A stretch of 64,000 nucleotides of DNA from NCBI GenBank assembly GCA_013822735.1, contig PNKZ01000002.1:124001-188000 (forward strand), read 5' to 3'. This document shows, piece after piece, positions 1-64,000 of the stretch. This stretch comes from Pirellula sp. (GTDB lineage: Bacteria > Planctomycetota > Planctomycetia > Pirellulales > PNKZ01). The stretch's first letter is position 1, and each line of letters starts with the position of its first letter. The notes under the pieces are model-generated. The model saw nothing but the letters and a program-made list of their open reading frames with translations, made no database searches and was not told the origin of the DNA. The translations under genes were made by a program, and so were the position numbers.

Positions 1-2634
1 TTTGACGATGTCGCCGACCGAGACGACTTCGTGCGGGTCCTTTACGTACTTGTCGGCCAAGTGGCTGATATGCACGAGACCGGAGTCTTTGAGGCCGATA
101 TCGACGAACGCGCCGAAGTCGACGACGTTGAGCACTGTGCCGCGAAGCTCCATGCCGGGCTGCAAATCGTCGAGCTTAAGGATACCTTGCTTGAAGATCG
201 GCGGCGGCAGACCTTCGCGCGGGTCGCGGCCCGGTCGCGTGAGTTGCGTAATGATGTCGTGCAACGAGAGCGTGCCGACACGTAGCTGCAACGCCATGCG
301 TTGCAGATCGATGCCGCGAGATTTTTCGGCAATCTTGGCGACTTTTTCCTTGTCGGCCAAATCTTCCGGCTTCGCGCCGAGCTGCTCAAGAACGCGTTCG
401 GCGGTCTCGTAGCTCTCGGGATGAATCCAGGTGCCGTCGAGCGGGTTTTCGCCGCCGGTGAGCTTGAGGAAGCCCGCCGCTTGTACGAAGGCCGCTTCGC
501 CGACGCCGCTGACGGCCTTCAGCTGTTCGCGGCTTGCGAACGGTCCGTTGGCTTGGCGATGGTCGAAGATGCGCTGGGCCGTGAGTTGATTCAGGCCGGA
601 GACGTAACGCAGCAGCGAAGGGCTGGCCGTGTTCAAATCGACGCCGACATAATTCACACACGATTCGACGACGCCGTCGAGCGAGTCGCGTAAGTGTTTG
701 GCTTTGACGTCGTGTTGATAAAGGCCGACGCCCAAACTATTGGGCTCGATCTTCACGAGCTCGCTGAGCGGGTCCTGCAGCCTGCGACCGATGGAAACCG
801 CGCCGCGGACCGTGGCGTCGCGATCGGGGAATTCCTCGCGACCGAGCGGGCTGGCCGAGTAGACGCTCGCACCGGCCTCGCTCACGATCACGTAGGAAAC
901 GCCCGTGCCCGCCAAATCGGTCGAGATCAGGTCGGCGACGAAGGTTTCGGTTTCGCGACAGGCAGTGCCGTTGCCGATGACGACGACGGAGAGTTGCCGT
1001 TCTTTCGCGACTTCGACAAGCTTCGCCTTCGATTGGGCGCGGCGTTCGGCGTTGCCCACAATAAAGACGACGCCGTGTTCGAGCAAGTTGCCGAACTCGT
1101 CGAGGGCGACCCACTTACAGCCGCTCTTGAAGCCGGGGTCGAGAGCGAGCAGGCGACGCTCGCGGACCGGCGGCTGCAGCAGCAAGTTGCGCAGATTCTT
1201 GGCGAAGACCTCGACGGCGTGCGTCTCGGCGTCGTCGGTCAGTTCGCGGCGCATTTCCCGTTCGAGGCTTGGCAACACCAAACGCTGGAGTGCGTCGCGG
1301 CCGCAACCGCGGAGGAACTCGGCGTGCGGATGGCCGGCCGGCACGAGCAATTCGTCGACCACGCGCTCCATAGCGGCGATGTCGGAATCGATTCGTACGC
1401 GGAGGACCTTCGCCTTTTCGCCGCGATTGATCGCCAGCACGCGGTGCGGCGGCAGCTTCGAGACCGATTCGGAGAATTGGAAGTAGTCGCGGAAAGCCCG
1501 CTGCATTTCCGCAGCGCGGCGTTCGGCCTTCGTCAGAATCTTCTTCGGCTTCTTTTCTTTCTTGCGCGGCTGCCTTTGTGCCACGGCTGCCCCCGGCAAC
1601 GGGGCCGATTCGTCCGTCGACGGCAACGGGGAATCGACGACGCGGGCCGTCGACTCGGTGTCTTCGACGCCTTCGGGTGTCGCGGCGGCGTCCGCTTCCG
1701 GTACGGCCGTATCGACCGGCGGTTCGGCGGGATCGACCGGAGCCCCTTCTTCTTCCATGTCCGAAGCTTGCAACTCTTCCGGCGTTTCGACGGCGTCGAA
1801 GTGCGGCGTCTCGACGTCGGCGACCGCATCGGCTACGAACGTCGCGCTTTGCGCCTCATCGCTTTCGTCTGAGAGGCCGGCGAAGAGCGGCTGCGATGCC
1901 TCGTCGGCCTTGGCGCTCTTTTCGGCGGCATTCTTTTCCGCTTTGTCGGCGGCGGCACGTTCCGCTTGCTTCTCGGTCCCCGGCTTTACTTCCGGTTCGA
2001 CGGCGGTGGTCGTGATCTTGCCCGACTTTTCGAGAATCGTACGTACGCGCCCGCGGAAATCGGCACGCTCGCTAAAGAGCTCGGCAAGGATGTGGCCGGC
2101 GCCGAGCAACGCATCGGCAGGAGTGACCACCTGTTTGTCGGCGCCGACGATGTCGGGATTGTTCGTGTTGACGAAATCGGCGAGCCGCGTATTCAGATCG
2201 GCGGCCAGCGGATCGGCGGCCAGAATCTCCAATGCCAGCGGTTCTAGGCCGCGGGCCCGGGCCGAAGTGGCGAGCGTTTGCTTCTTCGGCTTGTACGGGA
2301 GGTAAAGATCTTCCAAGCGCCGCGCGGTCGTTGCTCCTTCGATTGCTTTGGCGAGCTCGGGCGTGAGCTTTCCTTGCGAATCGATCGACCGGAGGATCGT
2401 TTGCTTGCGCTCGACGAGCTGCCGTTGCTTCGTCACGCGATCTTGAATGGCGCGGATCGGCTCTTCGTCGAGACCGCCGGTTTGGTCTTTGCGATACCGT
2501 GTAATGAAAGGAACGGTGTTCCCTTCATCCAGGAGCTTGACCACGGCTTCAACGCGCGGTTGCGGGAGGTTCAACGCCTTGGCAATCGGCGAGAAGTCGA
2601 TCGCGACGGGAGATTCGATGCTCGAGAGAGACAT
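1..2634 (-). CDS. tex: Tex-family S1 RNA-binding transcription accessory protein (3' end beyond window)
   Basis: The frame is open from ATG 2634 to the window edge (878 codons), so the C-terminus is missing. The N-terminus carries the Tex signature (FITRYRKDQTGGLDEEPIR). The YqgF-like RNase H fold lies around residues 495-625 (LLALDPGFKSGCKW). A helix-hairpin-helix region follows near 665-735 (LNTASPSLLRYVSGL), and then an S1 domain (GMELRGTVLNVVDFGAFVDI) that runs off the edge. Tex proteins are cytoplasmic nucleic-acid-binding factors linked to transcription. Unusual is an acidic, Ala/Glu/Asp-rich insert of about 150 residues (roughly 205-358) ending in a lysine patch (PRKKEKKPKK), between the N-terminal region and the next conserved block. 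Family assignment is firm; the insert's role is unknown. Confidence 0.95.
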   Translation of the reverse strand, partial: MSLSSIESPVAIDFSPIAKALNLPQPRVEAVVKLLDEGNTVPFITRYRKDQTGGLDEEPIRAIQDRVTKQRQLVERKQTILRSIDSQGKLTPELAKAIEGATTARRLEDLYLPYKPKKQTLATSARARGLEPLALEILAADPLAADLNTRLADFVNTNNPDIVGADKQVVTPADALLGAGHILAELFSERADFRGRVRTILEKSGKITTTAVEPEVKPGTEKQAERAAADKAEKNAAEKSAKADEASQPLFAGLSDESDEAQSATFVADAVADVETPHFDAVETPEELQASDMEEEGAPVDPAEPPVDTAVPEADAAATPEGVEDTESTARVVDSPLPSTDESAPLPGAAVAQRQPRKKEKKPKKILTKAERRAAEMQRAFRDYFQFSESVSKLPPHRVLAINRGEKAKVLRVRIDSDIAAMERVVDELLVPAGHPHAEFLRGCGRDALQRLVLPSLEREMRRELTDDAETHAVEVFAKNLRNLLLQPPVRERRLLALDPGFKSGCKWVALDEFGNLLEHGVVFIVGNAERRAQSKAKLVEVAKERQLSVVVIGNGTACRETETFVADLISTDLAGTGVSYVIVSEAGASVYSASPLGREEFPDRDATVRGAVSIGRRLQDPLSELVKIEPNSLGVGLYQHDVKAKHLRDSLDGVVESCVNYVGVDLNTASPSLLRYVSGLNQLTAQRIFDHRQANGPFASREQLKAVSGVGEAAFVQAAGFLKLTGGENPLDGTWIHPESYETAERVLEQLGAKPEDLADKEKVAKIAEKSRGIDLQRMALQLRVGTLSLHDIITQLTRPGRDPREGLPPPIFKQGILKLDDLQPGMELRGTVLNVVDFGAFVDIGLKDSGLVHISHLADKYVKDPHEVVSVGDIVK

Positions 2635-3225
2635 GCGCCGGGCCGAGCGAAAACGAGACGAGGATAGCGACGCCGGCATTTCGATAGGCGCTAGGGCTTA
2701 TCGCGATACCGCTAGTTCGACCACCGAGGCTCAGCCGCGGCGTCAAACGGACGTCACACTTCCCTGCATTGCGGTTGGTTTCACCGCCTCGTCTGGAGTC
2801 GCCCCATGGTCCTTAAATAGTTGACTGCGAGAGACTTAACGATTCGGCAATCTAGGCGTTGCGTAGACGAGTGTCAAGCGAACGACGAGCGCGAGCGTGG
2901 CCAAATTCCGCCACAATGGCTGAGGTAACTAAGTCGAGAATGGTTCGCCGGCGGTCGTATAGGTTTCGCCAATTTCACAAACCATTGAATTCCCTTGCCT
3001 GCTTTCTCCACATGCCGGCGTGAAAAACGCCGGCGATTAGGAAATTGTTATCGATTCCGACGAAATGTCGCAAGTTCCCCTGCGGGTAGGTCGATAACTG
3101 CCTCGCCGCAGTGAATCGGTGAAAAGAACGTCCGGCGTGCATGGGATGCATCACGGGAGTTTGAGATCGGAGACGCCTCCGACGACCGCCCTGCGAATCT
3201 TGTCGCGATAGAAGGGATGCTTCGC
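2635..3225. other. Intergenic region with one perfect hairpin
   Basis: I see no convincing gene here. At 3014-3034 there is a perfect 8-bp inverted repeat (GCCGGCGT, loop GAAAA, ACGCCGGC). No T-run follows on the + strand, so it is not a classical intrinsic terminator. The region should hold the promoters of tex (leftward) and of the small gene at 3226, but I cannot place boxes with confidence. Confidence 0.5.
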
Positions 3226-3462
3226 ATGTCTAAGACTCAATTGCGCGTTTTCCGCGGTCCTGAAACGGTCCAGCACGTCGAAGAAGCCTGCGAGCCGAAT
3301 ACGGTACGCGTTCCGTTCGGCGAAATCTATCCGCTGCTGGCCGATGCCGTCCGGAATCGCCGCACTTGGCTGCATGATTTCGATCACGACGACCTCGTCA
3401 TCCCGACCGACCTCTACGAAATGCTGCTGGCTTACCAATTTAGCCGCCGGCCGTCGGCGTAG
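3226..3462 (+). CDS. Small conserved-looking hypothetical protein (78 aa)
   Basis: The product is soluble, with no signal peptide or membrane segment. An in-frame ATG exists at 3217, but the purine-rich AGAAGGG (3210-3216) abuts it and lies 9 bases before ATG 3226, so 3226 is preferred. The sequence looks like an ordinary small folded protein (mixed charge, motif TWLHDFDHDDLVIPTDLYE). I do not recognise a named family. It stands alone between tex and the LOG gene and is followed by an intrinsic terminator at 3558, so it is probably a single-gene transcript. Confidence 0.6.
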   Translation: MSKTQLRVFRGPETVQHVEEACEPNTVRVPFGEIYPLLADAVRNRRTWLHDFDHDDLVIPTDLYEMLLAYQFSRRPSA

Positions 3463-3557
3463 GGTGCGAAATGTGCTTGGTGCTTCGTTGCGTTAACCAG
3501 CGGCGGCGCTTAGATAACGAAACACTCGGCACCACAAACTTTGCACGCTCGGAAACC

Positions 3558-3587
3558 GCCCGGCCTGAAATGGTCGGGCTTTTTTTT
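3558..3587 (+). terminator. Intrinsic terminator after the 78-aa gene
   Basis: An 8-bp stem with one G.T pair (GCCCGGCC / GGTCGGGC, 6-nt loop) is followed directly by eight T residues on the + strand. It separates the small gene from the LOG-family gene at 3647. Confidence 0.85.
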
Positions 3588-3646
3588 GCGCCGGCGCGTA
3601 CTATTTGGTCGTGCGCCCCGAAGTTTTTCGGTAAGGAAACCCGCCG

Positions 3647-4744
3647 ATGAGTTCAGCCGACCCGCAACAGAACCCGCCGCCGTTTGACCCAAGCGGATCG
3701 ATTCGCGGATCTTTTGTGCAGCCCGATATGCCGGGCGGTCCGGCGCCGCGCAATCGCATCGAGCCGGTCGGCGGCCAGGAACGGATTGCCGATTTGATTT
3801 CGGCGCTCAAGGAAACGGTCGACAAGATGGCCGCCGATCAGGTGAGCCGCGGCGACCTGAAGATCATCAACCGCACGGTGCGCGAACTGCGTTACGCGTT
3901 CAAAGTATTTGCCCCGTATCGTCGCAACCGGAAGGTGACCGTGTACGGTTCGGCCCGTACGAAAGAAACCGATCCGGCGTACAAGGCGGCCGTGGCGTTC
4001 GGCCAAGCTATTGCGGCCCAGAAATGGATGGTCGTCACCGGCGCCGCCAGCGGCATTATGGAAGCCGGGCACGTCGGCGCGGGGCGCGAAGCGTCGATGG
4101 GGGTGAATATCATGCTCCCGTTCGAGCAAGGCTCGAACCCGATCATCGCCGGCGACAAGAAGCTGGTGCACATGAAGTACTTCTTCACGCGCAAACTTAT
4201 GTTCGTGAAAGAGTGCGATGCGCTGGCGTGTTTCCCCGGCGGTTTCGGCACGCTCGACGAATTCACGGAGATCGTCACGCTGCTGCAAACCGGCAAGCGC
4301 GATATGGTGCCGATCGTCCTGCTCGACGCCGTCGGCGGCACCTACTGGCACGACTTCATGGTGTTTGTGAAGAAGCAACTGCTCGACGGCCGGATGATCT
4401 CGCCTGAAGACATGTCGCTCTTCAAGGTCACGGAGAACATGGACGAGGCCGTGCAGGAGATCGTCGGGTTCTTTCATACCTATCACAGTATGCGGTACGT
4501 CCAAGACCGACTCGTGCTGCGCTTGCAGCACACGCCGACGCACGCGCAAATGCAGACGATCAACGAGAAATTTGCCGACATTCTCGTCTCGGGTAAGTTC
4601 GAACTGTTGCGCGAGCCGATGGACGAAGAGCGCGACGAGACCGATCTGATGCACATGACCAGGCTGATGATGCACTTCAATCGCCGCAGCTTGGGCCGCC
4701 TCCGTCAGCTGATCGACTGGCTGAACCAGAATTGCCGCGCGTAG
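3647..4744 (+). CDS. LOG-family / TIGR00730 Rossmann-fold nucleotide 5'-monophosphate phosphoribohydrolase-like protein
   Basis: The family motif PGGFGTLDEFTEI is at about residues 197-209 and the nucleotide-binding segment TGAASGIMEAGHVGAGREAS at about 130-150. LOG enzymes cleave the N-glycosidic bond of nucleoside monophosphates, the best known substrate being cytokinin ribotides; in most bacteria the physiological substrate is uncertain. At 365 residues it is longer than the usual 180-250. The extra length is a proline-rich N-terminus, a helical segment before the core and a C-terminal helical domain. The ATG at 3647 is preceded by GTAAGG at a suitable distance. It converges with the haem genes on the other strand. 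Confidence 0.88.
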   Translation: MSSADPQQNPPPFDPSGSIRGSFVQPDMPGGPAPRNRIEPVGGQERIADLISALKETVDKMAADQVSRGDLKIINRTVRELRYAFKVFAPYRRNRKVTVYGSARTKETDPAYKAAVAFGQAIAAQKWMVVTGAASGIMEAGHVGAGREASMGVNIMLPFEQGSNPIIAGDKKLVHMKYFFTRKLMFVKECDALACFPGGFGTLDEFTEIVTLLQTGKRDMVPIVLLDAVGGTYWHDFMVFVKKQLLDGRMISPEDMSLFKVTENMDEAVQEIVGFFHTYHSMRYVQDRLVLRLQHTPTHAQMQTINEKFADILVSGKFELLREPMDEERDETDLMHMTRLMMHFNRRSLGRLRQLIDWLNQNCRA

Positions 4745-4772
4745 GTTCGCGGCGTCTTCGGCTACGGCTAAT

Positions 4773-6227
4773 TCAGCGCCCGACGATGCGCTCGGCCGCG
4801 GCGCGACCGCTACGAATGCATTGCGGCACGCCGACGCCGCGATACGCGTTACCCGCCACGGCGAGGCCCGGCAATGTGGCGACGCGGCTTTCAATGCGGT
4901 CGACGAGGTCGACATGCCCCAGATGATACTGCGGCATCGCCCTGTTCCAGCGCGCGACTTCCCAGAGGTGCGGCTCGCCGCGCAGGCCGATGATTTCTCC
5001 TAGTTCTCGGCTCACGATCTTTCGAATGTCGGCATCACTCGCTTCGACGAGATCCGGGCGCATAGCTCCGCCGAGGAACGTGCGAATCAGTACGCAACCG
5101 TCCGGAGCGCGTCCGGGGAACTTTCGACTGCTGAAGCTGGCCGCCAAAATATCACGGCGCTCGGCCTCCGGCACGACGAACCCAAATGCATGGAGCGGGT
5201 TAGCGATCTGATCGAGTTTGTATCCGGCGACGGCAATCGTCGCCCCGGCATATTCGATTTGTCCCAGGTCGGCGGCGAGGGCGGCATCGACTGTGCCTAG
5301 CAATCGCGCGGCGTGCGGCGCGGACACGGCCACGATGACTCCATCGAACGATTCGTCCGGTCCTTCGTTTACGGTAATCTGCCACGCGTCGCCGTTGCGC
5401 GACAGCTTCATCGCGGAAACACCGGTGCGCACGCATCCCGTCGGCAATCGCTCCGTTAGCGCCGTGACGATCCGGCCCATGCCGTCGCGCGGAGCTACGA
5501 ATAGGCTGTATCGTGCGCCGGAGGCCTCGCGCTGCGCCGCCCCTTCGCTGCCGCGCGCCTTTCTCGCGGCTCGAATGAGGCTCCCGTGTTGTTGCTCTTG
5601 CTCGAAAAATTTCGGTAGTGCGGCGCGCATGCTCAGCTTGGCGGGGTCGGCAGTGAAGATGCCCGAGACGAGCGGTTGTACAAGGCGTTCGTACGCCTCA
5701 CGGCCCACGCGGCGCACGGCGAATGATTCCAAGCTCTCATCACTCGCTTCGCGGCGCGGCGGCACCCAACATTCCCCGAGCGCGCGCAGCTTGCCGCGCC
5801 AGCTCAAGAGCGGCGATTTTAGTATCGGCAGCACTTGCGACGGGGTCATCAACTGAAACCCCTCCGGCACCGGATGCAGTCGGCCCGCTCGCAATACCAG
5901 CGCTCGACGGCGCGCGGGGTCGGTAGGCAGCAGCTCACCTTCGATACCCAGTTCGCGACAAAGCTCCAATCCGCCCGACACGTTGGTGACGAAATTGTCC
6001 GCCGAGCGCTCGATAAGATAACCGTCGCGCCGCTCGGTTTGCAGAATGCCGCCGAGGCGATTGTTCGCTTCGAAGAGCGTGACGTTAATGGAGGGATCGA
6101 GCGTTACAAGCCGATGCGCCGCGGCGAGCCCGCTAATGCCCCCGCCGATTACCGCGATGCGCCGACGATTTAGCCCAGGCGCTTGACGCCGGGAGTCCGC
6201 GATTGGATCAGGAGCAGATTCATCCAT
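4773..6227 (-). CDS. hemG: Protoporphyrinogen oxidase (FAD-dependent)
   Basis: The product catalyses the six-electron oxidation of protoporphyrinogen IX to protoporphyrin IX in haem synthesis; the oxygen-dependent type is often called HemY. The N-terminal dinucleotide-binding motif IAVIGGGISGLAAA (residues about 24-37) is followed by the typical FEANNRLGGILQT and ERSADNF segments. The C-terminal FAD motif region contains GLAVAGNAYRGVGVPQCI. The length of 484 aa is normal for the family. It lies 41 bp downstream of the hemD-hemE fusion on the same strand, consistent with one haem operon. No transmembrane segment is obvious; it is likely soluble or peripheral. Confidence 0.93.
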   Translation of the reverse strand: MDESAPDPIADSRRQAPGLNRRRIAVIGGGISGLAAAHRLVTLDPSINVTLFEANNRLGGILQTERRDGYLIERSADNFVTNVSGGLELCRELGIEGELLPTDPARRRALVLRAGRLHPVPEGFQLMTPSQVLPILKSPLLSWRGKLRALGECWVPPRREASDESLESFAVRRVGREAYERLVQPLVSGIFTADPAKLSMRAALPKFFEQEQQHGSLIRAARKARGSEGAAQREASGARYSLFVAPRDGMGRIVTALTERLPTGCVRTGVSAMKLSRNGDAWQITVNEGPDESFDGVIVAVSAPHAARLLGTVDAALAADLGQIEYAGATIAVAGYKLDQIANPLHAFGFVVPEAERRDILAASFSSRKFPGRAPDGCVLIRTFLGGAMRPDLVEASDADIRKIVSRELGEIIGLRGEPHLWEVARWNRAMPQYHLGHVDLVDRIESRVATLPGLAVAGNAYRGVGVPQCIRSGRAAAERIVGR

Positions 6228-6268
6228 AGGGAAAGTTCAGCCGTCCGCAGTCTACATTCCGCAGTCGT

Positions 6269-8284
6269 TCACGCGCCGTTGCGCCATTCGTGCACGGCAT
6301 CGACCAAGGCGATCACGTTTTCCACCGGTGTGTGCTGATAGATACCGTGACCGAGATTGAAGATATGCCCCGGGCGACCGGCGGCCTGCGAGAGCACTTC
6401 CCGGGCGCGCTGACGAATATGTTGCGGGGTCGAGAGGAGCACCAGCGGTTCGAGGTTCCCCTGCACGGCTCGGTCGTAGCCGATCGTGGCCCAGGCTTCA
6501 TCGAGCCGAACCCGCCAATCGACGCCGATCACCGCACCGCCGGCCTCGGCATAGAGCGGCATCAGCGCGGGATTGCCGGTGCCGAAATTGATTACCGGCG
6601 TGCCGGGCGTGATTCCTTCGATGATCTGCCGGACATAGGGGAGCACATAGCGACGGTAGTCGTCCGGCCCGAGGCAACCGACCCAGCTATCAAAGAGTTG
6701 TACGACTTGCGCGCCGCCGGCGATCTGGCCGTTGAGATACCGTGTGATACTGCGAGCCAGCTTCGTCATGAGCTCGTCCCAAGCCTTCGGCTCGCGATAC
6801 ATGAGCGTCTTAGTATGGACGTAGTTGCGGCTGCCGCCCCCTTCGATTACGTAGCTGGCAAGCGTAAACGGCGCACCTGCAAAGCCGATCACCGGAATAT
6901 GCCCCGGCATGGCGGCGCGCGTTTGCCGGACCGTTTCCACGACGAATTGCAGTTCATCGAGGTTCTTGAGCTCGTCAATGCGTTCAACGTCGCGCGCTAC
7001 GCGTACCGGATTATGAATAACCGGGCCTTCGCCGTGGGCAAACTCCAGATCGACTCCCATCGGCTCGAGCATCGGGAGTAAGTCGGAGAAGATGATCGCC
7101 GCATCGACGCCGAGCCTCGTGACGGCCGTGACCATCACCTCGGCACAGAGCGCCGGATTCTTGCAGAGCTCCAAGAACGTCGTCTTGGCGCGGACCTCGC
7201 GGTACTCCTGCATGTAGCGGCCGGCTTGACGCATGAGCCACACCGGCGTTCGGTCGCACGGCTCGCGACGGCAGGCCTTCATAAACGGCGAGTCGTACCA
7301 AGGTGCCGTCTTATCGGCCGCGGTTTGCAAAGCTTCGGCGGTTTGCGAAGCCACGTTGGCATAAGTAGCTGTTACTCGTGCAGCCGGGTACGTAGCCGCA
7401 GGCGAAGACCCGGTTTGTTTCTTCAAGCTGAGCCCCGCCTTGCGTCGCGCGATGAGTTGCGGTGCGTGCTCTGCGGCCGCTTGTACGAGCTGCCCCATCT
7501 TGCCGTGCTGCGGTTCGATATCGACTCGAATGTCGTTGTCGTCGAGCGATTCGCTCGTCGTCGGACCAATGGAAGCGACGATCGTGCGGTCGAGCCCCTC
7601 GCGTACGGCGTCGCCGAGCCCGAGTTGTTCGGCCATCCGCAGGAGATTGATCACCTGATGTGCGGAGGTGAACATCACGACGTCGAGTTCGCCGGCCGCA
7701 ATGCGTCGGATGTTGGCCTCAAGCGGTCCGGTGTCGGTGGGAAAGTCGTAGCTATAGACCTTCACCGTACGCACGTTGGCGCCGCGCGCTTCGAGCCCCG
7801 CCGTGAGGCTGACGTTGGGCTTGCCGTATTCCTGCACGCCGACGGTCTGCCCGGCGACCGGCACACCGCCGTCGATCACGGCCAGCACTTCGCGCCAGGT
7901 GTTCGGCTCGGCGGCGCGGAACTTCGGCGTCACGCCCCACTCGCGCAAGACGGCCGTCGGCTTCGGGCCGCGGGCGATGGTCGTGACGTCGCTCAAGGCG
8001 TTGATGAATTGCTGCTTGTCGACGTGTCGTTCGATTTGGCTGACCAAGTGCCGCGTGCCGACGCCGGTCATCAGGATCACGATGTCGATCTCGCCATGGA
8101 TCACCCGCTGGGCGAAGTCGACGGCATCGGCATTGCTCTCCAGCCCTACTTCGCGGAGCGACGGCGAGACTTGCGGCAGCCCGCCGAATCGCTCGATGAG
8201 TCGGGCCATTTCCTCGGCTCGTCGGCTTTCGAACGCCCCGACGCGTAGACCCCCGAAATTCGCCGTCGCTTCACTCACGCTCAA
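6269..8284 (-). CDS. hemE: HemD-HemE fusion: uroporphyrinogen-III synthase joined to uroporphyrinogen decarboxylase
   Basis: Residues about 1-265 look like HemD, the enzyme that cyclises hydroxymethylbilane (start region GLRVGAFESRRAEEMARLIE; TSAHQVINLLRMAE near 200). A Ser/Ala/Thr-rich linker of about 60 residues follows. Residues about 335-671 are a full HemE, with RTPVWLMRQAGRYMQEYR at the N-terminal active-site loop, FSDLLPMLEPMG, and GFAGAPFTLASYVIEGGGS. HemE removes four carboxyls to give coproporphyrinogen III, so one polypeptide would carry two successive steps. No ATG fits; TTG 8284 or GTG 8278 is the likely start. It is followed by the PPO gene in the same direction. Confidence 0.92.
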   Translation of the reverse strand: MSVSEATANFGGLRVGAFESRRAEEMARLIERFGGLPQVSPSLREVGLESNADAVDFAQRVIHGEIDIVILMTGVGTRHLVSQIERHVDKQQFINALSDVTTIARGPKPTAVLREWGVTPKFRAAEPNTWREVLAVIDGGVPVAGQTVGVQEYGKPNVSLTAGLEARGANVRTVKVYSYDFPTDTGPLEANIRRIAAGELDVVMFTSAHQVINLLRMAEQLGLGDAVREGLDRTIVASIGPTTSESLDDNDIRVDIEPQHGKMGQLVQAAAEHAPQLIARRKAGLSLKKQTGSSPAATYPAARVTATYANVASQTAEALQTAADKTAPWYDSPFMKACRREPCDRTPVWLMRQAGRYMQEYREVRAKTTFLELCKNPALCAEVMVTAVTRLGVDAAIIFSDLLPMLEPMGVDLEFAHGEGPVIHNPVRVARDVERIDELKNLDELQFVVETVRQTRAAMPGHIPVIGFAGAPFTLASYVIEGGGSRNYVHTKTLMYREPKAWDELMTKLARSITRYLNGQIAGGAQVVQLFDSWVGCLGPDDYRRYVLPYVRQIIEGITPGTPVINFGTGNPALMPLYAEAGGAVIGVDWRVRLDEAWATIGYDRAVQGNLEPLVLLSTPQHIRQRAREVLSQAAGRPGHIFNLGHGIYQHTPVENVIALVDAVHEWRNGA

Positions 8285-8512
8285 TGCTCTATGTGTAGTT
8301 GTGTCATTCGCTCGTCAAAGGCGAGCTGCCGACGTAAGTCGGCGGGTGAACCATGTATATCGCCATGCTACCCCCGTGGGCGCAAGTAAAAAAGGTGGGC
8401 TGCCCCGGCGTGAGGGCTCTGTTAGGATGAACGGCTCCGCCGGCGCGCCATCGTGCGCGTGCCCAAGCTTACGCACACCCCGCCGTTGCGCACGCCGCGC
8501 ACTCTTCTCGCC

Positions 8513-9670
8513 ATGAGCTCAGCCGCACCTTCGATCTACGACGAACTCACCCAAGCCATGCAAGCCGGCGGCGTCGATCAAGCGCTCGAACGCTTGGCCG
8601 CGCATTTCAAGTCGGCCAGCCAATTTCACGACTTGTTCGACGTGCGCTTGATGCAGGCCCGTCGTAAGGCCGGCCAGCCGATCATCTGGACGAAGACGAT
8701 GGAAGACCTGCCCGAGCCCGCGCGCACCGCCGTGGAAGACGCCTCGCTCGAAGCGTGTCGCGAAGTCGGTCATGGGCTTCTGGCGGTAGGTCGCGTGCGC
8801 GAAGCTTGGATGTACTTGCGCCCGACCGGCGATAAAGCCGCCGTCGCCGTGGAACTGGAAAAACTCGTGCAGGAAGACGAGAGCCTCTCGGAAGACGTAA
8901 TCGACATCGCGCTCAACGAGGGTGTCGCTCCGCGCCTCGGTTTTCAGTTGATGCTGCAGAACTACGGGCTCTGCAACTGCGTGACGACCTTTGATTCGTC
9001 GATGCACCAGCGTCCTAAGGCCGATCGCATCGCCGTCGTCGGCCTGCTTGTAGAGCATATTCACGACGAACTGCTTAACAACGTCCGCGACGACATCGCA
9101 CGGCAGCAAGGAACGAAGCCGAGCGAAGCGACGTTGGCCGAACTTGTGCGCGAACGGGAATGGCTCTTTGAAAACGACAACTACCATACCGACGCCACGC
9201 ACCTACAATCGATCGTGCGGTTCGCAGTGGTGCTTGACGATCCGGCGCTGCTACGCAAGGTGATCGATTGTTGCGAGTACGGTCGGCATCTCAGTCAGTC
9301 GTATCAGTTTCCGGGTCGCTCGCCGTTTCCGGATGTGTACGTACATCACGCCCTCTACTTCCGCGCCGTGCTCGGCGAGAATGTGGAAGAGGCGATCGCG
9401 TACTTCAAGGCCGAAGCGGAAGCGGCGCTCGACGACCAGGACAAGTCGCCGATCGAAGTTTACCTGTCGCTGCTGGCCCGCACCGGTCGCACGGCGGAGG
9501 CGATGGACGAAACGGCCCGTCTGCTGCCGGCCGGCAAACGCCAAAGCGATCTGGCGCCGAGCCTGCAGGAACTCGCGCAACTCTCCGGCGATTACGGTCG
9601 CTTGGCAAAGCTCTCGCGCGACCGCGGCGACCTACTCGCTTTTGCCGCGGCATTGACGAGCACGAAATAA
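8513..9670 (+). CDS. Helical-repeat-like hypothetical protein
   Basis: The predicted protein is 385 aa from ATG 8513; an upstream in-frame GTG at 8453 would add a basic, proline-rich stretch unlike the rest. It is soluble, rich in Ala/Glu/Leu, and reads as a series of amphipathic helices (for example EACREVGHGLLAVGRVREA near 80-100 and a TPR-like stretch near the C-terminus). There are no catalytic motifs or membrane segments. The small membrane protein gene starts 13 bp downstream, suggesting co-transcription. It is divergent from the haem operon (8284 against 8513), so the 230 bp between them should hold two promoters. Function not recognised. Confidence 0.7.
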   Translation: MSSAAPSIYDELTQAMQAGGVDQALERLAAHFKSASQFHDLFDVRLMQARRKAGQPIIWTKTMEDLPEPARTAVEDASLEACREVGHGLLAVGRVREAWMYLRPTGDKAAVAVELEKLVQEDESLSEDVIDIALNEGVAPRLGFQLMLQNYGLCNCVTTFDSSMHQRPKADRIAVVGLLVEHIHDELLNNVRDDIARQQGTKPSEATLAELVREREWLFENDNYHTDATHLQSIVRFAVVLDDPALLRKVIDCCEYGRHLSQSYQFPGRSPFPDVYVHHALYFRAVLGENVEEAIAYFKAEAEAALDDQDKSPIEVYLSLLARTGRTAEAMDETARLLPAGKRQSDLAPSLQELAQLSGDYGRLAKLSRDRGDLLAFAAALTSTK

Positions 9671-9683
9671 CTAACATCGTGCA

Positions 9684-10025
9684 ATGACTTTTCTCCTCGG
9701 CCCGATCGTCGTGCTTGTGTTCTTCGGGGCGTTGGAGGCGGTCTCGCGGTTTTTCGGCATTCCGCTCTCAATCTTCGGGGCGTTGTTCGCACTTGTGCGG
9801 CAAACCGACGAGCCCCGGTTCCAACGCCGGCAGGCCCTGACGATGCTGCTTCTCATCGGCGGCATCGTCTTGCTCGGCGGCGGAAGCATTTACTTGGCCG
9901 CAGGCTTCTTCACGCAGGCCGTTTTCATCTGCACGATCGTCGGTGGCCTGCTCCTCACTACGGCGGGGAGCGTCGGCAGTCGGACGCTCCGTGCAATCGG
10001 CCGGAGCCAACAGGCAAAAAAGTAA
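9684..10025 (+). CDS. Small integral membrane protein (113 aa)
   Basis: There are three hydrophobic segments: about 2-32 (LLGPIVVLVFFGALEAV onward), about 51-75 (ALTMLLLIGGIVLLGGGSIY) and about 77-95 (FTQAVFICTIVGGLLL). The tail is short and basic (SQQAKK). Unassigned family. It follows the helical-repeat gene by 13 bp and precedes the membrane kinase by 133 bp, which may indicate an envelope-related group, although nothing in the sequence proves a functional link. Confidence 0.7.
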   Translation: MTFLLGPIVVLVFFGALEAVSRFFGIPLSIFGALFALVRQTDEPRFQRRQALTMLLLIGGIVLLGGGSIYLAAGFFTQAVFICTIVGGLLLTTAGSVGSRTLRAIGRSQQAKK

Positions 10026-10158
10026 TCGACTCGGCCCCCCTCGCCGGCCCTGTCGAACATTGTCTTCCCGGCCTGCTGCACACATACTACATCGTAAGAC
10101 GTCGCCTCGCCTGATGCACTCATAACGTCTCGCTTCCTGCCTCAATCGCCTGCCAAAA

Positions 10159-12177
10159 ATGTCTTCCCCCGCCCGCTCCGCAGCCGCCGACGAATCCGAC
10201 CTTTCCGGTCGGACGCTCGGTGATTTCCGGTTGTTGCGTCGGCTTGGTCGCGGGGCGATGGCCGAGGTGTACCTCGCCGAGCAGCAGAAACTTCGCCGCC
10301 AAGTCGCGCTGAAGGTGCTCAAAACGAACCTCGCCGGCGACGCTACGTACGTGGCACGCTTTCAAAACGAAGCGATGGCGGCCGCCGCCCTGGTACACGC
10401 CAACATCGTGCAGATTTACGAAGTCGGTCAGGCCGACGGCTGCCACTACATCGCGCAAGAATACGTGCCGGGCATGAATCTGCGCGAATGGCTCCAACGC
10501 CATGGTATGCCCGACGCGGCTTTTGCGTTAACCGTCATGCGACAAACGGCCGCCGCCTTGCACAAGGCCGCGCAGGCCGGCATTGTGCATCGCGACATTA
10601 AGCCCGAGAACATCATGCTCTCGACCGGCGGCGAGGTGAAAGTCGCCGACTTCGGTCTCGCCCGCATCGGCCGCGACGACGACGCCCTGCACCTCACGCA
10701 GATCGGCGTGACGATGGGCACCCCGCTCTACATGAGCCCTGAGCAAGTCGAAGGAAAGGACCTCGATCCGCGGAGCGACCTCTATAGCTTCGGCGTCTCG
10801 TGTTACCACATGCTCTCCGGCAGTCCGCCGTTTCAGGGGGAGACGGCGCTGGCCGTGGCCGTGCAACATTTGAAAACGCGTGCTCGCCCACTGGAGGAGC
10901 TTCGGCCCGATCTTCCGCTCGACCTTTGCCGCATCGTCGAGCGGCTCATGGAGAAACTGCCGACGAATCGCTATCCGTCGGCACGCGACGTCCTCCGCGA
11001 TCTCCGCGCCTTGCCAATCGCCGCCGCGGAAGACGACGCCGCCTGGACGCGCGGGCTCGATGAACACACGGCGCTGGAACTCAGCGCCGCCGGCGGCCTT
11101 CACTCGGCCACGCGACAACTCGACGCGCTGATGAAAACTCAGGCCGTGGTGCTGCGCAAAAGCGAGTCGTGGCTGTATCGGTTGCTCGCCGCCGCGGCCG
11201 TCGCGTTTGTCGTCGGGGCGGGCATTGCAGGCGTTAGGGCGTGGCTCGAACCGTCGTTGCTCGAAGCCTCGGCCGCCGGTAAGCCCGACGCCCCAGGCGC
11301 CGTGCCGCCCCGCGAATCGGCCGAAGCACAACTCGCCTCCGCGCTGTGGCCCGGCTCCGACATGGAAGCTCGCCTCAAAGCGGTCGAGCGGTATTTTCCG
11401 GGCGAGACGTATTACGTGCAGCGGGCCAAGCAGGAGCTTGCCCGCATGTACTGGCGCGAGAATCGCCTCGACGAAGCCCTCGCCCTCTTCCACGAGTTCA
11501 AGAACATGATCGCCGAAGAGTACCAAGCCTTCGGACTCGCCGGCGAGAGTCTGGTCTACACGAAGCGCGAGCAAGTGTCGGAAGCGGCCGAGGCCATCGG
11601 TCGCCTGCAACTCAAGAACTATTGGCGATTGCTCGACGGCCGGATGCAGCAAGAAATGCAATACGCCGTGACGGCCAATCGCAAAGCGCTGGCCGAACGC
11701 AACGCATTACCGACGACTCCCACGACCAACGTGCCGCGCCAACCCAACGGCGAAGCGCAAGTAAATTTTGCGAGGATGCAGCTCGACGACAAAGCCCGCG
11801 AGGAAGCGCTCAATAGCGTCCGCCTACATTTCCCCGACGATGCCGACTCAGTCGATCAAGCGCGCCAAGAATTGGCGCTACTTTACCTTCAACAAGATCG
11901 CATCCGCACGGCGCTGCCGGTCTTCTTGGAATTCGCCGGCGCGCCGAGCGAGCGCCGCGATCTTCGCGCCTTCGGGCTGGCCGGCGAAGCGATTGTCTTC
12001 GCGCGACAAGGCGACACGGCTCAGGCCTGCCGCGCCTTAGAACTTCTCTTGCCGCTCCAAGCCTCGCTCGACCCGCGGCTAAACCGCCAAGTAGCGCAAG
12101 TGCTGCCCGATCTCCTGACGAAACTCGATCCCAAAGTCGCCGCCGATTGGGGCGTCTGGCTCGGCCGACTGAAGTAG
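10159..12177 (+). CDS. Transmembrane Ser/Thr protein kinase with duplicated C-terminal sensor-like domain
   Basis: This is a Hanks-type kinase: glycine-rich loop RRLGRGAMAEVYLAEQ, VALKVLK lysine, catalytic loop HRDIKPEN (about 143-150) and DFGLARI (about 163). A single membrane segment lies near 337-360 (LLAAAAVAFVVGAGIAGV). The region beyond carries two copies of a roughly 80-residue unit, each ending in a shared FGLAGE motif: one starts near VERYFPGETYYVQRAKQELA, the other near VRLHFPDDADSVDQARQELA. These are TPR-like and probably sense or bind a partner outside the cytoplasm. This layout is common in planctomycetes, which carry many such kinases. Targets unknown. Confidence 0.92.
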   Translation: MSSPARSAAADESDLSGRTLGDFRLLRRLGRGAMAEVYLAEQQKLRRQVALKVLKTNLAGDATYVARFQNEAMAAAALVHANIVQIYEVGQADGCHYIAQEYVPGMNLREWLQRHGMPDAAFALTVMRQTAAALHKAAQAGIVHRDIKPENIMLSTGGEVKVADFGLARIGRDDDALHLTQIGVTMGTPLYMSPEQVEGKDLDPRSDLYSFGVSCYHMLSGSPPFQGETALAVAVQHLKTRARPLEELRPDLPLDLCRIVERLMEKLPTNRYPSARDVLRDLRALPIAAAEDDAAWTRGLDEHTALELSAAGGLHSATRQLDALMKTQAVVLRKSESWLYRLLAAAAVAFVVGAGIAGVRAWLEPSLLEASAAGKPDAPGAVPPRESAEAQLASALWPGSDMEARLKAVERYFPGETYYVQRAKQELARMYWRENRLDEALALFHEFKNMIAEEYQAFGLAGESLVYTKREQVSEAAEAIGRLQLKNYWRLLDGRMQQEMQYAVTANRKALAERNALPTTPTTNVPRQPNGEAQVNFARMQLDDKAREEALNSVRLHFPDDADSVDQARQELALLYLQQDRIRTALPVFLEFAGAPSERRDLRAFGLAGEAIVFARQGDTAQACRALELLLPLQASLDPRLNRQVAQVLPDLLTKLDPKVAADWGVWLGRLK

Positions 12178-12257
12178 GAGACGGGGAAGCGGCGGAGAGC
12201 GGGAGACTATTCCGCGAGGAGACTTTCGAAGCTCTCTATTACGGTCTCCCCGTCTCC
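12177..12257 (+). terminator. Long inverted repeat after the kinase gene
   Basis: GGAGACGGGGA (12177-12187) and TCCCCGTCTCC (12247-12257) are perfect 11-bp complements separated by 59 nt. The interior contains smaller pairing segments (GAGAGCGGGAGAC, GAAGCTCTC). No T-run follows, so it may be a structured 3' end rather than a simple intrinsic terminator. Confidence 0.4.
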
Positions 12258-12262
12258 AAGCC

Positions 12263-13984
12263 TCAGGGCCTCCTCCCTACGCTCCCTCTCCTGGTCTCCT
12301 TGCGTTGCCCTTTGACAGTGCTCCGGAGCCGAGATATAAAGAAAAGTCTCATGCCCCTATCGTCTAGAGGCCTAGGACAGCGGGTTCTCAATCCGTCAAC
12401 CGGGGTTCGAATCCCCGTAGGGGTAGTTTCGCCAACGCTCGCCGAGGTTCGCCCTTGGCCGTCTAAAGCGTTGTGAGCCAACAAGTTTGCTTCAACTGTG
12501 TTGGCGTATGCGCTGTCGGGTGTTTCGCCACCCCTCGCCGCGTTTTGTCCCGTTTCGCCGCCCGAGTACTGACCACTATACTGACCGCTTCGCGCGTCGT
12601 AAGTCCTTGTTGTTTTAGTCACCTCCGTCGACGCCTCCGTTCCAGTGGCTCGCAAGACTTGCCGCTCGGACCGGTTGTCGTCGGATGTGTTGGTCGTCGG
12701 TAGAGCTTCCAATGCCCCCTGGAGGTCGTGGAGCCGCGTATGGGCATAGCGGCCGATCGTGAGCGTCGGTGTCGAATGCCGCGCCAATTCTTGGGCTACT
12801 TTCACGCTGGCCCCACCATTGACGATGGACGAAATGTAGGCGTGCCGGAAGGAATGGAAGTCGGCCACTTCGCCGGCCGCGTTCTCATAGGCAAGAAAAT
12901 CGCTTTCGGCTCGTAGCATCCGTTCGGCCTCGGTTTCGCCCTCGGCAATCCAAGCGTTCCGTGCGGCTTTCAGGTCGCGGCGTAGCATTTTGGCGGTGTC
13001 GCGAGGCAATTTGGCAAATAGCGTCCCCTCGGGCTTCCCCTCCAACCAGCGACCCAAGGTTTCGGCTAAATCGTGGCGGATCGGCTGGGCGTCGGTCCGT
13101 CGTCGCTTCGAGTGGGCTGCGTGAACCGTCACGGTCGGTGGTTCGTCGTCGAGATGAAAGGACGACGGCGTAAGGCTTCGCAGCTCCGAGGCTCGAAACC
13201 CTGTACCGAGGGCCAACCGATAGATCATCGCCCGATCGGTGCCGGGCATGTTGTGTTCGGGCCGCGTTCTCCCTTCTGTCGTTGCAAACAACCGGACCAA
13301 TTCCTCGACCGTCAACTCCCGTCGAACATGCTTGGGATCAGTCGCGGCGTTGAACGCTCGTAGCGTCGCCAACGCATCTTCGCGGGTTCGTTTGTCCCTT
13401 TGCAGCCAACGGGAAAAGCTCTTGATCGCCCGCAGGTAGTGATTGCAGGTCTTGAGCGATTTGCCGTCGTCTTTCAGCGACTTGATGGCAGCTTGGACGG
13501 CTGAGGCCGTCAGGTCGTGAATAAAAACAGCGGAGCAGAGTTTCACGATTTGGGCGGCCTTCGTGTGCGTTTCCCGGCAGTGCTGGGCCGTATTCGCTCG
13601 GGCAACAATAGTCGCCTTGAATTCGTCGAGGTGAAGCGCGAGCGGGCGCCGGGCTTCAGTGGAATAGCGATCGGCCGTCGGATCGATAATTCCTTCCTTG
13701 CGCAACAATACCCCCCGCTCTAGCTCGCGAGCCATCTGTTCGACCGCATCACGATCGGTGCAACGGGTCGACCGGCGTTGGCGTTTGCCGTTGTGGTCGT
13801 TGTATTCGATCTCGTAGCCGGACGCTTCGATCAATACCTTGGTGCCGTCGGCGGTGATTGGAGCGCGTTGCTTCCGCTTTGTCTTGCGATTCACCCAAAC
13901 CGCAAATCGTTCTCCTCCGCGCTCATTAATCTCTGCTCCGGTGGGTATCGGACGCTGTCGAATCCGCTTGAAGATTGTGGCCAT
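12263..13984 (-). CDS. int: Tyrosine recombinase (integrase) of the 43-kb element, in its integrated-state form
   Basis: The protein is 573 aa. The N-terminal part (about 115-205) resembles a core-binding SAM-like domain. The catalytic set is visible: R264 (GTGFRASELRS), K293 (AHSKRRRTD), H377 and R380 (FHSFRHAY), H403 (ARHSTP) and nucleophile Y413 (IGRYAH). A glycine/serine/threonine-rich tail follows, with a QYSGQYSG repeat near 468. Residues about 521-540 ([17 protein letters not shown]) are the antisense of the tRNA, and the last 33 residues come from chromosomal DNA left of the attachment site. In the excised circle those 33 would be replaced by a 54-residue tail at 55450-55615. Expected role: integration and, with a directionality factor, excision. 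Confidence 0.93.
   Translation of the reverse strand: MATIFKRIRQRPIPTGAEINERGGERFAVWVNRKTKRKQRAPITADGTKVLIEASGYEIEYNDHNGKRQRRSTRCTDRDAVEQMARELERGVLLRKEGIIDPTADRYSTEARRPLALHLDEFKATIVARANTAQHCRETHTKAAQIVKLCSAVFIHDLTASAVQAAIKSLKDDGKSLKTCNHYLRAIKSFSRWLQRDKRTREDALATLRAFNAATDPKHVRRELTVEELVRLFATTEGRTRPEHNMPGTDRAMIYRLALGTGFRASELRSLTPSSFHLDDEPPTVTVHAAHSKRRRTDAQPIRHDLAETLGRWLEGKPEGTLFAKLPRDTAKMLRRDLKAARNAWIAEGETEAERMLRAESDFLAYENAAGEVADFHSFRHAYISSIVNGGASVKVAQELARHSTPTLTIGRYAHTRLHDLQGALEALPTTNTSDDNRSERQVLRATGTEASTEVTKTTRTYDARSGQYSGQYSGGETGQNAARGGETPDSAYANTVEANLLAHNALDGQGRTSASVGETTPTGIRTPVDGLRTRCPRPLDDRGMRLFFISRLRSTVKGQRKETRRGSVGRRP
12353..12425 (+). tRNA. tRNA-Glu (anticodon CUC)
   Basis: The cloverleaf is complete over 73 nt: acceptor GCCCCTA / TAGGGGT (first pair G.T), anticodon stem GCGGG / TCCGT, loop TTCTCAA giving anticodon CTC, T-arm CGGGG-TTCGAAT-CCCCG and discriminator A. 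CCA is not encoded. It closely resembles bacterial tRNA-Glu. Its last 60 bases (12366-12425) are repeated exactly at 55616-55675, so the element restored a working tRNA when it integrated: the 5' 13 bases are chromosomal and the remainder is supplied across the crossover. The minus-strand integrase reads straight through this gene. Confidence 0.95.
12366..12425 (+). repeat. Left attachment repeat (attL), 60 bp
   Basis: This is identical to 55616-55675 and starts with AGAGGCCTAGGACAGCGGG. The base before differs (T against A) and the base after differs (G against T), so the match is exactly 60 bp. It coincides with the tRNA-Glu from the D-arm to the 3' end, a classic target for tyrosine recombinases. 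Distance between the copies is 43,250 bp. Confidence 0.95.
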
Positions 13985-14275
13985 GTGATTCTCGCCTCGC
14001 TTTTTTGCTTGAGTTGTTCAGTCTTGTTTTGTCGTGCGAAGGGCGCCGCTTATTTTTTAGCCCGTCGCTCGACAAATCCATTATCGCGGTTGGTCAATTG
14101 GGATAGCGTGTCACTATCGATGTCTTGGGCTAGTTGAGTGCCTCTCTGTCTTCTTCGGACGAAATCGGTCTTGGCACGCCATCGTGGGATGAGCACGAGT
14201 CTTTTCAATCTTGCCGCTCCGATTCGCGTTGGAAGACTTCAATTAAGACAGGTCGACCGTTTCTGACGTTCGTCC

Positions 14276-14512
14276 TTATCGATCCACTCGGGGGCAACCG
14301 GCCGAGATCCAGGCTTCTATATCGCGGCGACGATAGCGAACCGCCGATCCGCCGATCTTGATTGGGGCAGGGGCGATCCCGCTGCGGGACCAACGCCATA
14401 GGGTACGTTCGCCGATACCTGACAGTCGGGCCGCTTCGGCCGTCGTGAGCAATAGCGATTCGCTATGAACGTCATTCAATGCATCGGTCGTCGAATCGTT
14501 GCGAGAAGGCAT
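14276..14512 (-). CDS. Excisionase / AlpA-like helix-turn-helix protein (78 aa)
   Basis: This is a MerR-type winged helix as in AlpA/Xis proteins: LLTTAEAARLSGIGERTLWR (about 21-40), then WSRSGIAPAPIKIGGSAVRY and RRRDIEAWISAGCP. Such proteins bind attachment sites and steer tyrosine recombinases toward excision, or act as regulators. ATG 14512 is preceded by GGAAAA about 6 bases upstream. It lies 291 bp upstream of int on the same strand, the usual xis-int order. A second protein of the same type is at 55108-55431. Confidence 0.8.
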   Translation of the reverse strand: MPSRNDSTTDALNDVHSESLLLTTAEAARLSGIGERTLWRWSRSGIAPAPIKIGGSAVRYRRRDIEAWISAGCPRVDR

Positions 14513-15079
14513 ATCAATTTTCCAGTTCCACCTTGCTGAGGCGGGACATTCGTAGCGGGAGCAGATTATCGGGTCTCTTACCGCAAGACTGCTGGTCGCG
14601 AACTACGTCTCGTAATCCCAATTCTCGATAGTGTTGAAGTCAGCTCACCACGATTGAGAGCATCGGACGGGAACGCATCAATAATCGGGGCTTCACGCCC
14701 CAGTTCAAAGGACGCAAGTACTTCCAACGACGGCTTGCGATCGTGCGGTTGCGCAACGGGCGGTGTCGCCGAATTATTTTCAGCAGAACGTCGGTGTGGG
14801 GATGATTTCGCTTATATTCCGACCCCTGAAATTGCCCTTCTGTGACCTCACGCTCCGCCAGCGGAAGTCCTATAGGTTTCCAGCGAAGCTAGGTGTTATC
14901 TTCCGACACCACAGTTCAGTGCTCTCGCGAGACATTTGATTTCGACGCTTTAATTGACGCGGAATCGTCCCGAAAGCAATTGGGCTGGTAAACGCAGCCG
15001 ACTAATGCGGCGGCTTCAGATGTGTCCAGGAAATGCTGGTGCAGTTTCGCAGCTAGAGGTGTAAGCGGATGGCTGCTTG
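14513..15079. other. Gap without a supported gene
   Basis: No frame with a good start, ribosome site and recognisable product was found. A minus-strand stretch between about 14570 and 14800 reads like protein for some 70 codons (contains LEVLASFELGREAPIIDAF) but has no ATG and ends quickly, so it may be a gene remnant. The region should contain the promoter for the xis-int pair. Confidence 0.3.
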
Positions 15080-16366
15080 CTATCCCCGTCCTGATTGATT
15101 TCGCTTTGCGCGCTGAAATCCTTCGTACTCGCCGATTTTCTCTAATCGACGAAGGGCCTTGCCGGCTCTTTGGCCGTGCAACACGCCGTGAAAGAGTTCT
15201 TCGGGCGGCGCAGTGCGGCCGCGGAACAGGATTTCACGCCGCATGACGTTGTCGTCCGACTCGTTGCGGTTTGCTCCCCAAATCTTCGGGACACGCCGGA
15301 CCTCAGCGGTAGGCGTCAGCACAGCGCCGATGGGCGCCGGTAGATAATCGGGACATTGAAGGTAGGTCATTGTCTCCCGCACATCGAGCATCCACATGCC
15401 GGCGTAAAAAACTGCGCTTAGCATGGCTGGTCCTTTACGAAGGAACTCCGAATAGCTCGACCAACGCTGGGAGCAGCGTTTGGCCAATGCATTGTCGACG
15501 CGGCGCAGGCAGTCTACGGCCTTGTCGAAATAAGTGCCGGTTTCACGACATGGCGTCCACGTCAAAGCGGTTTTGTGGTTGAGCCAGTAGATCACATCAA
15601 GTGCGCTTGAGCAGCTTTTTATGAGCTGCAATCCGTCGCCGATTGTGAATGCCAAATCATTATTCGCTTGGACCAAGCAAGTGGTCTCGGGAATGTGCGG
15701 CAAAACGAAACGTAGCTTGTCGGCGATATACTCGCGTTCAAAATCAACGATCCGAGCTCCACCGAACGCCTGTTTCGGCTCTGACGCACATTCCGATTCC
15801 AAATCCCAAGCCGATGCCGAGAGCAAAGATCGCCGGCCGCTCGAATCAAGGTGAGTGCGTGCAGTTGCGTTATCGAACCGGCAAACGCCTCGGTCGCCGC
15901 TTTCGATGGGCTGCGTGAGTTTTCTGCGGAGAGGAACCAATCCAAGCGTCCAAAACGACTTTCGCAACTTTTCCACCACCGGAGCAATAGCGTCAATCGA
16001 TTTCTCGACCTGCGATTGGTTGGGCGGCGGAAGCCGAATTGTCACAACGCGTAACGAATTCTTGGGCCGCTCTCGCAGGCGATTGCTGGGGCGGAATGAC
16101 GGCGTCAATTCGCCGTTTAGATCATCGAGTCGTTCCTCCCGTAAGGCGTCGACAAGCGAATCGATTGCAAGCCGCCACATGATGTCGACTAACTCGTGAT
16201 CGTTGAGCAACAGAAATGGCCGCCGCGCAAATCCCATATTTGGCAGGTACCGAAACAACGGCGCCGCGCGCCGATCGACGATCCGACCGGCATTTCGGCT
16301 CAAAATCTGACAGAGATGTAGATCAAGTTCATGAACCGCATTTAGTCGAAATTGATGAGGCTTCAC
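15080..16366 (-). CDS. Hypothetical protein (428 aa), family not recognised
   Basis: This is a long open frame with no signal peptide and no clear membrane segment. Sequence features are a basic, Leu-rich N-terminal half (REERLDDLNGELTPSFRPSN), a middle helical region (EREYIADKLRFVLPHIPETT) and a C-terminal part with charged helices (GKALRRLEKIGEYEGFQRAK). No nuclease, ATPase or methylase motif is evident. The start is uncertain: the longest frame begins at GTG 16366. It stands alone in the element between the recombinase module and the replication module, a place where cargo genes are common. Codon texture is consistent with coding; function unknown. Confidence 0.55.
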   Translation of the reverse strand: MKPHQFRLNAVHELDLHLCQILSRNAGRIVDRRAAPLFRYLPNMGFARRPFLLLNDHELVDIMWRLAIDSLVDALREERLDDLNGELTPSFRPSNRLRERPKNSLRVVTIRLPPPNQSQVEKSIDAIAPVVEKLRKSFWTLGLVPLRRKLTQPIESGDRGVCRFDNATARTHLDSSGRRSLLSASAWDLESECASEPKQAFGGARIVDFEREYIADKLRFVLPHIPETTCLVQANNDLAFTIGDGLQLIKSCSSALDVIYWLNHKTALTWTPCRETGTYFDKAVDCLRRVDNALAKRCSQRWSSYSEFLRKGPAMLSAVFYAGMWMLDVRETMTYLQCPDYLPAPIGAVLTPTAEVRRVPKIWGANRNESDDNVMRREILFRGRTAPPEELFHGVLHGQRAGKALRRLEKIGEYEGFQRAKRNQSGRG

Positions 16367-16933
16367 GGCAATTCATCGCTTGTCACAGGTTTAGCTGTAC
16401 GGAACGACGGGTCGATCTCAAATCAAAAACGATGGCCTGACTTTCGTCAAGCCAATTGCAGTTCCAACTGTCCAGCGGCGCAACTCACTTGTCCGAGTGG
16501 TCCGAGTCCGGAAGTTAAGGCGGTTCGACGAGCCGGCGTTATCGTCAAACATCGCGAGTCTTGAGACGGTGTTTGAGTTCGAGGAAGCAGCCGAAAGTTA
16601 GCGGTGACTTGTGTTTTCGATTGCCGGATTTCGACGCAACGTCGTAACCCTCAGAGTTTGATGAGGTCGGAAGTTAAGGGATTGCTCCCTAACTTCGTAC
16701 CATCCGCACGCGAAGGATTTCGCAACGTCGCGTGTGCGGCGGCAACGAATTTTTCAAGGAGACCGAAGGAGATGAATCGATAGGGCGGCATTTACTCACG
16801 CGTTCGTGAGGCTGAACGCCAGTTAGCCGAGTTCGGCATTCTCTAATCCTGGGATCGGTAATCGAGGCTGACGTCTCCCGCAACGCGTTGCTGCGTCGAG
16901 AACTGTCGGCCATTTTTTGGGGAGATATTCTCG
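16367..16933. other. Gap with two short direct repeats
   Basis: No gene is supported. CGGAAGTTAAGG occurs near 16508 and CGGAAGTTAAGGG near 16669, about 160 bp apart, and a related CCGAAAGTTAGCGG lies near 16590. These could be binding sites for a regulator of the gene at 16934, but three loose matches are weak evidence. Confidence 0.3.
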
Positions 16934-17596
16934 ATGAAGAAAAAAGAATCTGCAGCTTCAAAGATTTACAAGCAGCTAATGAAGAAGTGGGAAGTCCCTG
17001 TTAAGCGTGGGATCCCCACGCTAGTTGCCTGCACCCTTCTCGCCGTCAACGAGGACGGCTATGGGAGTTGGTCCGAAGCTGGTGATCTGGAGACTTCTTG
17101 TGCGGAGCTGCTGGACGACGTGCGCATGGCGTGGCGCATTATCGCTCGAGAGTTTCCTGGCGTAAGCGTCACGATCAAGTATTCCGAGGGAAAGAGTCGT
17201 GCGACACGTTATTGTGGGCTCACGGACGACCTCGAAGTGTTGAGCTTCGACTTTGTCAAGGACGATCACAACGTAGATCGCGCCACAGCAGACGAGATCT
17301 GCGCGAGACTCGTGTGCGCATTGGGCAATCGCGGAATCGAACAAATTGATCGTTTAAAGCAACGATTAATTCAAGCGGAATGCGAAAGCAAGTTGCAATC
17401 GGCATTCTGGCAAGACTTCGACCGTCGCGTTGCGCCCATCGACAAGGAGGGATACGGTGTTCTTTCCTCATTCAACTGGGCTGGCGAAGAGTCGCGAAAC
17501 ATCCAATTGCTGATTGAACAATTAACCGCAAAACATGAAGCGCTCAATGCGGCCGACTCGGAGCGTTTGCAATTAGAGGAAGAAAAGGCCAACTAG
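16934..17596 (+). CDS. Hypothetical cytoplasmic protein (220 aa)
   Basis: ATG 16934 follows GGGGAGA with good spacing. The N-terminus is strongly basic (MKKKESAASKIYKQLMKKW) and the C-terminus is a charged helix likely to be coiled coil (LIEQLTAKHEALNAADSERL onward). The middle contains SVTIKYSEGKSRATRYCGLT and several Asp/Glu-rich segments. I recognise no family. A strong intrinsic terminator follows at 17611, so it is probably transcribed alone. Confidence 0.6.
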   Translation: MKKKESAASKIYKQLMKKWEVPVKRGIPTLVACTLLAVNEDGYGSWSEAGDLETSCAELLDDVRMAWRIIAREFPGVSVTIKYSEGKSRATRYCGLTDDLEVLSFDFVKDDHNVDRATADEICARLVCALGNRGIEQIDRLKQRLIQAECESKLQSAFWQDFDRRVAPIDKEGYGVLSSFNWAGEESRNIQLLIEQLTAKHEALNAADSERLQLEEEKAN

Positions 17597-17610
17597 TTTG
17601 GTCGTAAGGT

Positions 17611-17650
17611 GCCGGCTATCGCTTCGCGGCCTTAGCCGGCGCCATTTTTT
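17611..17650 (+). terminator. Intrinsic terminator after the 220-aa gene
   Basis: A perfect 8-bp stem (GCCGGCTA / TAGCCGGC) with a 14-nt loop is followed by GCCATTTTTT on the + strand. Confidence 0.75.
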
Positions 17651-17689
17651 GTGACGCGTTCCAAGGACGTCGCATGATCTCCGGATATC

Positions 17690-18892
17690 GTGACGAATTA
17701 CGGCCATCGGGGTGAGCAGTTGCCTAATTCCATTTCAACATTGCCAGTCGCAGCTTTCGGTCTCGGTGCCCTCGCCAACTCACAGCCATTCCATCGCCAG
17801 ATGGCGTGCGCCGCATTGGTTGGACCACCTGGAAACAACTACGGCGCACGCCACAACAAAACCGCCGATAACTCGCTCTTCGCGATGAGACGTACCGTTG
17901 ACCAGTCAGATTTAGACGAGCCGGAATCTTACAAGACGATCGTTCGCAATGCCGAACGTCGCTGGCGAGACCTCAGCATGCACGAGGAATACTTTTACAA
18001 TCGTGCTGAGAGCATCATCGATATGCTCTACGCGACTGCAGATATGCACTCTTCGGCAAGGCACCTAGCGAGGTGGATAAGGGACGACGTCATCCCAATC
18101 GCTGAGGAGTTGCAGCGTGGTTTACGAAAGTCGCTGCCGGTCAAGCTGCGACCGTACTTCGATCTCGGATACGCGTTTGATCAAGGCTTGCGACGGCCTG
18201 ACGCCTACGCATATGTCCAGCAAGCTGTCGGCCGGCCGATCATCGGTTCACATTACGGCGATGTGTGGTGGCCGTATTGGGGGCCGTTGGGGCCACTAGA
18301 AGAGAAGCTGACGGAGTTGGTTGATCAGATTCCTGCCGCAGATGCCGATGAGTCGGAGGAGGAGGAAGGCGAGCTCGATCTGTCAGTGGAATCAGCCGTC
18401 GATCTACCGTCCGAGGACTACGTCGCTCCCTACGACGTGCCGCCGGGGGCGTTGGCACCCGAGTCCTGTTGGTTCACGACGGTTCGCGAGCATTGCCGAA
18501 AGCTCGATCTGAAGGTCGGCGAGAAGTTGACTGAGCTGCGGAAGGTTTGTCGCCGAGCACTACGCGGCGAAATCTATCGCGAGCAGTGGCTGCTCGAACT
18601 GGGCGGATTTCGGCGGGAGTTGGTGCTGGAAATGCAAACGGCGGCAATGGCCGGCGAGCGGCCCTGGGCGAGCTGGGAACGCGACTATTGGCTCTACGAA
18701 AACCGAAAGCAAGGCGTACCGCTTCAACAGCTTCGCCAATTACTTGGGGCGGCGAACAAGGACCATCCCGATTGGGGCGTCATCGAACCAGGCCAAATCT
18801 CGGGCGTGTCCATTCGCGTCGCAAAGTATTTAGGAGACAACAACATGTTGAAGGGGAGGGGCCGGCCCATGAAAAAGAAGACCGGCAAGTAG
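17690..18892 (+). CDS. Hypothetical protein (up to 400 aa) upstream of the replication region
   Basis: The start is uncertain: GTG 17690 gives 400 aa, and a later ATG at 17887 (MRRTVDQSDLDEPESYK) would also give a plausible protein. The middle holds an acidic stretch (DADESEEEEGELDLS) and the C-terminus is basic (GRGRPMKKKTGK), a pattern seen in nucleic-acid-associated proteins. A GGGCC-rich, period-9 segment at about 18275-18295 encodes WGPLGPLEEK and matches the GGGCCC motif clustered just downstream. No family recognised. Its position next to the putative origin and replication genes suggests a role in element maintenance, which is inference. Confidence 0.5.
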   Translation: MTNYGHRGEQLPNSISTLPVAAFGLGALANSQPFHRQMACAALVGPPGNNYGARHNKTADNSLFAMRRTVDQSDLDEPESYKTIVRNAERRWRDLSMHEEYFYNRAESIIDMLYATADMHSSARHLARWIRDDVIPIAEELQRGLRKSLPVKLRPYFDLGYAFDQGLRRPDAYAYVQQAVGRPIIGSHYGDVWWPYWGPLGPLEEKLTELVDQIPAADADESEEEEGELDLSVESAVDLPSEDYVAPYDVPPGALAPESCWFTTVREHCRKLDLKVGEKLTELRKVCRRALRGEIYREQWLLELGGFRRELVLEMQTAAMAGERPWASWERDYWLYENRKQGVPLQQLRQLLGAANKDHPDWGVIEPGQISGVSIRVAKYLGDNNMLKGRGRPMKKKTGK

Positions 18893-18910
18893 TTGCCTCG
18901 CCGAGCCTAC

Positions 18911-19449
18911 TGGGCCCATTGGGCCCTTTCCGCAGAAGACAGGCAGTCGTTGGCCGACTGGATTTTTGTACGACCAGCTTTCTTGTTTTGCCGTCTTGAT
19001 CGCAATTGAGTAGGTGGCGCGGGCATAAACTTGGTGTCAATGGCACGATTGGGCCCCGTGGGCCCCATTTGTAGATGAGAGCCGGGGCGCCGCCGTCGTG
19101 ATTCCAATCGTTGGTGGAGTGCAAAGCAAGTCGGCGTGGGCCTCGTGGGCCCATTGGGCCCCATTGTCAGGACGGATAGCCGTCGCTGCGCAGCCATCGC
19201 CGGTTACGAGACGTGGGCCTCATGGGCCTATTTCAAGACAACACTAGAGCACCGTCTCATAGTTGCCCCCTACATGTAAATCTAGTTAGAGAGAGAAGAG
19301 AAAGAGAGAAGAGTTAGATAGATAGATAGTAGATAAGAGTTAATGATGATGAAGAAGTGATGAAGTAGAGAAGCTTGGTTGCTGCTATGCACTCTTCACT
19401 CGGCAAGCCGGCTCTCTCATTTTAAATGGGGCCCAAGGGGCCCAGCGGG
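18911..19449 (+). repeat. Five clusters of a period-9 GGGCCC motif
   Basis: Tandem GGGCCC-like palindromes spaced 9 bp occur at 18911-18926 (TGGGCCCATTGGGCCC), about 19049-19066, about 19136-19166 (three units), about 19213-19228 and 19426-19449. Degenerate units keep the GGGCC core. Two more copies are inside coding sequence, near 18275-18295 and at 21571-21590. Read as codons the unit is Gly-Pro-X, but these five clusters lie in no credible gene. Iterated sites beside a replication gene often bind an initiator; that role is inferred. Confidence 0.7.
19283..19373 (+). other. 91-nt tract with no cytosine: candidate DNA unwinding element
   Basis: From 19283 to 19373 the + strand contains no C at all. 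It is built from AGAG, AGATAG and GATGA repeats and is flanked by GC-rich GGGCCC clusters on both sides. Together with the downstream primase-polymerase gene this resembles the layout of a replication origin (iterons plus an easily melted tract). The strand asymmetry is seen directly; the origin function is inference. Confidence 0.5.
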
Positions 19450-19676
19450 CTCACGCCCGAGCCGACGCCGCCGTGCATCAGTCGTGAAAATCCCGCCGTC
19501 ACATTTTCACCACGGCCGGCAAGCGACGACAACGCGTTACGCCCACGCATTGAATCATTGCGTTTTACGGCCTCATAAATTCCGGTTCATTTCCGGAATC
19601 TTCCGGAAAGACAAAGCCGCCCTCGATGCCCTAGGCTAATTGAAGTTGATCGCAATGAGTTTCACGAGGTAAAGCG

Positions 19677-19976
19677 ATGTCCATCGATCTGGCTAACGAA
19701 CGCTTGTTGACGTTCGACGAAGCCGCCGAACTGCTCCCACCGGCACGGCGCCCGTCGCACGCAACATGGTGGCGCTGGTGGCGGCATGGGGTCCAAAACG
19801 TACGACTGGAAACGGCCGTCGTGGGAGGCCGCCGTTACACAACTCGCGCCGCCGTCGAGCGTTTCGCAGCGTCTATGACTGAACATCGAGAGCGACAGGT
19901 GCAGCTGCTTCAAGCAACCGTCGCCGCCCCTCAACTCATTGCGACCGCCGACACCAGTAAAGTTGGCGAAGTTTAG
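19677..19976 (+). CDS. DUF1580-like helix-turn-helix protein (99 aa)
   Basis: The sequence LLTFDEAAELLPPARRPSHA, followed by TWWRWWRHGVQNVRLETAVV and GGRRYTTRAAVERFAASM, matches the layout of DUF1580 proteins, found mainly in planctomycetes on mobile elements and built like AlpA/excisionase winged helices. It probably binds DNA as a regulator or replication accessory factor. It lies 32 bp upstream of the primase-polymerase gene in the same direction, with the GGGCCC clusters and C-free tract immediately upstream, so it is a candidate for the protein that binds them. Confidence 0.82.
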   Translation: MSIDLANERLLTFDEAAELLPPARRPSHATWWRWWRHGVQNVRLETAVVGGRRYTTRAAVERFAASMTEHRERQVQLLQATVAAPQLIATADTSKVGEV

Positions 19977-20008
19977 TACGCATTGGGCGAACTCGCCCAG
20001 GAAGATTT

Positions 20009-23000
20009 ATGATCCAAAAAAGTAAGCCCGTCGTGTCAGGACGGGCTCTAAACGAACCAGGTAATCCCCATTTTAGCGCCCTACGACTCAAAGCGCAACC
20101 ACCGCGCAACAGCTGGGAGGACGTCGTAGATTGGCACCTAGAACGCGGTATCACGACCGTGCCGGTCAAATTCAAAGGCAAGAGCCCTTTTGGTACAAAG
20201 TGGCAGAAGACCACCGACCCGGTGGCAGCCTTTCGTGAGTATGTAGGCGAAGACGAGCGATTCAACATCGGCATTCTGTTGGGTACCGCTTCGGGTGTCG
20301 TCGACGTAGATCTCGACACACCGATCGCCCGAGATCTAGCCCCTAAGTTCCTGCCTAAAACCGACTACCGCTGGGGCCGACCCGGGAACCCATCAAGCCA
20401 CTACTTGTACCGCTGCCGTGGCGAATCTTTGGCTACCGCTCAGTTCAAAGGCCCCGACGGGACAATGCACATTGAGGTCCGTGGTAACGGTGCCCAGTCG
20501 GTCATCCCGCCCAGCACCCATGAGTCCGGAGAGCCCATCGAGTACGTGAGCGACGGAGAACCGGCCACCGTTGACTACAAGACGCTTCTGAACGTTGCGG
20601 GAAAAATCGCCGCAGCCACCCTCCTCGTCAAGAACTATCCGGGGCAAGGCGGCCGTAATGATTACGTCCTCAAGTTGGCCGGCTTCTTCGCCCATGCTGG
20701 TTGGTCCTTAGAGGAAGCTCAAGACTTCATCGGCATCATTGCGATCGAAGCCGGCGACGACGAATTCGATAGCCGCATGACGACCGTAAAATCGACCTTC
20801 GAGAAGCACGCTTCGGGGGAAGAGGTAACGGGGCAACCGGCGCTGGCGGAGCTGATTGGCGACGACGTCGTCAAGCTGGTAGCGAAGTGGCTACATATTG
20901 CACGCGCCGGCACTATGTCGCACGCGGCTTCTAGTACCGATGTGGACGAACTGTTGGAACAAGCTCGTACGACACCAACGACGTTCGTGGCGGATGTACT
21001 GAAAGACTGTACGAAGGTGCAGAAGCTTGTGGCCATGCATAAAAAGACACCCGCCTTGTTCTCTTCGCTGTGCGTCAGCTTGACTACCGTGCAAGGGCTG
21101 GAGAAAGCCGGCGTTGCAACGTTCCGGCAAGCGATAGTCGCCGAAGCCAAGCCGCGGGCGAAAAGCAAAGGCACGGAGAGCCGCTATCAGGCAACGGACG
21201 AAGGGATGTTCATGCTTGTCGGCGAAGAGGAAGCTCCTAAGCGGTTAGCTAACTTCAACGCCAAGGTCACGAACGAGATCGTGTACGACGACGGCGTCGA
21301 GCAACAGCGGTTCTTTGAACTCGAAGTGTCGCTCAACGGTCGAACGATTACCTGCACGTGCTCGGCGAACGACTTTGCCGGGATGAACTGGGTCGCACCG
21401 CAGTGCGGCGTAGAGGCGATCATGGAACCGGGCATAGCCAACAAAGAGCACCTTCGTGTGGCGATCCAATCGCTATCGGGTCGTGTGCCGGTCAACCACC
21501 GGTTTACGGCGACCGGCTGGACCAAAGACCCGGAGACCGGCGTCTATTGCTACGTGCACGCAGGTGGTGCGATTGGGCCCGATGGGCCCATGTCGAACGT
21601 GCAGACGGAGATGGACGGCGTCATGGCACGCTATCGATTGCCGGATCCGGTTGACGGTGAGGAACTTCTCGCTGCGTTTCAAGCCTTTAAGCGGTTGCGA
21701 GACGTCGCCCCCGATCGCATCCTCATCCCATTGCTTGCCGGTGCTTTTCGCGCCTTGTTCGGACCCGCCGACTTCGGCCTCTTCCTGGTTGGTAAAACCG
21801 GCACCGGCAAGTCGGAGCTGTCCGCTTTAGTAAACCAGTTCTTCGGCCCCGAACTAAACTCACGCAATCTGCCGGGTAGCTTCACCAGCACCGGCAATGC
21901 TTTGGAGATGCAGACCTTCATGGCCAAGGACGCCGTCTTCACCATCGACGACTTCGCCCCCTCGGCGACACGCTTCGACGCTCAGAAGATGCATGGGACG
22001 GCGGATCGCTTGGTCCGTGCTATGGGGAACGGTGCTTGCCGGGCTCGGTTGACGTCCGATGCTACGCTACGGGGTGCCAAGCCGCCTCGGTGCATGGTGC
22101 TGATGTCAGGTGAGGACGTCCCCCAAGGACATTCCATCCGAGCTCGTCTGCTCATCATCGAAGTCGAGAAGACGGATATTACGCCGGAGGCTTGGAAAGG
22201 CGCCCTCACGGATTGTCAAAAATTCGCCTCGTTAGGCCGGTACGCCGAGTTGATGGCGACGTTTATCCACTGGCTGGCAGAAAAGCACGACGAGAGAATT
22301 TCCTACTACCAGAAAGCTCGCGACCAGATTCTGAACGCCCATGACGAGACGGGCAACCACCGACGGACGAGCAGTATCGAAGCGCAGCTGCTGGCGTCCT
22401 GGCGAATGTTCGCGTGGTTTTTGAAGTCAAAGCGACTCATTGACGAAGCCGGCCGAAAGGCACTCGTCGACGAAGGACGAACGGCACTTGCCGAAGCGGT
22501 AGCGTACCAACAGGACTACCAAGCGGATCACGACGAAGTCGATCGATTCTTACAGTACCTAAAGACGGCCATGTTCCAAGGTCTTGCTCACATTTCCGAC
22601 GGCGGTGGTAAGCCGCCCACATGGCATCACTTGTGCGGGTATTCCACCAGTCGGGAAGGCAATGTTAATCCCCATGGGACCAGAATCGGTGTTTACTTTG
22701 ACGAGCAGAATGCTGTTTGGCTCAATGCGACGTCGGCCATAGCCGTCGCCGGCAGAGTCGCAAACGCCGGTAGCACGCAATTCAATGTGTCAGCCATCAC
22801 GCTGGGGAAGCGCTTGAAAGACCGTGGAATCTTAGTAGCGATTGATAAAGCACGCGGTAAGAACACCGTACGGCGAAAACTTGGTGACGAGCGAGCCGGG
22901 TATTGGATCATCAACGCCGAAGCGCTTGGATTGCCGCATGTGACGACGATGGAGGAACGTAGAGCGGCTTGTGAGGCAGATAAAGCGGCTACAGAGACGA

Positions 23001-23026
23001 CCGCAGCTTCGAACGAATCAGAATAA
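20009..23026 (+). CDS. Primase-polymerase / P-loop replication protein (bifunctional prim-pol N-terminus, DUF927-like C-terminus)
   Basis: The N-terminal domain (about residues 25-215) has the prim-pol layout: RGITTVPVKFKGKSPFGTKW, the acidic pair in VVDVDLDTP (about 98-106), SSHYLYR and IEVRGNGAQSVIPPSTHESG. The C-terminal half (about 400-800) contains Walker A GKTGTGKSE near 593 and an acidic Walker-B-like AVFTIDDFAP near 643, as in DUF927/D5-type helicases. The expected role is priming and unwinding at the element's origin. ATG 20009 follows AGGA. The gene directly follows the DUF1580 gene. A GGGCCC period-9 copy lies inside it at 21571-21590 (encoding IGPDGPM). A hairpin terminator follows at 23038. 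Confidence 0.85.
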   Translation: MIQKSKPVVSGRALNEPGNPHFSALRLKAQPPRNSWEDVVDWHLERGITTVPVKFKGKSPFGTKWQKTTDPVAAFREYVGEDERFNIGILLGTASGVVDVDLDTPIARDLAPKFLPKTDYRWGRPGNPSSHYLYRCRGESLATAQFKGPDGTMHIEVRGNGAQSVIPPSTHESGEPIEYVSDGEPATVDYKTLLNVAGKIAAATLLVKNYPGQGGRNDYVLKLAGFFAHAGWSLEEAQDFIGIIAIEAGDDEFDSRMTTVKSTFEKHASGEEVTGQPALAELIGDDVVKLVAKWLHIARAGTMSHAASSTDVDELLEQARTTPTTFVADVLKDCTKVQKLVAMHKKTPALFSSLCVSLTTVQGLEKAGVATFRQAIVAEAKPRAKSKGTESRYQATDEGMFMLVGEEEAPKRLANFNAKVTNEIVYDDGVEQQRFFELEVSLNGRTITCTCSANDFAGMNWVAPQCGVEAIMEPGIANKEHLRVAIQSLSGRVPVNHRFTATGWTKDPETGVYCYVHAGGAIGPDGPMSNVQTEMDGVMARYRLPDPVDGEELLAAFQAFKRLRDVAPDRILIPLLAGAFRALFGPADFGLFLVGKTGTGKSELSALVNQFFGPELNSRNLPGSFTSTGNALEMQTFMAKDAVFTIDDFAPSATRFDAQKMHGTADRLVRAMGNGACRARLTSDATLRGAKPPRCMVLMSGEDVPQGHSIRARLLIIEVEKTDITPEAWKGALTDCQKFASLGRYAELMATFIHWLAEKHDERISYYQKARDQILNAHDETGNHRRTSSIEAQLLASWRMFAWFLKSKRLIDEAGRKALVDEGRTALAEAVAYQQDYQADHDEVDRFLQYLKTAMFQGLAHISDGGGKPPTWHHLCGYSTSREGNVNPHGTRIGVYFDEQNAVWLNATSAIAVAGRVANAGSTQFNVSAITLGKRLKDRGILVAIDKARGKNTVRRKLGDERAGYWIINAEALGLPHVTTMEERRAACEADKAATETTAASNESE

Positions 23027-23037
23027 TAGACTTGGAA

Positions 23038-23078
23038 GGACCGTCGGCGATGACCTCGTCGGCGGTCCATTTCATTTC
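23038..23078 (+). terminator. Hairpin after the replication gene
   Basis: There is a 13-bp stem with two G.T pairs (GGACCGTCGGCGA / TCGTCGGCGGTCC) and loop TGACC at 23038-23068, followed by ATTTCATTTC. It starts 11 bases after the stop codon, and the T-run is broken. Confidence 0.55.
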
Positions 23079-23459
23079 GCCGTCCTAACTCCAAGCCGGG
23101 AGTGGCGGTTGCGATGAACCGAGCGCGCCGGCGCCGTTCACGCAAGTCTTCGCCCTCTCGGACGGGGCTTCCTTCACATACACCCGTGTTTTTGGGTGCA
23201 AATCCCGTAAGGCCCACGGTTGGGAAACGCTGTTAACGCCCCTTGAAACGAGGCTTCCAACCGGCCTCTGGATGCCGCACTAGATAAGCCGAACCGCGAT
23301 GCTGAACGCAGTGGCCCGGAGTCGAAACGAACCGGCAATCGGCCAATCGCGGTCTTTGTAACGTGCCCATTCGTTCTTTTCCTCGGCACGCTAGGCCACC
23401 GAGAACCGAGCTTGGGGTTCTTGTTGCGACGTCCTGTACCGCCGATTCTAATTTCGCCC
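23079..23459. other. Gap without a supported gene
   Basis: I see no credible frame. A short hairpin with a T-rich loop (CACCC-GTGTTTTT-GGGTG) is near 23182-23199. The sequence before 23460 offers no strong ribosome site. Confidence 0.3.
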
Positions 23460-23687
23460 ATGAGCGACACACCGGAATTCAGCGGCGATGATCTCAACGG
23501 CGTAGAGCTTCACGCTAAGAAGCTCGCGATACGCGTAGCTCTGAAGATAATTAACGACCTAGTTGATAGCCTGGAAGCAGTGAGGATCGAAGGAGATGAG
23601 GCATTCGTGAAGGGGGCGGCCAAGGGCATTCAGACGGCCGTGCAGCTTGCTGAGGATTACGGCAGTATGTTGCGGAAGATGGAGTAG
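23460..23687 (+). CDS. Small hypothetical protein (75 aa)
   Basis: The product is acidic and helical, starting MSDTPEFSGDDLNGVELHAK. An earlier TTG at 23412 would add 16 residues of unrelated basic character, so ATG 23460 is preferred. No membrane segment and no recognised family. It ends 8 bp before the lipoprotein gene, so the two are likely co-transcribed. Confidence 0.55.
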   Translation: MSDTPEFSGDDLNGVELHAKKLAIRVALKIINDLVDSLEAVRIEGDEAFVKGAAKGIQTAVQLAEDYGSMLRKME

Positions 23688-23695
23688 ACCCTTCC

Positions 23696-24268
23696 ATGCG
23701 TTCTCTCCTCCGTACTTCCGCGTTCTTCTTCCCGCTCCTGCTCGCTGGCTGCAACCAGCCAGCACCGCCGCAACTCGTCCCGATCACCAAAGAATTCACG
23801 GCCGAGAGTCGTGGACTCAAGTTCCGGTTCCGCTATCCGGCCGATTGGGAGATTAACCCAAAGCCGGCCCCGGGCGCGACGCTATCCATCTTGCTTGTGC
23901 CGCCAAGCAAGGAGTTGGGCACGACCGTTGCATTCGCGTTAGTCGACGGAGAGGATGCCGCGAAGCTGATCCGCAATCTGCCGCTGATCCAGCCCGACGC
24001 CGAGATGGTGTTGAATGAACCGAAGGAAGTTAACGGCCACAAGCTCTATCGAACGGAATGGCACGGCGACTTGCCGGAGCAAATTGCTCCGGCCTATCGA
24101 CACTGCACTTGCCTCGAAGGGGCGATCGGCGACCGCTTCGTATCGTTGCGATGCTTCACGAATGCACCGCGCGGCGATGCCGCCGGCGCTAATCAGCGGT
24201 TCGAGAATTGGCGGGAGTTGTTTGAGGCGATTTTGGGGACGGTGCGAATAGAAACACCGGGGAACTAA
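23696..24268 (+). CDS. Predicted lipoprotein (190 aa)
   Basis: A signal peptide is followed by the lipobox LLLAGC with cysteine near residue 19, predicting a lipid-anchored protein outside the cytoplasmic membrane. The mature part contains LKFRFRYPADWEI, which resembles the start of PsbP/DUF1795-like domains that describe small exported proteins. No enzyme motif is visible. It lies between the 75-aa gene and a helix-turn-helix gene that begins 2 bp after its stop. Why a mobile element carries it is unclear; surface modification or exclusion are possible roles. Confidence 0.65.
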   Translation: MRSLLRTSAFFFPLLLAGCNQPAPPQLVPITKEFTAESRGLKFRFRYPADWEINPKPAPGATLSILLVPPSKELGTTVAFALVDGEDAAKLIRNLPLIQPDAEMVLNEPKEVNGHKLYRTEWHGDLPEQIAPAYRHCTCLEGAIGDRFVSLRCFTNAPRGDAAGANQRFENWRELFEAILGTVRIETPGN

Positions 24269-24270
24269 AC

Positions 24271-24765
24271 GTGCCGCGCACCCGCCACGAGCTTCGGTAC
24301 GAATATTATGAAGCGCCGCCGGTTGAAGTCGGCCAGCGGTTGAAGTGTGCCGTTCGTGGCGAGGTGGTGGTCGTCGGCCTGTCGAAGGGTCGAATCCCCT
24401 GGCCGATCGCTTACAAGCCCGGCAACGCCAATCGGATGCTCGTGGTCTACAGCGGTCTGAAGCGTGCCGTTGAGCGCGAGGCCGCGATCGCCGTCTGTCA
24501 CTGGTGGGGCGTCACGGCTCAAACAGTCAGCCGATGGCGCGGCGTGATGGGCGTTAGCGCGAATACCGCCGGCTCGGCCGCCCTCCGTCGCAACCACGGA
24601 ATGCGGAATTGGGCAAAGGTCGGGCCGCGGCTGTTATCGAAAGCACACGATCCGGAGCGAGCCGCCAAGATCGCAGCAGCCAAGCGAGGCAAGCCACGGC
24701 CGCCGCACGTTATCGAGGCGATGAAGTTGGGAAAGCTCAAGCGGAAACAAAAACCGACGGTGTGA
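24271..24765 (+). CDS. Helix-turn-helix-containing basic protein (164 aa)
   Basis: The start is GTG 24271, two bases after the lipoprotein stop. A helix-turn-helix is visible near residues 75-95 (AVCHWWGVTAQTVSRWRGVM). The C-terminal third is strongly basic (AAKIAAAKRGKPRPPHVIEA, then KLGKLKRKQKP), which suggests nucleic-acid binding. I recall similar tryptophan-containing HTH segments in planctomycete mobile-element proteins but cannot name a family. It is probably a regulator or an accessory DNA-binding protein. Confidence 0.6.
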   Translation: MPRTRHELRYEYYEAPPVEVGQRLKCAVRGEVVVVGLSKGRIPWPIAYKPGNANRMLVVYSGLKRAVEREAAIAVCHWWGVTAQTVSRWRGVMGVSANTAGSAALRRNHGMRNWAKVGPRLLSKAHDPERAAKIAAAKRGKPRPPHVIEAMKLGKLKRKQKPTV

Positions 24766-24768
24766 GAC

Positions 24769-24867
24769 ATGAGCAATCCTGATCGCGGCGCCCAAGTGGT
24801 CCGTCTGATCGTGATTGTCGTGCCGCCGATCGGCCTGCTGGTGTACGGGTATTTGCAAACGCTGTAA
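24769..24867 (+). CDS. Very small membrane protein (32 aa)
   Basis: ATG 24769 begins 3 bases after the preceding stop, so translation is probably coupled. The peptide has a short polar start (MSNPDRGAQ) and one hydrophobic segment (VVRLIVIVVPPIGLLVYGYL). Its size, position and composition fit a real small membrane protein, but no homology argument is available. Confidence 0.5.
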   Translation: MSNPDRGAQVVRLIVIVVPPIGLLVYGYLQTL

Positions 24868-25469
24868 GCCCGGAGCCGCCGGCATCTGTCGCTTCTAGCC
24901 GGAGCGAACGCAATTGTCTTCGCCGTCGCTGATAGGTAAGCAAAGGCAGCGTGGCCGAAGTCGGCGTCTTATTCCCAGCGGCCCAGCGACAAGCCCAATG
25001 AGCCGCCGCAGAGCCGCAATCACTAAAGCGTCAGCGGGGTTCTTTGCCCGCTGTCGACGCATAGGTAAGATAAAGGCCGCAAACGACGATCCGTCGTCTG
25101 CCAAATCGATCAAGTATCGGAGCTATCCAACTAAGACGACCACGCCGTGGCCGTCTCACAATTTGTAGACGTGCGTAAAGTTCTGCTTCCTCGAAAACGA
25201 CCAACCTGAGCCGCAAGGCTCTTGATAAGTGAGGCAGCACTTGACCGCGTCCCCGAAAGGGGGCGTCGGCCAGTGCTGTTCACTTATGCCCCTTGGTCGG
25301 GGTTCGAGGAGCGGTGTTGGTTCGACGCTCCTTTCGTTTTGAGTGTCGGGCCGAAAGCCGCTGAATGGTTTTCCACTGGAGCCCGACCATGCCGCTCATC
25401 GCAATGGCACTTGCTCCACGGGTCGGTCAAACAGACTTCCTTGACACGGTAACTTGCGAGGAGATTGGC
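24868..25469. other. Gap without a supported gene
   Basis: Several short frames exist but none has a good start and protein-like composition. A small GNRA-type hairpin (GAGCC-GCAA-GGCTC) lies at about 25208-25221. The last part (25365-25469) is open in frame with the next gene but lacks a ribosome site, and the real start appears to be 25470. Confidence 0.3.
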
Positions 25470-26117
25470 ATGATTCATCCCAAGCTGAAGCTGATCGCGT
25501 GCGGTACCATGTTTCTGCTGTGCAGTGGTTGCAGTCGGGATCCCGGAGCGACGACACATGCTTACTGGAATGAGCTCATGCTTAGTTTGGCCGTCAAAGC
25601 CGAAAAGCAGCCCGACGAGCGCACCCAAGTAGCCGCCGATGCTCGTGCAAGCGCGACCGCTATGGAGAATCTGCCGACTGCGGGGGTGGATATTGAAGCA
25701 GCCCGAATTGCTCTTACGGGTGCGCGGCTTCAGCGAGAATATGCCGAACTTGTGACGCAGGAAGGCGTCCTTCCGGGCTTCGTGTTCATGGACGGATTCA
25801 TGTGGGGCCTAACCGGCCAGGGTAGTCCGTTCGACACGGCGGCGCAGTATAGCGGTGCGGTCAGTGCGTGGAGGGGACGTGTTCAGGCTTGGTTTAATGA
25901 CTCTCAAGTCGTTCGCATGGAACTCACGCACAAGTACGGCAAGGAGTTTCCAACGCTACTTGGATCTTCAACGTCCACCTCTGCGAACGGCGGCGCCGTC
26001 GCACAACAGTCGTTTTTGTCGCAATTGTGGTCGGAGTTTAGTTCGGTCATAGCTTGTGTCGCGATTTTGACGCTTATTGTCGTCGCTAATTACTTCTTCT
26101 TTGAGAGGACGAAGTAA
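25470..26117 (+). CDS. Predicted lipoprotein with C-terminal membrane anchor (215 aa)
   Basis: ATG 25470 follows GAGGAG with good spacing. The N-terminal signal ends in the lipobox FLLCSGC (Cys about 21). The mature part is helical with many Ala/Glu residues. A second hydrophobic segment near the C-terminus (VIACVAILTLIVVANYFFF) is followed by ERTK. A protein anchored by lipid at one end and a membrane helix at the other is unusual for a standard lipoprotein. It converges with two tiny membrane-protein genes on the other strand. Family not recognised. Confidence 0.6.
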   Translation: MIHPKLKLIACGTMFLLCSGCSRDPGATTHAYWNELMLSLAVKAEKQPDERTQVAADARASATAMENLPTAGVDIEAARIALTGARLQREYAELVTQEGVLPGFVFMDGFMWGLTGQGSPFDTAAQYSGAVSAWRGRVQAWFNDSQVVRMELTHKYGKEFPTLLGSSTSTSANGGAVAQQSFLSQLWSEFSSVIACVAILTLIVVANYFFFERTK

Positions 26118-26148
26118 GCGTCATGATGCCGAAGCGTTCGCTCAGCAT

Positions 26149-26313
26149 TCACCGCAAGAAAGAGTCGATTACGCCAAGGCAGCGAACTGTCAGCCATGCG
26201 CCGAACAGTAACGCGATCCAGCCCCAGATGCCGAACAACGGCGTGAGCACGAGGACGACACCGGCAGCGACGCAGCCGGCGACAATGAGATCTTGATCCG
26301 AGAACTGATTCAT
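26149..26313 (-). CDS. Small membrane protein (54 aa)
   Basis: ATG 26313 (MNQFSDQDLIVAGCVAAG) is chosen because AGGAG lies 6 bases upstream; a longer frame starts at 26349 without one. Two hydrophobic stretches, LIVAGCVAAGVVLVLTPLFG and GWIALLFGAWLTV, make it almost entirely membrane-embedded. It is the second gene of a two-gene minus-strand unit with 26359-26478. Confidence 0.6.
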   Translation of the reverse strand: MNQFSDQDLIVAGCVAAGVVLVLTPLFGIWGWIALLFGAWLTVRCLGVIDSFLR

Positions 26314-26358
26314 CTTGAGCTCCTGAATTGCTTTGATTTCGGGATTCACAAATTCGGG

Positions 26359-26478
26359 CTACCGGCGCCCGCGCCGTTTCTTGCCGACGAAGAAGCCTTG
26401 GCGGCTGCCGGTTTGTTTGCCGATGCGATAGGCCCAAAAGCCGAGCCCGACGAGGCCGGCGAGTACGATGAGTTCCAT
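26359..26478 (-). CDS. Very small membrane protein (39 aa)
   Basis: The N-terminal hydrophobic helix is MELIVLAGLVGLGFWAYRIG and the tail is strongly basic (GKKRRGRR). GGAAAGG lies about 11 bases upstream of ATG 26478. It is followed 45 bp later by the 54-aa membrane protein gene. A short helix with a basic tail is compatible with a membrane-active peptide, for example a toxin-like or channel-modulating protein, but that is a guess from composition only. Confidence 0.5.
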   Translation of the reverse strand: MELIVLAGLVGLGFWAYRIGKQTGSRQGFFVGKKRRGRR

Positions 26479-26556
26479 GGTGGTGTCTGCCTTTCCAGTA
26501 AATGTGAACCTTTAGAAGTGCGTTTCTGCGTCATATTCAATCATCAGCGCCATTAG

Positions 26557-26587
26557 GCATGATGCACCTAACGCGCATAATGCACCT
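26557..26587 (-). promoter_or_regulatory. Tandem 13-bp repeat, possible operator
   Basis: GCATGATGCACCT (26557-26569) and GCATAATGCACCT (26575-26587) are 18 bp apart and differ at one base. They lie about 80 bp upstream of the 39-aa membrane protein gene and could bind a regulator of that pair. Confidence 0.4.
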
Positions 26588-26855
26588 CTTGAAAGTCCAA
26601 AGGCCGATAACAGCTATTGGAGCGCAGAAAGTTAAAACCGACGAACTTCTCATGGGCGTAAGTTCTAGATGATGCGGCGGATCCCAGAATCAACGCAAAA
26701 AAGCGGCACTCGGGAGTCACGTTGTTAGATAGGTGATGCCCATCGCTTATTGTTGTAGAGTTCGAGCAAGCTCCAACTCGCTGGCTGTCGGTATTCCGTA
26801 TAGACTACCGGCTTCAGCTTAAAGCAATAAGTTAACTGAATGCCGGGGAAACGCT

Positions 26856-27428
26856 GTGTTGAATTGGTTGGCGAGATATTTTAAGAGCATCAACATCGCA
26901 GGAGTGTTAGGCGTTGAGTTTCGCGACCCGCCAGCACCCGTTGCGCCAGGTCGACCTCATCCGCAAACTTTGGAATACGCGATAGCGACATCATCCAAGT
27001 TCAGCGATGCTATTCGGTCTGATGCCCGCGTTTGTCGTCTTTTGGAGAACGCCAACTGGAAACAAGCGGCCGAGTCGGCGCTTGCACAGTTCCTTGATGG
27101 CAAGATGTGTCTAAATAATGGCTGGGTAACTTCAAAAACCTGGACGGTAGTTCGAGTATCGTGCCTCGATCATATTATCGATTCACTTGGCCGTTTCCGG
27201 CAGCGGGCTTCGTATGGAGCAGTTGCGACAGTCGTGGGCATGCTCCCTCACACAGTCATGACGGGACGCCCGAAAACGCCTGCAAACAGTTGGGTTGTCG
27301 GTGCTGACCCACCACACGTGCCCAGTGGATATGCGGCCGAGGAGTTGGCCCCGAGTTTGGCAGAGAGCGAAAGGGTGCTTTGTACGGCTGACGAACTTCG
27401 AGCATGGCTACGTGCCTTGGATGTCTAG
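26856..27428 (+). CDS. Hypothetical protein (190 aa)
   Basis: The start is GTG 26856, preceded by GGGGAA. The product is cytoplasmic in character, with no signal peptide. Segments include LLENANWKQAAESALAQFLD near 62-82 and LAPSLAESERVLCTADELRA near the C-terminus. No recognised motif. It is isolated: the nearest gene on the right is on the opposite strand. The 377 bp to its left contain the tandem repeat at 26557 and nothing else that I can support. Confidence 0.5.
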   Translation: MLNWLARYFKSINIAGVLGVEFRDPPAPVAPGRPHPQTLEYAIATSSKFSDAIRSDARVCRLLENANWKQAAESALAQFLDGKMCLNNGWVTSKTWTVVRVSCLDHIIDSLGRFRQRASYGAVATVVGMLPHTVMTGRPKTPANSWVVGADPPHVPSGYAAEELAPSLAESERVLCTADELRAWLRALDV

Positions 27429-27606
27429 GTAAACATCAAGTCATAGAGACTTTCTCGCGACGTAAGCGTTAGTGGTTCCCTCAAACACAAGGCCGACACT
27501 CGTCGAAGAGTTAGCAGGCCTGCGATAGATGATGACCATCACAACTGGGTTACGGATTAACTCCATGGCTGTTCCAATCAGCTCGCTGGACTGGACGCGT
27601 TGACAC

Positions 27607-28467
27607 TTAGCCAATCCAAGCTCGGCACTGCTTCCGAAACGAACAGCCAGGACACTGCATCGGCGACGGTGCCGGGTAGTAGATCTTCGCGTCGATGGCC
27701 TTCCAGACCCGCTCGACAATCCGTTTAGTGCGGTCGACGGCACGCCGGTCAGCCCGCACCTCGTGCAGTTCGACGGACAACTCCTTGGTCTTGGTCAGCA
27801 CTGCGAATTGTAGCCGCACCCGCTTCCGAGGAGCGAAACCGCGTACAAGCTCATGGTAAAGAAGAAGCTGCCCGGCTGAGTCGTCAGCTTGCTCGCAGGA
27901 CCATCTCGATCGCGATGTCTTGAGATCGGTCACGATTAGTTCGTCGGCCGTTTCGACGATCAGGTCGATTCGCCCCAAAAGATCGGGACAGCCTGCTACG
28001 ATATTGCCACGGAGTTCTTCTTCGACACCGATGATTTGACCGGCCGGATTGGCGAGTGGGCTCGTCTGAAACGCCCCGAACATCTTGCTCGCCAGTTGGC
28101 CGAGCGACTCGAGGTCGTCGCCCTTGCCGAACTTTACGGCTTGTGGATCGGCTTCTTGCCAGTGACGGTCGTACTCGCCGGTCAAGGCATCTAATTTCGG
28201 CGGTTCATTGCCGGCCATGAGTTCGTTGAAGTGATGCTCGACAGCACGATGGACCGCCGAACCGAAGACTAGGCTCGACGAGACAGTTTTCTCCGGCAGA
28301 CCGGCGATGTATTTGAAGTAGTAAGAGAGCGGGCAGCGTTGATACGTCGTGATTGCCGAATAGCTGAGGTAGTCTCGAAGGGGCTTAGGTGGCTGCGTCG
28401 GTGCTGGCGGCGGAGGAGATCTCGTTCGCACTGGGGATTGAGCGGCGGGGTTCTTTAGATTGAGCAT
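27607..28467 (-). CDS. PD-(D/E)XK exonuclease of the RecB/Cas4/AddB type with a four-cysteine cluster (286 aa)
   Basis: The core reads SYSAITTYQRCPLSYYFKYI, then GSAVHRAVEHHFNEL, LLGRIDLIVETADELIVTDLKTS (catalytic Asp and D-x-K), then a Gln/Tyr motif (AGQLLLYHELV). One Cys early (QRCP) and three near the end (CPGCSFRKQC) match the 4Fe-4S ligand pattern of Cas4/AddB nucleases. ATG 28467 is preceded by GGAGGG at 4-base spacing; a longer frame starts at 28539 without such a site. It lies 115 bp downstream of the 155-aa gene on the same strand. It probably processes DNA ends for recombination or replication of the element. No cas genes or repeats are nearby, so adaptation is unlikely. Confidence 0.85.
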   Translation of the reverse strand: MLNLKNPAAQSPVRTRSPPPPAPTQPPKPLRDYLSYSAITTYQRCPLSYYFKYIAGLPEKTVSSSLVFGSAVHRAVEHHFNELMAGNEPPKLDALTGEYDRHWQEADPQAVKFGKGDDLESLGQLASKMFGAFQTSPLANPAGQIIGVEEELRGNIVAGCPDLLGRIDLIVETADELIVTDLKTSRSRWSCEQADDSAGQLLLYHELVRGFAPRKRVRLQFAVLTKTKELSVELHEVRADRRAVDRTKRIVERVWKAIDAKIYYPAPSPMQCPGCSFRKQCRAWIG

Positions 28468-28582
28468 GTGTCCCTCCAAGGTTTTGAAATGTGCGTCACC
28501 AGCGTCACGTGCGTTGTTCGAGTGACGGTAGTGACGCAAATGACGCAGGATTTGTGATTCCAGGGTGTGGAGCGAACGGAGA

Positions 28583-29050
28583 CTACCGCCGGCCGTTGCC
28601 GGCCGATTCGCCCTTGAGTTCGTCGATTAAGTTGCTGGCCTCGGTGATCGTTAGGCCGGCCGGATCGTCGATTTGAAACCGCTCTGTGAGCAATGCCGAC
28701 AGATCGAGCTTGCGACGATCGGCGATGGCGTTCAGCGCCCGGACCTGGCTGGCGGTGGCGGCTCGCGTGCCGTCTCGGCGACGGCCGTTGGACTGCCCTG
28801 TAACTCGGCTGTTGCCGGTCGCTGACGCATGACCATTACTATTTGCAGCTGATTGCCCGGCACCGGCGGCAAGCTCTTCGTCGACCGACGCTTTGACCAA
28901 TCCGAACAGATGTCGAATCCGCTCCTTGAGTCGATCAGCGTCACCGACGAGCGACGAGTCGAGTTCGAGCTCCAAGTTGACGGCAGCACCGCGAGAGCCG
29001 TAGTTGGCCTCGCCGACTTTCTTCGTGAATCCGACGTTGAGTTTCAGCAT
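28583..29050 (-). CDS. Putative recombination-associated protein (155 aa), partner of the nuclease
   Basis: The N-terminal half (MLKLNVGFTKKVGEANYGSR, then NLELELDSSLV) is a compact beta/alpha segment. The middle is low-complexity Ser/Asn/Gly/Arg. The C-terminal 45 residues (TASQVRALNAIADRRKLDLS onward, ending ITEASNLIDELK) resemble the small helical domain at the C-terminus of phage single-strand annealing and Rad52/Erf proteins. I infer a DNA-binding partner of the downstream PD-(D/E)XK nuclease. The longest frame starts at 29104, but ATG 29050 begins the conserved-looking part. Just upstream is a cluster of TGGCAC motifs. Confidence 0.55.
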   Translation of the reverse strand: MLKLNVGFTKKVGEANYGSRGAAVNLELELDSSLVGDADRLKERIRHLFGLVKASVDEELAAGAGQSAANSNGHASATGNSRVTGQSNGRRRDGTRAATASQVRALNAIADRRKLDLSALLTERFQIDDPAGLTITEASNLIDELKGESAGNGRR

Positions 29051-29334
29051 GAATGGCTCTTGTTTGTAATTTGGGTAAGGCGCACAAGGCGCGATGTTGC
29101 GCACGTAAGGGCGATAGAATCGCGTTGGACGCGCAGGGCTGAGATCCGACCTGGGACAGCGCCGAGCCGACAGTGGCGCTCTACGGGCGCGCTAGGCGCC
29201 TTGGAAGCGCCTGGCGGCGATGAGGGCAGACGATTCACAGGTGGTCCGGCAAATCGACCGGGCTAAAGATCACGGCGACGCAGACCGTCACCTGCGTGGT
29301 TGCGGCGACGACCGCCCGCTTTTCGACTCGCGAG

Positions 29335-29508
29335 TGGCAGTTGCGTCGAAACGCCGCGAATCACGGGGCATTAAGTGGCACTCGTAAAAGGCCACTTGCT
29401 GTCAGCCGAATCGATGCTCGCCGGCAGCTAGGAACTGGCACCAACTGGCACTCGGCGAGGTGCCAGTCGAAGTCGTTGCTACGCGCGCACTTGCAATCAA
29501 TTGGCACT
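29335..29508. repeat. Cluster of TGGCAC direct and inverted repeats
   Basis: TGGCA(C/G) occurs at 29335, 29376, 29436, 29446 and 29502 on the + strand. Inverted partners make two perfect palindromes: AAGTGGC/GCCACTT (29374-29397) and ACTGGCAC/GTGCCAGT (29444-29467, 8-nt spacer). The cluster lies in the 500-bp gap upstream of the 155-aa gene and the nuclease, so it is a likely operator or protein-loading region for that pair. Confidence 0.55.
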
Positions 29509-29522
29509 AGATCGTTGCGACG
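29502..29522 (+). repeat. 21-bp sequence repeated outside the element
   Basis: TGGCACTAGATCGTTGCGAC plus G is identical to 56340-56360 in the right flank, with partial similarity continuing downstream (CGTACGGCAGT against CGCACGTCAGT). The second copy lies at the truncation point of the decayed integrase. Confidence 0.7.
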
Positions 29523-29550
29523 TACGGCAGTACACGCTACTCCAGGTCAA

Positions 29551-32238
29551 TCATACCACCTTCATCGATCGGACATACGCGTCAGCGACGGCCAAGTCCT
29601 GAACGGCCGCCGCGATGGCCTTGATCTGTTCCGCCTCACGAGCGCGGTGCGACGCCGCGATGGTTTCGAGGTCGTCGATCGCAGACTGAAGGGCCTGCCT
29701 GAGTGGCAGGAGTACAGGCGCGTAACGGGAGGCGACCCGTCTCTTTTCCGATTCCGGCAATCCCTGTTTAGGCCGGAACGACGATGCGAGCTTGTCTCCC
29801 CAATCGATGAGACGCTTACTGAGAACTGACCCGATCCCTGGTACTTTCTGTTGGTTCAACATGGTGACATCCTTGGCTGTCTCGATGCCAAAAGATTCCA
29901 GTGAGAGAATGCGATCACCTGAGATGTTCTTAAGCTTCGCGTGACGAATCAGAAACTTGTCGAGGTGTTCCTCCAACTGAAGCTTTTTCGAGTTTACCTC
30001 AGCGTGACCCAATTCCCGTTCGTAATCCTGCAGCGCTCCGTCGTGGGACTTGAGCACGGCTTGGACGTCCAACTTTCGCTGTTGAAACTTCGAAATGATC
30101 ATACGCCGCTGCGCCACGAACCCGTCCTCCAGCCGATTGATAGTCGCAGTAGCGAATGATTCGCGGTCGCGCCATCTCTTCTGCTCGGCGATCCAGGGGG
30201 AGTTCGCGGACTCCCACGCCTCAATTGTTTTTCGATTCATGGCGTCGATCGAGTCGCATTTCTGGCGATGCTCGGCCTGGCGAGCGGCTGTTCGTAAGTC
30301 CCAGTCGATGTTACGCAGCTGATTCTCCAGTTCGATCTTTCGTCGCGCCTGATCGTAGGTCGTTTGGCGGGTTCGATTCTCTGCTTCCCAATCTAGGAGG
30401 ACACGGCGGTTCTCTTGTTCGATCTGTTGGGTGGATCGAAGGTGGTCAGCATTGATCTCGGCCTTGGCGGCTTCCCAAGACACGATGCTTGGGCGGTTCT
30501 CCACATCAACCGCTTCGCATAGCCGGGCATACTCCGCAGACTTTTCCCCGTTCGCTGCGTTCCATGCGTCCAAAATCTCAGCATTAGCGTTCTCAATACG
30601 CTGGATATATTGCCGGTACAAATAGACTAGCCTCATGTATTCGGCTTTGTGCGCTTGTATGTGGGCTTTCAGAGCCATCTGACGTCGTATCTCCTCGGTT
30701 CCCTTCATGATCAGCCACCAAGCTCCGAAGCCGACCAACATGATCACGCCCATCGGCTCGATGATGTAGTACATAGGTATTCCAGCTACGAACCCAGCGA
30801 TGCTGAGCCTGGCCAAAAACGGGTCGAGCGGTTCTGGAGCGGGAGCCGGAGGAAAAACTGGCGCCGGCGGTTTCGAGTGCAGTTGTGGAGGTGGCAATGC
30901 GGTTGGAGCAGGCGGGTAGGGCTTGAGTTGGGGCGCTGGCGGGAGATTGGGGGCGCCGGGTAGCGGGCGGAGAGACGGCTTGGCCAAGAAGGCGGGTAAA
31001 GGCGGCGACGGTAACGGCTCAGGCTTCTGAACTGGTGCGTGCGGGGCAGGGTGAGGCTCCAACGCCGGCTTCTGAACCGCGCGCAATCCAGCGGGTAGCG
31101 TAACCTGGATAGGCAATTGCGGCCTTGGCCGGGTGTAATAAGTGGACGTGAACGCCAGTTGCATGCCGGTGAGCTTTTGTATCAAGCTGCGGATATCTTC
31201 GATACGCAACGCCAAGTCAGCCGAACCCTGACTGGGCACGAAGAACGGAAACCGGTAAACCGCAATATGCTGGCACCACGGGCAATTACCGGCTACTGGA
31301 TAAGAATGCTTGGAATCATTCTTGCAGCGTTGGAGCCCCTTCATGGACGCATCTAATACGACGCGCCATTCGGCCGCCGTGGGACGCTGGTGCGAGCCGA
31401 ACGCTCGCTCAAACAGTTGTCGCGTGGGGACATCCAGCATCGCGAGGGGCGGTACGTGCGGAGGCGGCTTCAGCTTGCTAGGGTTCCGTGCGTAGGCGTA
31501 AAGCCCGTCCTGTATCGCCTTCTCGATTGGGATATCGAAGGTGACCGTAGGCACACCAGAGAACGGGTGACGGCCCATCATCAGGAGGTGGAAGACCATG
31601 ACTGCCAGACCGAATAGGTCATGATTCGCGTTCCGGTCCACGTCCGTAAACCTTCGACCTTGGAGTTCGGGCGGAGTATATTCCGGCACGCCCACGCCGC
31701 AGCGGAAGATGCGAGTCCCCTCTTTCACTTGAAACGAGTCGCAATCGACCAGAGCGACGATGCCCTTCTTCGACACCATCACGTTCTTCTGATTGACGTC
31801 GCCCACTACGTGACCGTGGCCGTGGATGCTCTCGAAGGCGATCGCGCAATTGCGGGCCGTGTGGAGCAGGAAGCCCCAGTCGACCTCGGGGAAGTCCTTC
31901 TTACGCTGAGCCACGCTGTAAAGATGATGAATCTCCTTGTGTTCGGAGATCCGAGGCATAAGGATGCCTTCGACAGCCGCCGGGTTACCGTTGCTGAGCG
32001 TTGCGGTAGGCCAAGCCGCGATCTTCAGCAAGTCGGGGCTGCACAGTTTCGCCATCGCTCGGAGTTTGTCGCAACGCTCTTTGTTCTGCGGCTTGCTGTA
32101 GAGCTTGGCGACTAAATCGGGGCGGCCCACGACGTCGAAGACCGCCCCTTCTCCGCCTGTGGCGAAAGGTTTGGCCGGCAGCCGGACCTCGTGCCCCAAA
32201 TGGTCACGCAGTTGCGTCGGGTAGGTTCGGCGGGACAT
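29551..32238 (-). CDS. TerY-P/YegI-type protein kinase with zinc ribbon, membrane helices, coiled coil and HhH (895 aa)
   Basis: The kinase domain (about 25-300) has GGEGAVFDVVGRPDLVAKLY, catalytic loop GDVNQKNVMV (Asp kept, HRD histidine changed) and DCDSF in place of DFG, as in the TerY-P kinases. A Cys/His cluster follows (HSYPVAGNCPWC, about 317-328). Then come a proline-rich stretch (about 380-470), two membrane helices near 485-520, a long coiled coil with a recurring W-E-A unit (SWEAAKAE, DWEAENRT, EAWESANS) and a helix-hairpin-helix near 785-825 (VPGIGSVLSKRLIDWG). It overlaps the PP2C gene by 35 bp. Kinase, phosphatase and VWA protein form the triad described from tellurite-resistance and YegI/K/L loci. 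Activity seems likely; targets unknown. Confidence 0.88.
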   Translation of the reverse strand: MSRRTYPTQLRDHLGHEVRLPAKPFATGGEGAVFDVVGRPDLVAKLYSKPQNKERCDKLRAMAKLCSPDLLKIAAWPTATLSNGNPAAVEGILMPRISEHKEIHHLYSVAQRKKDFPEVDWGFLLHTARNCAIAFESIHGHGHVVGDVNQKNVMVSKKGIVALVDCDSFQVKEGTRIFRCGVGVPEYTPPELQGRRFTDVDRNANHDLFGLAVMVFHLLMMGRHPFSGVPTVTFDIPIEKAIQDGLYAYARNPSKLKPPPHVPPLAMLDVPTRQLFERAFGSHQRPTAAEWRVVLDASMKGLQRCKNDSKHSYPVAGNCPWCQHIAVYRFPFFVPSQGSADLALRIEDIRSLIQKLTGMQLAFTSTYYTRPRPQLPIQVTLPAGLRAVQKPALEPHPAPHAPVQKPEPLPSPPLPAFLAKPSLRPLPGAPNLPPAPQLKPYPPAPTALPPPQLHSKPPAPVFPPAPAPEPLDPFLARLSIAGFVAGIPMYYIIEPMGVIMLVGFGAWWLIMKGTEEIRRQMALKAHIQAHKAEYMRLVYLYRQYIQRIENANAEILDAWNAANGEKSAEYARLCEAVDVENRPSIVSWEAAKAEINADHLRSTQQIEQENRRVLLDWEAENRTRQTTYDQARRKIELENQLRNIDWDLRTAARQAEHRQKCDSIDAMNRKTIEAWESANSPWIAEQKRWRDRESFATATINRLEDGFVAQRRMIISKFQQRKLDVQAVLKSHDGALQDYERELGHAEVNSKKLQLEEHLDKFLIRHAKLKNISGDRILSLESFGIETAKDVTMLNQQKVPGIGSVLSKRLIDWGDKLASSFRPKQGLPESEKRRVASRYAPVLLPLRQALQSAIDDLETIAASHRAREAEQIKAIAAAVQDLAVADAYVRSMKVV

Positions 32239-32974
32239 CGACGGTGATTCGGGTGGCGAGGAGGAGGGTTTTATCGTCGTCCGTGCGCTCGTTCACCCGC
32301 TTCGAGTCCATGAATTCCAGGAGCGAGGTTTGTAAGACCGCTGTATCGGACTCATTCCTCACAGCTTTGAACAGCGGAGCGAAGAAGGGATCGTGGACTT
32401 TAGCCCCGGCGATATCGAGCGCAAGCATCTGCAGGCCGTCGGTCAGAACGGCCAACTCAGAGATATGCCGCTCGACGATTTCTACACGCAGATGCTGGCT
32501 GTAATTGTCTTCACTCAGGAAGCGAGTGGTGTTGGCGTACTCTCCGGTGTCGGGCCAGAACGCGATTTCATAGCCTTCCGGTCCGTCAAAGACGATCACG
32601 CCGTCTCCCACTTGAGCGAATGCAGCCCAGCCATCGCCGACCAGCGCGGCGAGGAATGTGCACGCGAGTTGACGGGGTGTCGATTGATTGGTCTCCGCCT
32701 CGTGCAGAAGACGCTGCCGCGCGGAGTCGACCCACGTCTTGACTTGTTCTTTCGTCGGCAGTGCGTCGCCGGAAACGACTTCCATGAAGCCATCGACCGC
32801 CGCCTTGGAACCCAACTGCGAGAGTTCCGCGCTGCCGGCTCCGTCGGCGCACGCGGCCACCAGCGTCGTGCCAACGATGGTCCCAACGCAGTAGTCTTGG
32901 CAGGGCAACCCCGACTGAACGTGAGATGTGCCCTGCACGCTGCCGCAGACAAGCTTCCACATGGGCTTCGTCAA
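32204..32974 (-). CDS. PP2C-family protein phosphatase of the TerY-P triad (256 aa)
   Basis: The N-terminal PP2C motifs are present: GTSHVQSGLPCQDYC and the metal-binding ADGAGSAELSQLGSKAA (compare DGxG). VGDGVIVF, SELAVLTDG (TDG motif) and TDDDKTLLLA near the C-terminus supply later metal-binding aspartates. It probably reverses phosphorylation by the neighbouring kinase. It overlaps the VWA gene by 4 bp upstream and the kinase gene by 35 bp downstream, so the three are translated together. It resembles E. coli YegK in size and context. Confidence 0.88.
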   Translation of the reverse strand: MTKPMWKLVCGSVQGTSHVQSGLPCQDYCVGTIVGTTLVAACADGAGSAELSQLGSKAAVDGFMEVVSGDALPTKEQVKTWVDSARQRLLHEAETNQSTPRQLACTFLAALVGDGWAAFAQVGDGVIVFDGPEGYEIAFWPDTGEYANTTRFLSEDNYSQHLRVEIVERHISELAVLTDGLQMLALDIAGAKVHDPFFAPLFKAVRNESDTAVLQTSLLEFMDSKRVNERTDDDKTLLLATRITVDVPPNLPDATA

Positions 32975-33726
32975 ACCTCAGTCCAGCCGGGCGTCGTCAA
33001 CGCTACAGCGTCACCAGGGGAAGATTGAGAGACGGCCTGCATTGACTGGGACAGCCACAGGAACATCTCGCGGAAATTGACACCCTTGAGTTTCGCGGGT
33101 GGGCGAGTCGAGATTTGAGCCAGCACCGCCATATTTGCGCCTTCGACCGCCACTGTGAAGAAGGCGAACGACTTTTTCGCTTCGCCCTCTTTCACCTGCA
33201 CCGAGGCTGACTGCCAAGGGTCGCCAGGGTCAGGTCCGCCGTCGGTGATAAGGAAAATCCACGGTCGATAGTACGAGATGCCCGCCGAACGGTAGGTCGC
33301 CTTACGTGCGGTGATCATGTCTAAGCCGGCCAAGATCGCTTGGCCCATCGGCGTGCTACCCGAGGTCTGCAGGCGCGGCGGCTGAAAGTGTTCGGCTGTC
33401 ACGAAATCCTGGATCGTCGTGACCGTGCCCCCGAACGTCACAATCGCAATCTCAGCGCGGCGACTGGCGAGTGAGTCGGCAGCGAGTGATTCTTTGAGGG
33501 TGACCAAACCCTCATTCAGAAGGTCAATCCGGGTCTTCCCGCCCGAGACGACATTATACATCTGCCCGTCCTGCATCACGGTCTCGCCGGTTGCATGGTC
33601 GAAGTCACCAACGACCTCGCTCATCGAGGCCGACGTGTCGAGCAATAATACACATGGTACGCGGGGATCAGGATTCTCGGCGAATTCGCTCGCTTCGAAT
33701 CCCGCATATTCGATCTGGTCGGACAT
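32971..33726 (-). CDS. VWA-domain protein of the TerY/YegL type (251 aa)
   Basis: A von Willebrand A domain spans most of the protein. The MIDAS residues are in LLLDTSASMSE (DxSxS), SGSTPMGQAI (threonine) and LITDGGPDPGD. ATG 33726 is preceded by AGGAAAG; a longer frame from 33747 is less likely. It is the first gene of the triad. VWA proteins of this class bind divalent metal and are thought to scaffold the kinase-phosphatase pair in stress or phage-defence responses; here that role is inferred from context. Confidence 0.9.
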   Translation of the reverse strand: MSDQIEYAGFEASEFAENPDPRVPCVLLLDTSASMSEVVGDFDHATGETVMQDGQMYNVVSGGKTRIDLLNEGLVTLKESLAADSLASRRAEIAIVTFGGTVTTIQDFVTAEHFQPPRLQTSGSTPMGQAILAGLDMITARKATYRSAGISYYRPWIFLITDGGPDPGDPWQSASVQVKEGEAKKSFAFFTVAVEGANMAVLAQISTRPPAKLKGVNFREMFLWLSQSMQAVSQSSPGDAVALTTPGWTEV

Positions 33727-34330
33727 GGCTTTCCTTTCTGGCCTCAACTAGTTGTCGTGTTCTGAAACGGGACTAATCCACATGGTCCGTACAATTTGCT
33801 ACCTAAGGCGCGGCAGAATTCATAGCAGGACCACATACGCAAAAAGCATCGCGCCCAACCCGCGTCCGTAACCACCAGTACAACGGTTCACGATCTAATT
33901 TAGATACAGCGTGAGGGCACAAGTCAACTATTTAGAGGGGGTGTTTCTCCACCTGTGCCCGACGTCGAGATTTACACAGAAACTCATAAGCTGTCGATGA
34001 ATTTAAGACTCGATCCAAGGTGGGAATCGAAAGAATCAAACTCGCCGAACGCGGTTTCGCATAATCTTGATAGATGTGACCGTGCTCTAACACGATATCG
34101 GAATTGCCATCTAGTGGGCCGCTACGAGGCAGATTCGGAGTGCGTGTCGCGCTGCTATTCACAACTTTACGCGCTGCGGTCACATCGGCCGTCGAAGCAT
34201 AAAACCGGGCACCCGACCCAAACATGAACTCGGCCTGCGTAGCGCCTCGGCGAGCCGGCCTTACGGATCAGCGCTCAGAACGTGCTGAGGATGCAACAGG
34301 ATATTGAAATCACGGCAAAGCTCCTGGGAT
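33727..34330. other. Gap upstream of the triad
   Basis: Short frames on both strands between 33930 and 34230 lack ribosome sites and protein-like composition. The region close to 33727-33800 should contain the triad promoter; no boxes can be placed with confidence. Confidence 0.3.
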
Positions 34331-34367
34331 AAAAAGCGTCGCCCGCTCCATGATGGAACGGGCGACG
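34331..34367 (-). terminator. Intrinsic terminator of the 65-aa gene
   Basis: Read on the minus strand, CGTCGCCCGTTCC-ATCAT-GGAGCGGGCGACG is a 13-bp stem (one mismatch), followed by CTTTTT. It lies about 25 bp beyond the stop of the small gene at 34392. Confidence 0.8.
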
Positions 34368-34391
34368 ATGGATGGGCGCATATGACGACGG

Positions 34392-34589
34392 CTATGCCGC
34401 CACGCGGCGGCGAATCGGCCGCCGCCGGAGAACGTAGCGCATCGGCTCGCGTTGCTGCACTTGATCCCAATCGACGACGAGCGGATTACGATCGGGCACG
34501 ATGATCAGACTGAAGCCTCGGCTACGAATCGTCGAGAGCGATTCACCAGTCGAGCGGGCCAATTCATGTTCAAATTCCAACTGAGTCAT
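34392..34589 (-). CDS. Small hypothetical protein (65 aa)
   Basis: The start is MTQLEFEHELARSTGESLST at ATG 34589, with GGAAAGG about 12 bases upstream. The N-terminal half looks like a short helical DNA-binding segment (ARSTGESLSTIRSRGF) and the C-terminus is very basic (YVLRRRPIRRRVAA). I believe similar short proteins occur widely in planctomycetes, but cannot name a family. It is transcribed alone, with a terminator directly downstream. Confidence 0.6.
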   Translation of the reverse strand: MTQLEFEHELARSTGESLSTIRSRGFSLIIVPDRNPLVVDWDQVQQREPMRYVLRRRPIRRRVAA

Positions 34590-35120
34590 CACTTCAACCT
34601 TTCCAAAATGCGGCGGATTACGTGCAGGACCGCCTGGGAATAACTACGAACATTTCGCAACCATGAGGTGTGGAGAAGAAAGCCACGGAGTTGTGGCGAA
34701 GAGCGATCGAAAGAGCATCGACGATCTGTAGCGATCACCGAGACTGCGGGAGGCCTACTGCTGATTCCGCCCATCGATTGCGGACATTACCGACGGCCAT
34801 AGAGACGGGACAGACTTCAATCTCGTATGCGGCGAGCGACTGTAAGAGCGATTCGAGCGCATCTCGCCCCTTGAGCTTCGTCTCGGGGCAACCGCCTTTG
34901 GACTTCAAGACTGAGTAAGGCCGCGTTCGTTTCGAACGGCGAAGTTCGCTTGTCTTCGAGCCCGCGAACTTCGATGTACACCTGAGTTGACAGAAAAACG
35001 CTCATTTCAGTCTACCGCTCGGCCCACTAGCGGCATTTGCACATCGCCAGTTGACCCCCCTAATCCGCGTGGTAGGCTGGTCACGAAAACGGTCGCAATA
35101 CAAGCGGGGCACATAATAGG
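34590..35120. other. Gap, possible gene remnant
   Basis: A minus-strand frame ending at TGA 34735-34737 reads like protein for about 60 codons (contains KGRDALESLLQSLAAYEIEV, then CPVSMAVGNVRNRW) but has no ATG. A neighbouring frame holds the only ATG (35005). This could be a small gene with a non-ATG start or a frameshifted remnant. The right end should hold the promoter of the unit at 35121. Confidence 0.3.
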
Positions 35121-36041
35121 ATGAAGGTTTTCGCGAATGCGTTTCAGCTTCAGTCGACTGATCTGTTTCCCGTCGATGAGTTCTTCGATTCTCTCGTTGC
35201 CGGTGGAATCATTGAATTCGTGCACAGCGGGCGGCAACGCTATTTATCCGTCGATCAGACTCGCGACTATTACTGTGGCATCTTGCTCTCGGAGCGAGAT
35301 CATCAAAACTTTGTGGTCTTAGGCCGCGACCATCGTGACCGACTTACGGTCCAGGTAAAGAATTCTCCGGCCGGCCAGCCGATGGGCGACGTCAATTTCA
35401 TCGTTTTGAAGAAAGGCACCCAGGCGGGGCTATTCACGGCATATCACGGTTCGGGCGGAATCGTGGCGTTTGGGAACATGCTCGGCAAGATCTACAAAGA
35501 ACGATCGCTGTCAAAGGCAGATCAGATTATCGAAGAGCGCGGCGAAGCGGATGACATCGACGATGCCGAAGAGCAGAGCATCAGAAAGGTCCATCGAAAG
35601 GTGAAGCTTTCGTTGATGCCCATCCTCACTGACCCCAACTTCGTGAGAGAACTTCGACGGTTGGCAAGGGTTCGCACTTTCGAGTTTGTTGAGGTGAACG
35701 TGAATGATGCTAGATTCGGCCCCGTTCGACGAGAGGTCGAAAAACGCCGGCAAGCGTACTACTTTAAAAAGGAAAACGTTGTAGATCGGTTGATCAACTT
35801 TCTTGCTAGCTTTGTGCGCGACTCAAGTATTCACGAGGGCCGCGTTCTCGGGAATTTGCCCAACGGTGACAACTACGAAGTGCCGATAGAACCCGAGATA
35901 TCTTGCCTCGCGAAGTATGAGCACGATGAGGTAGTCACGCCCGAAAACATGCATCTCGATAGGATCGCGCGTTTGCCGATGATTCGGGAGCTAATCGGCG
36001 TCGCGGAGTCGAATGCCGAGATTTTTACCGGGCAGCGGTAA
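35121..36041 (+). CDS. Unrecognised soluble protein (306 aa), first gene of a two-gene unit
   Basis: ATG 35121 follows AGGATGAAGG-type purines. No signal peptide or membrane helix. The N-terminal half appears to be beta-rich (QRYLSVDQTRDYYCGILL; GDVNFIVLKKGTQAGLFTAY, then HGSGG). An acidic linker is near 145-155 (GEADDIDDAEEQS). The C-terminal half is basic and helical (FGPVRREVEKRRQAYYFKKE) and ends in short strands (VLGNLPNGDNYEVPIE). The stop codon shares its last A with the start of the membrane gene (TAATG). Size and pairing recall Kiwa (KwaB about 310 aa with membrane KwaA), but I see no DUF4868 sequence I can recognise, and the gene order differs. A defence function is inferred from neighbours only. 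Confidence 0.6.
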   Translation: MKVFANAFQLQSTDLFPVDEFFDSLVAGGIIEFVHSGRQRYLSVDQTRDYYCGILLSERDHQNFVVLGRDHRDRLTVQVKNSPAGQPMGDVNFIVLKKGTQAGLFTAYHGSGGIVAFGNMLGKIYKERSLSKADQIIEERGEADDIDDAEEQSIRKVHRKVKLSLMPILTDPNFVRELRRLARVRTFEFVEVNVNDARFGPVRREVEKRRQAYYFKKENVVDRLINFLASFVRDSSIHEGRVLGNLPNGDNYEVPIEPEISCLAKYEHDEVVTPENMHLDRIARLPMIRELIGVAESNAEIFTGQR

Positions 36042-36541
36042 TGGACGATTTGCTGACGTACTTTGCGGATCGCGACGAGTTCACCGTGTTCTACGCGGAG
36101 AAGCTGCGAGGCAGCTTGTTCAGCGCGTTCCTCACGCTCAGCGGCTTCCTCTTCAGCGTGAAAACCTTCTTGATCGTTCGACTCGATGCTGACGTCTATT
36201 CACAGGAGGACTATCAAGACTGGGTGTTAAAGGTAGGTCGAAAATACAACCCTGACATAACTGTCTACGGATCACTCCGACGACTCGGTAGGTTGCTTTT
36301 TTGGGGCGTGTGTCTCTCATTCGCTGCATCGATCGCTCAATTGACAGTCGGTTTGTGCGAACGGCGATGGAGCACTTGGGTCGCTATAGGTACAGCGATC
36401 GTCGCCTCTTCTGTTTTCGTGCCCACCCTGTTTATCGTTCGTGGCGTTGTTCGTTCGTGGGTGAGCTTTCGCGAAGAAAAATGCAATCAACGTTTCGCGG
36501 CGAAGCAAAAAGTCCCTTCCTCTGAAAACACGGCGATTTAG
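36041..36541 (+). CDS. Integral membrane protein (166 aa), second gene of the two-gene unit
   Basis: It overlaps the upstream stop by one base, so its translation is coupled to the 306-aa protein. Three hydrophobic segments are visible: about 27-47 (SLFSAFLTLSGFLFSVKTFL), about 87-107 (LLFWGVCLSFAASIAQLTVG) and about 115-138 (WVAIGTAIVASSVFVPTLFI). The soluble loop between the first two contains DADVYSQEDYQDW and a Lys/Arg-rich stretch, and the C-terminus is basic. A small membrane protein coupled to a cytosolic partner is a common plan for abortive-infection systems, where the membrane part is the effector. Family not recognised. Confidence 0.6.
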   Translation: MDDLLTYFADRDEFTVFYAEKLRGSLFSAFLTLSGFLFSVKTFLIVRLDADVYSQEDYQDWVLKVGRKYNPDITVYGSLRRLGRLLFWGVCLSFAASIAQLTVGLCERRWSTWVAIGTAIVASSVFVPTLFIVRGVVRSWVSFREEKCNQRFAAKQKVPSSENTAI

Positions 36542-36665
36542 TTCGGAAATGCAATGGCCGCGATCTGAGCGTGGATAGGATTCGGTTGAGTTCTTCGTCA
36601 GCGGGAAGCATTTTCCTAGAACGCGGATAAGCGTTACTTCGGCGACGTCGCGCCGCGCTGATAAG

Positions 36666-37421
36666 CTACTGTTCGCCGACAGATGAGCGTTCCGGCGACG
36701 TGAGCAACTTGCTTAGTCGCATTGTCGCCAAGGCCGACTCCGCCGGGAAACGCGACTGCCGTTCGCGACCGAGCACTTCGGTGAAGCAGTTGAACAGTGC
36801 GTAGGCCGTGCGCGGTCGGTACTCCTCACGCGATGGCCGACGCCACTCTTCGACGACCAGCGGTAGCAGTCGCAGTCCGATGATCCGGCGTTCGTAGGCT
36901 TGTAACAGCAGCGAGTTTGCGGCGTCGGTGCAGAGCCGGCGAGCCTGCATCCGTTCGATCCAGCCCGCCGACGATCGACGGTATTCCTCCAACGAGCCGA
37001 CGGCGCGGGCCAAGCCTTCCAGATATCGCTCCTGGCCGAACCGAGTATGCTTCTTGCTCACGACGATCTCGGATGTGAAGGCGAGATTATCGCAAACGAA
37101 CACCCGCTGACCGCAGCAGAAGCCGATCGGGAAGCTCTGGTCGTTGGAGTTGCGAATCCCCACGGCCAGCGATACGCCTTCGATAACCGATGTCGTAAGG
37201 TCTAGCGTGCCGAAAAAACGAGCGCCGCCGTGCGATACGGACAAGCGGCTTCGACAGATCATGAAGCCGGCTCCTTCCAGCGCCGAGCACACTGAATCGA
37301 GAACGGCACGGTGAGCGAGGGGATACCAAGTCCGTGTCGGTGCCGGCGGTTCGATCGTCGCCAACTCTGCCGCGTTGACCTGCCGGGCACCGCAATGATT
37401 CACAAGCGTCGAGCTGACCAT
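36666..37421 (-). CDS. DUF932-family protein (251 aa)
   Basis: Recognised by the segment LAVGIRNSNDQSFPIGFCCG followed by QRVFVCDNLAF, typical of the DUF932 (phage/plasmid-like TIGR03299) family found on plasmids and phages; function unknown. ATG 37421 is preceded by GGAGG at good spacing; a longer frame from 37502 has none. It is divergent from hsdM with 235 bp between the starts, so the two promoters share that region. Its place next to a restriction operon is suggestive, but an anti-restriction role has no sequence support here. Confidence 0.75.
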   Translation of the reverse strand: MVSSTLVNHCGARQVNAAELATIEPPAPTRTWYPLAHRAVLDSVCSALEGAGFMICRSRLSVSHGGARFFGTLDLTTSVIEGVSLAVGIRNSNDQSFPIGFCCGQRVFVCDNLAFTSEIVVSKKHTRFGQERYLEGLARAVGSLEEYRRSSAGWIERMQARRLCTDAANSLLLQAYERRIIGLRLLPLVVEEWRRPSREEYRPRTAYALFNCFTEVLGRERQSRFPAESALATMRLSKLLTSPERSSVGEQ

Positions 37422-37656
37422 AGGGCCTCCGAAAAGAATGATGAAAGGGTCGAGTTTGCCGCCTACAAGGGCGAAACGTGTGAACGTCTGAGAGTTACGC
37501 ACTCGCTCACTTATGATGACGCGCCTTGGAGCTCGATTTAGCTCCCGCTGAGCCTTCGCGGCGACGCGATTGATCTTCGGGCGGCTGCTGTCGTCGCAGT
37601 TCGCCGCTGCCTATAATCCCGGTTCACTTTGCACTCACCGACGACCGTATAGCAGC

Positions 37657-40059
37657 ATGGCTCTCAAGAAATCCGAACTCTACTCGTCGCTGTGGTCCAG
37701 TTGCGACGAACTCCGCGGCGGCATGGATGCCAGCCAGTACAAGGACTACGTCCTCGTACTGTTGTTCATCAAGTACATCAGCGATAAGTACGCCGGGCAG
37801 CCTTATGCCCCGATCACGATCCCCAAAGGAGCAACTTTCGCCGACATGGTCGCCCTCAAGGGCAAGCCCGACATCGGCGACAAGATCAACAAGAAAATTA
37901 TCGGACCGCTGGCCGGCGCCAATAAGCTGTCCGACATGCCCGACTTCAACGACGCGACGAAGCTCGGCGACGGCAAGGAAAAGGTCGACAAGCTCACGAA
38001 CCTGATCGCGATCTTCGAGAACCCGGCCCTCGACTTCTCGAAGAACCGGGCCGACGGCGACGACATCCTTGGCGACGCTTACGAATACCTGATGCGGCAC
38101 TTCGCCACGGAGAGCGGTAAGTCGAAGGGGCAGTTCTACACGCCCGCTGAGGTGAGCCGCATAATGGCCCAAATCCTCGGAGTCCACGAAGCCAAGACCA
38201 CGCCGAAGACGACCGTCTACGACCCGACGTGCGGCTCGGGGTCGCTGCTCCTGAAGGTTGCCGACGCGGCGACCACCAAACTCACGCTCTACGGGCAGGA
38301 AAAGGATGCGGCCACCAGCGGCTTGGCCCGCATGAACATGATCCTGCACAACAACCCGGGCGCCGTCGTTGAGCAGGGTAACACGCTGACCGACCCCAAA
38401 TATAAGGACGGCGCGTCGCTCAAGACCTTCGACTTCGTCGTCGCCAATCCGCCGTTCTCCGACAAGCGTTGGAGCACCGGCCTCGACCCGAACAACGATT
38501 CCTTCGATCGGTTCCAATCCTTCGGCACTCCGCCGGCCAAGCAGGGAGACTATGCCTACCTGCTGCACATCGTGCGGTCGCTCAAGAGCACCGGCAAAGG
38601 GGCGTGCATCCTGCCGCACGGTGTCCTGTTTCGCGGAGGCGCCGAGGCCGTGATTCGCAAGAACCTCATCAAGAAGGGCTACATCAAAGGGATCATTGGC
38701 CTGCCGGCGAATCTATTTTACGGCACCGGCATCCCGGCCTGCATCATCGTCATCGACAAAGAACACGCCGGCTCCCGCAAGGGAATCTTCCTCGTCGATG
38801 CGAGCGGCGGTTACTTGAAGGACGGGCCGAAGAACCGTCTCCGTGCCCAAGACATCCACCGCATCGTCGATGTTTTCACCAAGCAGACCGATACTCCGCG
38901 GTTCGCCCGCATGGTCGGCATCGACGAGATCGAGCGGAACGACTTTAACCTGAACCTGCCCCGGTACATCAACAGCCAAACGCCCGAGGATCTGCAAGAC
39001 ATCGCCGGGCACTTGCAAGGGGGCATCCCTACGCGCGACGTCGATGCCCTCGATCGCTACTGGGACGTCTGCCCGAAATTACGCAAGGCGTTGTTCAAGG
39101 CGAACCGTTCGGGCTACGTCGATTTGGCCGTCGCGAAGTCGGACATCAAGACGACCATCTACGGGCATCCGGAGTTCAGCACGTTCATCGAGGACATGAA
39201 CGCTCACTTCGCCGCCTGGCGAACGGCGGCGGTGAAGAAACTCAAGGGGCTCAAGCCCGGCTTCCATCCCAAGGAAGTAATCGCCGAGTTAGCCGAAGAA
39301 CTGCTCGCACACTACGAAGGCCGGCCGCTCATCGACGCCTACGACGTCTATCAGCACCTGCTGGATTACTGGGTCGAGGCGATGCAAGACGACTGCTACC
39401 AAATCGCCGCCGACGGCTGGAAGGCGGCGACGTATCGCGTGATCGTGAAGGACAAGAAGGGGAAAGAAAAAGACAAAGGCTGGGCCTGCGACCTGGTGCC
39501 GAAGCCGCTCATCGTGGCCCGGTACTTTGCAACGGAGCAGGCCGAGATCGAAAAGCTCGCAGGTCTGTTGGAAAGCGCCACGGCGGCGCTAATCGAGATG
39601 GAAGAAGAGCACGGTGGCGAGGAAGGCGCTTTCGCCGAGTTGGAAAAGATCAATCTCGGCACGGTGAAGGCCCGCCTTAAGGAACTGACAGAGGGGGGCG
39701 AACTCGGCGACGACGAGATCAAGATTCTCAAGAAGTATCTGGTTTTGTGCGAGAGCGAGATTCGGCTGAAGCGCGACCTCGCGGAGAAGGAAGAAGAACT
39801 CGACGCCGCGGCCTATGAAAAATATCAGCCGCTAAAGGAATCTGACATAAAGACGCTCGTCGTCGAAGACAAGTGGCTCTCTGCCCTCGACGCCCGTATC
39901 CACGGCGAAATGGAACGCGTCAGTCAACAACTTACGACCCGCGTGAAAGACCTTGCCGAGCGATACGAGACTACGTTGCCGAACTTGGCCGCCCGCGTCA
40001 CCGACTTGGAGGCAAAGGTGAACGGTCACCTGAAGAGGATGGGCTTCGCATGGATATAA
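37657..40059 (+). CDS. hsdM: Type I restriction-modification methylase subunit HsdM (800 aa)
   Basis: This is an N6-adenine methyltransferase: N-terminal helical HsdM_N domain (SSLWSSCDELRGGMDASQYK), SAM motif YDPTCGSGSLLLKV (about 188-201) and catalytic NPPF (about 264). It protects host DNA and forms the core of the restriction complex with HsdS. At 800 aa it is longer than classical HsdM (about 500). The additional C-terminal 300 residues are helical and end in coiled coil (QLTTRVKDLAERYETTLPNL). ATG 37657 starts the family-typical MALKKSELYSSLW; an upstream in-frame start at 37570 is unlikely. It overlaps hsdS by 10 bp. It is the first gene of a five-gene operon. Confidence 0.95.
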   Translation: MALKKSELYSSLWSSCDELRGGMDASQYKDYVLVLLFIKYISDKYAGQPYAPITIPKGATFADMVALKGKPDIGDKINKKIIGPLAGANKLSDMPDFNDATKLGDGKEKVDKLTNLIAIFENPALDFSKNRADGDDILGDAYEYLMRHFATESGKSKGQFYTPAEVSRIMAQILGVHEAKTTPKTTVYDPTCGSGSLLLKVADAATTKLTLYGQEKDAATSGLARMNMILHNNPGAVVEQGNTLTDPKYKDGASLKTFDFVVANPPFSDKRWSTGLDPNNDSFDRFQSFGTPPAKQGDYAYLLHIVRSLKSTGKGACILPHGVLFRGGAEAVIRKNLIKKGYIKGIIGLPANLFYGTGIPACIIVIDKEHAGSRKGIFLVDASGGYLKDGPKNRLRAQDIHRIVDVFTKQTDTPRFARMVGIDEIERNDFNLNLPRYINSQTPEDLQDIAGHLQGGIPTRDVDALDRYWDVCPKLRKALFKANRSGYVDLAVAKSDIKTTIYGHPEFSTFIEDMNAHFAAWRTAAVKKLKGLKPGFHPKEVIAELAEELLAHYEGRPLIDAYDVYQHLLDYWVEAMQDDCYQIAADGWKAATYRVIVKDKKGKEKDKGWACDLVPKPLIVARYFATEQAEIEKLAGLLESATAALIEMEEEHGGEEGAFAELEKINLGTVKARLKELTEGGELGDDEIKILKKYLVLCESEIRLKRDLAEKEEELDAAAYEKYQPLKESDIKTLVVEDKWLSALDARIHGEMERVSQQLTTRVKDLAERYETTLPNLAARVTDLEAKVNGHLKRMGFAWI

Positions 40060-41297
40060 AGCCGAAGTTCAAGCAGACCGAAATTGGCTGGATCCCAAAA
40101 GATTGGCGAGTCCAATCGCTTAGAGATTTGGGCTATCCTGTGCGCGGCAGTTCTCCCCGACCAGCCGGTGATCCTCGATACTTTAGTGGTTCCTTCATAC
40201 CTTGGCTGACGGTCGCCTCACTGACAGGCCTCTCATCCAGCAAGCTGATTGTCACGGAGACCTCCGACTTCTTGACGGCTGAAGGGGCAGAACTTAGCCG
40301 AACGCTGATGCCTGGGACGTTAATAATCGCGAACAGCGGCGCTACTTTAGGGGTCGCCAAGTTATTAGGAATTAAATGCTGTGCGAACGACGGAATCGCA
40401 GCCCTGCTTAACTTGAGTAAGGACGCCGATCCCCGATACCTCGCCTATTTCATAAACACCAAAACGGATTACCTTCGGAACCATGTGGCCACGGGAAACG
40501 GTCAGCCAAATCTCAACACGAAGTTGATTGGGAATTTCAAACTGCCTTTACCACCAATGAAGGCGGAACAGGAAGCAATTGCGGGGGCGCTCGGGGATGC
40601 AGATACGCTGATCGACGCGTTGGAGCAACTCGTCGCCAAAAAGCGGCAGATCAAGCTTGTAGCGATGCACGAACTCCTCACCGGCCGCAAACGCTTGCCC
40701 GGCTTCCGCACCAAGTGGGATAAGGTCCGAATTACGGACGTCGCGAAACTCGAAAGTGGACATACACCTAGCCGACGCGAGCCAAGATACTGGAACGGTG
40801 GCGTGCCGTGGGTGTCTCTCCACGACAGCAAGAAATTGGAGGTCAACGAGATAGTCGAGACGGAGTTGACCGTCAGTGAACTGGGGCTTGCGAATTCATC
40901 AGCACGATTACTTCCAGCGGGCACAGTGGTTTTTTCGCGTACGGCTACGATCGGAAAGTCGACAGTCCTTGGCCTACCGATGGCGACTAGCCAAGATTTT
41001 GCCAACTACATCTGCGGCTCCAGAATTCACAATCATTTTCTGGTGGAACTCTTTCGGTCGATGTCCGAAACGTGGACGAGCCTGATGGCGGGAAGCACGC
41101 ACAATACCATCTACATGCCCACATTCCGAGCACTCGAAATCTCGTTGCCGCCGATCGACGAACAGATAAGTATCGTCGGCGGCCTACGAGACATGGACGC
41201 GGAGATCACCGCGATCGAGGCAAAACTCGCCAAGGCTCGACAGGTTAAGCAGGGAATGATGCAAGAACTTCTCACCGGGAGGATCCGCCTCGTATGA
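40050..41297 (+). CDS. hsdS: Type I restriction specificity subunit HsdS (415 aa)
   Basis: There are two target-recognition domains, each followed by a conserved helix: LGDADTLIDALEQLVAKKRQ then MHELLTGRKRLPGF in the middle, and LRDMDAEITAIEAKLAKARQ then MMQELLTGRIRLV at the end. The near-repeat of the helices is the usual internal duplication that gives a bipartite target site. Recognition sequence cannot be read from the protein. ATG 40050 overlaps the hsdM stop by 10 bp, and its own stop overlaps the next start by 4 bp (ATGA). Confidence 0.94.
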   Translation: MDIKPKFKQTEIGWIPKDWRVQSLRDLGYPVRGSSPRPAGDPRYFSGSFIPWLTVASLTGLSSSKLIVTETSDFLTAEGAELSRTLMPGTLIIANSGATLGVAKLLGIKCCANDGIAALLNLSKDADPRYLAYFINTKTDYLRNHVATGNGQPNLNTKLIGNFKLPLPPMKAEQEAIAGALGDADTLIDALEQLVAKKRQIKLVAMHELLTGRKRLPGFRTKWDKVRITDVAKLESGHTPSRREPRYWNGGVPWVSLHDSKKLEVNEIVETELTVSELGLANSSARLLPAGTVVFSRTATIGKSTVLGLPMATSQDFANYICGSRIHNHFLVELFRSMSETWTSLMAGSTHNTIYMPTFRALEISLPPIDEQISIVGGLRDMDAEITAIEAKLAKARQVKQGMMQELLTGRIRLV

Positions 41298-43165
41298 GCA
41301 CGATCACACCGCACTATCGCACCGTTAAAGATCTGCTCCAGAGCCAGTCGTTCTCCATTGACGAGTATCAACGGGAATACAAGTGGGAGCAGAAGAACAT
41401 CGAGGAGTTGTTATCCGACCTTCGCGACAAGTTCATCAGCTCGTACCAGCCCGGTCATGAAACGACCAAGGTCAACGACTACGAAGACTATTTCCTTGGG
41501 TCAATTATTGTCAGCAAGCGCGGCGGGAAGCGTTTCTTGGTCGACGGTCAACAGCGAGTGACATCGCTAACACTGCTGCTCATCTATCTGTATCGTGCCG
41601 CCGAAGAGCAAGAACTGCCGGTTAAGAGTAGCCTCGCGCCGCTGATCTATTCCGACAGTTTCGGTAAGCCGCGATTCAATCTCGATATCGTCGAGCGCCT
41701 GCCCGTCATCGAGGCGCTGTTCAAGGGAGAAGAGTTCACGCCGGACGGCAAGGAAGAATCAATCCAGACGATGTACGCACGCTATCAAGACATCGAGCGG
41801 ATTGATCCTGCCGATGAATTCAAGGAAGCCTTGCCGCATTTCATTTACTGGCTGATGAACAAGGTCGGGCTTATCGAAATCGCTACCGACAACGACAACT
41901 ATGCATACGCCATTTTCGAGACTATGAACGACCGGGGAAAGCCGCTAAGCCCCGTGGACATGCTCAAAGCCTATCTACTAGCTCCCATCGAAGACGAAGA
42001 CAAACGGCGAAACGCGAACCAAGTCTGGAAAAAGCAAGTCTTGGAACTCATTTCGTGGCAAGGCGAGCACGAGGCGGAACGAGATGCCAACTGCATCAAG
42101 GCTTGGCTGCGCGCCCAATATGCGGAGAGCATTCGCGACCGCAAAGCCGGTGCCACGGACAAAGATTGGGAGCTGATCGGCACGACATTTCATCGCTGGG
42201 TACGGGATAACCAAGCTCGCTTGAAAGTCGGCGGGGAATCACAGAATCTCGCCCTAATCACTCAGAAGTTCCCGTTCTTTAGCAAGGCCTATTTGACGAT
42301 TTACGATGCGAGCCACACCTATACGCCGGGGCTGGAGGCAGTGTTTTACAACGCCCACAACGAGTTCACCTGGCAAAACACAGTGCTGCTCGCGCCGCTG
42401 ACGAGTGAAGACTCCGACGACGTCGTCCGCCGAAAGCTGGCGGTCACGGCAACGTTTCTCGACATCTGGCTGATGCGACGGACGACGAATTATATTCGTG
42501 TCGGCTATTCGAGCGCGAGCTACACCATGTACCTGCTGTGCAAAGACATTCGTGGCAAGTCGCTGCCGGATTTGGTGCAGACTCTTTTCGATAAGCTTTC
42601 GCAGGACGACGTCACTTTCGACGGAAGCACGCAGAAAGGGCGGACGGGGATCGGAGAACTGGGCCTCAATCAGTTCAGTCGCAAGTACATTTATCACATG
42701 CTGGCCAGAATCGCGGCGTACGTGGATCTCGGTGCCGGCCGGCCGGACTTGTTCGATAAGTACGTGGATCGGGATTGCAAGAACCCTTGCGACATCGAAC
42801 ACATCTGGGCCGACGACCGGTCAGCGTATCAAGCAGATTTTGCGACGGAACAGGAATTTCAGGACTTCCGAAACCATGTCGCGGGGCTACTGCTGCTCCC
42901 CGCCGACGTAAATCGTAGTTATCAGGCGAAGCCGTTTCAGGAAAAGGCTCCGCACTACGCAAAGCAGAATCTTTATGCGGCAAGCCTGACCGCCGGAGCC
43001 TACGAACATCAACCGCAGTTCGAGCAGTTTCGACAGGCTCACGGTTTCGCGTTCAAGCCGTATGCGCAATTCGGCAAGAACGAACAACTCGAACGACGAG
43101 AACTGGTCAAACAGTTGGTGAAAAGGATCTGGTCGCCTGAACGCCTGAAGGAGTACTTAACGTGA
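41294..43165 (+). CDS. GmrSD-like protein: DUF262 plus C-terminal DUF1524 HNH (623 aa)
   Basis: The N-terminal DUF262 domain begins DLLQSQSFSIDEYQREYKWE and holds the ParB-like DGQQRVTSLTLLL motif (about 82-94), thought to bind and hydrolyse nucleotide. The C-terminal DUF1524 domain has DIEHIWADD (about 499) and a later NHVAGLLLLPADVNRSYQAK, the modified HNH endonuclease signature. In GmrSD and BrxU this combination cuts modified phage DNA. The gene sits between hsdS and hsdR with 4-bp overlaps on both sides, so it is expressed as part of the type I operon. It could extend the system to DNA that escapes HsdR through base modification; that is inference. Confidence 0.9.
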   Translation: MSTITPHYRTVKDLLQSQSFSIDEYQREYKWEQKNIEELLSDLRDKFISSYQPGHETTKVNDYEDYFLGSIIVSKRGGKRFLVDGQQRVTSLTLLLIYLYRAAEEQELPVKSSLAPLIYSDSFGKPRFNLDIVERLPVIEALFKGEEFTPDGKEESIQTMYARYQDIERIDPADEFKEALPHFIYWLMNKVGLIEIATDNDNYAYAIFETMNDRGKPLSPVDMLKAYLLAPIEDEDKRRNANQVWKKQVLELISWQGEHEAERDANCIKAWLRAQYAESIRDRKAGATDKDWELIGTTFHRWVRDNQARLKVGGESQNLALITQKFPFFSKAYLTIYDASHTYTPGLEAVFYNAHNEFTWQNTVLLAPLTSEDSDDVVRRKLAVTATFLDIWLMRRTTNYIRVGYSSASYTMYLLCKDIRGKSLPDLVQTLFDKLSQDDVTFDGSTQKGRTGIGELGLNQFSRKYIYHMLARIAAYVDLGAGRPDLFDKYVDRDCKNPCDIEHIWADDRSAYQADFATEQEFQDFRNHVAGLLLLPADVNRSYQAKPFQEKAPHYAKQNLYAASLTAGAYEHQPQFEQFRQAHGFAFKPYAQFGKNEQLERRELVKQLVKRIWSPERLKEYLT

Positions 43166-46100
43166 GCGACGTCGGCAAACCGGAACGGGCCACGCAGGAG
43201 CGTATCATCGCTTTGTTCCGCGACGAACTCGGCTATCGCTTCCTCGGCGACTGGACCGACCGCGCCGGCAACAGCAACATCGACGAGAAGCTGCTGACCG
43301 ACTGGTTGACGAAGCGGGGCGTCACGCCGCCGCAGATCAGCATCGCCCTGCACAAGCTGCGCACCGAGGCCGACAACCACCACCGCGGCCTCTATGGGAA
43401 CAATCAGGCCGTCTACAACTTGCTCCGTTACGGCGTCGGCGCGAAGGTCGAGGCCGGCAAGGTCACGGAGTCGGTCCATCTGATCGACTGGGAGAAGCCG
43501 GAGAAAAACGATTTCGCCGTCGCCGAAGAGGTGACTCTAAAGGGAGGCTGGGAGCGGCGGATTGATCTCGTGCTGTACGTCAACGGCATCGCGCTGGGCG
43601 TGCTGGAACTGAAGAACAGCCGCGTCAGCATCGGCGACGGCATTCGGCAAAGCCTCTCAAATCAGCAGCCGGAGTTCAACGCCTGGTTTTTCAGCACGGT
43701 GCAGTTCGTGTTCGGCGGCAACGACTCGCAGGGGTTGCAATACGGCACGATCGGCACCCAGGAGAAATACTTCCTCAAGTGGAAAGAAGACGAGGACGAC
43801 GACGCCCGCTACAAGCTGGACAAGTACCTGCTCAAGATGTGCGATAAGCGGCGGCTGATCGAACTGCTGCACGATTTTGTGCTGTTCGACGGCGGCGTGA
43901 AGAAGCTACCGCGAGTCCACCAATACTTCGGCATCAAGGAGGCGCAAAAGTACGTCCGGCAAAAGAAGGGGGGCATCATTTGGCATACGCAGGGAAGCGG
44001 CAAGAGTATCGTCATGGTGCTGCTGGCGAAGTGGATCTTGGAGAACAACCCGAATGCCCGCGTGGCGATCATCACCGACCGCGACGAGTTGGATAAGCAG
44101 ATCGAAGGAGTCTTCGGCGCCGCCGGCGAGACGATCTACCGCACGAGTAGTGGTCGCGATCTCCTAGCTCAGCTCGGCCAAGCCAAGCCGCGGCTGCTGT
44201 GCTCGCTGGTCCACAAATTCGGTAAGCGAGGCAAAAAGCAGAGCGATGCTGAGTTCGAGCGGTTCATCAAGGAACTCGAAGCCCAGCCGTGCCATACCAT
44301 AGGCGAGCTGTTCGTGTTCGTGGACGAGTGCCACCGTACCGAGAGCGGCCGACTTCACAAGACAATGAAGGCCGTGCTTCGCAATGCCGTGTTTGTCGGC
44401 TTCACCGGCACGCCGCTATTGAACCAAGACAAGAAGACGAGCCTGGAGGTCTTCGGCGAGTATATCCACACCTACAAGTTCAGCGAGGCGGTCGAAGACG
44501 AGGTCGTACTTGATCTGATCTACGAGGCGCGGGACATCGACCAGAAGCTCGGCTCGGAAACGAAGATCGACGCTTGGTTCGAGGCGAAAACCAAAGGTCT
44601 GAACGACTGGCAAAAAGCGGAACTGCGGGCCAAGTGGGGCACGATGCAGCAGGTGCTCAGTTCCAAGTCGCGGATGGACCGCGTTGTGGCCGACATCGTA
44701 TTCGACTTCAGCGTTAAGCCACGACTCTCGAACGAGCGCGGCAATGCGATCTTGGTCGCATCGAGCATCTACGAAGCTTGCAAGTATTACACGCTCTTCC
44801 AAAAGACTCCGTTTAAGGGGAAGTGTGCGGTCGTCACATCGTACGACCCGCAGGCTCGCGACATTACCCTGGAAGAAGTTGGCGGCAATACCGAGACCGA
44901 CAAGCAGGTGGTGTTCAACACGTACACCGAACTGCTGAAGGACGTCGTCCCGAAGCCCGGCATGACTAAGACTGAGACCTACGAAGACTGGGCCAAGTCG
45001 CTGTTCAAGGACGAGCCGGCGAACATGAAGCTGCTCATCGTCGTCGACAAGCTGCTGACCGGGTTCGACGCACCACCGTGCACGTATCTCTACATCGACA
45101 AGACGATGCAGGACCACGGCCTCTTCCAAGCGATCTGCCGGACGAACCGCCTCGACGGCGACGACAAAGACTTCGGGTACGTCGTCGATTACAAGGATCT
45201 GTTCAAGAAGGTGGAGAAGGCGATCGCGGTCTATACGTCGGAACTCGATCACAGTTCCGGCGGCGCCGACCCCGAGGTGCTGTTGCAGGACCGGTTAACC
45301 AAGGGTAAAGAACGACTCGACGGCGCTATCGAGGCCCTGTCGCTTCTGTGCGAGCCGGTCGAGCAACCGCGGGGCGAACTAGAGCACATCCACTATTTCT
45401 GCGGCAACACGGAAAAGCCGACCGACCTTCACGAACGCGAACCGCAGCGTTCTCAGCTGTACAAGTCGGTCGTGGCGCTGGTGCGGGCCTTCGCCAATAT
45501 CTCCGACGAATTGGAGCAGGCTGGATACGGCGAGTCTGACGTCGCCCGCATCAAGTCGCAACTAGAACACTTCTTGAAGGTGCGGGAAGTCGTGCGGTTG
45601 GCCAGCGATGAGATCTTGGACTTGAAGCCCTATGAAGCCGACATGCGGCATCTGATAGACACCTACATCGAGGCCTCGGAGCCCCGCAAGATTTCACCGT
45701 TCGACGGGATCGGCCTGCTCGACCTGATCGTGAACACAGGAATCGCCGCCGCCATCGCCGACAAGCTGGGCGAACTCAAGGGCAACCGGGACGGCATCGC
45801 CGAAGTCATCGAAAACAACGTCCGCAGCAAGATCATCAAGGAGCACCTCAACGATCCCGCGTATTACGAAACGATGTCGAAGCTGCTCGACGAGATCATC
45901 GCCGCCCGTAAAGCGAAGGCTGTCGAGTACGAAGACTACCTCAAGCAGATCGCGGAGCTAGCCAAACGGGTGCAGGCAGGTAAGGCCGACGACATGCCGC
46001 AAGAACTCGACACGCCGGGCCGCCGGGCCCTCTACAACAACTTGAAGCGGGATGAGGAGTTGGCGTTACAAGTCGACGATGTCGTAAAGACCGTGCGTCA

Positions 46101-46224
46101 TGACGGCTGGCGAGGCGTGCAGGCCCGCGAGCAAATCATCAAGTCCGCACTCTACGGCGTGTTACAGGACGCCGGTGAAGTCGAACGAATCTTCTCCATC
46201 ATCAAGGCTCAGCCCGAATACTAA
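43162..46224 (+). CDS. hsdR: Type I restriction endonuclease subunit HsdR (1020 aa)
   Basis: The start is GTG 43162, inside the stop of the previous gene. The N-terminal PD-(D/E)XK nuclease has RRIDLVLYVNGIALGVLELK (about 132-151). The SF2 motor follows: Walker A GGIIWHTQGSGKS (about 273-285), DECHRT (about 387) and GFTGTPLL (about 413). Later helicase motifs include LLIVVDKLLTGFDAP and FQAICRTNRLDGDDK. A C-terminal helical region would contact HsdM. It translocates DNA and cuts at collision. Complete and apparently intact. Confidence 0.95.
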   Translation: MSDVGKPERATQERIIALFRDELGYRFLGDWTDRAGNSNIDEKLLTDWLTKRGVTPPQISIALHKLRTEADNHHRGLYGNNQAVYNLLRYGVGAKVEAGKVTESVHLIDWEKPEKNDFAVAEEVTLKGGWERRIDLVLYVNGIALGVLELKNSRVSIGDGIRQSLSNQQPEFNAWFFSTVQFVFGGNDSQGLQYGTIGTQEKYFLKWKEDEDDDARYKLDKYLLKMCDKRRLIELLHDFVLFDGGVKKLPRVHQYFGIKEAQKYVRQKKGGIIWHTQGSGKSIVMVLLAKWILENNPNARVAIITDRDELDKQIEGVFGAAGETIYRTSSGRDLLAQLGQAKPRLLCSLVHKFGKRGKKQSDAEFERFIKELEAQPCHTIGELFVFVDECHRTESGRLHKTMKAVLRNAVFVGFTGTPLLNQDKKTSLEVFGEYIHTYKFSEAVEDEVVLDLIYEARDIDQKLGSETKIDAWFEAKTKGLNDWQKAELRAKWGTMQQVLSSKSRMDRVVADIVFDFSVKPRLSNERGNAILVASSIYEACKYYTLFQKTPFKGKCAVVTSYDPQARDITLEEVGGNTETDKQVVFNTYTELLKDVVPKPGMTKTETYEDWAKSLFKDEPANMKLLIVVDKLLTGFDAPPCTYLYIDKTMQDHGLFQAICRTNRLDGDDKDFGYVVDYKDLFKKVEKAIAVYTSELDHSSGGADPEVLLQDRLTKGKERLDGAIEALSLLCEPVEQPRGELEHIHYFCGNTEKPTDLHEREPQRSQLYKSVVALVRAFANISDELEQAGYGESDVARIKSQLEHFLKVREVVRLASDEILDLKPYEADMRHLIDTYIEASEPRKISPFDGIGLLDLIVNTGIAAAIADKLGELKGNRDGIAEVIENNVRSKIIKEHLNDPAYYETMSKLLDEIIAARKAKAVEYEDYLKQIAELAKRVQAGKADDMPQELDTPGRRALYNNLKRDEELALQVDDVVKTVRHDGWRGVQAREQIIKSALYGVLQDAGEVERIFSIIKAQPEY

Positions 46225-46940
46225 TGGCGGCTCGAATTCAACTCGGCGAGCTGGCGATCAGGGTGGCGTTCAAGGAGATCAAGAACGTCCACCTGAGCGT
46301 CCATCCGCCCGGTGGCCGGGTCAGTATCTCGGCCCCGCGGCACATGAACCCGGATTCGATTCGGGTGTTCGCGATCTCGAAGCTCGACTGGATCAAGCGG
46401 CAGCGAAAGAAGATCCAAGAGCAGGAGCGGGAACCGAAACGCGAGTTCATCGACCGCGAAAGCCACTACGTTTGGGGCAAGCGATACTTACTCTCGGTCG
46501 TGGAGCGGAATGAGCCGCCGGCCGTGGAACTAAAACACAACCGCCTGTTGCTGTACGTTCGTCCTGGGACGAACCGGAAAAAGCGGGCGGAGACCCTCGC
46601 GGCTTGGCATCGCGAGCAAATCCGGCTGGCTACGCCCGAGCTTATCGCTAAATGGGAACCGCGAATTGGTGTCGAGGTCGACCGGTTCTACGTGCAGCGA
46701 ATGAAGACCCGTTGGGGCAGCTGCAACCCGGCGAACCATAGCATTCGACTGAATACCGACTTGGCAAGGAAGCCGCGAGACTGCCTCGAATACATCGTCG
46801 TTCACGAGATGTGCCACTTGCTGGAGCCGACCCACAACGGCCGTTTCGTGGCGCTGATGGACCGATTCATGCCGCGGTGGCAGTTTTACCGCGACGTACT
46901 GAACCGGCTACCGGTTCGACATGAGGATTGGGAGTATTGA
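46224..46940 (+). CDS. YgjP-like (DUF45/M48-related) zinc metallopeptidase (238 aa)
   Basis: The signature HEMCHLLEPTHNGRF (about 193-207) carries the HExxH zinc site, with the usual preceding RMKTRWGSCNP (about 158-168). The family is a small, gluzincin-like peptidase often placed last in type I restriction operons, where it may process or remove the complex. The start codon overlaps the hsdR stop by one base (TAATG), so it belongs to the same transcription unit and is translationally coupled. Length is normal. Substrate unknown. Confidence 0.92.
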   Translation: MAARIQLGELAIRVAFKEIKNVHLSVHPPGGRVSISAPRHMNPDSIRVFAISKLDWIKRQRKKIQEQEREPKREFIDRESHYVWGKRYLLSVVERNEPPAVELKHNRLLLYVRPGTNRKKRAETLAAWHREQIRLATPELIAKWEPRIGVEVDRFYVQRMKTRWGSCNPANHSIRLNTDLARKPRDCLEYIVVHEMCHLLEPTHNGRFVALMDRFMPRWQFYRDVLNRLPVRHEDWEY

Positions 46941-46982
46941 GCGTGCCCGGCCTCGAACCATGAACCACTTTTCAGTTTGTGC

Positions 46983-48284
46983 ATGAAATTAATGGCAAGC
47001 TTCATCCATACAGCTATTGAGGCACCACCCAAAACAGTGAAAGTGCTGGTCGACTTTTACGACGAGATTGAAAAGAAGGCATTCCTTTCGAACCCGTTTA
47101 GCGACCGCTTGAAAGAACTCCCAACGACTCTTGAAATTCCAACAGCCGACCTTTGCACGTACTACCTATACTACAAAAGGCGCGACGGAATACCCGGGTT
47201 TTCCAACCATGAAGACATTGCAAAGAAGTGGCATCATGCGCTCTATGAGTTCGACGGCCAGACTACATTCGTTGACGGAACAGTGCGACTGTTGCAATCC
47301 CAAGGTACGGACGGTGGAGTCATCGAGGGCATTGGCGAATCGATCGGCCTTGCCGTGCCGAGCGACCTTCATAATCTCTCGAACGCAGATTGGCTGCGCG
47401 TGCCCGAATCGAATCGCAAGAAAACACTCGACTTCTGGCACCCGTGGACGGCCTCTGACGGGAGACGATTCGTTCAAGTCGAAAACAAGGGGTCAGGTCC
47501 AGTTGATGGAGATTACAAGTCGTCGTCAATTTCGAAGCATAAAGCAAGCATCAAAGCTAAAAAATCTGAAGCAACGGACGACGAAAAGAAATCATCTATT
47601 CTGTATGGGACGATCGGCGTCATCAGTGAGCAAGGAATTGCCCGTTGCTGGCTCGTCGACCCGCCTCCAAACGTCCCGGATGATCCTCTCCGTTTTCAAA
47701 TCATTGCACGTATAGAATTTACAGCCCGACTAGTGTCCTTCATCGCTGGCCGATCGACGCTCGCTTCTGCTTTACAGACGCGCCTTGCTGCTCTTAAAGC
47801 ATTGACCTCGATTTCGGAACTCGACGGCATTCCAATTCGAAAGGGAAATGGCGAACCATTTTCTAGTGAGGTTTTCGATTTCGGACGGGATCATAATCCA
47901 TGGCTCGCCGGCAAATCAGTCGTTCACGACAAACCTGTTGGCGGCCAACTGATTCCCGTCGACAGGAGTGGGATCTTTTTCTTCGGACTTCGCGAAGAGC
48001 TTGTGGCAAGTGCCGTGCTACAGTCATTTGACTTGGCACGCACTCTGAGCTTTGAGCCGGCAATTACTGACGAATTGATCGATTGTGTTGTTCCTTCAGG
48101 AAGGTTTCGCAATTCTTTTGAGCGACTCTATAACATTCCGACGCAGGAACGCTTCGAAAGTGGTGGCTATGTGCGCTTCCAGATGGCAAGTCGACTGATT
48201 CAAAGCACGGCAGGGCTAGTCTTTGGGGTTCTCGAAGTGCCGGAGTCCTGGCAATTGCCGAGCGGCGAACTATTTCCGAAATAA
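46983..48284 (+). CDS. Unknown protein (433 aa), possible nuclease
   Basis: ATG 46983 is one of three possible starts (TTG 46977, ATG 46992); none has a clear ribosome site. There is no membrane segment. One segment, TLDFWHPWTASDGRRFVQVE followed by NKG, could be a D...E-x-K pair of a PD-(D/E)XK fold, and the surrounding alternation of strands and helices would fit. The C-terminal half has no recognisable motif. It starts 42 bp after the YgjP gene in the same direction and converges with the methylase-AlbA fusion at 48434. It may be the last cargo gene of the type I operon, or a nuclease partner of the fusion. Low confidence in any function. Confidence 0.5.
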   Translation: MKLMASFIHTAIEAPPKTVKVLVDFYDEIEKKAFLSNPFSDRLKELPTTLEIPTADLCTYYLYYKRRDGIPGFSNHEDIAKKWHHALYEFDGQTTFVDGTVRLLQSQGTDGGVIEGIGESIGLAVPSDLHNLSNADWLRVPESNRKKTLDFWHPWTASDGRRFVQVENKGSGPVDGDYKSSSISKHKASIKAKKSEATDDEKKSSILYGTIGVISEQGIARCWLVDPPPNVPDDPLRFQIIARIEFTARLVSFIAGRSTLASALQTRLAALKALTSISELDGIPIRKGNGEPFSSEVFDFGRDHNPWLAGKSVVHDKPVGGQLIPVDRSGIFFFGLREELVASAVLQSFDLARTLSFEPAITDELIDCVVPSGRFRNSFERLYNIPTQERFESGGYVRFQMASRLIQSTAGLVFGVLEVPESWQLPSGELFPK

Positions 48285-48433
48285 ACCATGCTCACGCGTA
48301 ATCTGGATGCGAGTGTCCAAGTAATGCGGCCGCCGACAGGGTGGGCCTGAATAAACAGAGAGCTCAGTCTCGATATTGCCAGCTTGCTCTCGCAATACCG
48401 CAAACGGCCGTAATCACGACCAAATGGGAACGG

Positions 48434-50767
48434 TCACAGCCTGAATCGTGTTTTCACATACTCATACTGCTGCGCACCTCTTAACAACTGGGACGATGGA
48501 GTTGTTCGCACATAGAACTCGTTGTTGTCCAAGAAGCATGGGCGGTTGGATGGATTGCACTGAACTACCAACACCTTCTGCTCATCGGCTTCCATAAATC
48601 GGTAGTTGATATCTGGAATAATCTCAGTGCCGATGCGGGTCATCACCAAGTTTTTGAAGTGCAACAAACACTTGTCCAAGTCGCTGCCGTGAAGCACTTG
48701 CAAGTCAACACAAAGGCCAGCAATTGTTCCGTTATTACGAACACCGATCAGCAACACGCCACCGTCCGTATTTAAGAACGCAACAATCGTCTTCAGAATC
48801 TTCTCTTCGGTGGGCTTGTTCCTTACCCGCAATTTCAAATCGAGGCTGAGCGACTCTTTAAACTCTACGGTCTTTGATTCACCTTCGCGTATTTTGCTTC
48901 GCACGTAATCGGCATCTGACAATTCGCCAAGAATTAGCAGCATTGAATCTAGTTGCTTTTGAAGTCCCTTTAGGCCGGTCGGATTCAGTGACAATCCATG
49001 ATCGACTTCGCTGATCGCCTCTTTTAGCGAAGAGAGTTTACGGTGCGTCGCGACGATTTCTTGCTGCGATTTGAGATCCGGCAGCGCAATTATGCATTCT
49101 TGTAGATCGTCCTTGTTTAGTCGCTGGACGACACTTCCCATAGCAAGTAGGGAGAGCGCGTGTTGGCCAACGGATGTGCCCAAAAACTGGGCGACGTATG
49201 CATTGATCGCTCGTTCATTTAGGATGACCTGATAGTAGCGATCATGTTTTCCGTCAAGTTCTTCGAGGCGGTCGGTTATCCGTTTTCCCACAATCGGGAT
49301 GTAGACCGCGTTCGGAACGTCCTCGAATGCACCGCCTCGCTTCGCCGCATTGACCTCAACCGCCAGCTCTTTGATTGTGTGTTTGGCAAAGTTGTCGTAA
49401 TGAGAGACGAGCCCTGCCAGTGATGAAGAATCTGCATATCGAGGAATGTTTAAGTTGTACGAATTAGCTCGTATTGCCTCGATGTCTACAACATGAGAGA
49501 AGCGATCGGTTTCCGAATATGCATCGAATGCAGTCACTATTCGGGCGACGTCTTCAGGTCGAAGCTTGTTCACCCGTCCATCGCGCTCGAAATCACGATC
49601 TGCGTTGATGAAGAGAACTTTGCCGACTCGCTCAAGAGGTTTCTTTTTGTTGATGATCAATACAGCCGCAGAAGCTTCTGACCCATAGAAGAGCCTTGGT
49701 GCAAGTCCGATGACGGCTTCCAGCAAGTCATCGTCCAAAATCCCTTGCCGAATCCTTTCCTCTTTGCCGCCACGAAAGAGGACGCCATGTGGTGCTACTA
49801 CCGCCATTCGCCCGTGTGGCTTGAGCGAGGCAATCATGTGCTGAAGGAATGCAAAGTCGCCGTTGTGTTTTGGGGGTGGGCCGTAGCGGAACTGGGCGTA
49901 TGGATCATGCTCCAAATCAATGCCACGCAGCGATACTGAGAATGGCGGGTTAGCGATCACACGATCAAACTGTGTTAAGCGTCCTTGATCGACAAAGCGT
50001 GGATGAGACAGGGTGTTACCAAGTAATAGTAGTGCGTCGGTTTCTCCATTCACGGCAAGATGCATCCGGCCGATGGATAAGATGTCTTGATTAATCTCCT
50101 GTCCAAAAAGTGAAAGTCCGTGCTTACCTTGCTGGGTGCTGGAAACATAACGCACTGAACTTAACAAGACGCCTGCTGTACCAACGCATGGATCGTAGAC
50201 GCTCATTCCACGTTGCGGCTTCACAAGCTCGACTAGAAGCGTCGTGATTTCCTTCGGCGATGAAAACTCCCCCGAACGCTGACCGGATGCACGGGCAAAA
50301 CGATCGAGTAGGAATTCGTAGACTTTTGCAAACGTGTCATCTGCTGCTTCCGCAGAGACTTGAAAAAAGAGTCTCAATAAGTCGATAAGCGGTGGCTTCT
50401 CCGGCCTGTTGTAATCGGTCTGGGTAACAGTGCCTCTGAGATGTTCGTTCTCAGATTCAATGGCACACATCACCCTGTTTAGCGCATCGCCGAGGAGCGA
50501 CGGAGGTACCGAAAACAGGTGATCCCACTTTGCGATGTCAGGGAGTCGCAATGTTTGACCAGACTCATTTAGCTTTGTGCTTTGTTGGTTCGCGTGGGCA
50601 AGAAACACCAATCCAAGAACAATCCTTGCATATTCGTCGAATTTCAACCCTGAGTTGATCCGAAGCTCCTCTACGACTTTCCAAGTCAACCGTCCAAGGT
50701 CGTCGATCGTACGGCGTTGTTGTTCACCTTCGATTGGCTTCGTTTTATTTGTGCCAAGAGTATCCAT
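48434..50767 (-). CDS. HsdM-like adenine methylase fused to an AlbA_2 (Schlafen-type) domain (777 aa)
   Basis: Residues about 1-150 form an HsdM_N-like helical domain. The methylase core follows, with VYDPCVGTAGVLL (about 186-198) and catalytic NPPF (about 272). Residues about 500-610 hold a tail with coiled coil (QQEIVATHRKLSSLKEAISE) that resembles the conserved helix of an HsdS half. The last 150 residues start ESKTVEFKESLSLDLKLR and include LKTIVAFLNTDGGVLLIGVR, the AlbA_2 / Schlafen divergent AAA_4-type domain. I know AlbA_2 in defence and regulatory proteins but not usually attached to a type I methylase. ATG 50767 is preferred to TTG 50800. No hsdS or hsdR lies beside it. Confidence 0.82.
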   Translation of the reverse strand: MDTLGTNKTKPIEGEQQRRTIDDLGRLTWKVVEELRINSGLKFDEYARIVLGLVFLAHANQQSTKLNESGQTLRLPDIAKWDHLFSVPPSLLGDALNRVMCAIESENEHLRGTVTQTDYNRPEKPPLIDLLRLFFQVSAEAADDTFAKVYEFLLDRFARASGQRSGEFSSPKEITTLLVELVKPQRGMSVYDPCVGTAGVLLSSVRYVSSTQQGKHGLSLFGQEINQDILSIGRMHLAVNGETDALLLLGNTLSHPRFVDQGRLTQFDRVIANPPFSVSLRGIDLEHDPYAQFRYGPPPKHNGDFAFLQHMIASLKPHGRMAVVAPHGVLFRGGKEERIRQGILDDDLLEAVIGLAPRLFYGSEASAAVLIINKKKPLERVGKVLFINADRDFERDGRVNKLRPEDVARIVTAFDAYSETDRFSHVVDIEAIRANSYNLNIPRYADSSSLAGLVSHYDNFAKHTIKELAVEVNAAKRGGAFEDVPNAVYIPIVGKRITDRLEELDGKHDRYYQVILNERAINAYVAQFLGTSVGQHALSLLAMGSVVQRLNKDDLQECIIALPDLKSQQEIVATHRKLSSLKEAISEVDHGLSLNPTGLKGLQKQLDSMLLILGELSDADYVRSKIREGESKTVEFKESLSLDLKLRVRNKPTEEKILKTIVAFLNTDGGVLLIGVRNNGTIAGLCVDLQVLHGSDLDKCLLHFKNLVMTRIGTEIIPDINYRFMEADEQKVLVVQCNPSNRPCFLDNNEFYVRTTPSSQLLRGAQQYEYVKTRFRL

Positions 50768-50983
50768 GTATGCCGCTCGCAACCGATGCCCTAGTGTCAA
50801 CAGTCAAGCAACTCGCGAAGCAGCGATCATATAGCAGCTGACAATAAATGTCAGCAATACTCGGTGGTTAGCAACGCTGTCAAATCCCAATAAGTACTAC
50901 GGCGGATGCGGTGAGCAATCGCATAGTGGCGATCGAAGGAGCTTAGACTTCTAATGGACTCGCGGTACGGTTAGGTTGAGAGC

Positions 50984-51211
50984 CTATCCGAGAACTCCGG
51001 CGATTCTTAGCGTGACGAAGGTGAATTGAAGATGCAAGAAGCCGAGATAGTTCGCCGCTTTCTTTTCCCAGCGGATGAGCAGTCGTCGGGCTCGATTGAG
51101 CCAGGAGTGGGTGCGTTCGACTTTCCAGCGACGCGCTTTGCCGCGGCGATACTTCGGCTTGGGCGGTTCGTTCGCCTTGCGCGGAACGTGCGGCACGTAA
51201 TCGGATAGCCT
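50984..51211 (-). pseudogene. IS5-family transposase fragment (C-terminal end)
   Basis: The frame reads ...DYVPHVPRKANEPPKPKYRR then ARRWKVERTHSWLNRARRLL then IRWEKKAANYLGFLHL, the C-terminal part of an IS5-type DDE transposase with the ERTHSW glutamate region. It is blocked upstream by TAG (51212-51214), and the N-terminal two thirds are absent or unrecognisable. No terminal inverted repeats were found. It marks past transposon activity between the methylase fusion and the DUF5677 gene. Confidence 0.75.
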
Positions 51212-51445
51212 CTAAAAGAGGTTCAAGCATCTGATTGTGGCGCCCGGAGAATTTAGCATGCAATCGAGAATTGGAATCCTCTACCGCCAGCGCACGAAAA
51301 GCGGCAACGCTTCGACCGTCGAATCGACGGAGAACTAGGTGGCGGCGTCGACGCAATACTTGGGCTGTTACTGAGCGACTCGAACAATTGGTTCGTACGC
51401 TCGCTAAGAGTGAATTGAGATACCCCTGCTATCTCCGGAGTTTTT

Positions 51446-52456
51446 ATGCGGCCCTTACTTCCATTCCCCGACGAAGATGAACGCCGTGAGGCGGTGCAGC
51501 AGGCGAACGCCGTTGAATTTGAGTTTGCCGAGCGTGTGTATCGCGTCTGGCTCGAGATGAGCAAGAGACCGTCTCGCCCCTGCACCGCCCTTCATGTGTT
51601 CTACGTTGCGATGCTCCTCAATCTTCAGGCGTGTCGCATCTACCGCTCCATTATTGAGGAGTGCAGCCGAGCGGAAGGCGTCGGCGCGATTATCCTCTCA
51701 CGCTCTCTCTTCGAGACGATTGCCGCCCTAAAGTTCGTGCTTGCACGTCATGTCCGCATTTATACCGAGCCCCTGGTCAAAAACGGCGTGCACAAAAAGG
51801 ACGCCAACGGCGACCTTACTTATTCCGTGCAATGCGAACGGCGGCCCTCCCGTAAGAGTCCGAAGCCAGCGACGCCGACACCGAAGAAACGCTTGAAGAG
51901 TTCGCACAAGTTTCCGTCCGTCGAGGAGCGTGCGTGGTTCTATGTCGCCAGCCAGGCATTCAACGAACCGCGTCGCTACAACAAGATGATCCAGCTCCGC
52001 GGACTCAAACGTGTCTCAAAGCATACCCTAAAGAAGTTGGACGACACATTGACCACTGCATACGCTAAGCGCATCGGCGACGATTGGGCGTACGTGCTGA
52101 AGAAGGAGAAAAACTACTCCGGACTCAAAATCTACCAGCTCGCAGAAGTCCTTGGGAAAGAATTCGTCCTCATCTACAAGTCCCTCTACGACATCTATTG
52201 CCAAGTGACGCACGCGAGCGATGCAGTCCGGCACGGCGATTTCGACGACGACAACCAGCTCCGGCCGAAATACTTTTCCGACGACGGCGAGATTGGCGGC
52301 ACTCTCAACGCTGCTACGGCGATGATCCTCACCAGCATGACCGTTTGCCGCGACTATTTCGACTTCGGCCTCATTAACAACACGATGATTAACGGTCTCG
52401 GTGAGGAGTACCGGAAACGCATCCTCGTCGAAAGCCGCAAGCCGTTTGATTCCTGA
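51446..52456 (+). CDS. DUF5677-like protein (336 aa)
   Basis: ATG 51446 follows GGAG by 5 bases. The helical segments ILSRSLFETIAALKFVLARH and IYKSLYDIYCQVTHASDAVR match the look of DUF5677 proteins, a family of helical proteins of unknown function that is frequent in defence and mobile regions. The middle contains a basic linker (RRPSRKSPKPATPTPKKRLK). No catalytic motif is evident. It stands alone, after the transposase remnant and before the decayed DUF4145 gene. Confidence 0.6.
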   Translation: MRPLLPFPDEDERREAVQQANAVEFEFAERVYRVWLEMSKRPSRPCTALHVFYVAMLLNLQACRIYRSIIEECSRAEGVGAIILSRSLFETIAALKFVLARHVRIYTEPLVKNGVHKKDANGDLTYSVQCERRPSRKSPKPATPTPKKRLKSSHKFPSVEERAWFYVASQAFNEPRRYNKMIQLRGLKRVSKHTLKKLDDTLTTAYAKRIGDDWAYVLKKEKNYSGLKIYQLAEVLGKEFVLIYKSLYDIYCQVTHASDAVRHGDFDDDNQLRPKYFSDDGEIGGTLNAATAMILTSMTVCRDYFDFGLINNTMINGLGEEYRKRILVESRKPFDS

Positions 52457-52483
52457 CCGTCGCTATAAATGAAAAGTGGAAAT

Positions 52484-53010
52484 CTAACTTCCCGATAGCT
52501 TCCCCCTAGCCCGCTTCGGTTTGCTCTTTCGGTTCTTCAGTTTCTTAAGCAGTTCCGGCTGCTCGTAGACCTGCTTGAAAACGTGCTAAATTGCATCGAT
52601 GCATTCGCCGACCAAATCAAGCGGAGGTTCATCCATCTGGTGGACGGCATCATTGCCGAGTTTTCGAAGCTCATGTAACACCTTTGCCTGATTCTTGCTG
52701 ACGTTGCCCTTGTCGCAAAGAGTGTTGAGTTTTCCCTCAATTGTTGAGCGCGAGGATCTTATTGCTCGTTCTGTCGCGAACCACTTTGCCTCGATCAGTG
52801 CGGTTCTTGCCCGTCAAGATTTTGAGGTTGAGGCAAACACCTTCGACTAGCAGGCGTATCCCGGCGGCAGCAAGAATATTCAATCCGTTGTTGAAAGCCG
52901 AGATAGTTTGCTGATAAACGGACTCATCCGATCCATCGTCGGGCAGGTTCTTGAAGACCAGCGGGTATTTTCGGAGGTTGTTCCGAAGGCCGTGGGGTCA
53001 GTAGACAGTT
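52484..53010 (-). pseudogene. Decayed DUF4145-like gene
   Basis: No single open frame exists, but joined frames give a coherent protein: SDESVYQQTISAFNNGLNIL, then AAAGIRLLVEGVCLNLKILT; after a frameshift near 52750, STIEGKLNTLCDKGNVSKNQ, then AKVLHELRKLGNDAVHQMDE, then DLVGECIDAI, a TAG at 52586-52588, and HVFKQVYEQPELLKKLKNRK. The LR-LGN-H pattern and preceding helix are typical of DUF4145, a domain common in restriction and defence proteins. Left end is the stop at 52484; right end is approximate. Two lesions (frameshift and nonsense) mark it as dead. Confidence 0.7.
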
Positions 53011-53132
53011 GCCGTCACCGAACTTGGTCGATAAAGCCAGCGATTCTTCCGTTACGGTCGTTGATTGCCCTGCTAGGCCGCGTTAACTTGATCGCACCGA
53101 ATGCACACTTTCGGTCCACCATTGAGGATCAC

Positions 53133-54074
53133 ATGAGCCGCGACTTACTAACGAACCTGCTCTCGGTGGGGCTCGACTCTGCCCTCGCACAAAAGGCACT
53201 GGATGCTGGGCTGACTCTCACCAAACTTCGCGAGGCAGGGACAAAGGAGCTAAAAGCATCATTCTTCGACAACGAAGTTAAGCTGATAAAAGCCGCGGTT
53301 AAACGCAAGGAGATAGACGACGCCGTCATACTTCAGTTGGTTCAGAAGTGCGATTGGTCTTGTTGTATCTGTTGGAAAGTCGACGACCGAGTGCCAGTAA
53401 TTCTCCATCACATCGTTCCGCACTCCAAAACCGCCGACGACTCTTACGACAACTTAGTCGTCCTTTGTCTGAATCATCACGGAATGGCGCACAGCAAATG
53501 GGAAATCTCACGACACCCGACGACGCCGGAACTTATCAAGTCGCGGAAGAGCGAATTCGAAGAGGCGGTTGCAGGTTTTAAGAAGGGCACCCGTCCCGTA
53601 CCGGGGCGCGAGGGCGATGGCAAAGACCCTGCGTCGCATTCGGACGTGAAGGCGCTAACCTTGATTGCAGGCTTTCTATCGCGACCTGCGGTCTCCCGGT
53701 CATTTGTTGCCGAAGGAAACATGCAGGACTTCTTGAGGGCCATGCAGGACGTGATACGCACGCTCAACACAGGCATCATGAAGACACGCGAAGGAGATGA
53801 GATCGATCGCACGAAGGCCGGACGGCAGTTTACCAATCCGACATGGCGCGAACGGCTAGGGTTACTCTCAAAGAACTTCGATTCAATAGCTGAACGTGTT
53901 CAGCTGGCGGTTCGAAACAACGAGTTGCAGCTAGACCCCGTGAGTGGTTTCTACAGCTTCAATAATTGTATGCTTCCCGATGAGATCGACGCTGCACGCC
54001 ATTCCGCAATCAGGTTGCTCAACAGCGTCCTGTTCGAAGCTGGCATCGACCCGGTACGAGGTCCAGGCGGCTAA
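53133..54074 (+). CDS. HNH endonuclease-domain protein (313 aa)
   Basis: ATG 53133 follows GAGGATC; an open extension back to 52908 overlaps the DUF4145 remnant and is unlikely to be translated. The HNH core is CCICWKVDDRVPVILHHIVP followed by HSKTADDSYDNLVVLCLNHH (about 77-116), with zinc-binding cysteines and the HH pair. The first 65 residues form a helical domain (LLTNLLSVGLDSALAQKALD). The C-terminal 150 residues are helical and unrecognised. It is a plausible nuclease effector at the end of the defence block. Confidence 0.75.
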   Translation: MSRDLLTNLLSVGLDSALAQKALDAGLTLTKLREAGTKELKASFFDNEVKLIKAAVKRKEIDDAVILQLVQKCDWSCCICWKVDDRVPVILHHIVPHSKTADDSYDNLVVLCLNHHGMAHSKWEISRHPTTPELIKSRKSEFEEAVAGFKKGTRPVPGREGDGKDPASHSDVKALTLIAGFLSRPAVSRSFVAEGNMQDFLRAMQDVIRTLNTGIMKTREGDEIDRTKAGRQFTNPTWRERLGLLSKNFDSIAERVQLAVRNNELQLDPVSGFYSFNNCMLPDEIDAARHSAIRLLNSVLFEAGIDPVRGPGG

Positions 54075-54160
54075 GGCTTGTCCTTCCGCGAAACGCCGAT
54101 ACGAATGTTCTTGATCGTGGCCGGATCGACGCCGTACCGCTACATCGAAGCCTCACTCGA

Positions 54161-54655
54161 TCAAATCGTCTGACCGAAGCCGAGATAGGGCGAGACCACG
54201 TCGTCTACGCGCTCGAGCTCCTCATCAAGTTCCAGCGTCAACTCCGAGTAGAGTTTGTCCGCTTTCATCCGCTCTTCGTGGCTGATGTCGTCGTATTGAC
54301 TGCCACTAGTCTGCGTTAGAATCCGTCGCGCGTGGTTCATCTGTCTCGCCTTCTTGCGCAATGACTTCAGCCATTCGTTCACCTCGATCCCAAACACAAA
54401 CCGGGCTGGCTCGATCTTCTTGATATGCGCGGTGTATTCCGCATCCGGCACGACGCGGCCCTGCAGGTCATTGATCCAGTCGTTTATTGCCACATAGACG
54501 GCATAGCGACGATCGAATAGGTCCAGCTTTAGCTTATCGCCAGCGATCTGCGCCTGCCGCGTGGCGATCTTCCACGCAAAATAGCCGAGCGTGATGGTCG
54601 CCGCTGCGGTGGCGGTCTTGATCAAGAGGTCTAAAACGAGTGCCCAAGTCGGCAT
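54161..54655 (-). CDS. Membrane-anchored small protein (164 aa)
   Basis: One N-terminal membrane helix (LVLDLLIKTATAAATITLGY) is followed by a charged cytoplasmic domain, predicted helical (LYSELTLELDEELERVDDVV). No motif is recognised. It converges with the HNH gene (87 bp between the stops), so the two are not co-transcribed. Such single-helix proteins with an acidic tail are common in accessory regions. Confidence 0.55.
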   Translation of the reverse strand: MPTWALVLDLLIKTATAAATITLGYFAWKIATRQAQIAGDKLKLDLFDRRYAVYVAINDWINDLQGRVVPDAEYTAHIKKIEPARFVFGIEVNEWLKSLRKKARQMNHARRILTQTSGSQYDDISHEERMKADKLYSELTLELDEELERVDDVVSPYLGFGQTI

Positions 54656-55107
54656 GACACGCCCTTAAGTGACAAGCTGGAATGTAACCGCAAAGAACAT
54701 CGCCCTGATCGTACCGGAATCAACGCACCCTTCACCAGACAGGAACCAACGCCGCACGCAGCCGGTTCAAAGACGCGACGACGGCAGGACGAGTTATCTC
54801 GAAATTCTTGACCGGAGGAAAACGATGGTTTTCATCGAGGCCCCGGATCGCTCGACAAGCTAGGGGTCACAGGTTCAAGTCCTGTTCGCTCACCGTCGTT
54901 GGTTTACGTTGAGCAAACTTGCCCAGCAACGGAAGCGCGGTCCTTCTCCTTAGCGGAAAAGTGTACCTGTGCTTTTGCCTTGGAGCGGGATCCCTGCTTT
55001 GCCTCGGCTCTTCGGCAAACTGTACGGCGGCCGTTGCATCGTATGGCAGCTGTTCTACGGAAGGTCAATCAAGCTTGGTGATTGGACGGATCGAGAGAGC
55101 AGTCAGT
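54656..55107. other. Gap containing a tRNA-like fragment
   Basis: No gene is supported. The only structured feature is the T-arm-like fragment at 54861-54894, described separately. Confidence 0.4.
54861..54894 (+). other. tRNA 3'-end remnant (T-arm and acceptor strand)
   Basis: ACAGG-TTCAAGT-CCTGT at 54869-54885 is a perfect T-stem/loop, preceded by GGGGTC (variable-loop-like) and followed by TCGCTCAC. The matching 5' acceptor strand (TGAGCGA) is absent upstream, so this is not a working tRNA. It differs in sequence from tRNA-Glu. tRNA 3' ends inside mobile elements are usually old attachment sites. Confidence 0.5.
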
Positions 55108-55431
55108 TCATTCACCCAGCCTAGGGCAGCCTTCATCCACCCATTTCTTGAGCACTCCAAGATTCCACCGGACCGACCTGCCCATTCGAATTGGCGGCGG
55201 CATCTCGCCGGAGTTCTGCATTTTCCACAGGGTTCGGCTGGAAACCTTGAGCATCTTTGCCGCCTGCCGAGAGTCGAGCAGCAAGTTTGTTGTGTCGCTT
55301 GGAGCCGACACCGGGGAAGGCGTAGGGAGCGGCGAGAGGTGGCGTCGCAACGAACGTTCGAAAAGATTGGCAAAAGTCTCTACGGCATCTTCATTAAATG
55401 TGATAGCCAGTTGCAGATGGACAGTTGGCAT
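55108..55431 (-). CDS. Excisionase-like helix-turn-helix protein at the right end (107 aa)
   Basis: The winged-helix motif is LLLDSRQAAKMLKVSSRTLW (about 50-69), followed by KMQNSGEMPPPIRMGRSVRW and LGVLKKWVDEGCP, the same build as the 78-aa protein at 14276. A 45-residue N-terminal extension is unusual (ITFNEDAVETFANLFERSL). ATG 55431 is preceded by GGAG. It starts 18 bases after the stop of the excised-form integrase tail (55450), so in the circular element it would be the gene directly after int. In the integrated state it has lost that upstream gene. Confidence 0.78.
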   Translation of the reverse strand: MPTVHLQLAITFNEDAVETFANLFERSLRRHLSPLPTPSPVSAPSDTTNLLLDSRQAAKMLKVSSRTLWKMQNSGEMPPPIRMGRSVRWNLGVLKKWVDEGCPRLGE

Positions 55432-55449
55432 GGTGGAACTCCAGATGGA

Positions 55450-55615
55450 TTAGTGGGTCTTGGAAATCAGTCTGAGCATCGCCTCTCGGATCTCTTGCGA
55501 GAGCCGGGGCCAAGCATCGACGATGCGGGCTAAGTCCGTCTCGAAGCGGCGATCGCTAGTTGCTACCCGCCCTTTTACTGACCCATTCGCAGAAACCGCT
55601 TCATTTCCCGGCGAA
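55450..55615 (-). other. Alternative C-terminal coding tail of the integrase, joined only in the excised circle
   Basis: The minus-strand frame through the right repeat is the same as that of int through the left repeat (the 43,250-bp offset and codon phases agree). It continues SPGNEAVSANGSVKGRVATS, then DRRFETDLARIVDAWPRLSQ, then EIREAMLRLISKTH, ending at TAA 55450-55452. The DLARIVDAWPRLSQEIREAM helix resembles C-terminal ends I know from other planctomycete integrases. The circle form of int would be 594 residues instead of 573. Confidence 0.85.
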
Positions 55616-55675
55616 AGAGGCCTAGGACAGCGGGTTCTCAATCCGTCAACCGGGGTTCGAATCCCCGTAGGGGTA
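55616..55675 (+). repeat. Right attachment repeat (attR), 60 bp
   Basis: Exact copy of 12366-12425. It contains the anticodon and T arms but lacks the first 13 bases of the tRNA, so this copy is not functional as a tRNA. It marks the right boundary of the 43-kb element. Confidence 0.95.
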
Positions 55676-55710
55676 TTTTGGGTTCTTGCACTAAATCGAA
55701 TAGTGCCGCA

Positions 55711-55735
55711 AGCCCCGGCAAAACCGGGGCTTTTT
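55711..55735 (+). terminator. Intrinsic terminator downstream of the tRNA repeat
   Basis: A perfect 8-bp stem AGCCCCGG / CCGGGGCT with loop CAAAA is followed by TTTTT. It lies 36 bp after the tRNA repeat, so before the element inserted it may have terminated the tRNA-Glu transcript; on the minus strand the same bases encode APVLPGL in the old integrase tail. Confidence 0.8.
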
Positions 55736-56339
55736 GCTGCGCCGGCGCAGGTCGCTTCGGGACCGTTCGAGCCGGTTCTGCGCCTTGCTGCAGCGCTTTT
55801 TGCAGCGCGCGACGTTCAGGCGCTGCATTTTGGTCGTTCGGCGCTGCACGGACGGCCTTGGCGAAGTGCTCGTCGGTGATCTGGAGATAGTGCTTCTGGG
55901 CGACCGATTCACTGTTGCCGATCCAAGCACAGACGACATGGGCCGGGTACGTCTCCATCAGTTCGGTCTCTCGCGTACTGCGGAGATTTTGGAACAGCTT
56001 GGGCCACGGCTCGATACCCGCCCGGCACACGATCCGCTTGAATTGAGTCGAGAGGTTCTGCCGGACCTAACGGTATCGAGTGATGAGGAACTCAGCCACC
56101 ACGTCGGCTTCAGCCCGTGCGGCTTCCAAGTGAGGCCGTAGCTCGGGGAATAGCGGGATCAGTCGCGACTCCTTCCCTTCGATATGTTCGGTCTTCGGGC
56201 TTGGGACGCGAATTAGGTTGTGCCTCCAATCCACGTCCGTCCAGCGAATACTCAACGTCTCACTGGTGCAACGGACTCCTCCAAACCGACTGAGGGCGAA
56301 GTTCAGCTTCCACTCGGCATTCGGGCAGTTACATGCAAG

Positions 56340-56360
56340 TGGCACTAGATCGTTGCGACG
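56340..56360 (+). repeat. Second copy of the 21-bp repeat
   Basis: Identical to 29502-29522. It sits where the old integrase coding sequence breaks off, suggesting a recombination or insertion junction. Confidence 0.7.
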
Positions 56361-56502
56361 CACGTCAGTGGCCGATTGCGACCCGGCGTTGTCGACATAA
56401 ACGCTTCGGTGTGTCGTGCCGAAGTAACGCCTGCGTCAAATCGAAAAACCCAAGATCGCCGCAACATACCCGGCAATTTATCCCGCTATTCCTTGAGCAG
56501 AC

Positions 56503-57939
56503 TTAGCCATCACCCTTCGCGCTCTGTCGGCCGACGAGCCCGGCAATGGCTTTACCGTTGGTCACGATAGGTGTGGGTCGGCCGCTGAGGTTCGGAATCG
56601 TGGCGTGTTCGTAATCGATGCCGAGGTGATGGTAGATGGTGGCCAAAAAGTCTTGCGGACCGACCCGGCTCTCGACAACCTCTTCCCCTTTGGAATCCGT
56701 CGCTCCGATGACGCGGCCGGTTTCAATGCCGCCGCCTGCCCAAATCATGGAATTCGCATTTGGCCAATGGTCGCGGCCCGGTTGAACCACGCCCGCCGCG
56801 GCGCTGGCTTGGCCCGGTCCGCTACTTGCGACATAAGAGATTCTCGGCGTGCGACCAAACTCTCCCGTCACGACGACGAGCACGCGGCGATCCAATCCTC
56901 TGGCGTAGATGTCTTCGATAAGTGCCGAGACGGCTTGGTCGAAATACGGAGCTCGATACGCCAATGCATCGAACACATGGTGGTTCACGGCGTGGTCGTC
57001 CCAATTCGCAACGCGACCACACAGCGGCCCGTCGAACGTCGTGGTAACGATTTCGACGCCCGCTTCGACCAACCGGCGAGCCATCAGGCACTGCTGTCCC
57101 CATTGGTGCCGGCCGTATCGATCGCGAGTCTTCGGTGATTCACGATTTAGATCAAATGCTTCGGCGGCTTGCCGACTTGTCAGTAGCTCCAGAGCTTGCG
57201 TCTCGAAGCGGTTCATGGCGTCCATGACGCCGGAAGAATCGGCGGCCCGGCGAAACTGGTCAAGCGAGGTTCGCAGCCGAACTTTTTGTTGCAGGCGCGC
57301 AATCTGCCCGTCGTCGGTAAGTCCGATGTTGAGAATTTGAAACTTCGGATCGCTGGGATCGCCGGACACTGCGAACGGCTCGTAGGCCGGCCCGACGTAC
57401 GACGGTCCGGCGATGCGGAAGCCGTCGTAGTTCGTCACCGGGTTCACGCCGATGTAGTTCGGCAAGGCACGCGCTCGTTGCCGCCGCATGTAATGCGCGA
57501 CCGTCATAAAATCAGGATAGACCGGCTTCGGCTTATCCTGGGCATCCGGATCGCCCGACAACATTTGCAACGAGCCGGCAGGGTGCCCGCCGCCGGTATG
57601 CGCCAGCGAACGGAGAATGGTAAACTTATCGGAAATGCTCGCCTGGCGGGGGATGAGTTCCGTTAAGTGCAGGCCCGGCGTACGCGATTCTATCGTCGCG
57701 AATGGGCCTCGATAGTCGCTCGTTGATTTCGGTTTCGGGTCGTACGTATCGAGATGGCTGCAACCGCCGCGTAGCCACACGAGGATCACGGCCGTCGCGG
57801 GCGGATTCCCCTCTTGTGCCGGCGAGGCCGCGCGAAGCCGCAGCAGCGATGGAAGCGACAGACTTCCCAGTCCCCGAAGACCCGCGTGCAGGAACTCACG
57901 GCGTGACGAAGTTGGGGGTCTTTGCGCCGGGGAAGGCAT
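56503..57939 (-). CDS. DUF1501 sulfatase-like protein (478 aa)
   Basis: A twin-arginine-type start (SSRREFLHAGLRGLGSLSL) predicts Tat export. Conserved DUF1501 blocks follow: VILVWLRGGCSHLDTYDPKP, ILRSLAHTGGGHPAG, RDRYGRHQWGQQCLMARRLV, TGEFGRTPRI and GRDHWPNANS. The fold is alkaline-phosphatase/sulfatase-like; the reaction is not established. In planctomycetes these genes travel with DUF1549/DUF1553 cytochromes, as here. Last gene of the minus-strand group; full length. Confidence 0.9.
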   Translation of the reverse strand: MPSPAQRPPTSSRREFLHAGLRGLGSLSLPSLLRLRAASPAQEGNPPATAVILVWLRGGCSHLDTYDPKPKSTSDYRGPFATIESRTPGLHLTELIPRQASISDKFTILRSLAHTGGGHPAGSLQMLSGDPDAQDKPKPVYPDFMTVAHYMRRQRARALPNYIGVNPVTNYDGFRIAGPSYVGPAYEPFAVSGDPSDPKFQILNIGLTDDGQIARLQQKVRLRTSLDQFRRAADSSGVMDAMNRFETQALELLTSRQAAEAFDLNRESPKTRDRYGRHQWGQQCLMARRLVEAGVEIVTTTFDGPLCGRVANWDDHAVNHHVFDALAYRAPYFDQAVSALIEDIYARGLDRRVLVVVTGEFGRTPRISYVASSGPGQASAAAGVVQPGRDHWPNANSMIWAGGGIETGRVIGATDSKGEEVVESRVGPQDFLATIYHHLGIDYEHATIPNLSGRPTPIVTNGKAIAGLVGRQSAKGDG

Positions 57940-57996
57940 GAGTGTCTTCTAGTGCAATACAGTTAATGCCGAATCCAATGGGTTTCGCGGCAGCCG

Positions 57997-59043
57997 CTAT
58001 TGTGGAGCATTGTTGATTTTGACGCGAGCAATATAAACCGCGCACTTTCCGGTTTCGCTGGAGTAGTAACTGATCCAGAGTTCGTCGCCGAGTAGATAGA
58101 GCCCTGGATACCCGGTTTCATGTTTCGACGGCAAAGTGAACAGCGGGCGCAGCCGTGGCGGATCGGTCGTCAACCAAGCGAGAGCGGTCTTCGCCTCATT
58201 GGCGCCGGCCGGCTTGGCGCGGCCGCCGACAAGCAGCCGCCCATCAGAAAAACGGGCCAGCGCCGGCCCATTAAAGCGATCGTTCAAGTCGGTCCAGGTC
58301 CATTGTTGATATGGAGGGTGTGAGAGACCGAGCCTGCTATTTCCTCCTTCGCGGCGTAGCAACACCACGCAGCGATGATCGGGTTCGAACGTGAACGCCG
58401 CCTCATTGACGTAGCCTCCGCCGGCCTCGGACTGCGTAATGCGTTCCCACGTCAGACCATCGCGACTGCGATAGAAGTTAAGAAAGGTGTCGCCGCCGAG
58501 TCCTTTGGGTCGTTGACGATATCCCAGGCTATAAACGAACTCGCCATGGGTCACAAAACGCCACATCCAAACCTGCGGGTCGCCCACGGTGCGCAACTCC
58601 CAATTGCTCCCGTCCACGGTCACGGCTACTCGGGTAACCGTTCGCCAGTTCTGCGGATCCTTCTCGTCCTGGGTACGGCAGCCCATTCCCACAAGCAACT
58701 GACCGCTGGGCAGCACGCAAAGCTTGGGATCGCGAAGGTCGCTTCCTTTCTCGACAAACTGCGCGAAGCTCACCCAGTTTTCGCCGTCGGCACTGCTAAG
58801 GATTCGCACCGTCCCGTCGTAAGAAGCGTGCTCGCTCCCTTCACGAAACGAACAGTACCAATGATTTTTCCAGCGGATGAGGTCTGTAAAGGCATTGTGC
58901 GGCGATGCATCCCAAATCATCCGGGAGCGAAGGAGATGCGCTTCATCTTTCGCGCTTGGTGCGGTCTTGGTCTCGGCTCCTGTGGACGCGGATGCAAGTA
59001 GTACGATACTGACGATCGTTAAGGGCGCAAGAACTTGATGCAC
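57997..59043 (-). CDS. Secreted sialidase-like (BNR/Asp-box type) beta-propeller protein (348 aa)
   Basis: A signal peptide (VLAPLTIVSIVLLASASTGA) is present. WKNHWYCSFREGSEHASYDG, RILSSADGENW, RVAVTVDGSNW and FYRSRDGLTWERI are repeated S-x-D-G-x-x-W Asp-box motifs of sialidase/BNR propellers. It likely acts on exported glycans or serves as a binding propeller; catalytic residues cannot be confirmed by eye. It lies 57 bp upstream of the DUF1501 gene at 57939 and 52 bp after the other DUF1501 gene, all on the minus strand, so it is probably in the same operon. Confidence 0.78.
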   Translation of the reverse strand: MHQVLAPLTIVSIVLLASASTGAETKTAPSAKDEAHLLRSRMIWDASPHNAFTDLIRWKNHWYCSFREGSEHASYDGTVRILSSADGENWVSFAQFVEKGSDLRDPKLCVLPSGQLLVGMGCRTQDEKDPQNWRTVTRVAVTVDGSNWELRTVGDPQVWMWRFVTHGEFVYSLGYRQRPKGLGGDTFLNFYRSRDGLTWERITQSEAGGGYVNEAAFTFEPDHRCVVLLRREGGNSRLGLSHPPYQQWTWTDLNDRFNGPALARFSDGRLLVGGRAKPAGANEAKTALAWLTTDPPRLRPLFTLPSKHETGYPGLYLLGDELWISYYSSETGKCAVYIARVKINNAPQ

Positions 59044-59095
59044 ATTCCACCTTGGAAGCCGTGTTGCGAAGTTATCGATGATTGCTCCGTCCGAA

Positions 59096-60439
59096 CTACG
59101 TCAGAATTTCTCGGACGACGTTCCCTTTCACGTCCGTCAAGCGAAAGTCGCGACCACTGTAGCGGTACGTAAGTTTTTCGTGGTCCAGGCCCAACAAATG
59201 CAAAATCGTGGCGTGCAGGTCGTGGATATGTACGCGGCCGTCAAGTCCTTCGGAGCCATAGTGATCGCTCACACCGTGCCGGTAGCCGGGCTTTGTGCCG
59301 CCGCCTGCCAGCCAAACTGTGAATGCGCGATTATTGTGATCCCGACCATTGTCGAACTGTGCGAACGGCGTGCGGCCGAATTCGCCGGCAAAGACGACGA
59401 GCGTATCCTTCAACATGTCGCGCTGCTTGAGGTCGGCCAACAGGCCGGCAATCGGCCGATCGACTGCGGCCGCGCTGCGTTGCATCTCATCTTTCAGGTC
59501 CTTGTGATGGTCCCAGCCGCCGGTGCCGATTTCGATGAATCGCACGCCCGCCTCCGCAAACTTGCGAGCAAACAAGCATTGGCGACCAAATGAGTCGGTG
59601 GCTGCCGAGCCGATGCCGTAGGCTTTCAGCGTGTCTGCCGTTTCGCGACTGAGGTCCATAAGGTCGGGCACGGCCGTCTGCATTTTAAAGCCCATTTCAT
59701 AGCTTCCGATGAGGGCTTCCAACTGGTCGTTCACTTGGTCCGCTTGCATTCGCCGCGAGTTCATGCGACGCAACAGGTCGAGTTGCAATCGTTGTTGCTC
59801 GGGATTGAGATGCGCCGGTTTAAGATTGGCAACGGGATCGCCGAGTTCCTTGCCGCCGGGTCGAACCAGCGTGGCTTGGTACGAAGCCGGCAAGAAAGCG
59901 CTGCCGTGATTGTTGCCGCCGAATCGGTTGAGAGGATTCATGGCGATAAAGCCCGGCAAGTTCTCCGTCTCGGCACCCAGCCCGTATAAAACCCAGGCGC
60001 CGATCGACGGTCGTGCTTGCAAAGCGTTGCCGGTGTGAAACATCGGCACGGCCGTTTCATGGGCCTGCGCCTCGGTGTGCATGGCCGTCAGCACGCACAG
60101 ATCGTCGGCGCGGGTCGCTAGACTAGGAAACAGTTCGCTGATCCATTGGCCGCTTGGGCCGTGTTGTTTGAATTTCCAAGGGCTAGCTAACAGCTTGGCC
60201 GCCTTCCCGCCGGCCATCGCCTTGCCGTGGTCGGCTTGCAAGCGAGGCTTGTAGTCGAAGGTATCGACATGCGAAACGCCCCCTTGCATATACAGCAAGA
60301 TGACGCGTTTTGCCTTGGCCGGAAAGTGCGATTCGCGCACCGCGGCCTGAGCGCTTAGTCCCGCGAGTGCCGTGTAACCGAATCCGCCCAGCGTGAGGCG
60401 GAGCATTTCCCGGCGACCTAACAAGGCGTGGTTTATCAT
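59096..60439 (-). CDS. DUF1501 sulfatase-like protein (447 aa)
   Basis: ATG 60439 gives MINHALLGRREMLRLTLGGF, a Tat-like signal; the open frame extends to 60700 but overlaps the cytochrome gene and is unlikely to be used. DUF1501 blocks are ILLYMQGGVSHVDTFDYKPR, RADDLCVLTAMHTEAQAHET, TDSFGRQCLFARKFAEAGVR, FAGEFGRTPFAQ and GRDHNNRAFTVWLAGGG. It directly follows the DUF1549/DUF1553 cytochrome gene (25 bp), the standard planctomycete pair, probably working on exported polysaccharide. Confidence 0.92.
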   Translation of the reverse strand: MINHALLGRREMLRLTLGGFGYTALAGLSAQAAVRESHFPAKAKRVILLYMQGGVSHVDTFDYKPRLQADHGKAMAGGKAAKLLASPWKFKQHGPSGQWISELFPSLATRADDLCVLTAMHTEAQAHETAVPMFHTGNALQARPSIGAWVLYGLGAETENLPGFIAMNPLNRFGGNNHGSAFLPASYQATLVRPGGKELGDPVANLKPAHLNPEQQRLQLDLLRRMNSRRMQADQVNDQLEALIGSYEMGFKMQTAVPDLMDLSRETADTLKAYGIGSAATDSFGRQCLFARKFAEAGVRFIEIGTGGWDHHKDLKDEMQRSAAAVDRPIAGLLADLKQRDMLKDTLVVFAGEFGRTPFAQFDNGRDHNNRAFTVWLAGGGTKPGYRHGVSDHYGSEGLDGRVHIHDLHATILHLLGLDHEKLTYRYSGRDFRLTDVKGNVVREILT

Positions 60440-60464
60440 GAGCTGCGGTTTTGGCGAGATTCGA

Positions 60465-62957
60465 TTAGTAAAGGTATAAGAACTCGGCAGAGGCAAAGAG
60501 CGACTGGCACAGAGCGGCAACCGCGTTCTCGCGCTTAGCGCCGCCGCTTTCAAACTTGTTGAGGAACACGAGTGCGTCGTCAACCTCGACCGCTTGCGGT
60601 CGGCGATTAAGAATGCGCAGGTACGCTTCCTCGATAATGCCCCGCGGTTCGCCGCCGCCGGCAACCAACCGCTCCGCCGTTTTGAGCGACTGCGTCGCAA
60701 TGAACGCGCTGTTCATGAGGTGCAACGCCTGCGTGGGGACCGTCGTAATGCCGCGAGCGCCGGTGACGAGCTCGGGGTCGGGAAAGTCGAATAGTTTCCA
60801 GTCGTCCGGAACGTGATCGCGCAATACCGGTTGATAAATCGTGCGATGTCGCGTGGTCGGCATGAACCATGCTTGTAGATCCATCGACTTCACGCGGTCG
60901 TCATTTGTCGTAAGCGGAATGGTCGGGCGCGGTCGGTCGTAAACAAGGTCGCCGCTCGTTTGTCGAACGCCGTCGAATAAGGCGTCGGAGTCCAGTCGTC
61001 GGCGATTGGCGCGCCACAACAGACGATTCGCCGGATCGATCTCATAAGCTTGGGCATCGTGCTCGGCCCCAAGCTGATACGTACGGCTCTGCATGATCTC
61101 AGCGATCAGCTTCTTGATACTCCAGCGATGGGCTACGAACCTCGTCGCTAAATAATCGAGCAACACGGGATTCGACGGCGGCTGACCGGTAAAGCCGAAG
61201 TCGTCCGGCGTTTCGACCAGCCCGGCGCCGAATAGGTGCTGCCAAATGCGATTTACCATGACCCGTGCGGTGAGCGGATGCGCGGGATCGGCGATCCACT
61301 GCGCCAGTTGCAATCGACCACTTTGATCTGAGGGCAGCGGCCGAGCATTTCCCGACACGAGTACCTGCGGGAAACCACGCGGAACAGTCGGACCCAGTTG
61401 CGAGTCCTCCCCGCGGATATGAATCGCGCAATCCTCGATGTTCGAATCGCGCATTCCCATCATGCTTTGCCGGAGGGCTGCGTCGTAACGTTCGGTAAGT
61501 TCGGCCAAACGCTCTTCCAAGACCTTCAGTTCGTCACGTAACTTGCGAACTTTCGGGTCGGTCCCCAGCATCTCAGCGTGCTTCTCCATCTCCTTGACCT
61601 TAAGGCCCTTGAGGTTCAGGATACGCCACTGTTCATCGCGAACCGCCAGACGCTTGTACGTGACCTCGACGCGTGCTTTGAGCAATTCCGCGAACTCGGC
61701 GTCTCCGATTGCAGCCGAGGAATCGGCTTTCGACAATACGCCGGCGGCGAATGCGTTACGTTGGCGGTTGCGGCGCGCGCCGAGCATGGGTTCGCTGCTC
61801 GTGAAAATGCCGGCCAGAGCGTAGTAGTCGGCCGTCGGAATCGGATCGAATTTATGATCGTGACATTTGGCACAGGCGAGCGTCAGTCCTAAGAAGGCGC
61901 GACCTACGGCATCGATTTGCTCATCCGCCATGGCCATGCGAAAGCGGTGGGTGTCATTTTCGCGCAGGTCCTTCATGCCGACGGCCAAGAATCCGGTCGC
62001 AGCCAACTGGTGATTGCGGCGGGCCGCGTCGTCGGCAGGCAGAAGATCGCCGGCGATTTGTTCACGGATGAATTGGTCGTAAGGCTTATCCGCATTCAAC
62101 GAGTCGACGACCCAATCGCGGTAGTGAAACGCAAGTGGAAACAACACGTTGTGACCACCGCCCGTCGATTCCGCATAGCGAGCTACGTCGAGCCAGTGAC
62201 GCCCCCAGCGTTCGCCGAATCGCGGCGAAGCAAGCAGTCGAGCGACAAGTTTTTCGAAGGCCTCACCGCTCTCAGACTGCTTCGCGACATCGTTCAGAAA
62301 CTCGCGGACCTCCTCCGGCGTGGGCGGCAGGCCGATGAGATCGAATGTCGCGCGGCGAATGAGTTGCTCCGGTGCGGCATCACGCACCGGCGTCAAACCT
62401 TTCTGTTCCAGTCCGACCAAGATAAAACGGTCGATGTCGTTTTGAACCCAACCGGCGCTCTGGGGCTGCGGAGGCCTCGCGTCGCGTATCGGTTGAAACG
62501 ACCAGAACTTCCGTCCCGCTTCGATGTCGATCGTCGACTTCGATTCCTGCGCCCCCCCGTCGCGCGGGTCTGCGGCGCCTCCGGCGATCCAGATTTCGAA
62601 ATGCTTGACCACGTCGTCGGGCAACCGACCTTGAGGCGGCATCTCGAATCCTTCGTAGCGCAGCGCCTCTAAGAGCAAGCTCTCCTGCGGCTTCCCCGGC
62701 ACTACGGCAGGCCCGGAATCGCCGCCGCGAAGCATTCCTGCGCGCGTATCCAGCAGCAAGCCTCCTTTGACCTTCTCGGATTTTTCCGAATGACAAGCGT
62801 AGCAATGCTTCACAAGCACCGGACGAATATGCTTCTCGAAGTCCGCGAAGTCGCGCGCTTCCGCACCGTAACCGACCTGCGGTACGACGACGCTCGCAAG
62901 ACAAATGAACCACACTGCCGCGGACGATGCCCGTAGTCCAGCAACACAATTCGTCAT
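60465..62957 (-). CDS. Planctomycete cytochrome c with DUF1549 and DUF1553 domains (830 aa)
   Basis: A signal peptide follows MTNCVAGLRASSAAVWFICL. The PSCyt1 haem site HCYACHSEKSEKVKGGLLL (CxxCH) is near residue 55. DUF1549 follows (DIDRFILVGLEQKGLTPVRD) with a second CAKCHDHKFDPIPTADYYAL. A coiled-coil stretch precedes DUF1553 (ARVMVNRIWQHLFGAGLVET). ATG 62957 is preceded by AGAGGA and overlaps the FecR-like gene end by 4 bp. An exported redox protein paired with DUF1501; the exact reaction is unknown. Confidence 0.93.
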   Translation of the reverse strand: MTNCVAGLRASSAAVWFICLASVVVPQVGYGAEARDFADFEKHIRPVLVKHCYACHSEKSEKVKGGLLLDTRAGMLRGGDSGPAVVPGKPQESLLLEALRYEGFEMPPQGRLPDDVVKHFEIWIAGGAADPRDGGAQESKSTIDIEAGRKFWSFQPIRDARPPQPQSAGWVQNDIDRFILVGLEQKGLTPVRDAAPEQLIRRATFDLIGLPPTPEEVREFLNDVAKQSESGEAFEKLVARLLASPRFGERWGRHWLDVARYAESTGGGHNVLFPLAFHYRDWVVDSLNADKPYDQFIREQIAGDLLPADDAARRNHQLAATGFLAVGMKDLRENDTHRFRMAMADEQIDAVGRAFLGLTLACAKCHDHKFDPIPTADYYALAGIFTSSEPMLGARRNRQRNAFAAGVLSKADSSAAIGDAEFAELLKARVEVTYKRLAVRDEQWRILNLKGLKVKEMEKHAEMLGTDPKVRKLRDELKVLEERLAELTERYDAALRQSMMGMRDSNIEDCAIHIRGEDSQLGPTVPRGFPQVLVSGNARPLPSDQSGRLQLAQWIADPAHPLTARVMVNRIWQHLFGAGLVETPDDFGFTGQPPSNPVLLDYLATRFVAHRWSIKKLIAEIMQSRTYQLGAEHDAQAYEIDPANRLLWRANRRRLDSDALFDGVRQTSGDLVYDRPRPTIPLTTNDDRVKSMDLQAWFMPTTRHRTIYQPVLRDHVPDDWKLFDFPDPELVTGARGITTVPTQALHLMNSAFIATQSLKTAERLVAGGGEPRGIIEEAYLRILNRRPQAVEVDDALVFLNKFESGGAKRENAVAALCQSLFASAEFLYLY

Positions 62958-64000
62958 GGCAAAGTCCTCTGCTGCACCACCGACCACCAGGTAGAACCCA
63001 CTCTCAGGTCGTCGAGACCTCGCGCGGCGGGACCGTGCGAAGTGACGAGAACATCCCGAAGCGAACCGCTAAGCTGTACGCCGCGCGTCGATACGTCCCA
63101 AGCCTCCGGTTCAAGGCGCTCGCTTAAATCCTGCGTGTCGAGAAAGATCAGCGACAACTCGTCTTCGCCGACCGTCCGCGATAACAGCTTGCCGACAAGT
63201 CGAACGCTTTTTGAGTTCGGCAGTTTCGTGCGGCCGACAAAGCTGCGACCGGCCGACGTCTCGACGATGGGCCTCAATGATTTATTGAAACCTAATGCGA
63301 ACGACTCCGACGGCGATGGGGGCGCAGCGCGAAAGGAAAGCCGCACGGAGCGTGCTTGTTCAGCGAAAGGCCCGGAACTTGCGACCGTTTCTTCGGCATA
63401 AATGGTGAGGCCGATGTAAAGCACGCCGTTCGAAGCTAAGTCGATGGGCTCCGACAAGGAACGAACGCGAAACGATTTTCCGGCCGGCGACTTCCAAAAG
63501 CTCTCACCGGTCGCCCCTGGGGCGATAGAAATCAGACGCTGCGTACCGGGATAAGCAGGAGATCCGTCGCGCTCTACAGGAAGTCGCCAGGCCCCGTCCC
63601 ACCCGAGGCCCCCGGAAAGGAGCTTGGGTTCGTAGGCGCCCAAAGGATACTCGAATGATTCTTGCGCTCGAAGCTGCGACGGCAAATCTTCGCGGAGGCG
63701 TTTGACCATCTCGGAAATCGGTTCGCCGTTATACGCGATCGGCTCCAAATCCGCATTGTGTTCCTGTTGAATACGTACGGCGTGCTCGGCCAGAAGGATG
63801 GGGGCCGCTTCCGCCGCGTCGGCATGCTCCACGCGCACCGAACCTTCTACGACGTGCACTTCCGTGTTGCCTTGCCCATCGACCCGCAGAACAAACTCGG
63901 TTCCTAGATCTACGACGGTCGCACTAGGGACATGCACCACAAAGCCGTCTGCCTCATCGGCCGACCGAGCCGTGACGACACCGCGTCGCATGTTGATCGC
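62954..64000 (-). CDS. FecR-domain protein (5' end beyond window)
   Basis: The frame is open to the right edge, so the N-terminus, probably including a membrane helix, is missing. The FecR core reads VHVPSATVVDLGTEFVLRVD, then NTEVHVVEGSVRV. The C-terminal 230 residues form an exported concanavalin/LamG-like region (SFEYPLGAYEPKLLSGGLGW). In planctomycetes such proteins accompany an ECF sigma factor and the cytochrome/DUF1501 pair; the sigma gene would lie beyond 64000. Its stop overlaps the cytochrome start by 4 bp. Confidence 0.82.
   Translation of the reverse strand, partial: AINMRRGVVTARSADEADGFVVHVPSATVVDLGTEFVLRVDGQGNTEVHVVEGSVRVEHADAAEAAPILLAEHAVRIQQEHNADLEPIAYNGEPISEMVKRLREDLPSQLRAQESFEYPLGAYEPKLLSGGLGWDGAWRLPVERDGSPAYPGTQRLISIAPGATGESFWKSPAGKSFRVRSLSEPIDLASNGVLYIGLTIYAEETVASSGPFAEQARSVRLSFRAAPPSPSESFALGFNKSLRPIVETSAGRSFVGRTKLPNSKSVRLVGKLLSRTVGEDELSLIFLDTQDLSERLEPEAWDVSTRGVQLSGSLRDVLVTSHGPAARGLDDLRVGSTWWSVVQQRTLP

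Follow-up and report, generated by a model that had tools for sequence, protein, structure and literature searches.

What is the working part of a protein that joins a DNA methylase, half of a specificity subunit and a Schlafen-type AlbA_2 domain on one chain? The question is raised by a gene in the window, by which the whole stretch of 64,000 nucleotides analysed here is meant (Pirellula sp., GenBank assembly GCA_013822735.1, contig PNKZ01000002.1, positions 124,001 to 188,000). A first-pass annotation had described the gene product as a type I-like methylase fused to an AlbA_2 domain, standing without HsdR or HsdS. Here it is read, tentatively and with a chance that falls just short of even, as a Schlafen-type RNase effector on a scaffold derived from a type I methyltransferase, which would act as a back-up to type I restriction. 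One such polypeptide would tie together restriction-modification and Schlafen-type RNA cleavage, two antiviral worlds, and since methylase motifs are present in some natural forms and absent from others, the family offers a direct test of whether a suicide RNase can have a modification enzyme as its sensor.

Architecture and surroundings of the fusion gene

The reading frame runs unbroken on the minus strand from an ATG at 50767 to a stop at 48434 (Table 1), and its product was modelled over the whole length with AlphaFold2 at a mean pLDDT of 84.7. The HsdM core named in the first-pass annotation is borne out by both Pfam domains, with HsdM_N at 24.9 bits against a cut-off of 24.5, and by a fold search in which PacII M1 (7vs4_A) was the closest fold to the model (Z 46.2, rmsd 2.5 over 429 residues) and methylases filled the results. 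The N6 methylase fold is combined with SAM motif I and an NPP[FYW] motif, which in the family is the case for the window copy and the Scalindua protein (L062) only; the alanine in the glycine run of motif I is also present, in the alignment, in the HsdM-type proteins L018 and L030. The NCBIfam hsdM model TIGR00497 gives the fusion protein 160.5 bits, under the cut-off of 242.75, which the Scalindua protein passes with 250.3.

The HsdS-like half stood as well. Methylase_S is matched weakly by the single sequence at residues 523-580 (E 0.0014, under the Pfam cut-off), and the assignment becomes a firm prediction once 12 family members are aligned: a profile of their residues 449-777 matches EcoKI HsdS at 1.2e-12 through the recognition region, for which the model gives helices at 565-594 and 599-613. 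The methylase and one HsdS-type recognition domain therefore lie on the same chain, as in the Vibrio vulnificus YJ016 methylase (7eew), which matches the window model with Z 34.0 over 518 residues at an rmsd of 22.7, so that the domains are arranged differently in the window protein.

Table 1. Features of the fusion gene and its surroundings, in positions of the window
Feature	Position	Strand	Basis or remark
M - half-S - AlbA_2 fusion protein, 777 aa	48434..50767	-	ORF and translation; AlphaFold2 model
HsdM N-terminal helical domain, residues 28-122	50402..50686	-	Pfam PF12161 HsdM_N, E 3.5e-5
N6 adenine methylase domain, residues 142-448	49424..50344	-	Pfam PF02384 N6_Mtase, E 4.4e-88; PacII M1 fold match
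Motif I DPCVGTAG (SAM binding), residues 192-199	50171..50194	-	aligned with DPTIGSGG in L062
Motif IV NPPF (catalytic), residues 273-276	49940..49951	-	sequence and alignment
One target-recognition domain and helices, half an HsdS, residues 449-615	48923..49423	-	12-member profile; model
Schlafen AlbA_2 domain, residues 630-761	48485..48880	-	Pfam PF04326 SLFN_AlbA_2, E 1e-17
ExxxxExK motif ESKTVEFK (E630, E635, K637)	48857..48880	-	kept in 14/14 members
HsdM of neighbouring type I system	37570..40059	+	domain and family models
HsdS, two recognition domains	39873..41297	+	listed start overlaps hsdM; true start probably later
GmrSD / DUF262 protein, between hsdS and hsdR	41294..43165	+	Pfam PF03235 and PF07510
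HsdR	43162..46224	+	domain and family models
YgjP-like metallopeptidase	46224..46940	+	another beside the family gene in L067
DDE transposase remnant	50987-51211	-	PF13586, E 1.2e-9; just upstream of fusion gene

The C-terminal AlbA_2 domain, likewise named correctly at first sight, scores 65.2 bits against a Pfam cut-off of 25.3. Through this domain the 12-member profile matches the Schlafens SLFN12, 11, 8, 14 and 5, from 8.4e-7 (SLFN12, the best) to about 1e-4 and from a different stretch than the match to EcoKI HsdS; a profile of AlbA_2 alone also matches Schlafens. In a fold search made with the model of the relative L059, residues 391-552 matched the SAMD9 tRNase domain (Z 11.8), the SAMD9 DBD (DNA-bound domain; Z 12.0) and DIP2311 (Z 13.3), all middling values in the range of 11 to 13. 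The Schlafen profile matches and the fold match of L059 to the SAMD9 tRNase domain rule out the reading of the C-terminus as a plain piece of HsdS.

The ExxxxExK motif is the active site of SLFN14, in which E206, E211 and K213 are described as essential for RNA cleavage in the passages cited from PMC12215978. As judged from sequence, the earlier suggestion of a possible nuclease domain was right as a possibility. At the place of the SLFN14 tandem aspartates D248/D249 the window copy has R677/N678 and so lacks the pair; the Asp249 position is occupied by Asp in 11 of the 13 aligned members, and by Asn in the window copy (Asn678) and L060. According to the same passages, only some Schlafens conserve the tandem aspartates, changes of D248 and D249 in SLFN14 have a moderate effect on tRNA cleavage, and cleavage of 5S rRNA is residual with D249N and strongly reduced with D248A/N and D249A (PMC12215978).

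The fusion gene lies outside a type I operon (37570-46224) and convergent with it, 2.2 kb from the end of HsdR. YgjP and one further ORF (46977-48284, plus strand, 435 aa) stand between them, the latter with no Pfam, NCBIfam or PADLOC match at the limits used. The three-part architecture described by the first-pass annotation is therefore real, whereas the claimed absence of restriction and specificity subunits is contradicted by the HsdM-HsdS-GmrSD-HsdR operon on the opposite strand, and also by five relatives arranged in line with hsd genes; the operon rules out that the methylase stands alone with no restriction genes near it. A GmrSD gene is placed between hsdS and hsdR in the same arrangement at the Scalindua locus, which has the window's set of HsdM, HsdS, GmrSD and HsdR. 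In the 6.88 Mb of the host genome HSDR_N has two matches, one of them the window HsdR, and the latter had no match in the three genus and three family genomes sampled, in a search run without a positive control.

The G+C content is about 50% around the fusion gene against 60-63% at the window ends, a transposase remnant lies close by, and the recognition + AlbA_2 profile had no match in the three genus and three family genomes sampled; for these reasons the gene is read as horizontally acquired. The low G+C and the transposase remnant, together with Asn678, would also fit a decaying fusion that is functionless in the host genome. This we regard as very unlikely in view of 777 uninterrupted codons, the presence of both methylase motifs and of ExxxxExK, and 46% identity to the Scalindua protein of the same architecture. 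Promoter and terminator scans around the gene gave no more than shuffled sequences did, and the repeats there are short and mostly two-copy. Further along, at 51446-54074 (plus strand), are genes for a DUF5677 protein and for an HNH protein whose similarity to IscB is weak and below the cut-off. On the minus strand, 29551-33747 holds a row of ORFs that from their translations we take to be kinase-like, phosphatase-like and von Willebrand A-like.

Distribution of the family and retention of its parts

Together with the window copy, 13 further loci in several phyla make up a family of 14. A genome scan with the recognition + AlbA_2 alignment yielded 11 near-full-length loci (L057-L067) among the best 80 of 414 relatives, two of them (L060 and L061) identical over 9,086 bases, and searches in groups of genomes added L191 (genome G439) and L201 (genome G1535). 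The stretch common to L060 and L061 occurs in two metagenome bins assigned to different groups, one to Alphaproteobacteria and the other to Oligoflexales, a sign of a binning error. One of 72,556 plasmid records covers at least 80% of the query, that of Pseudoalteromonas nigrifaciens (NZ_CP011038, L032), with 24% identity over 741 columns. Its gene order is Mrr-like, M-AlbA_2, HsdM, HsdS, AlbA_2-HATPase and HsdR, the Mrr-like match being just under the Pfam cut-off. A SAVED protein with a two-transmembrane effector domain (16404-17474 of the locus) adjoins this operon.

The fusion family is rare, as had been supposed when the architecture was called uncommon. In the window's phylum the recognition + AlbA_2 part was matched over its whole length in 1/392 genomes, its own, by a single-sequence query at E 1e-5 in a search that included this genome and scored at most 5 candidates per genome. 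With the search centres included, the rates were 1/146 for the window's order, 1/75 for the class of Scalindua, 2/321 for the class of Lacimicrobium, 2/198 for the phylum of Chlorobium, 1/247 for the phylum of a Desulfococcaceae genome and 1/201 for that of an Anaerolineae genome; with the centres excluded there were 2 hits in 1,573 genomes, in groups that overlap, some genomes being counted more than once. The other rows of these searches contain AlbA_2 and at most some flanking residues, except L186, whose match begins at profile position 89 and which by eye resembles a GmrSD protein with AlbA_2.

Four scans of viral contigs, with the window protein and three family profiles, found no relative, and another family profile found two loci matching AlbA_2 only; in phage records the recognition + AlbA_2 part was unmatched. 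No NCBIfam model spans the family when the window protein, L059, L062, L064, L066 and L067 are searched, nor does a PADLOC model among the best 25 matches each of the window protein, its C-terminal part, L059, L064, L066 and L067. The NCBIfam and PADLOC matches listed fall in the methylase or recognition part, with the exception of a weak match, below the cut-off, in the AlbA_2 domain of L066. Membership in MADS is not supported, as the NCBIfam models for MAD2 and MAD5 give scores far below their cut-offs (NF047738, 53.7 bits against 720; NF047740, 22.1 bits against 400).

What the 14 members all keep is the ExxxxExK motif, whereas methylase motifs I and IV are intact in two, the window copy and the Scalindua protein. 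The Pseudoalteromonas methylase is full-length but degenerate (DPSFCIGK, FPPI), and the remaining 11 members have a truncated pseudo-methylase without a recognisable motif I and with, for example, GDLPLG at motif IV. The N-terminal part of the truncated members corresponds to the C half of the methylase (hhalign against true methylases, E 1.8e-5, probability 78%), and residues 14-221 of the L059 model (pLDDT 84.5) match HsdM with Z 15.2 and rmsd 3.3 over 202 residues. Among 13 members the best conserved part is AlbA_2, with a mean pairwise identity of 53.5%, followed by the recognition segments (38.4% and 37.5%) and the methylase C half (27.4%). A tree of the C-terminal part separates the window copy and L062 from the remaining 11 members of the alignment at a bootstrap of 100%; some branches within the family are poorly supported in the AlbA_2 tree (values down to 35), where L032 has a very long branch of its own. 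The ancestor would have had a whole methylase, with loss following later.

This uneven retention, 2/14 for the methylase motifs against 14/14 for ExxxxExK, means that the methylase is the dispensable part of the family. To speak of a methylase with an extra domain, as the first-pass emphasis did, probably puts the weight the wrong way round. The same counts bear on a plainer explanation, in which the protein is a self-contained DNA methylase, an orphan or alternative M/S unit of the neighbouring system, and AlbA_2 only adds nucleic-acid binding. Motif I and NPPF in the window copy and L062, the closeness of the fold to PacII M1 and the solved structure of a methylase whose chain includes one recognition domain (7eew) agree with such an enzyme; yet 12 members carry ExxxxExK without methylase motifs, and a pure binding domain need not retain all three catalytic residues, and we consider this explanation unlikely. 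Since its methylase motifs are still present, the window copy may also methylate DNA.

Linkage to restriction genes

Separate hsd genes were found at six of the 14 loci, namely the window, L032, L062, L063 (with L199), L066 and L067, the outermost hsd gene running off the end of the sequence examined in L062, L066 and L067; HsdM- and HsdR-like fragments at L057 are remnants. Outside the window, the family gene at each of these loci is co-directional with the hsd genes, at gaps of 46 bp (L032), 60 bp (L062) and 37 bp (L063) and with a 4-bp overlap in L066, while in L067 it comes after YgjP, which it overlaps as listed. The recognition domain of the window protein matched six neighbouring HsdS proteins only weakly (best E 6e-5), so that a shared specificity cannot be claimed. 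At the Scalindua locus, a SMODS nucleotide synthetase and a SLATT_4 effector (4128-5571), a pair that we take to be CBASS-like, lie directly upstream of the fusion gene, and the type I operon of L063 contains a 162-aa ORF (2213-2701) with a weak, below-cut-off match to the PBECR2 nuclease.

Two or more Hsd genes separate from the AlbA_2 ORF occurred at 4/10 family loci against 2/69 AlbA_2-only loci (L069 and L136; Fisher p 0.0018), with a threshold chosen after the table had been inspected and contigs of varying length. When loci with one weaker match are included the counts become 5/10 and 3/69 (p 0.0005), and when L070 is included, the AlbA_2 ORF of which is itself an HsdR, 4/10 and 3/69 (p 0.004). 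The loci compared come from one scan (best 80 of 414 relatives), with L060/L061 counted once; the window and L032, found otherwise, were excluded, as were L191 and L201, which come from other searches and have no hsd genes.

The available stretch holds no restriction genes at the other seven loci (L058, L059, L060, L064, L065, L191 and L201), two of which sit on short contigs (L058, 7.5 kb; L065, 5.3 kb), and coupling to restriction is therefore not universal. These loci would suit a one-gene switch for defence or stress that acts on its own, apart from restriction-modification, and in which the pseudo-methylase and the recognition domain would sense DNA sequence or methylation state and AlbA_2 would be the output, and so would the presence of the same AlbA_2 type on HsdR, GmrSD and dCache-like regions. 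Such a switch seems improbable to us, as the family is enriched beside hsd genes and the fragments at L057 indicate that lone copies may in some cases be what is left of a larger system.

The related proteins comprise HsdR with a C-terminal AlbA_2 (L069 3971-7480, L070 247-3753), dCache_1 sensor-like regions, under the Pfam cut-off, followed by a C-terminal AlbA_2 (L148, L160, L162 and L164), and AlbA_2 behind GmrSD. This recurrence suggests that HsdM, HsdR, GmrSD and Cache-sensor proteins use the AlbA_2 tail as an exchangeable output module; behind dCache-like regions, it would suit a regulatory rather than a lethal output.

Proposed mechanism and known systems

If the fusion protein is a back-up effector, its scaffold of HsdM and half an HsdS would hold the AlbA_2 domain silent while either reading DNA or docking to the type I complex next to it. 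Once restriction is neutralised, or foreign unmodified DNA builds up, the domain would cleave tRNA or another RNA, bringing the growth of the infected cell to a stop. We infer RNase activity, trigger, silencing, RNA target and physical coupling to the type I complex; the effector role and the restriction link are supported, at the level of sequence comparison, by motif conservation and gene linkage. In favour of the back-up effector are the loss of methylase motifs beside an invariant ExxxxExK, the stronger conservation of AlbA_2, the truncated pseudo-methylases, the profile matches to Schlafens and the fold matches of L059 to SAMD9, the enrichment beside type I genes and the five co-directional genes, and against it are the seven hsd-free loci, the convergent gene in the window, Asn678 and the dCache-linked AlbA_2 domains.

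A comparable logic is described in the passages cited for the anticodon nuclease PrrC, which EcoprrI, a type I enzyme, keeps silent until that enzyme is neutralised by a phage peptide (PMC2610378, PMC3874165), and a back-up effector role beside BREX has been proposed for Schlafen RNases (PMC12839542, in the part cited). By analogy, the same is proposed for the fusion protein, an RNase beside a type I system that would form a second line of defence. It is conceivable, and put forward with considerable reserve, that the whole family consists of DNA-sensing Schlafen ribonucleases in which a type I methyltransferase, often catalysis-less, is the sensor that would turn on RNA cleavage once restriction fails or unmodified DNA turns up, as an independent re-invention of the PrrC/EcoprrI logic. 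PrrC has a HEPN part. It also carries ABC-ATPase motifs (PMC2610378, in the part cited). Neither ABC ATPase nor HEPN parts had a Pfam match in the fusion protein at E <= 0.1, and membership in PrrC / RloC is not supported on this account.

With type I methyltransferases (HsdM2S; EcoKI, and PacII M1M2S as described in the cited part of PMC9613975) the fusion has the methylase fold and motifs in common; it differs by the added C-terminal AlbA_2, and most of its relatives have a dead, truncated methylase. With SLFN11/12/14, SLFN5, SLFN8 and the SAMD9 tRNase domain it shares, going by the profile matches and, for SAMD9, by the fold of the relative L059, an AlbA_2 with ExxxxExK, and it departs from Schlafens in its methylase-derived scaffold, its single AlbA_2 domain and, in the window copy, Asn at the SLFN14 D249 position. 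The GmrSD-AlbA_2, HsdR-AlbA_2 and dCache-AlbA_2 proteins have a related C-terminal module and a different N-terminal part. Methylases with a same-chain recognition domain, Schlafen effectors and restriction-linked RNases are already known separately; new are their combination and the loss of the methylase with retention of the nuclease motif. No description of an HsdM-Schlafen fusion was found among the titles, abstract openings and passages covered in the open PMC literature.

Proteins composed of a Schlafen RNase, a minimal histidine kinase and a wHTH occur in BREX (PMC12839542, in the part cited). Like the fusion, they place an AlbA_2 effector beside a modification system; the partner domains are other ones, the AlbA_2 of the fusion being C-terminal on M and half an S. 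The second AlbA_2 protein of the Pseudoalteromonas operon (AlbA_2 + HATPase_c_4) is of this BREX Schlafen-kinase kind.
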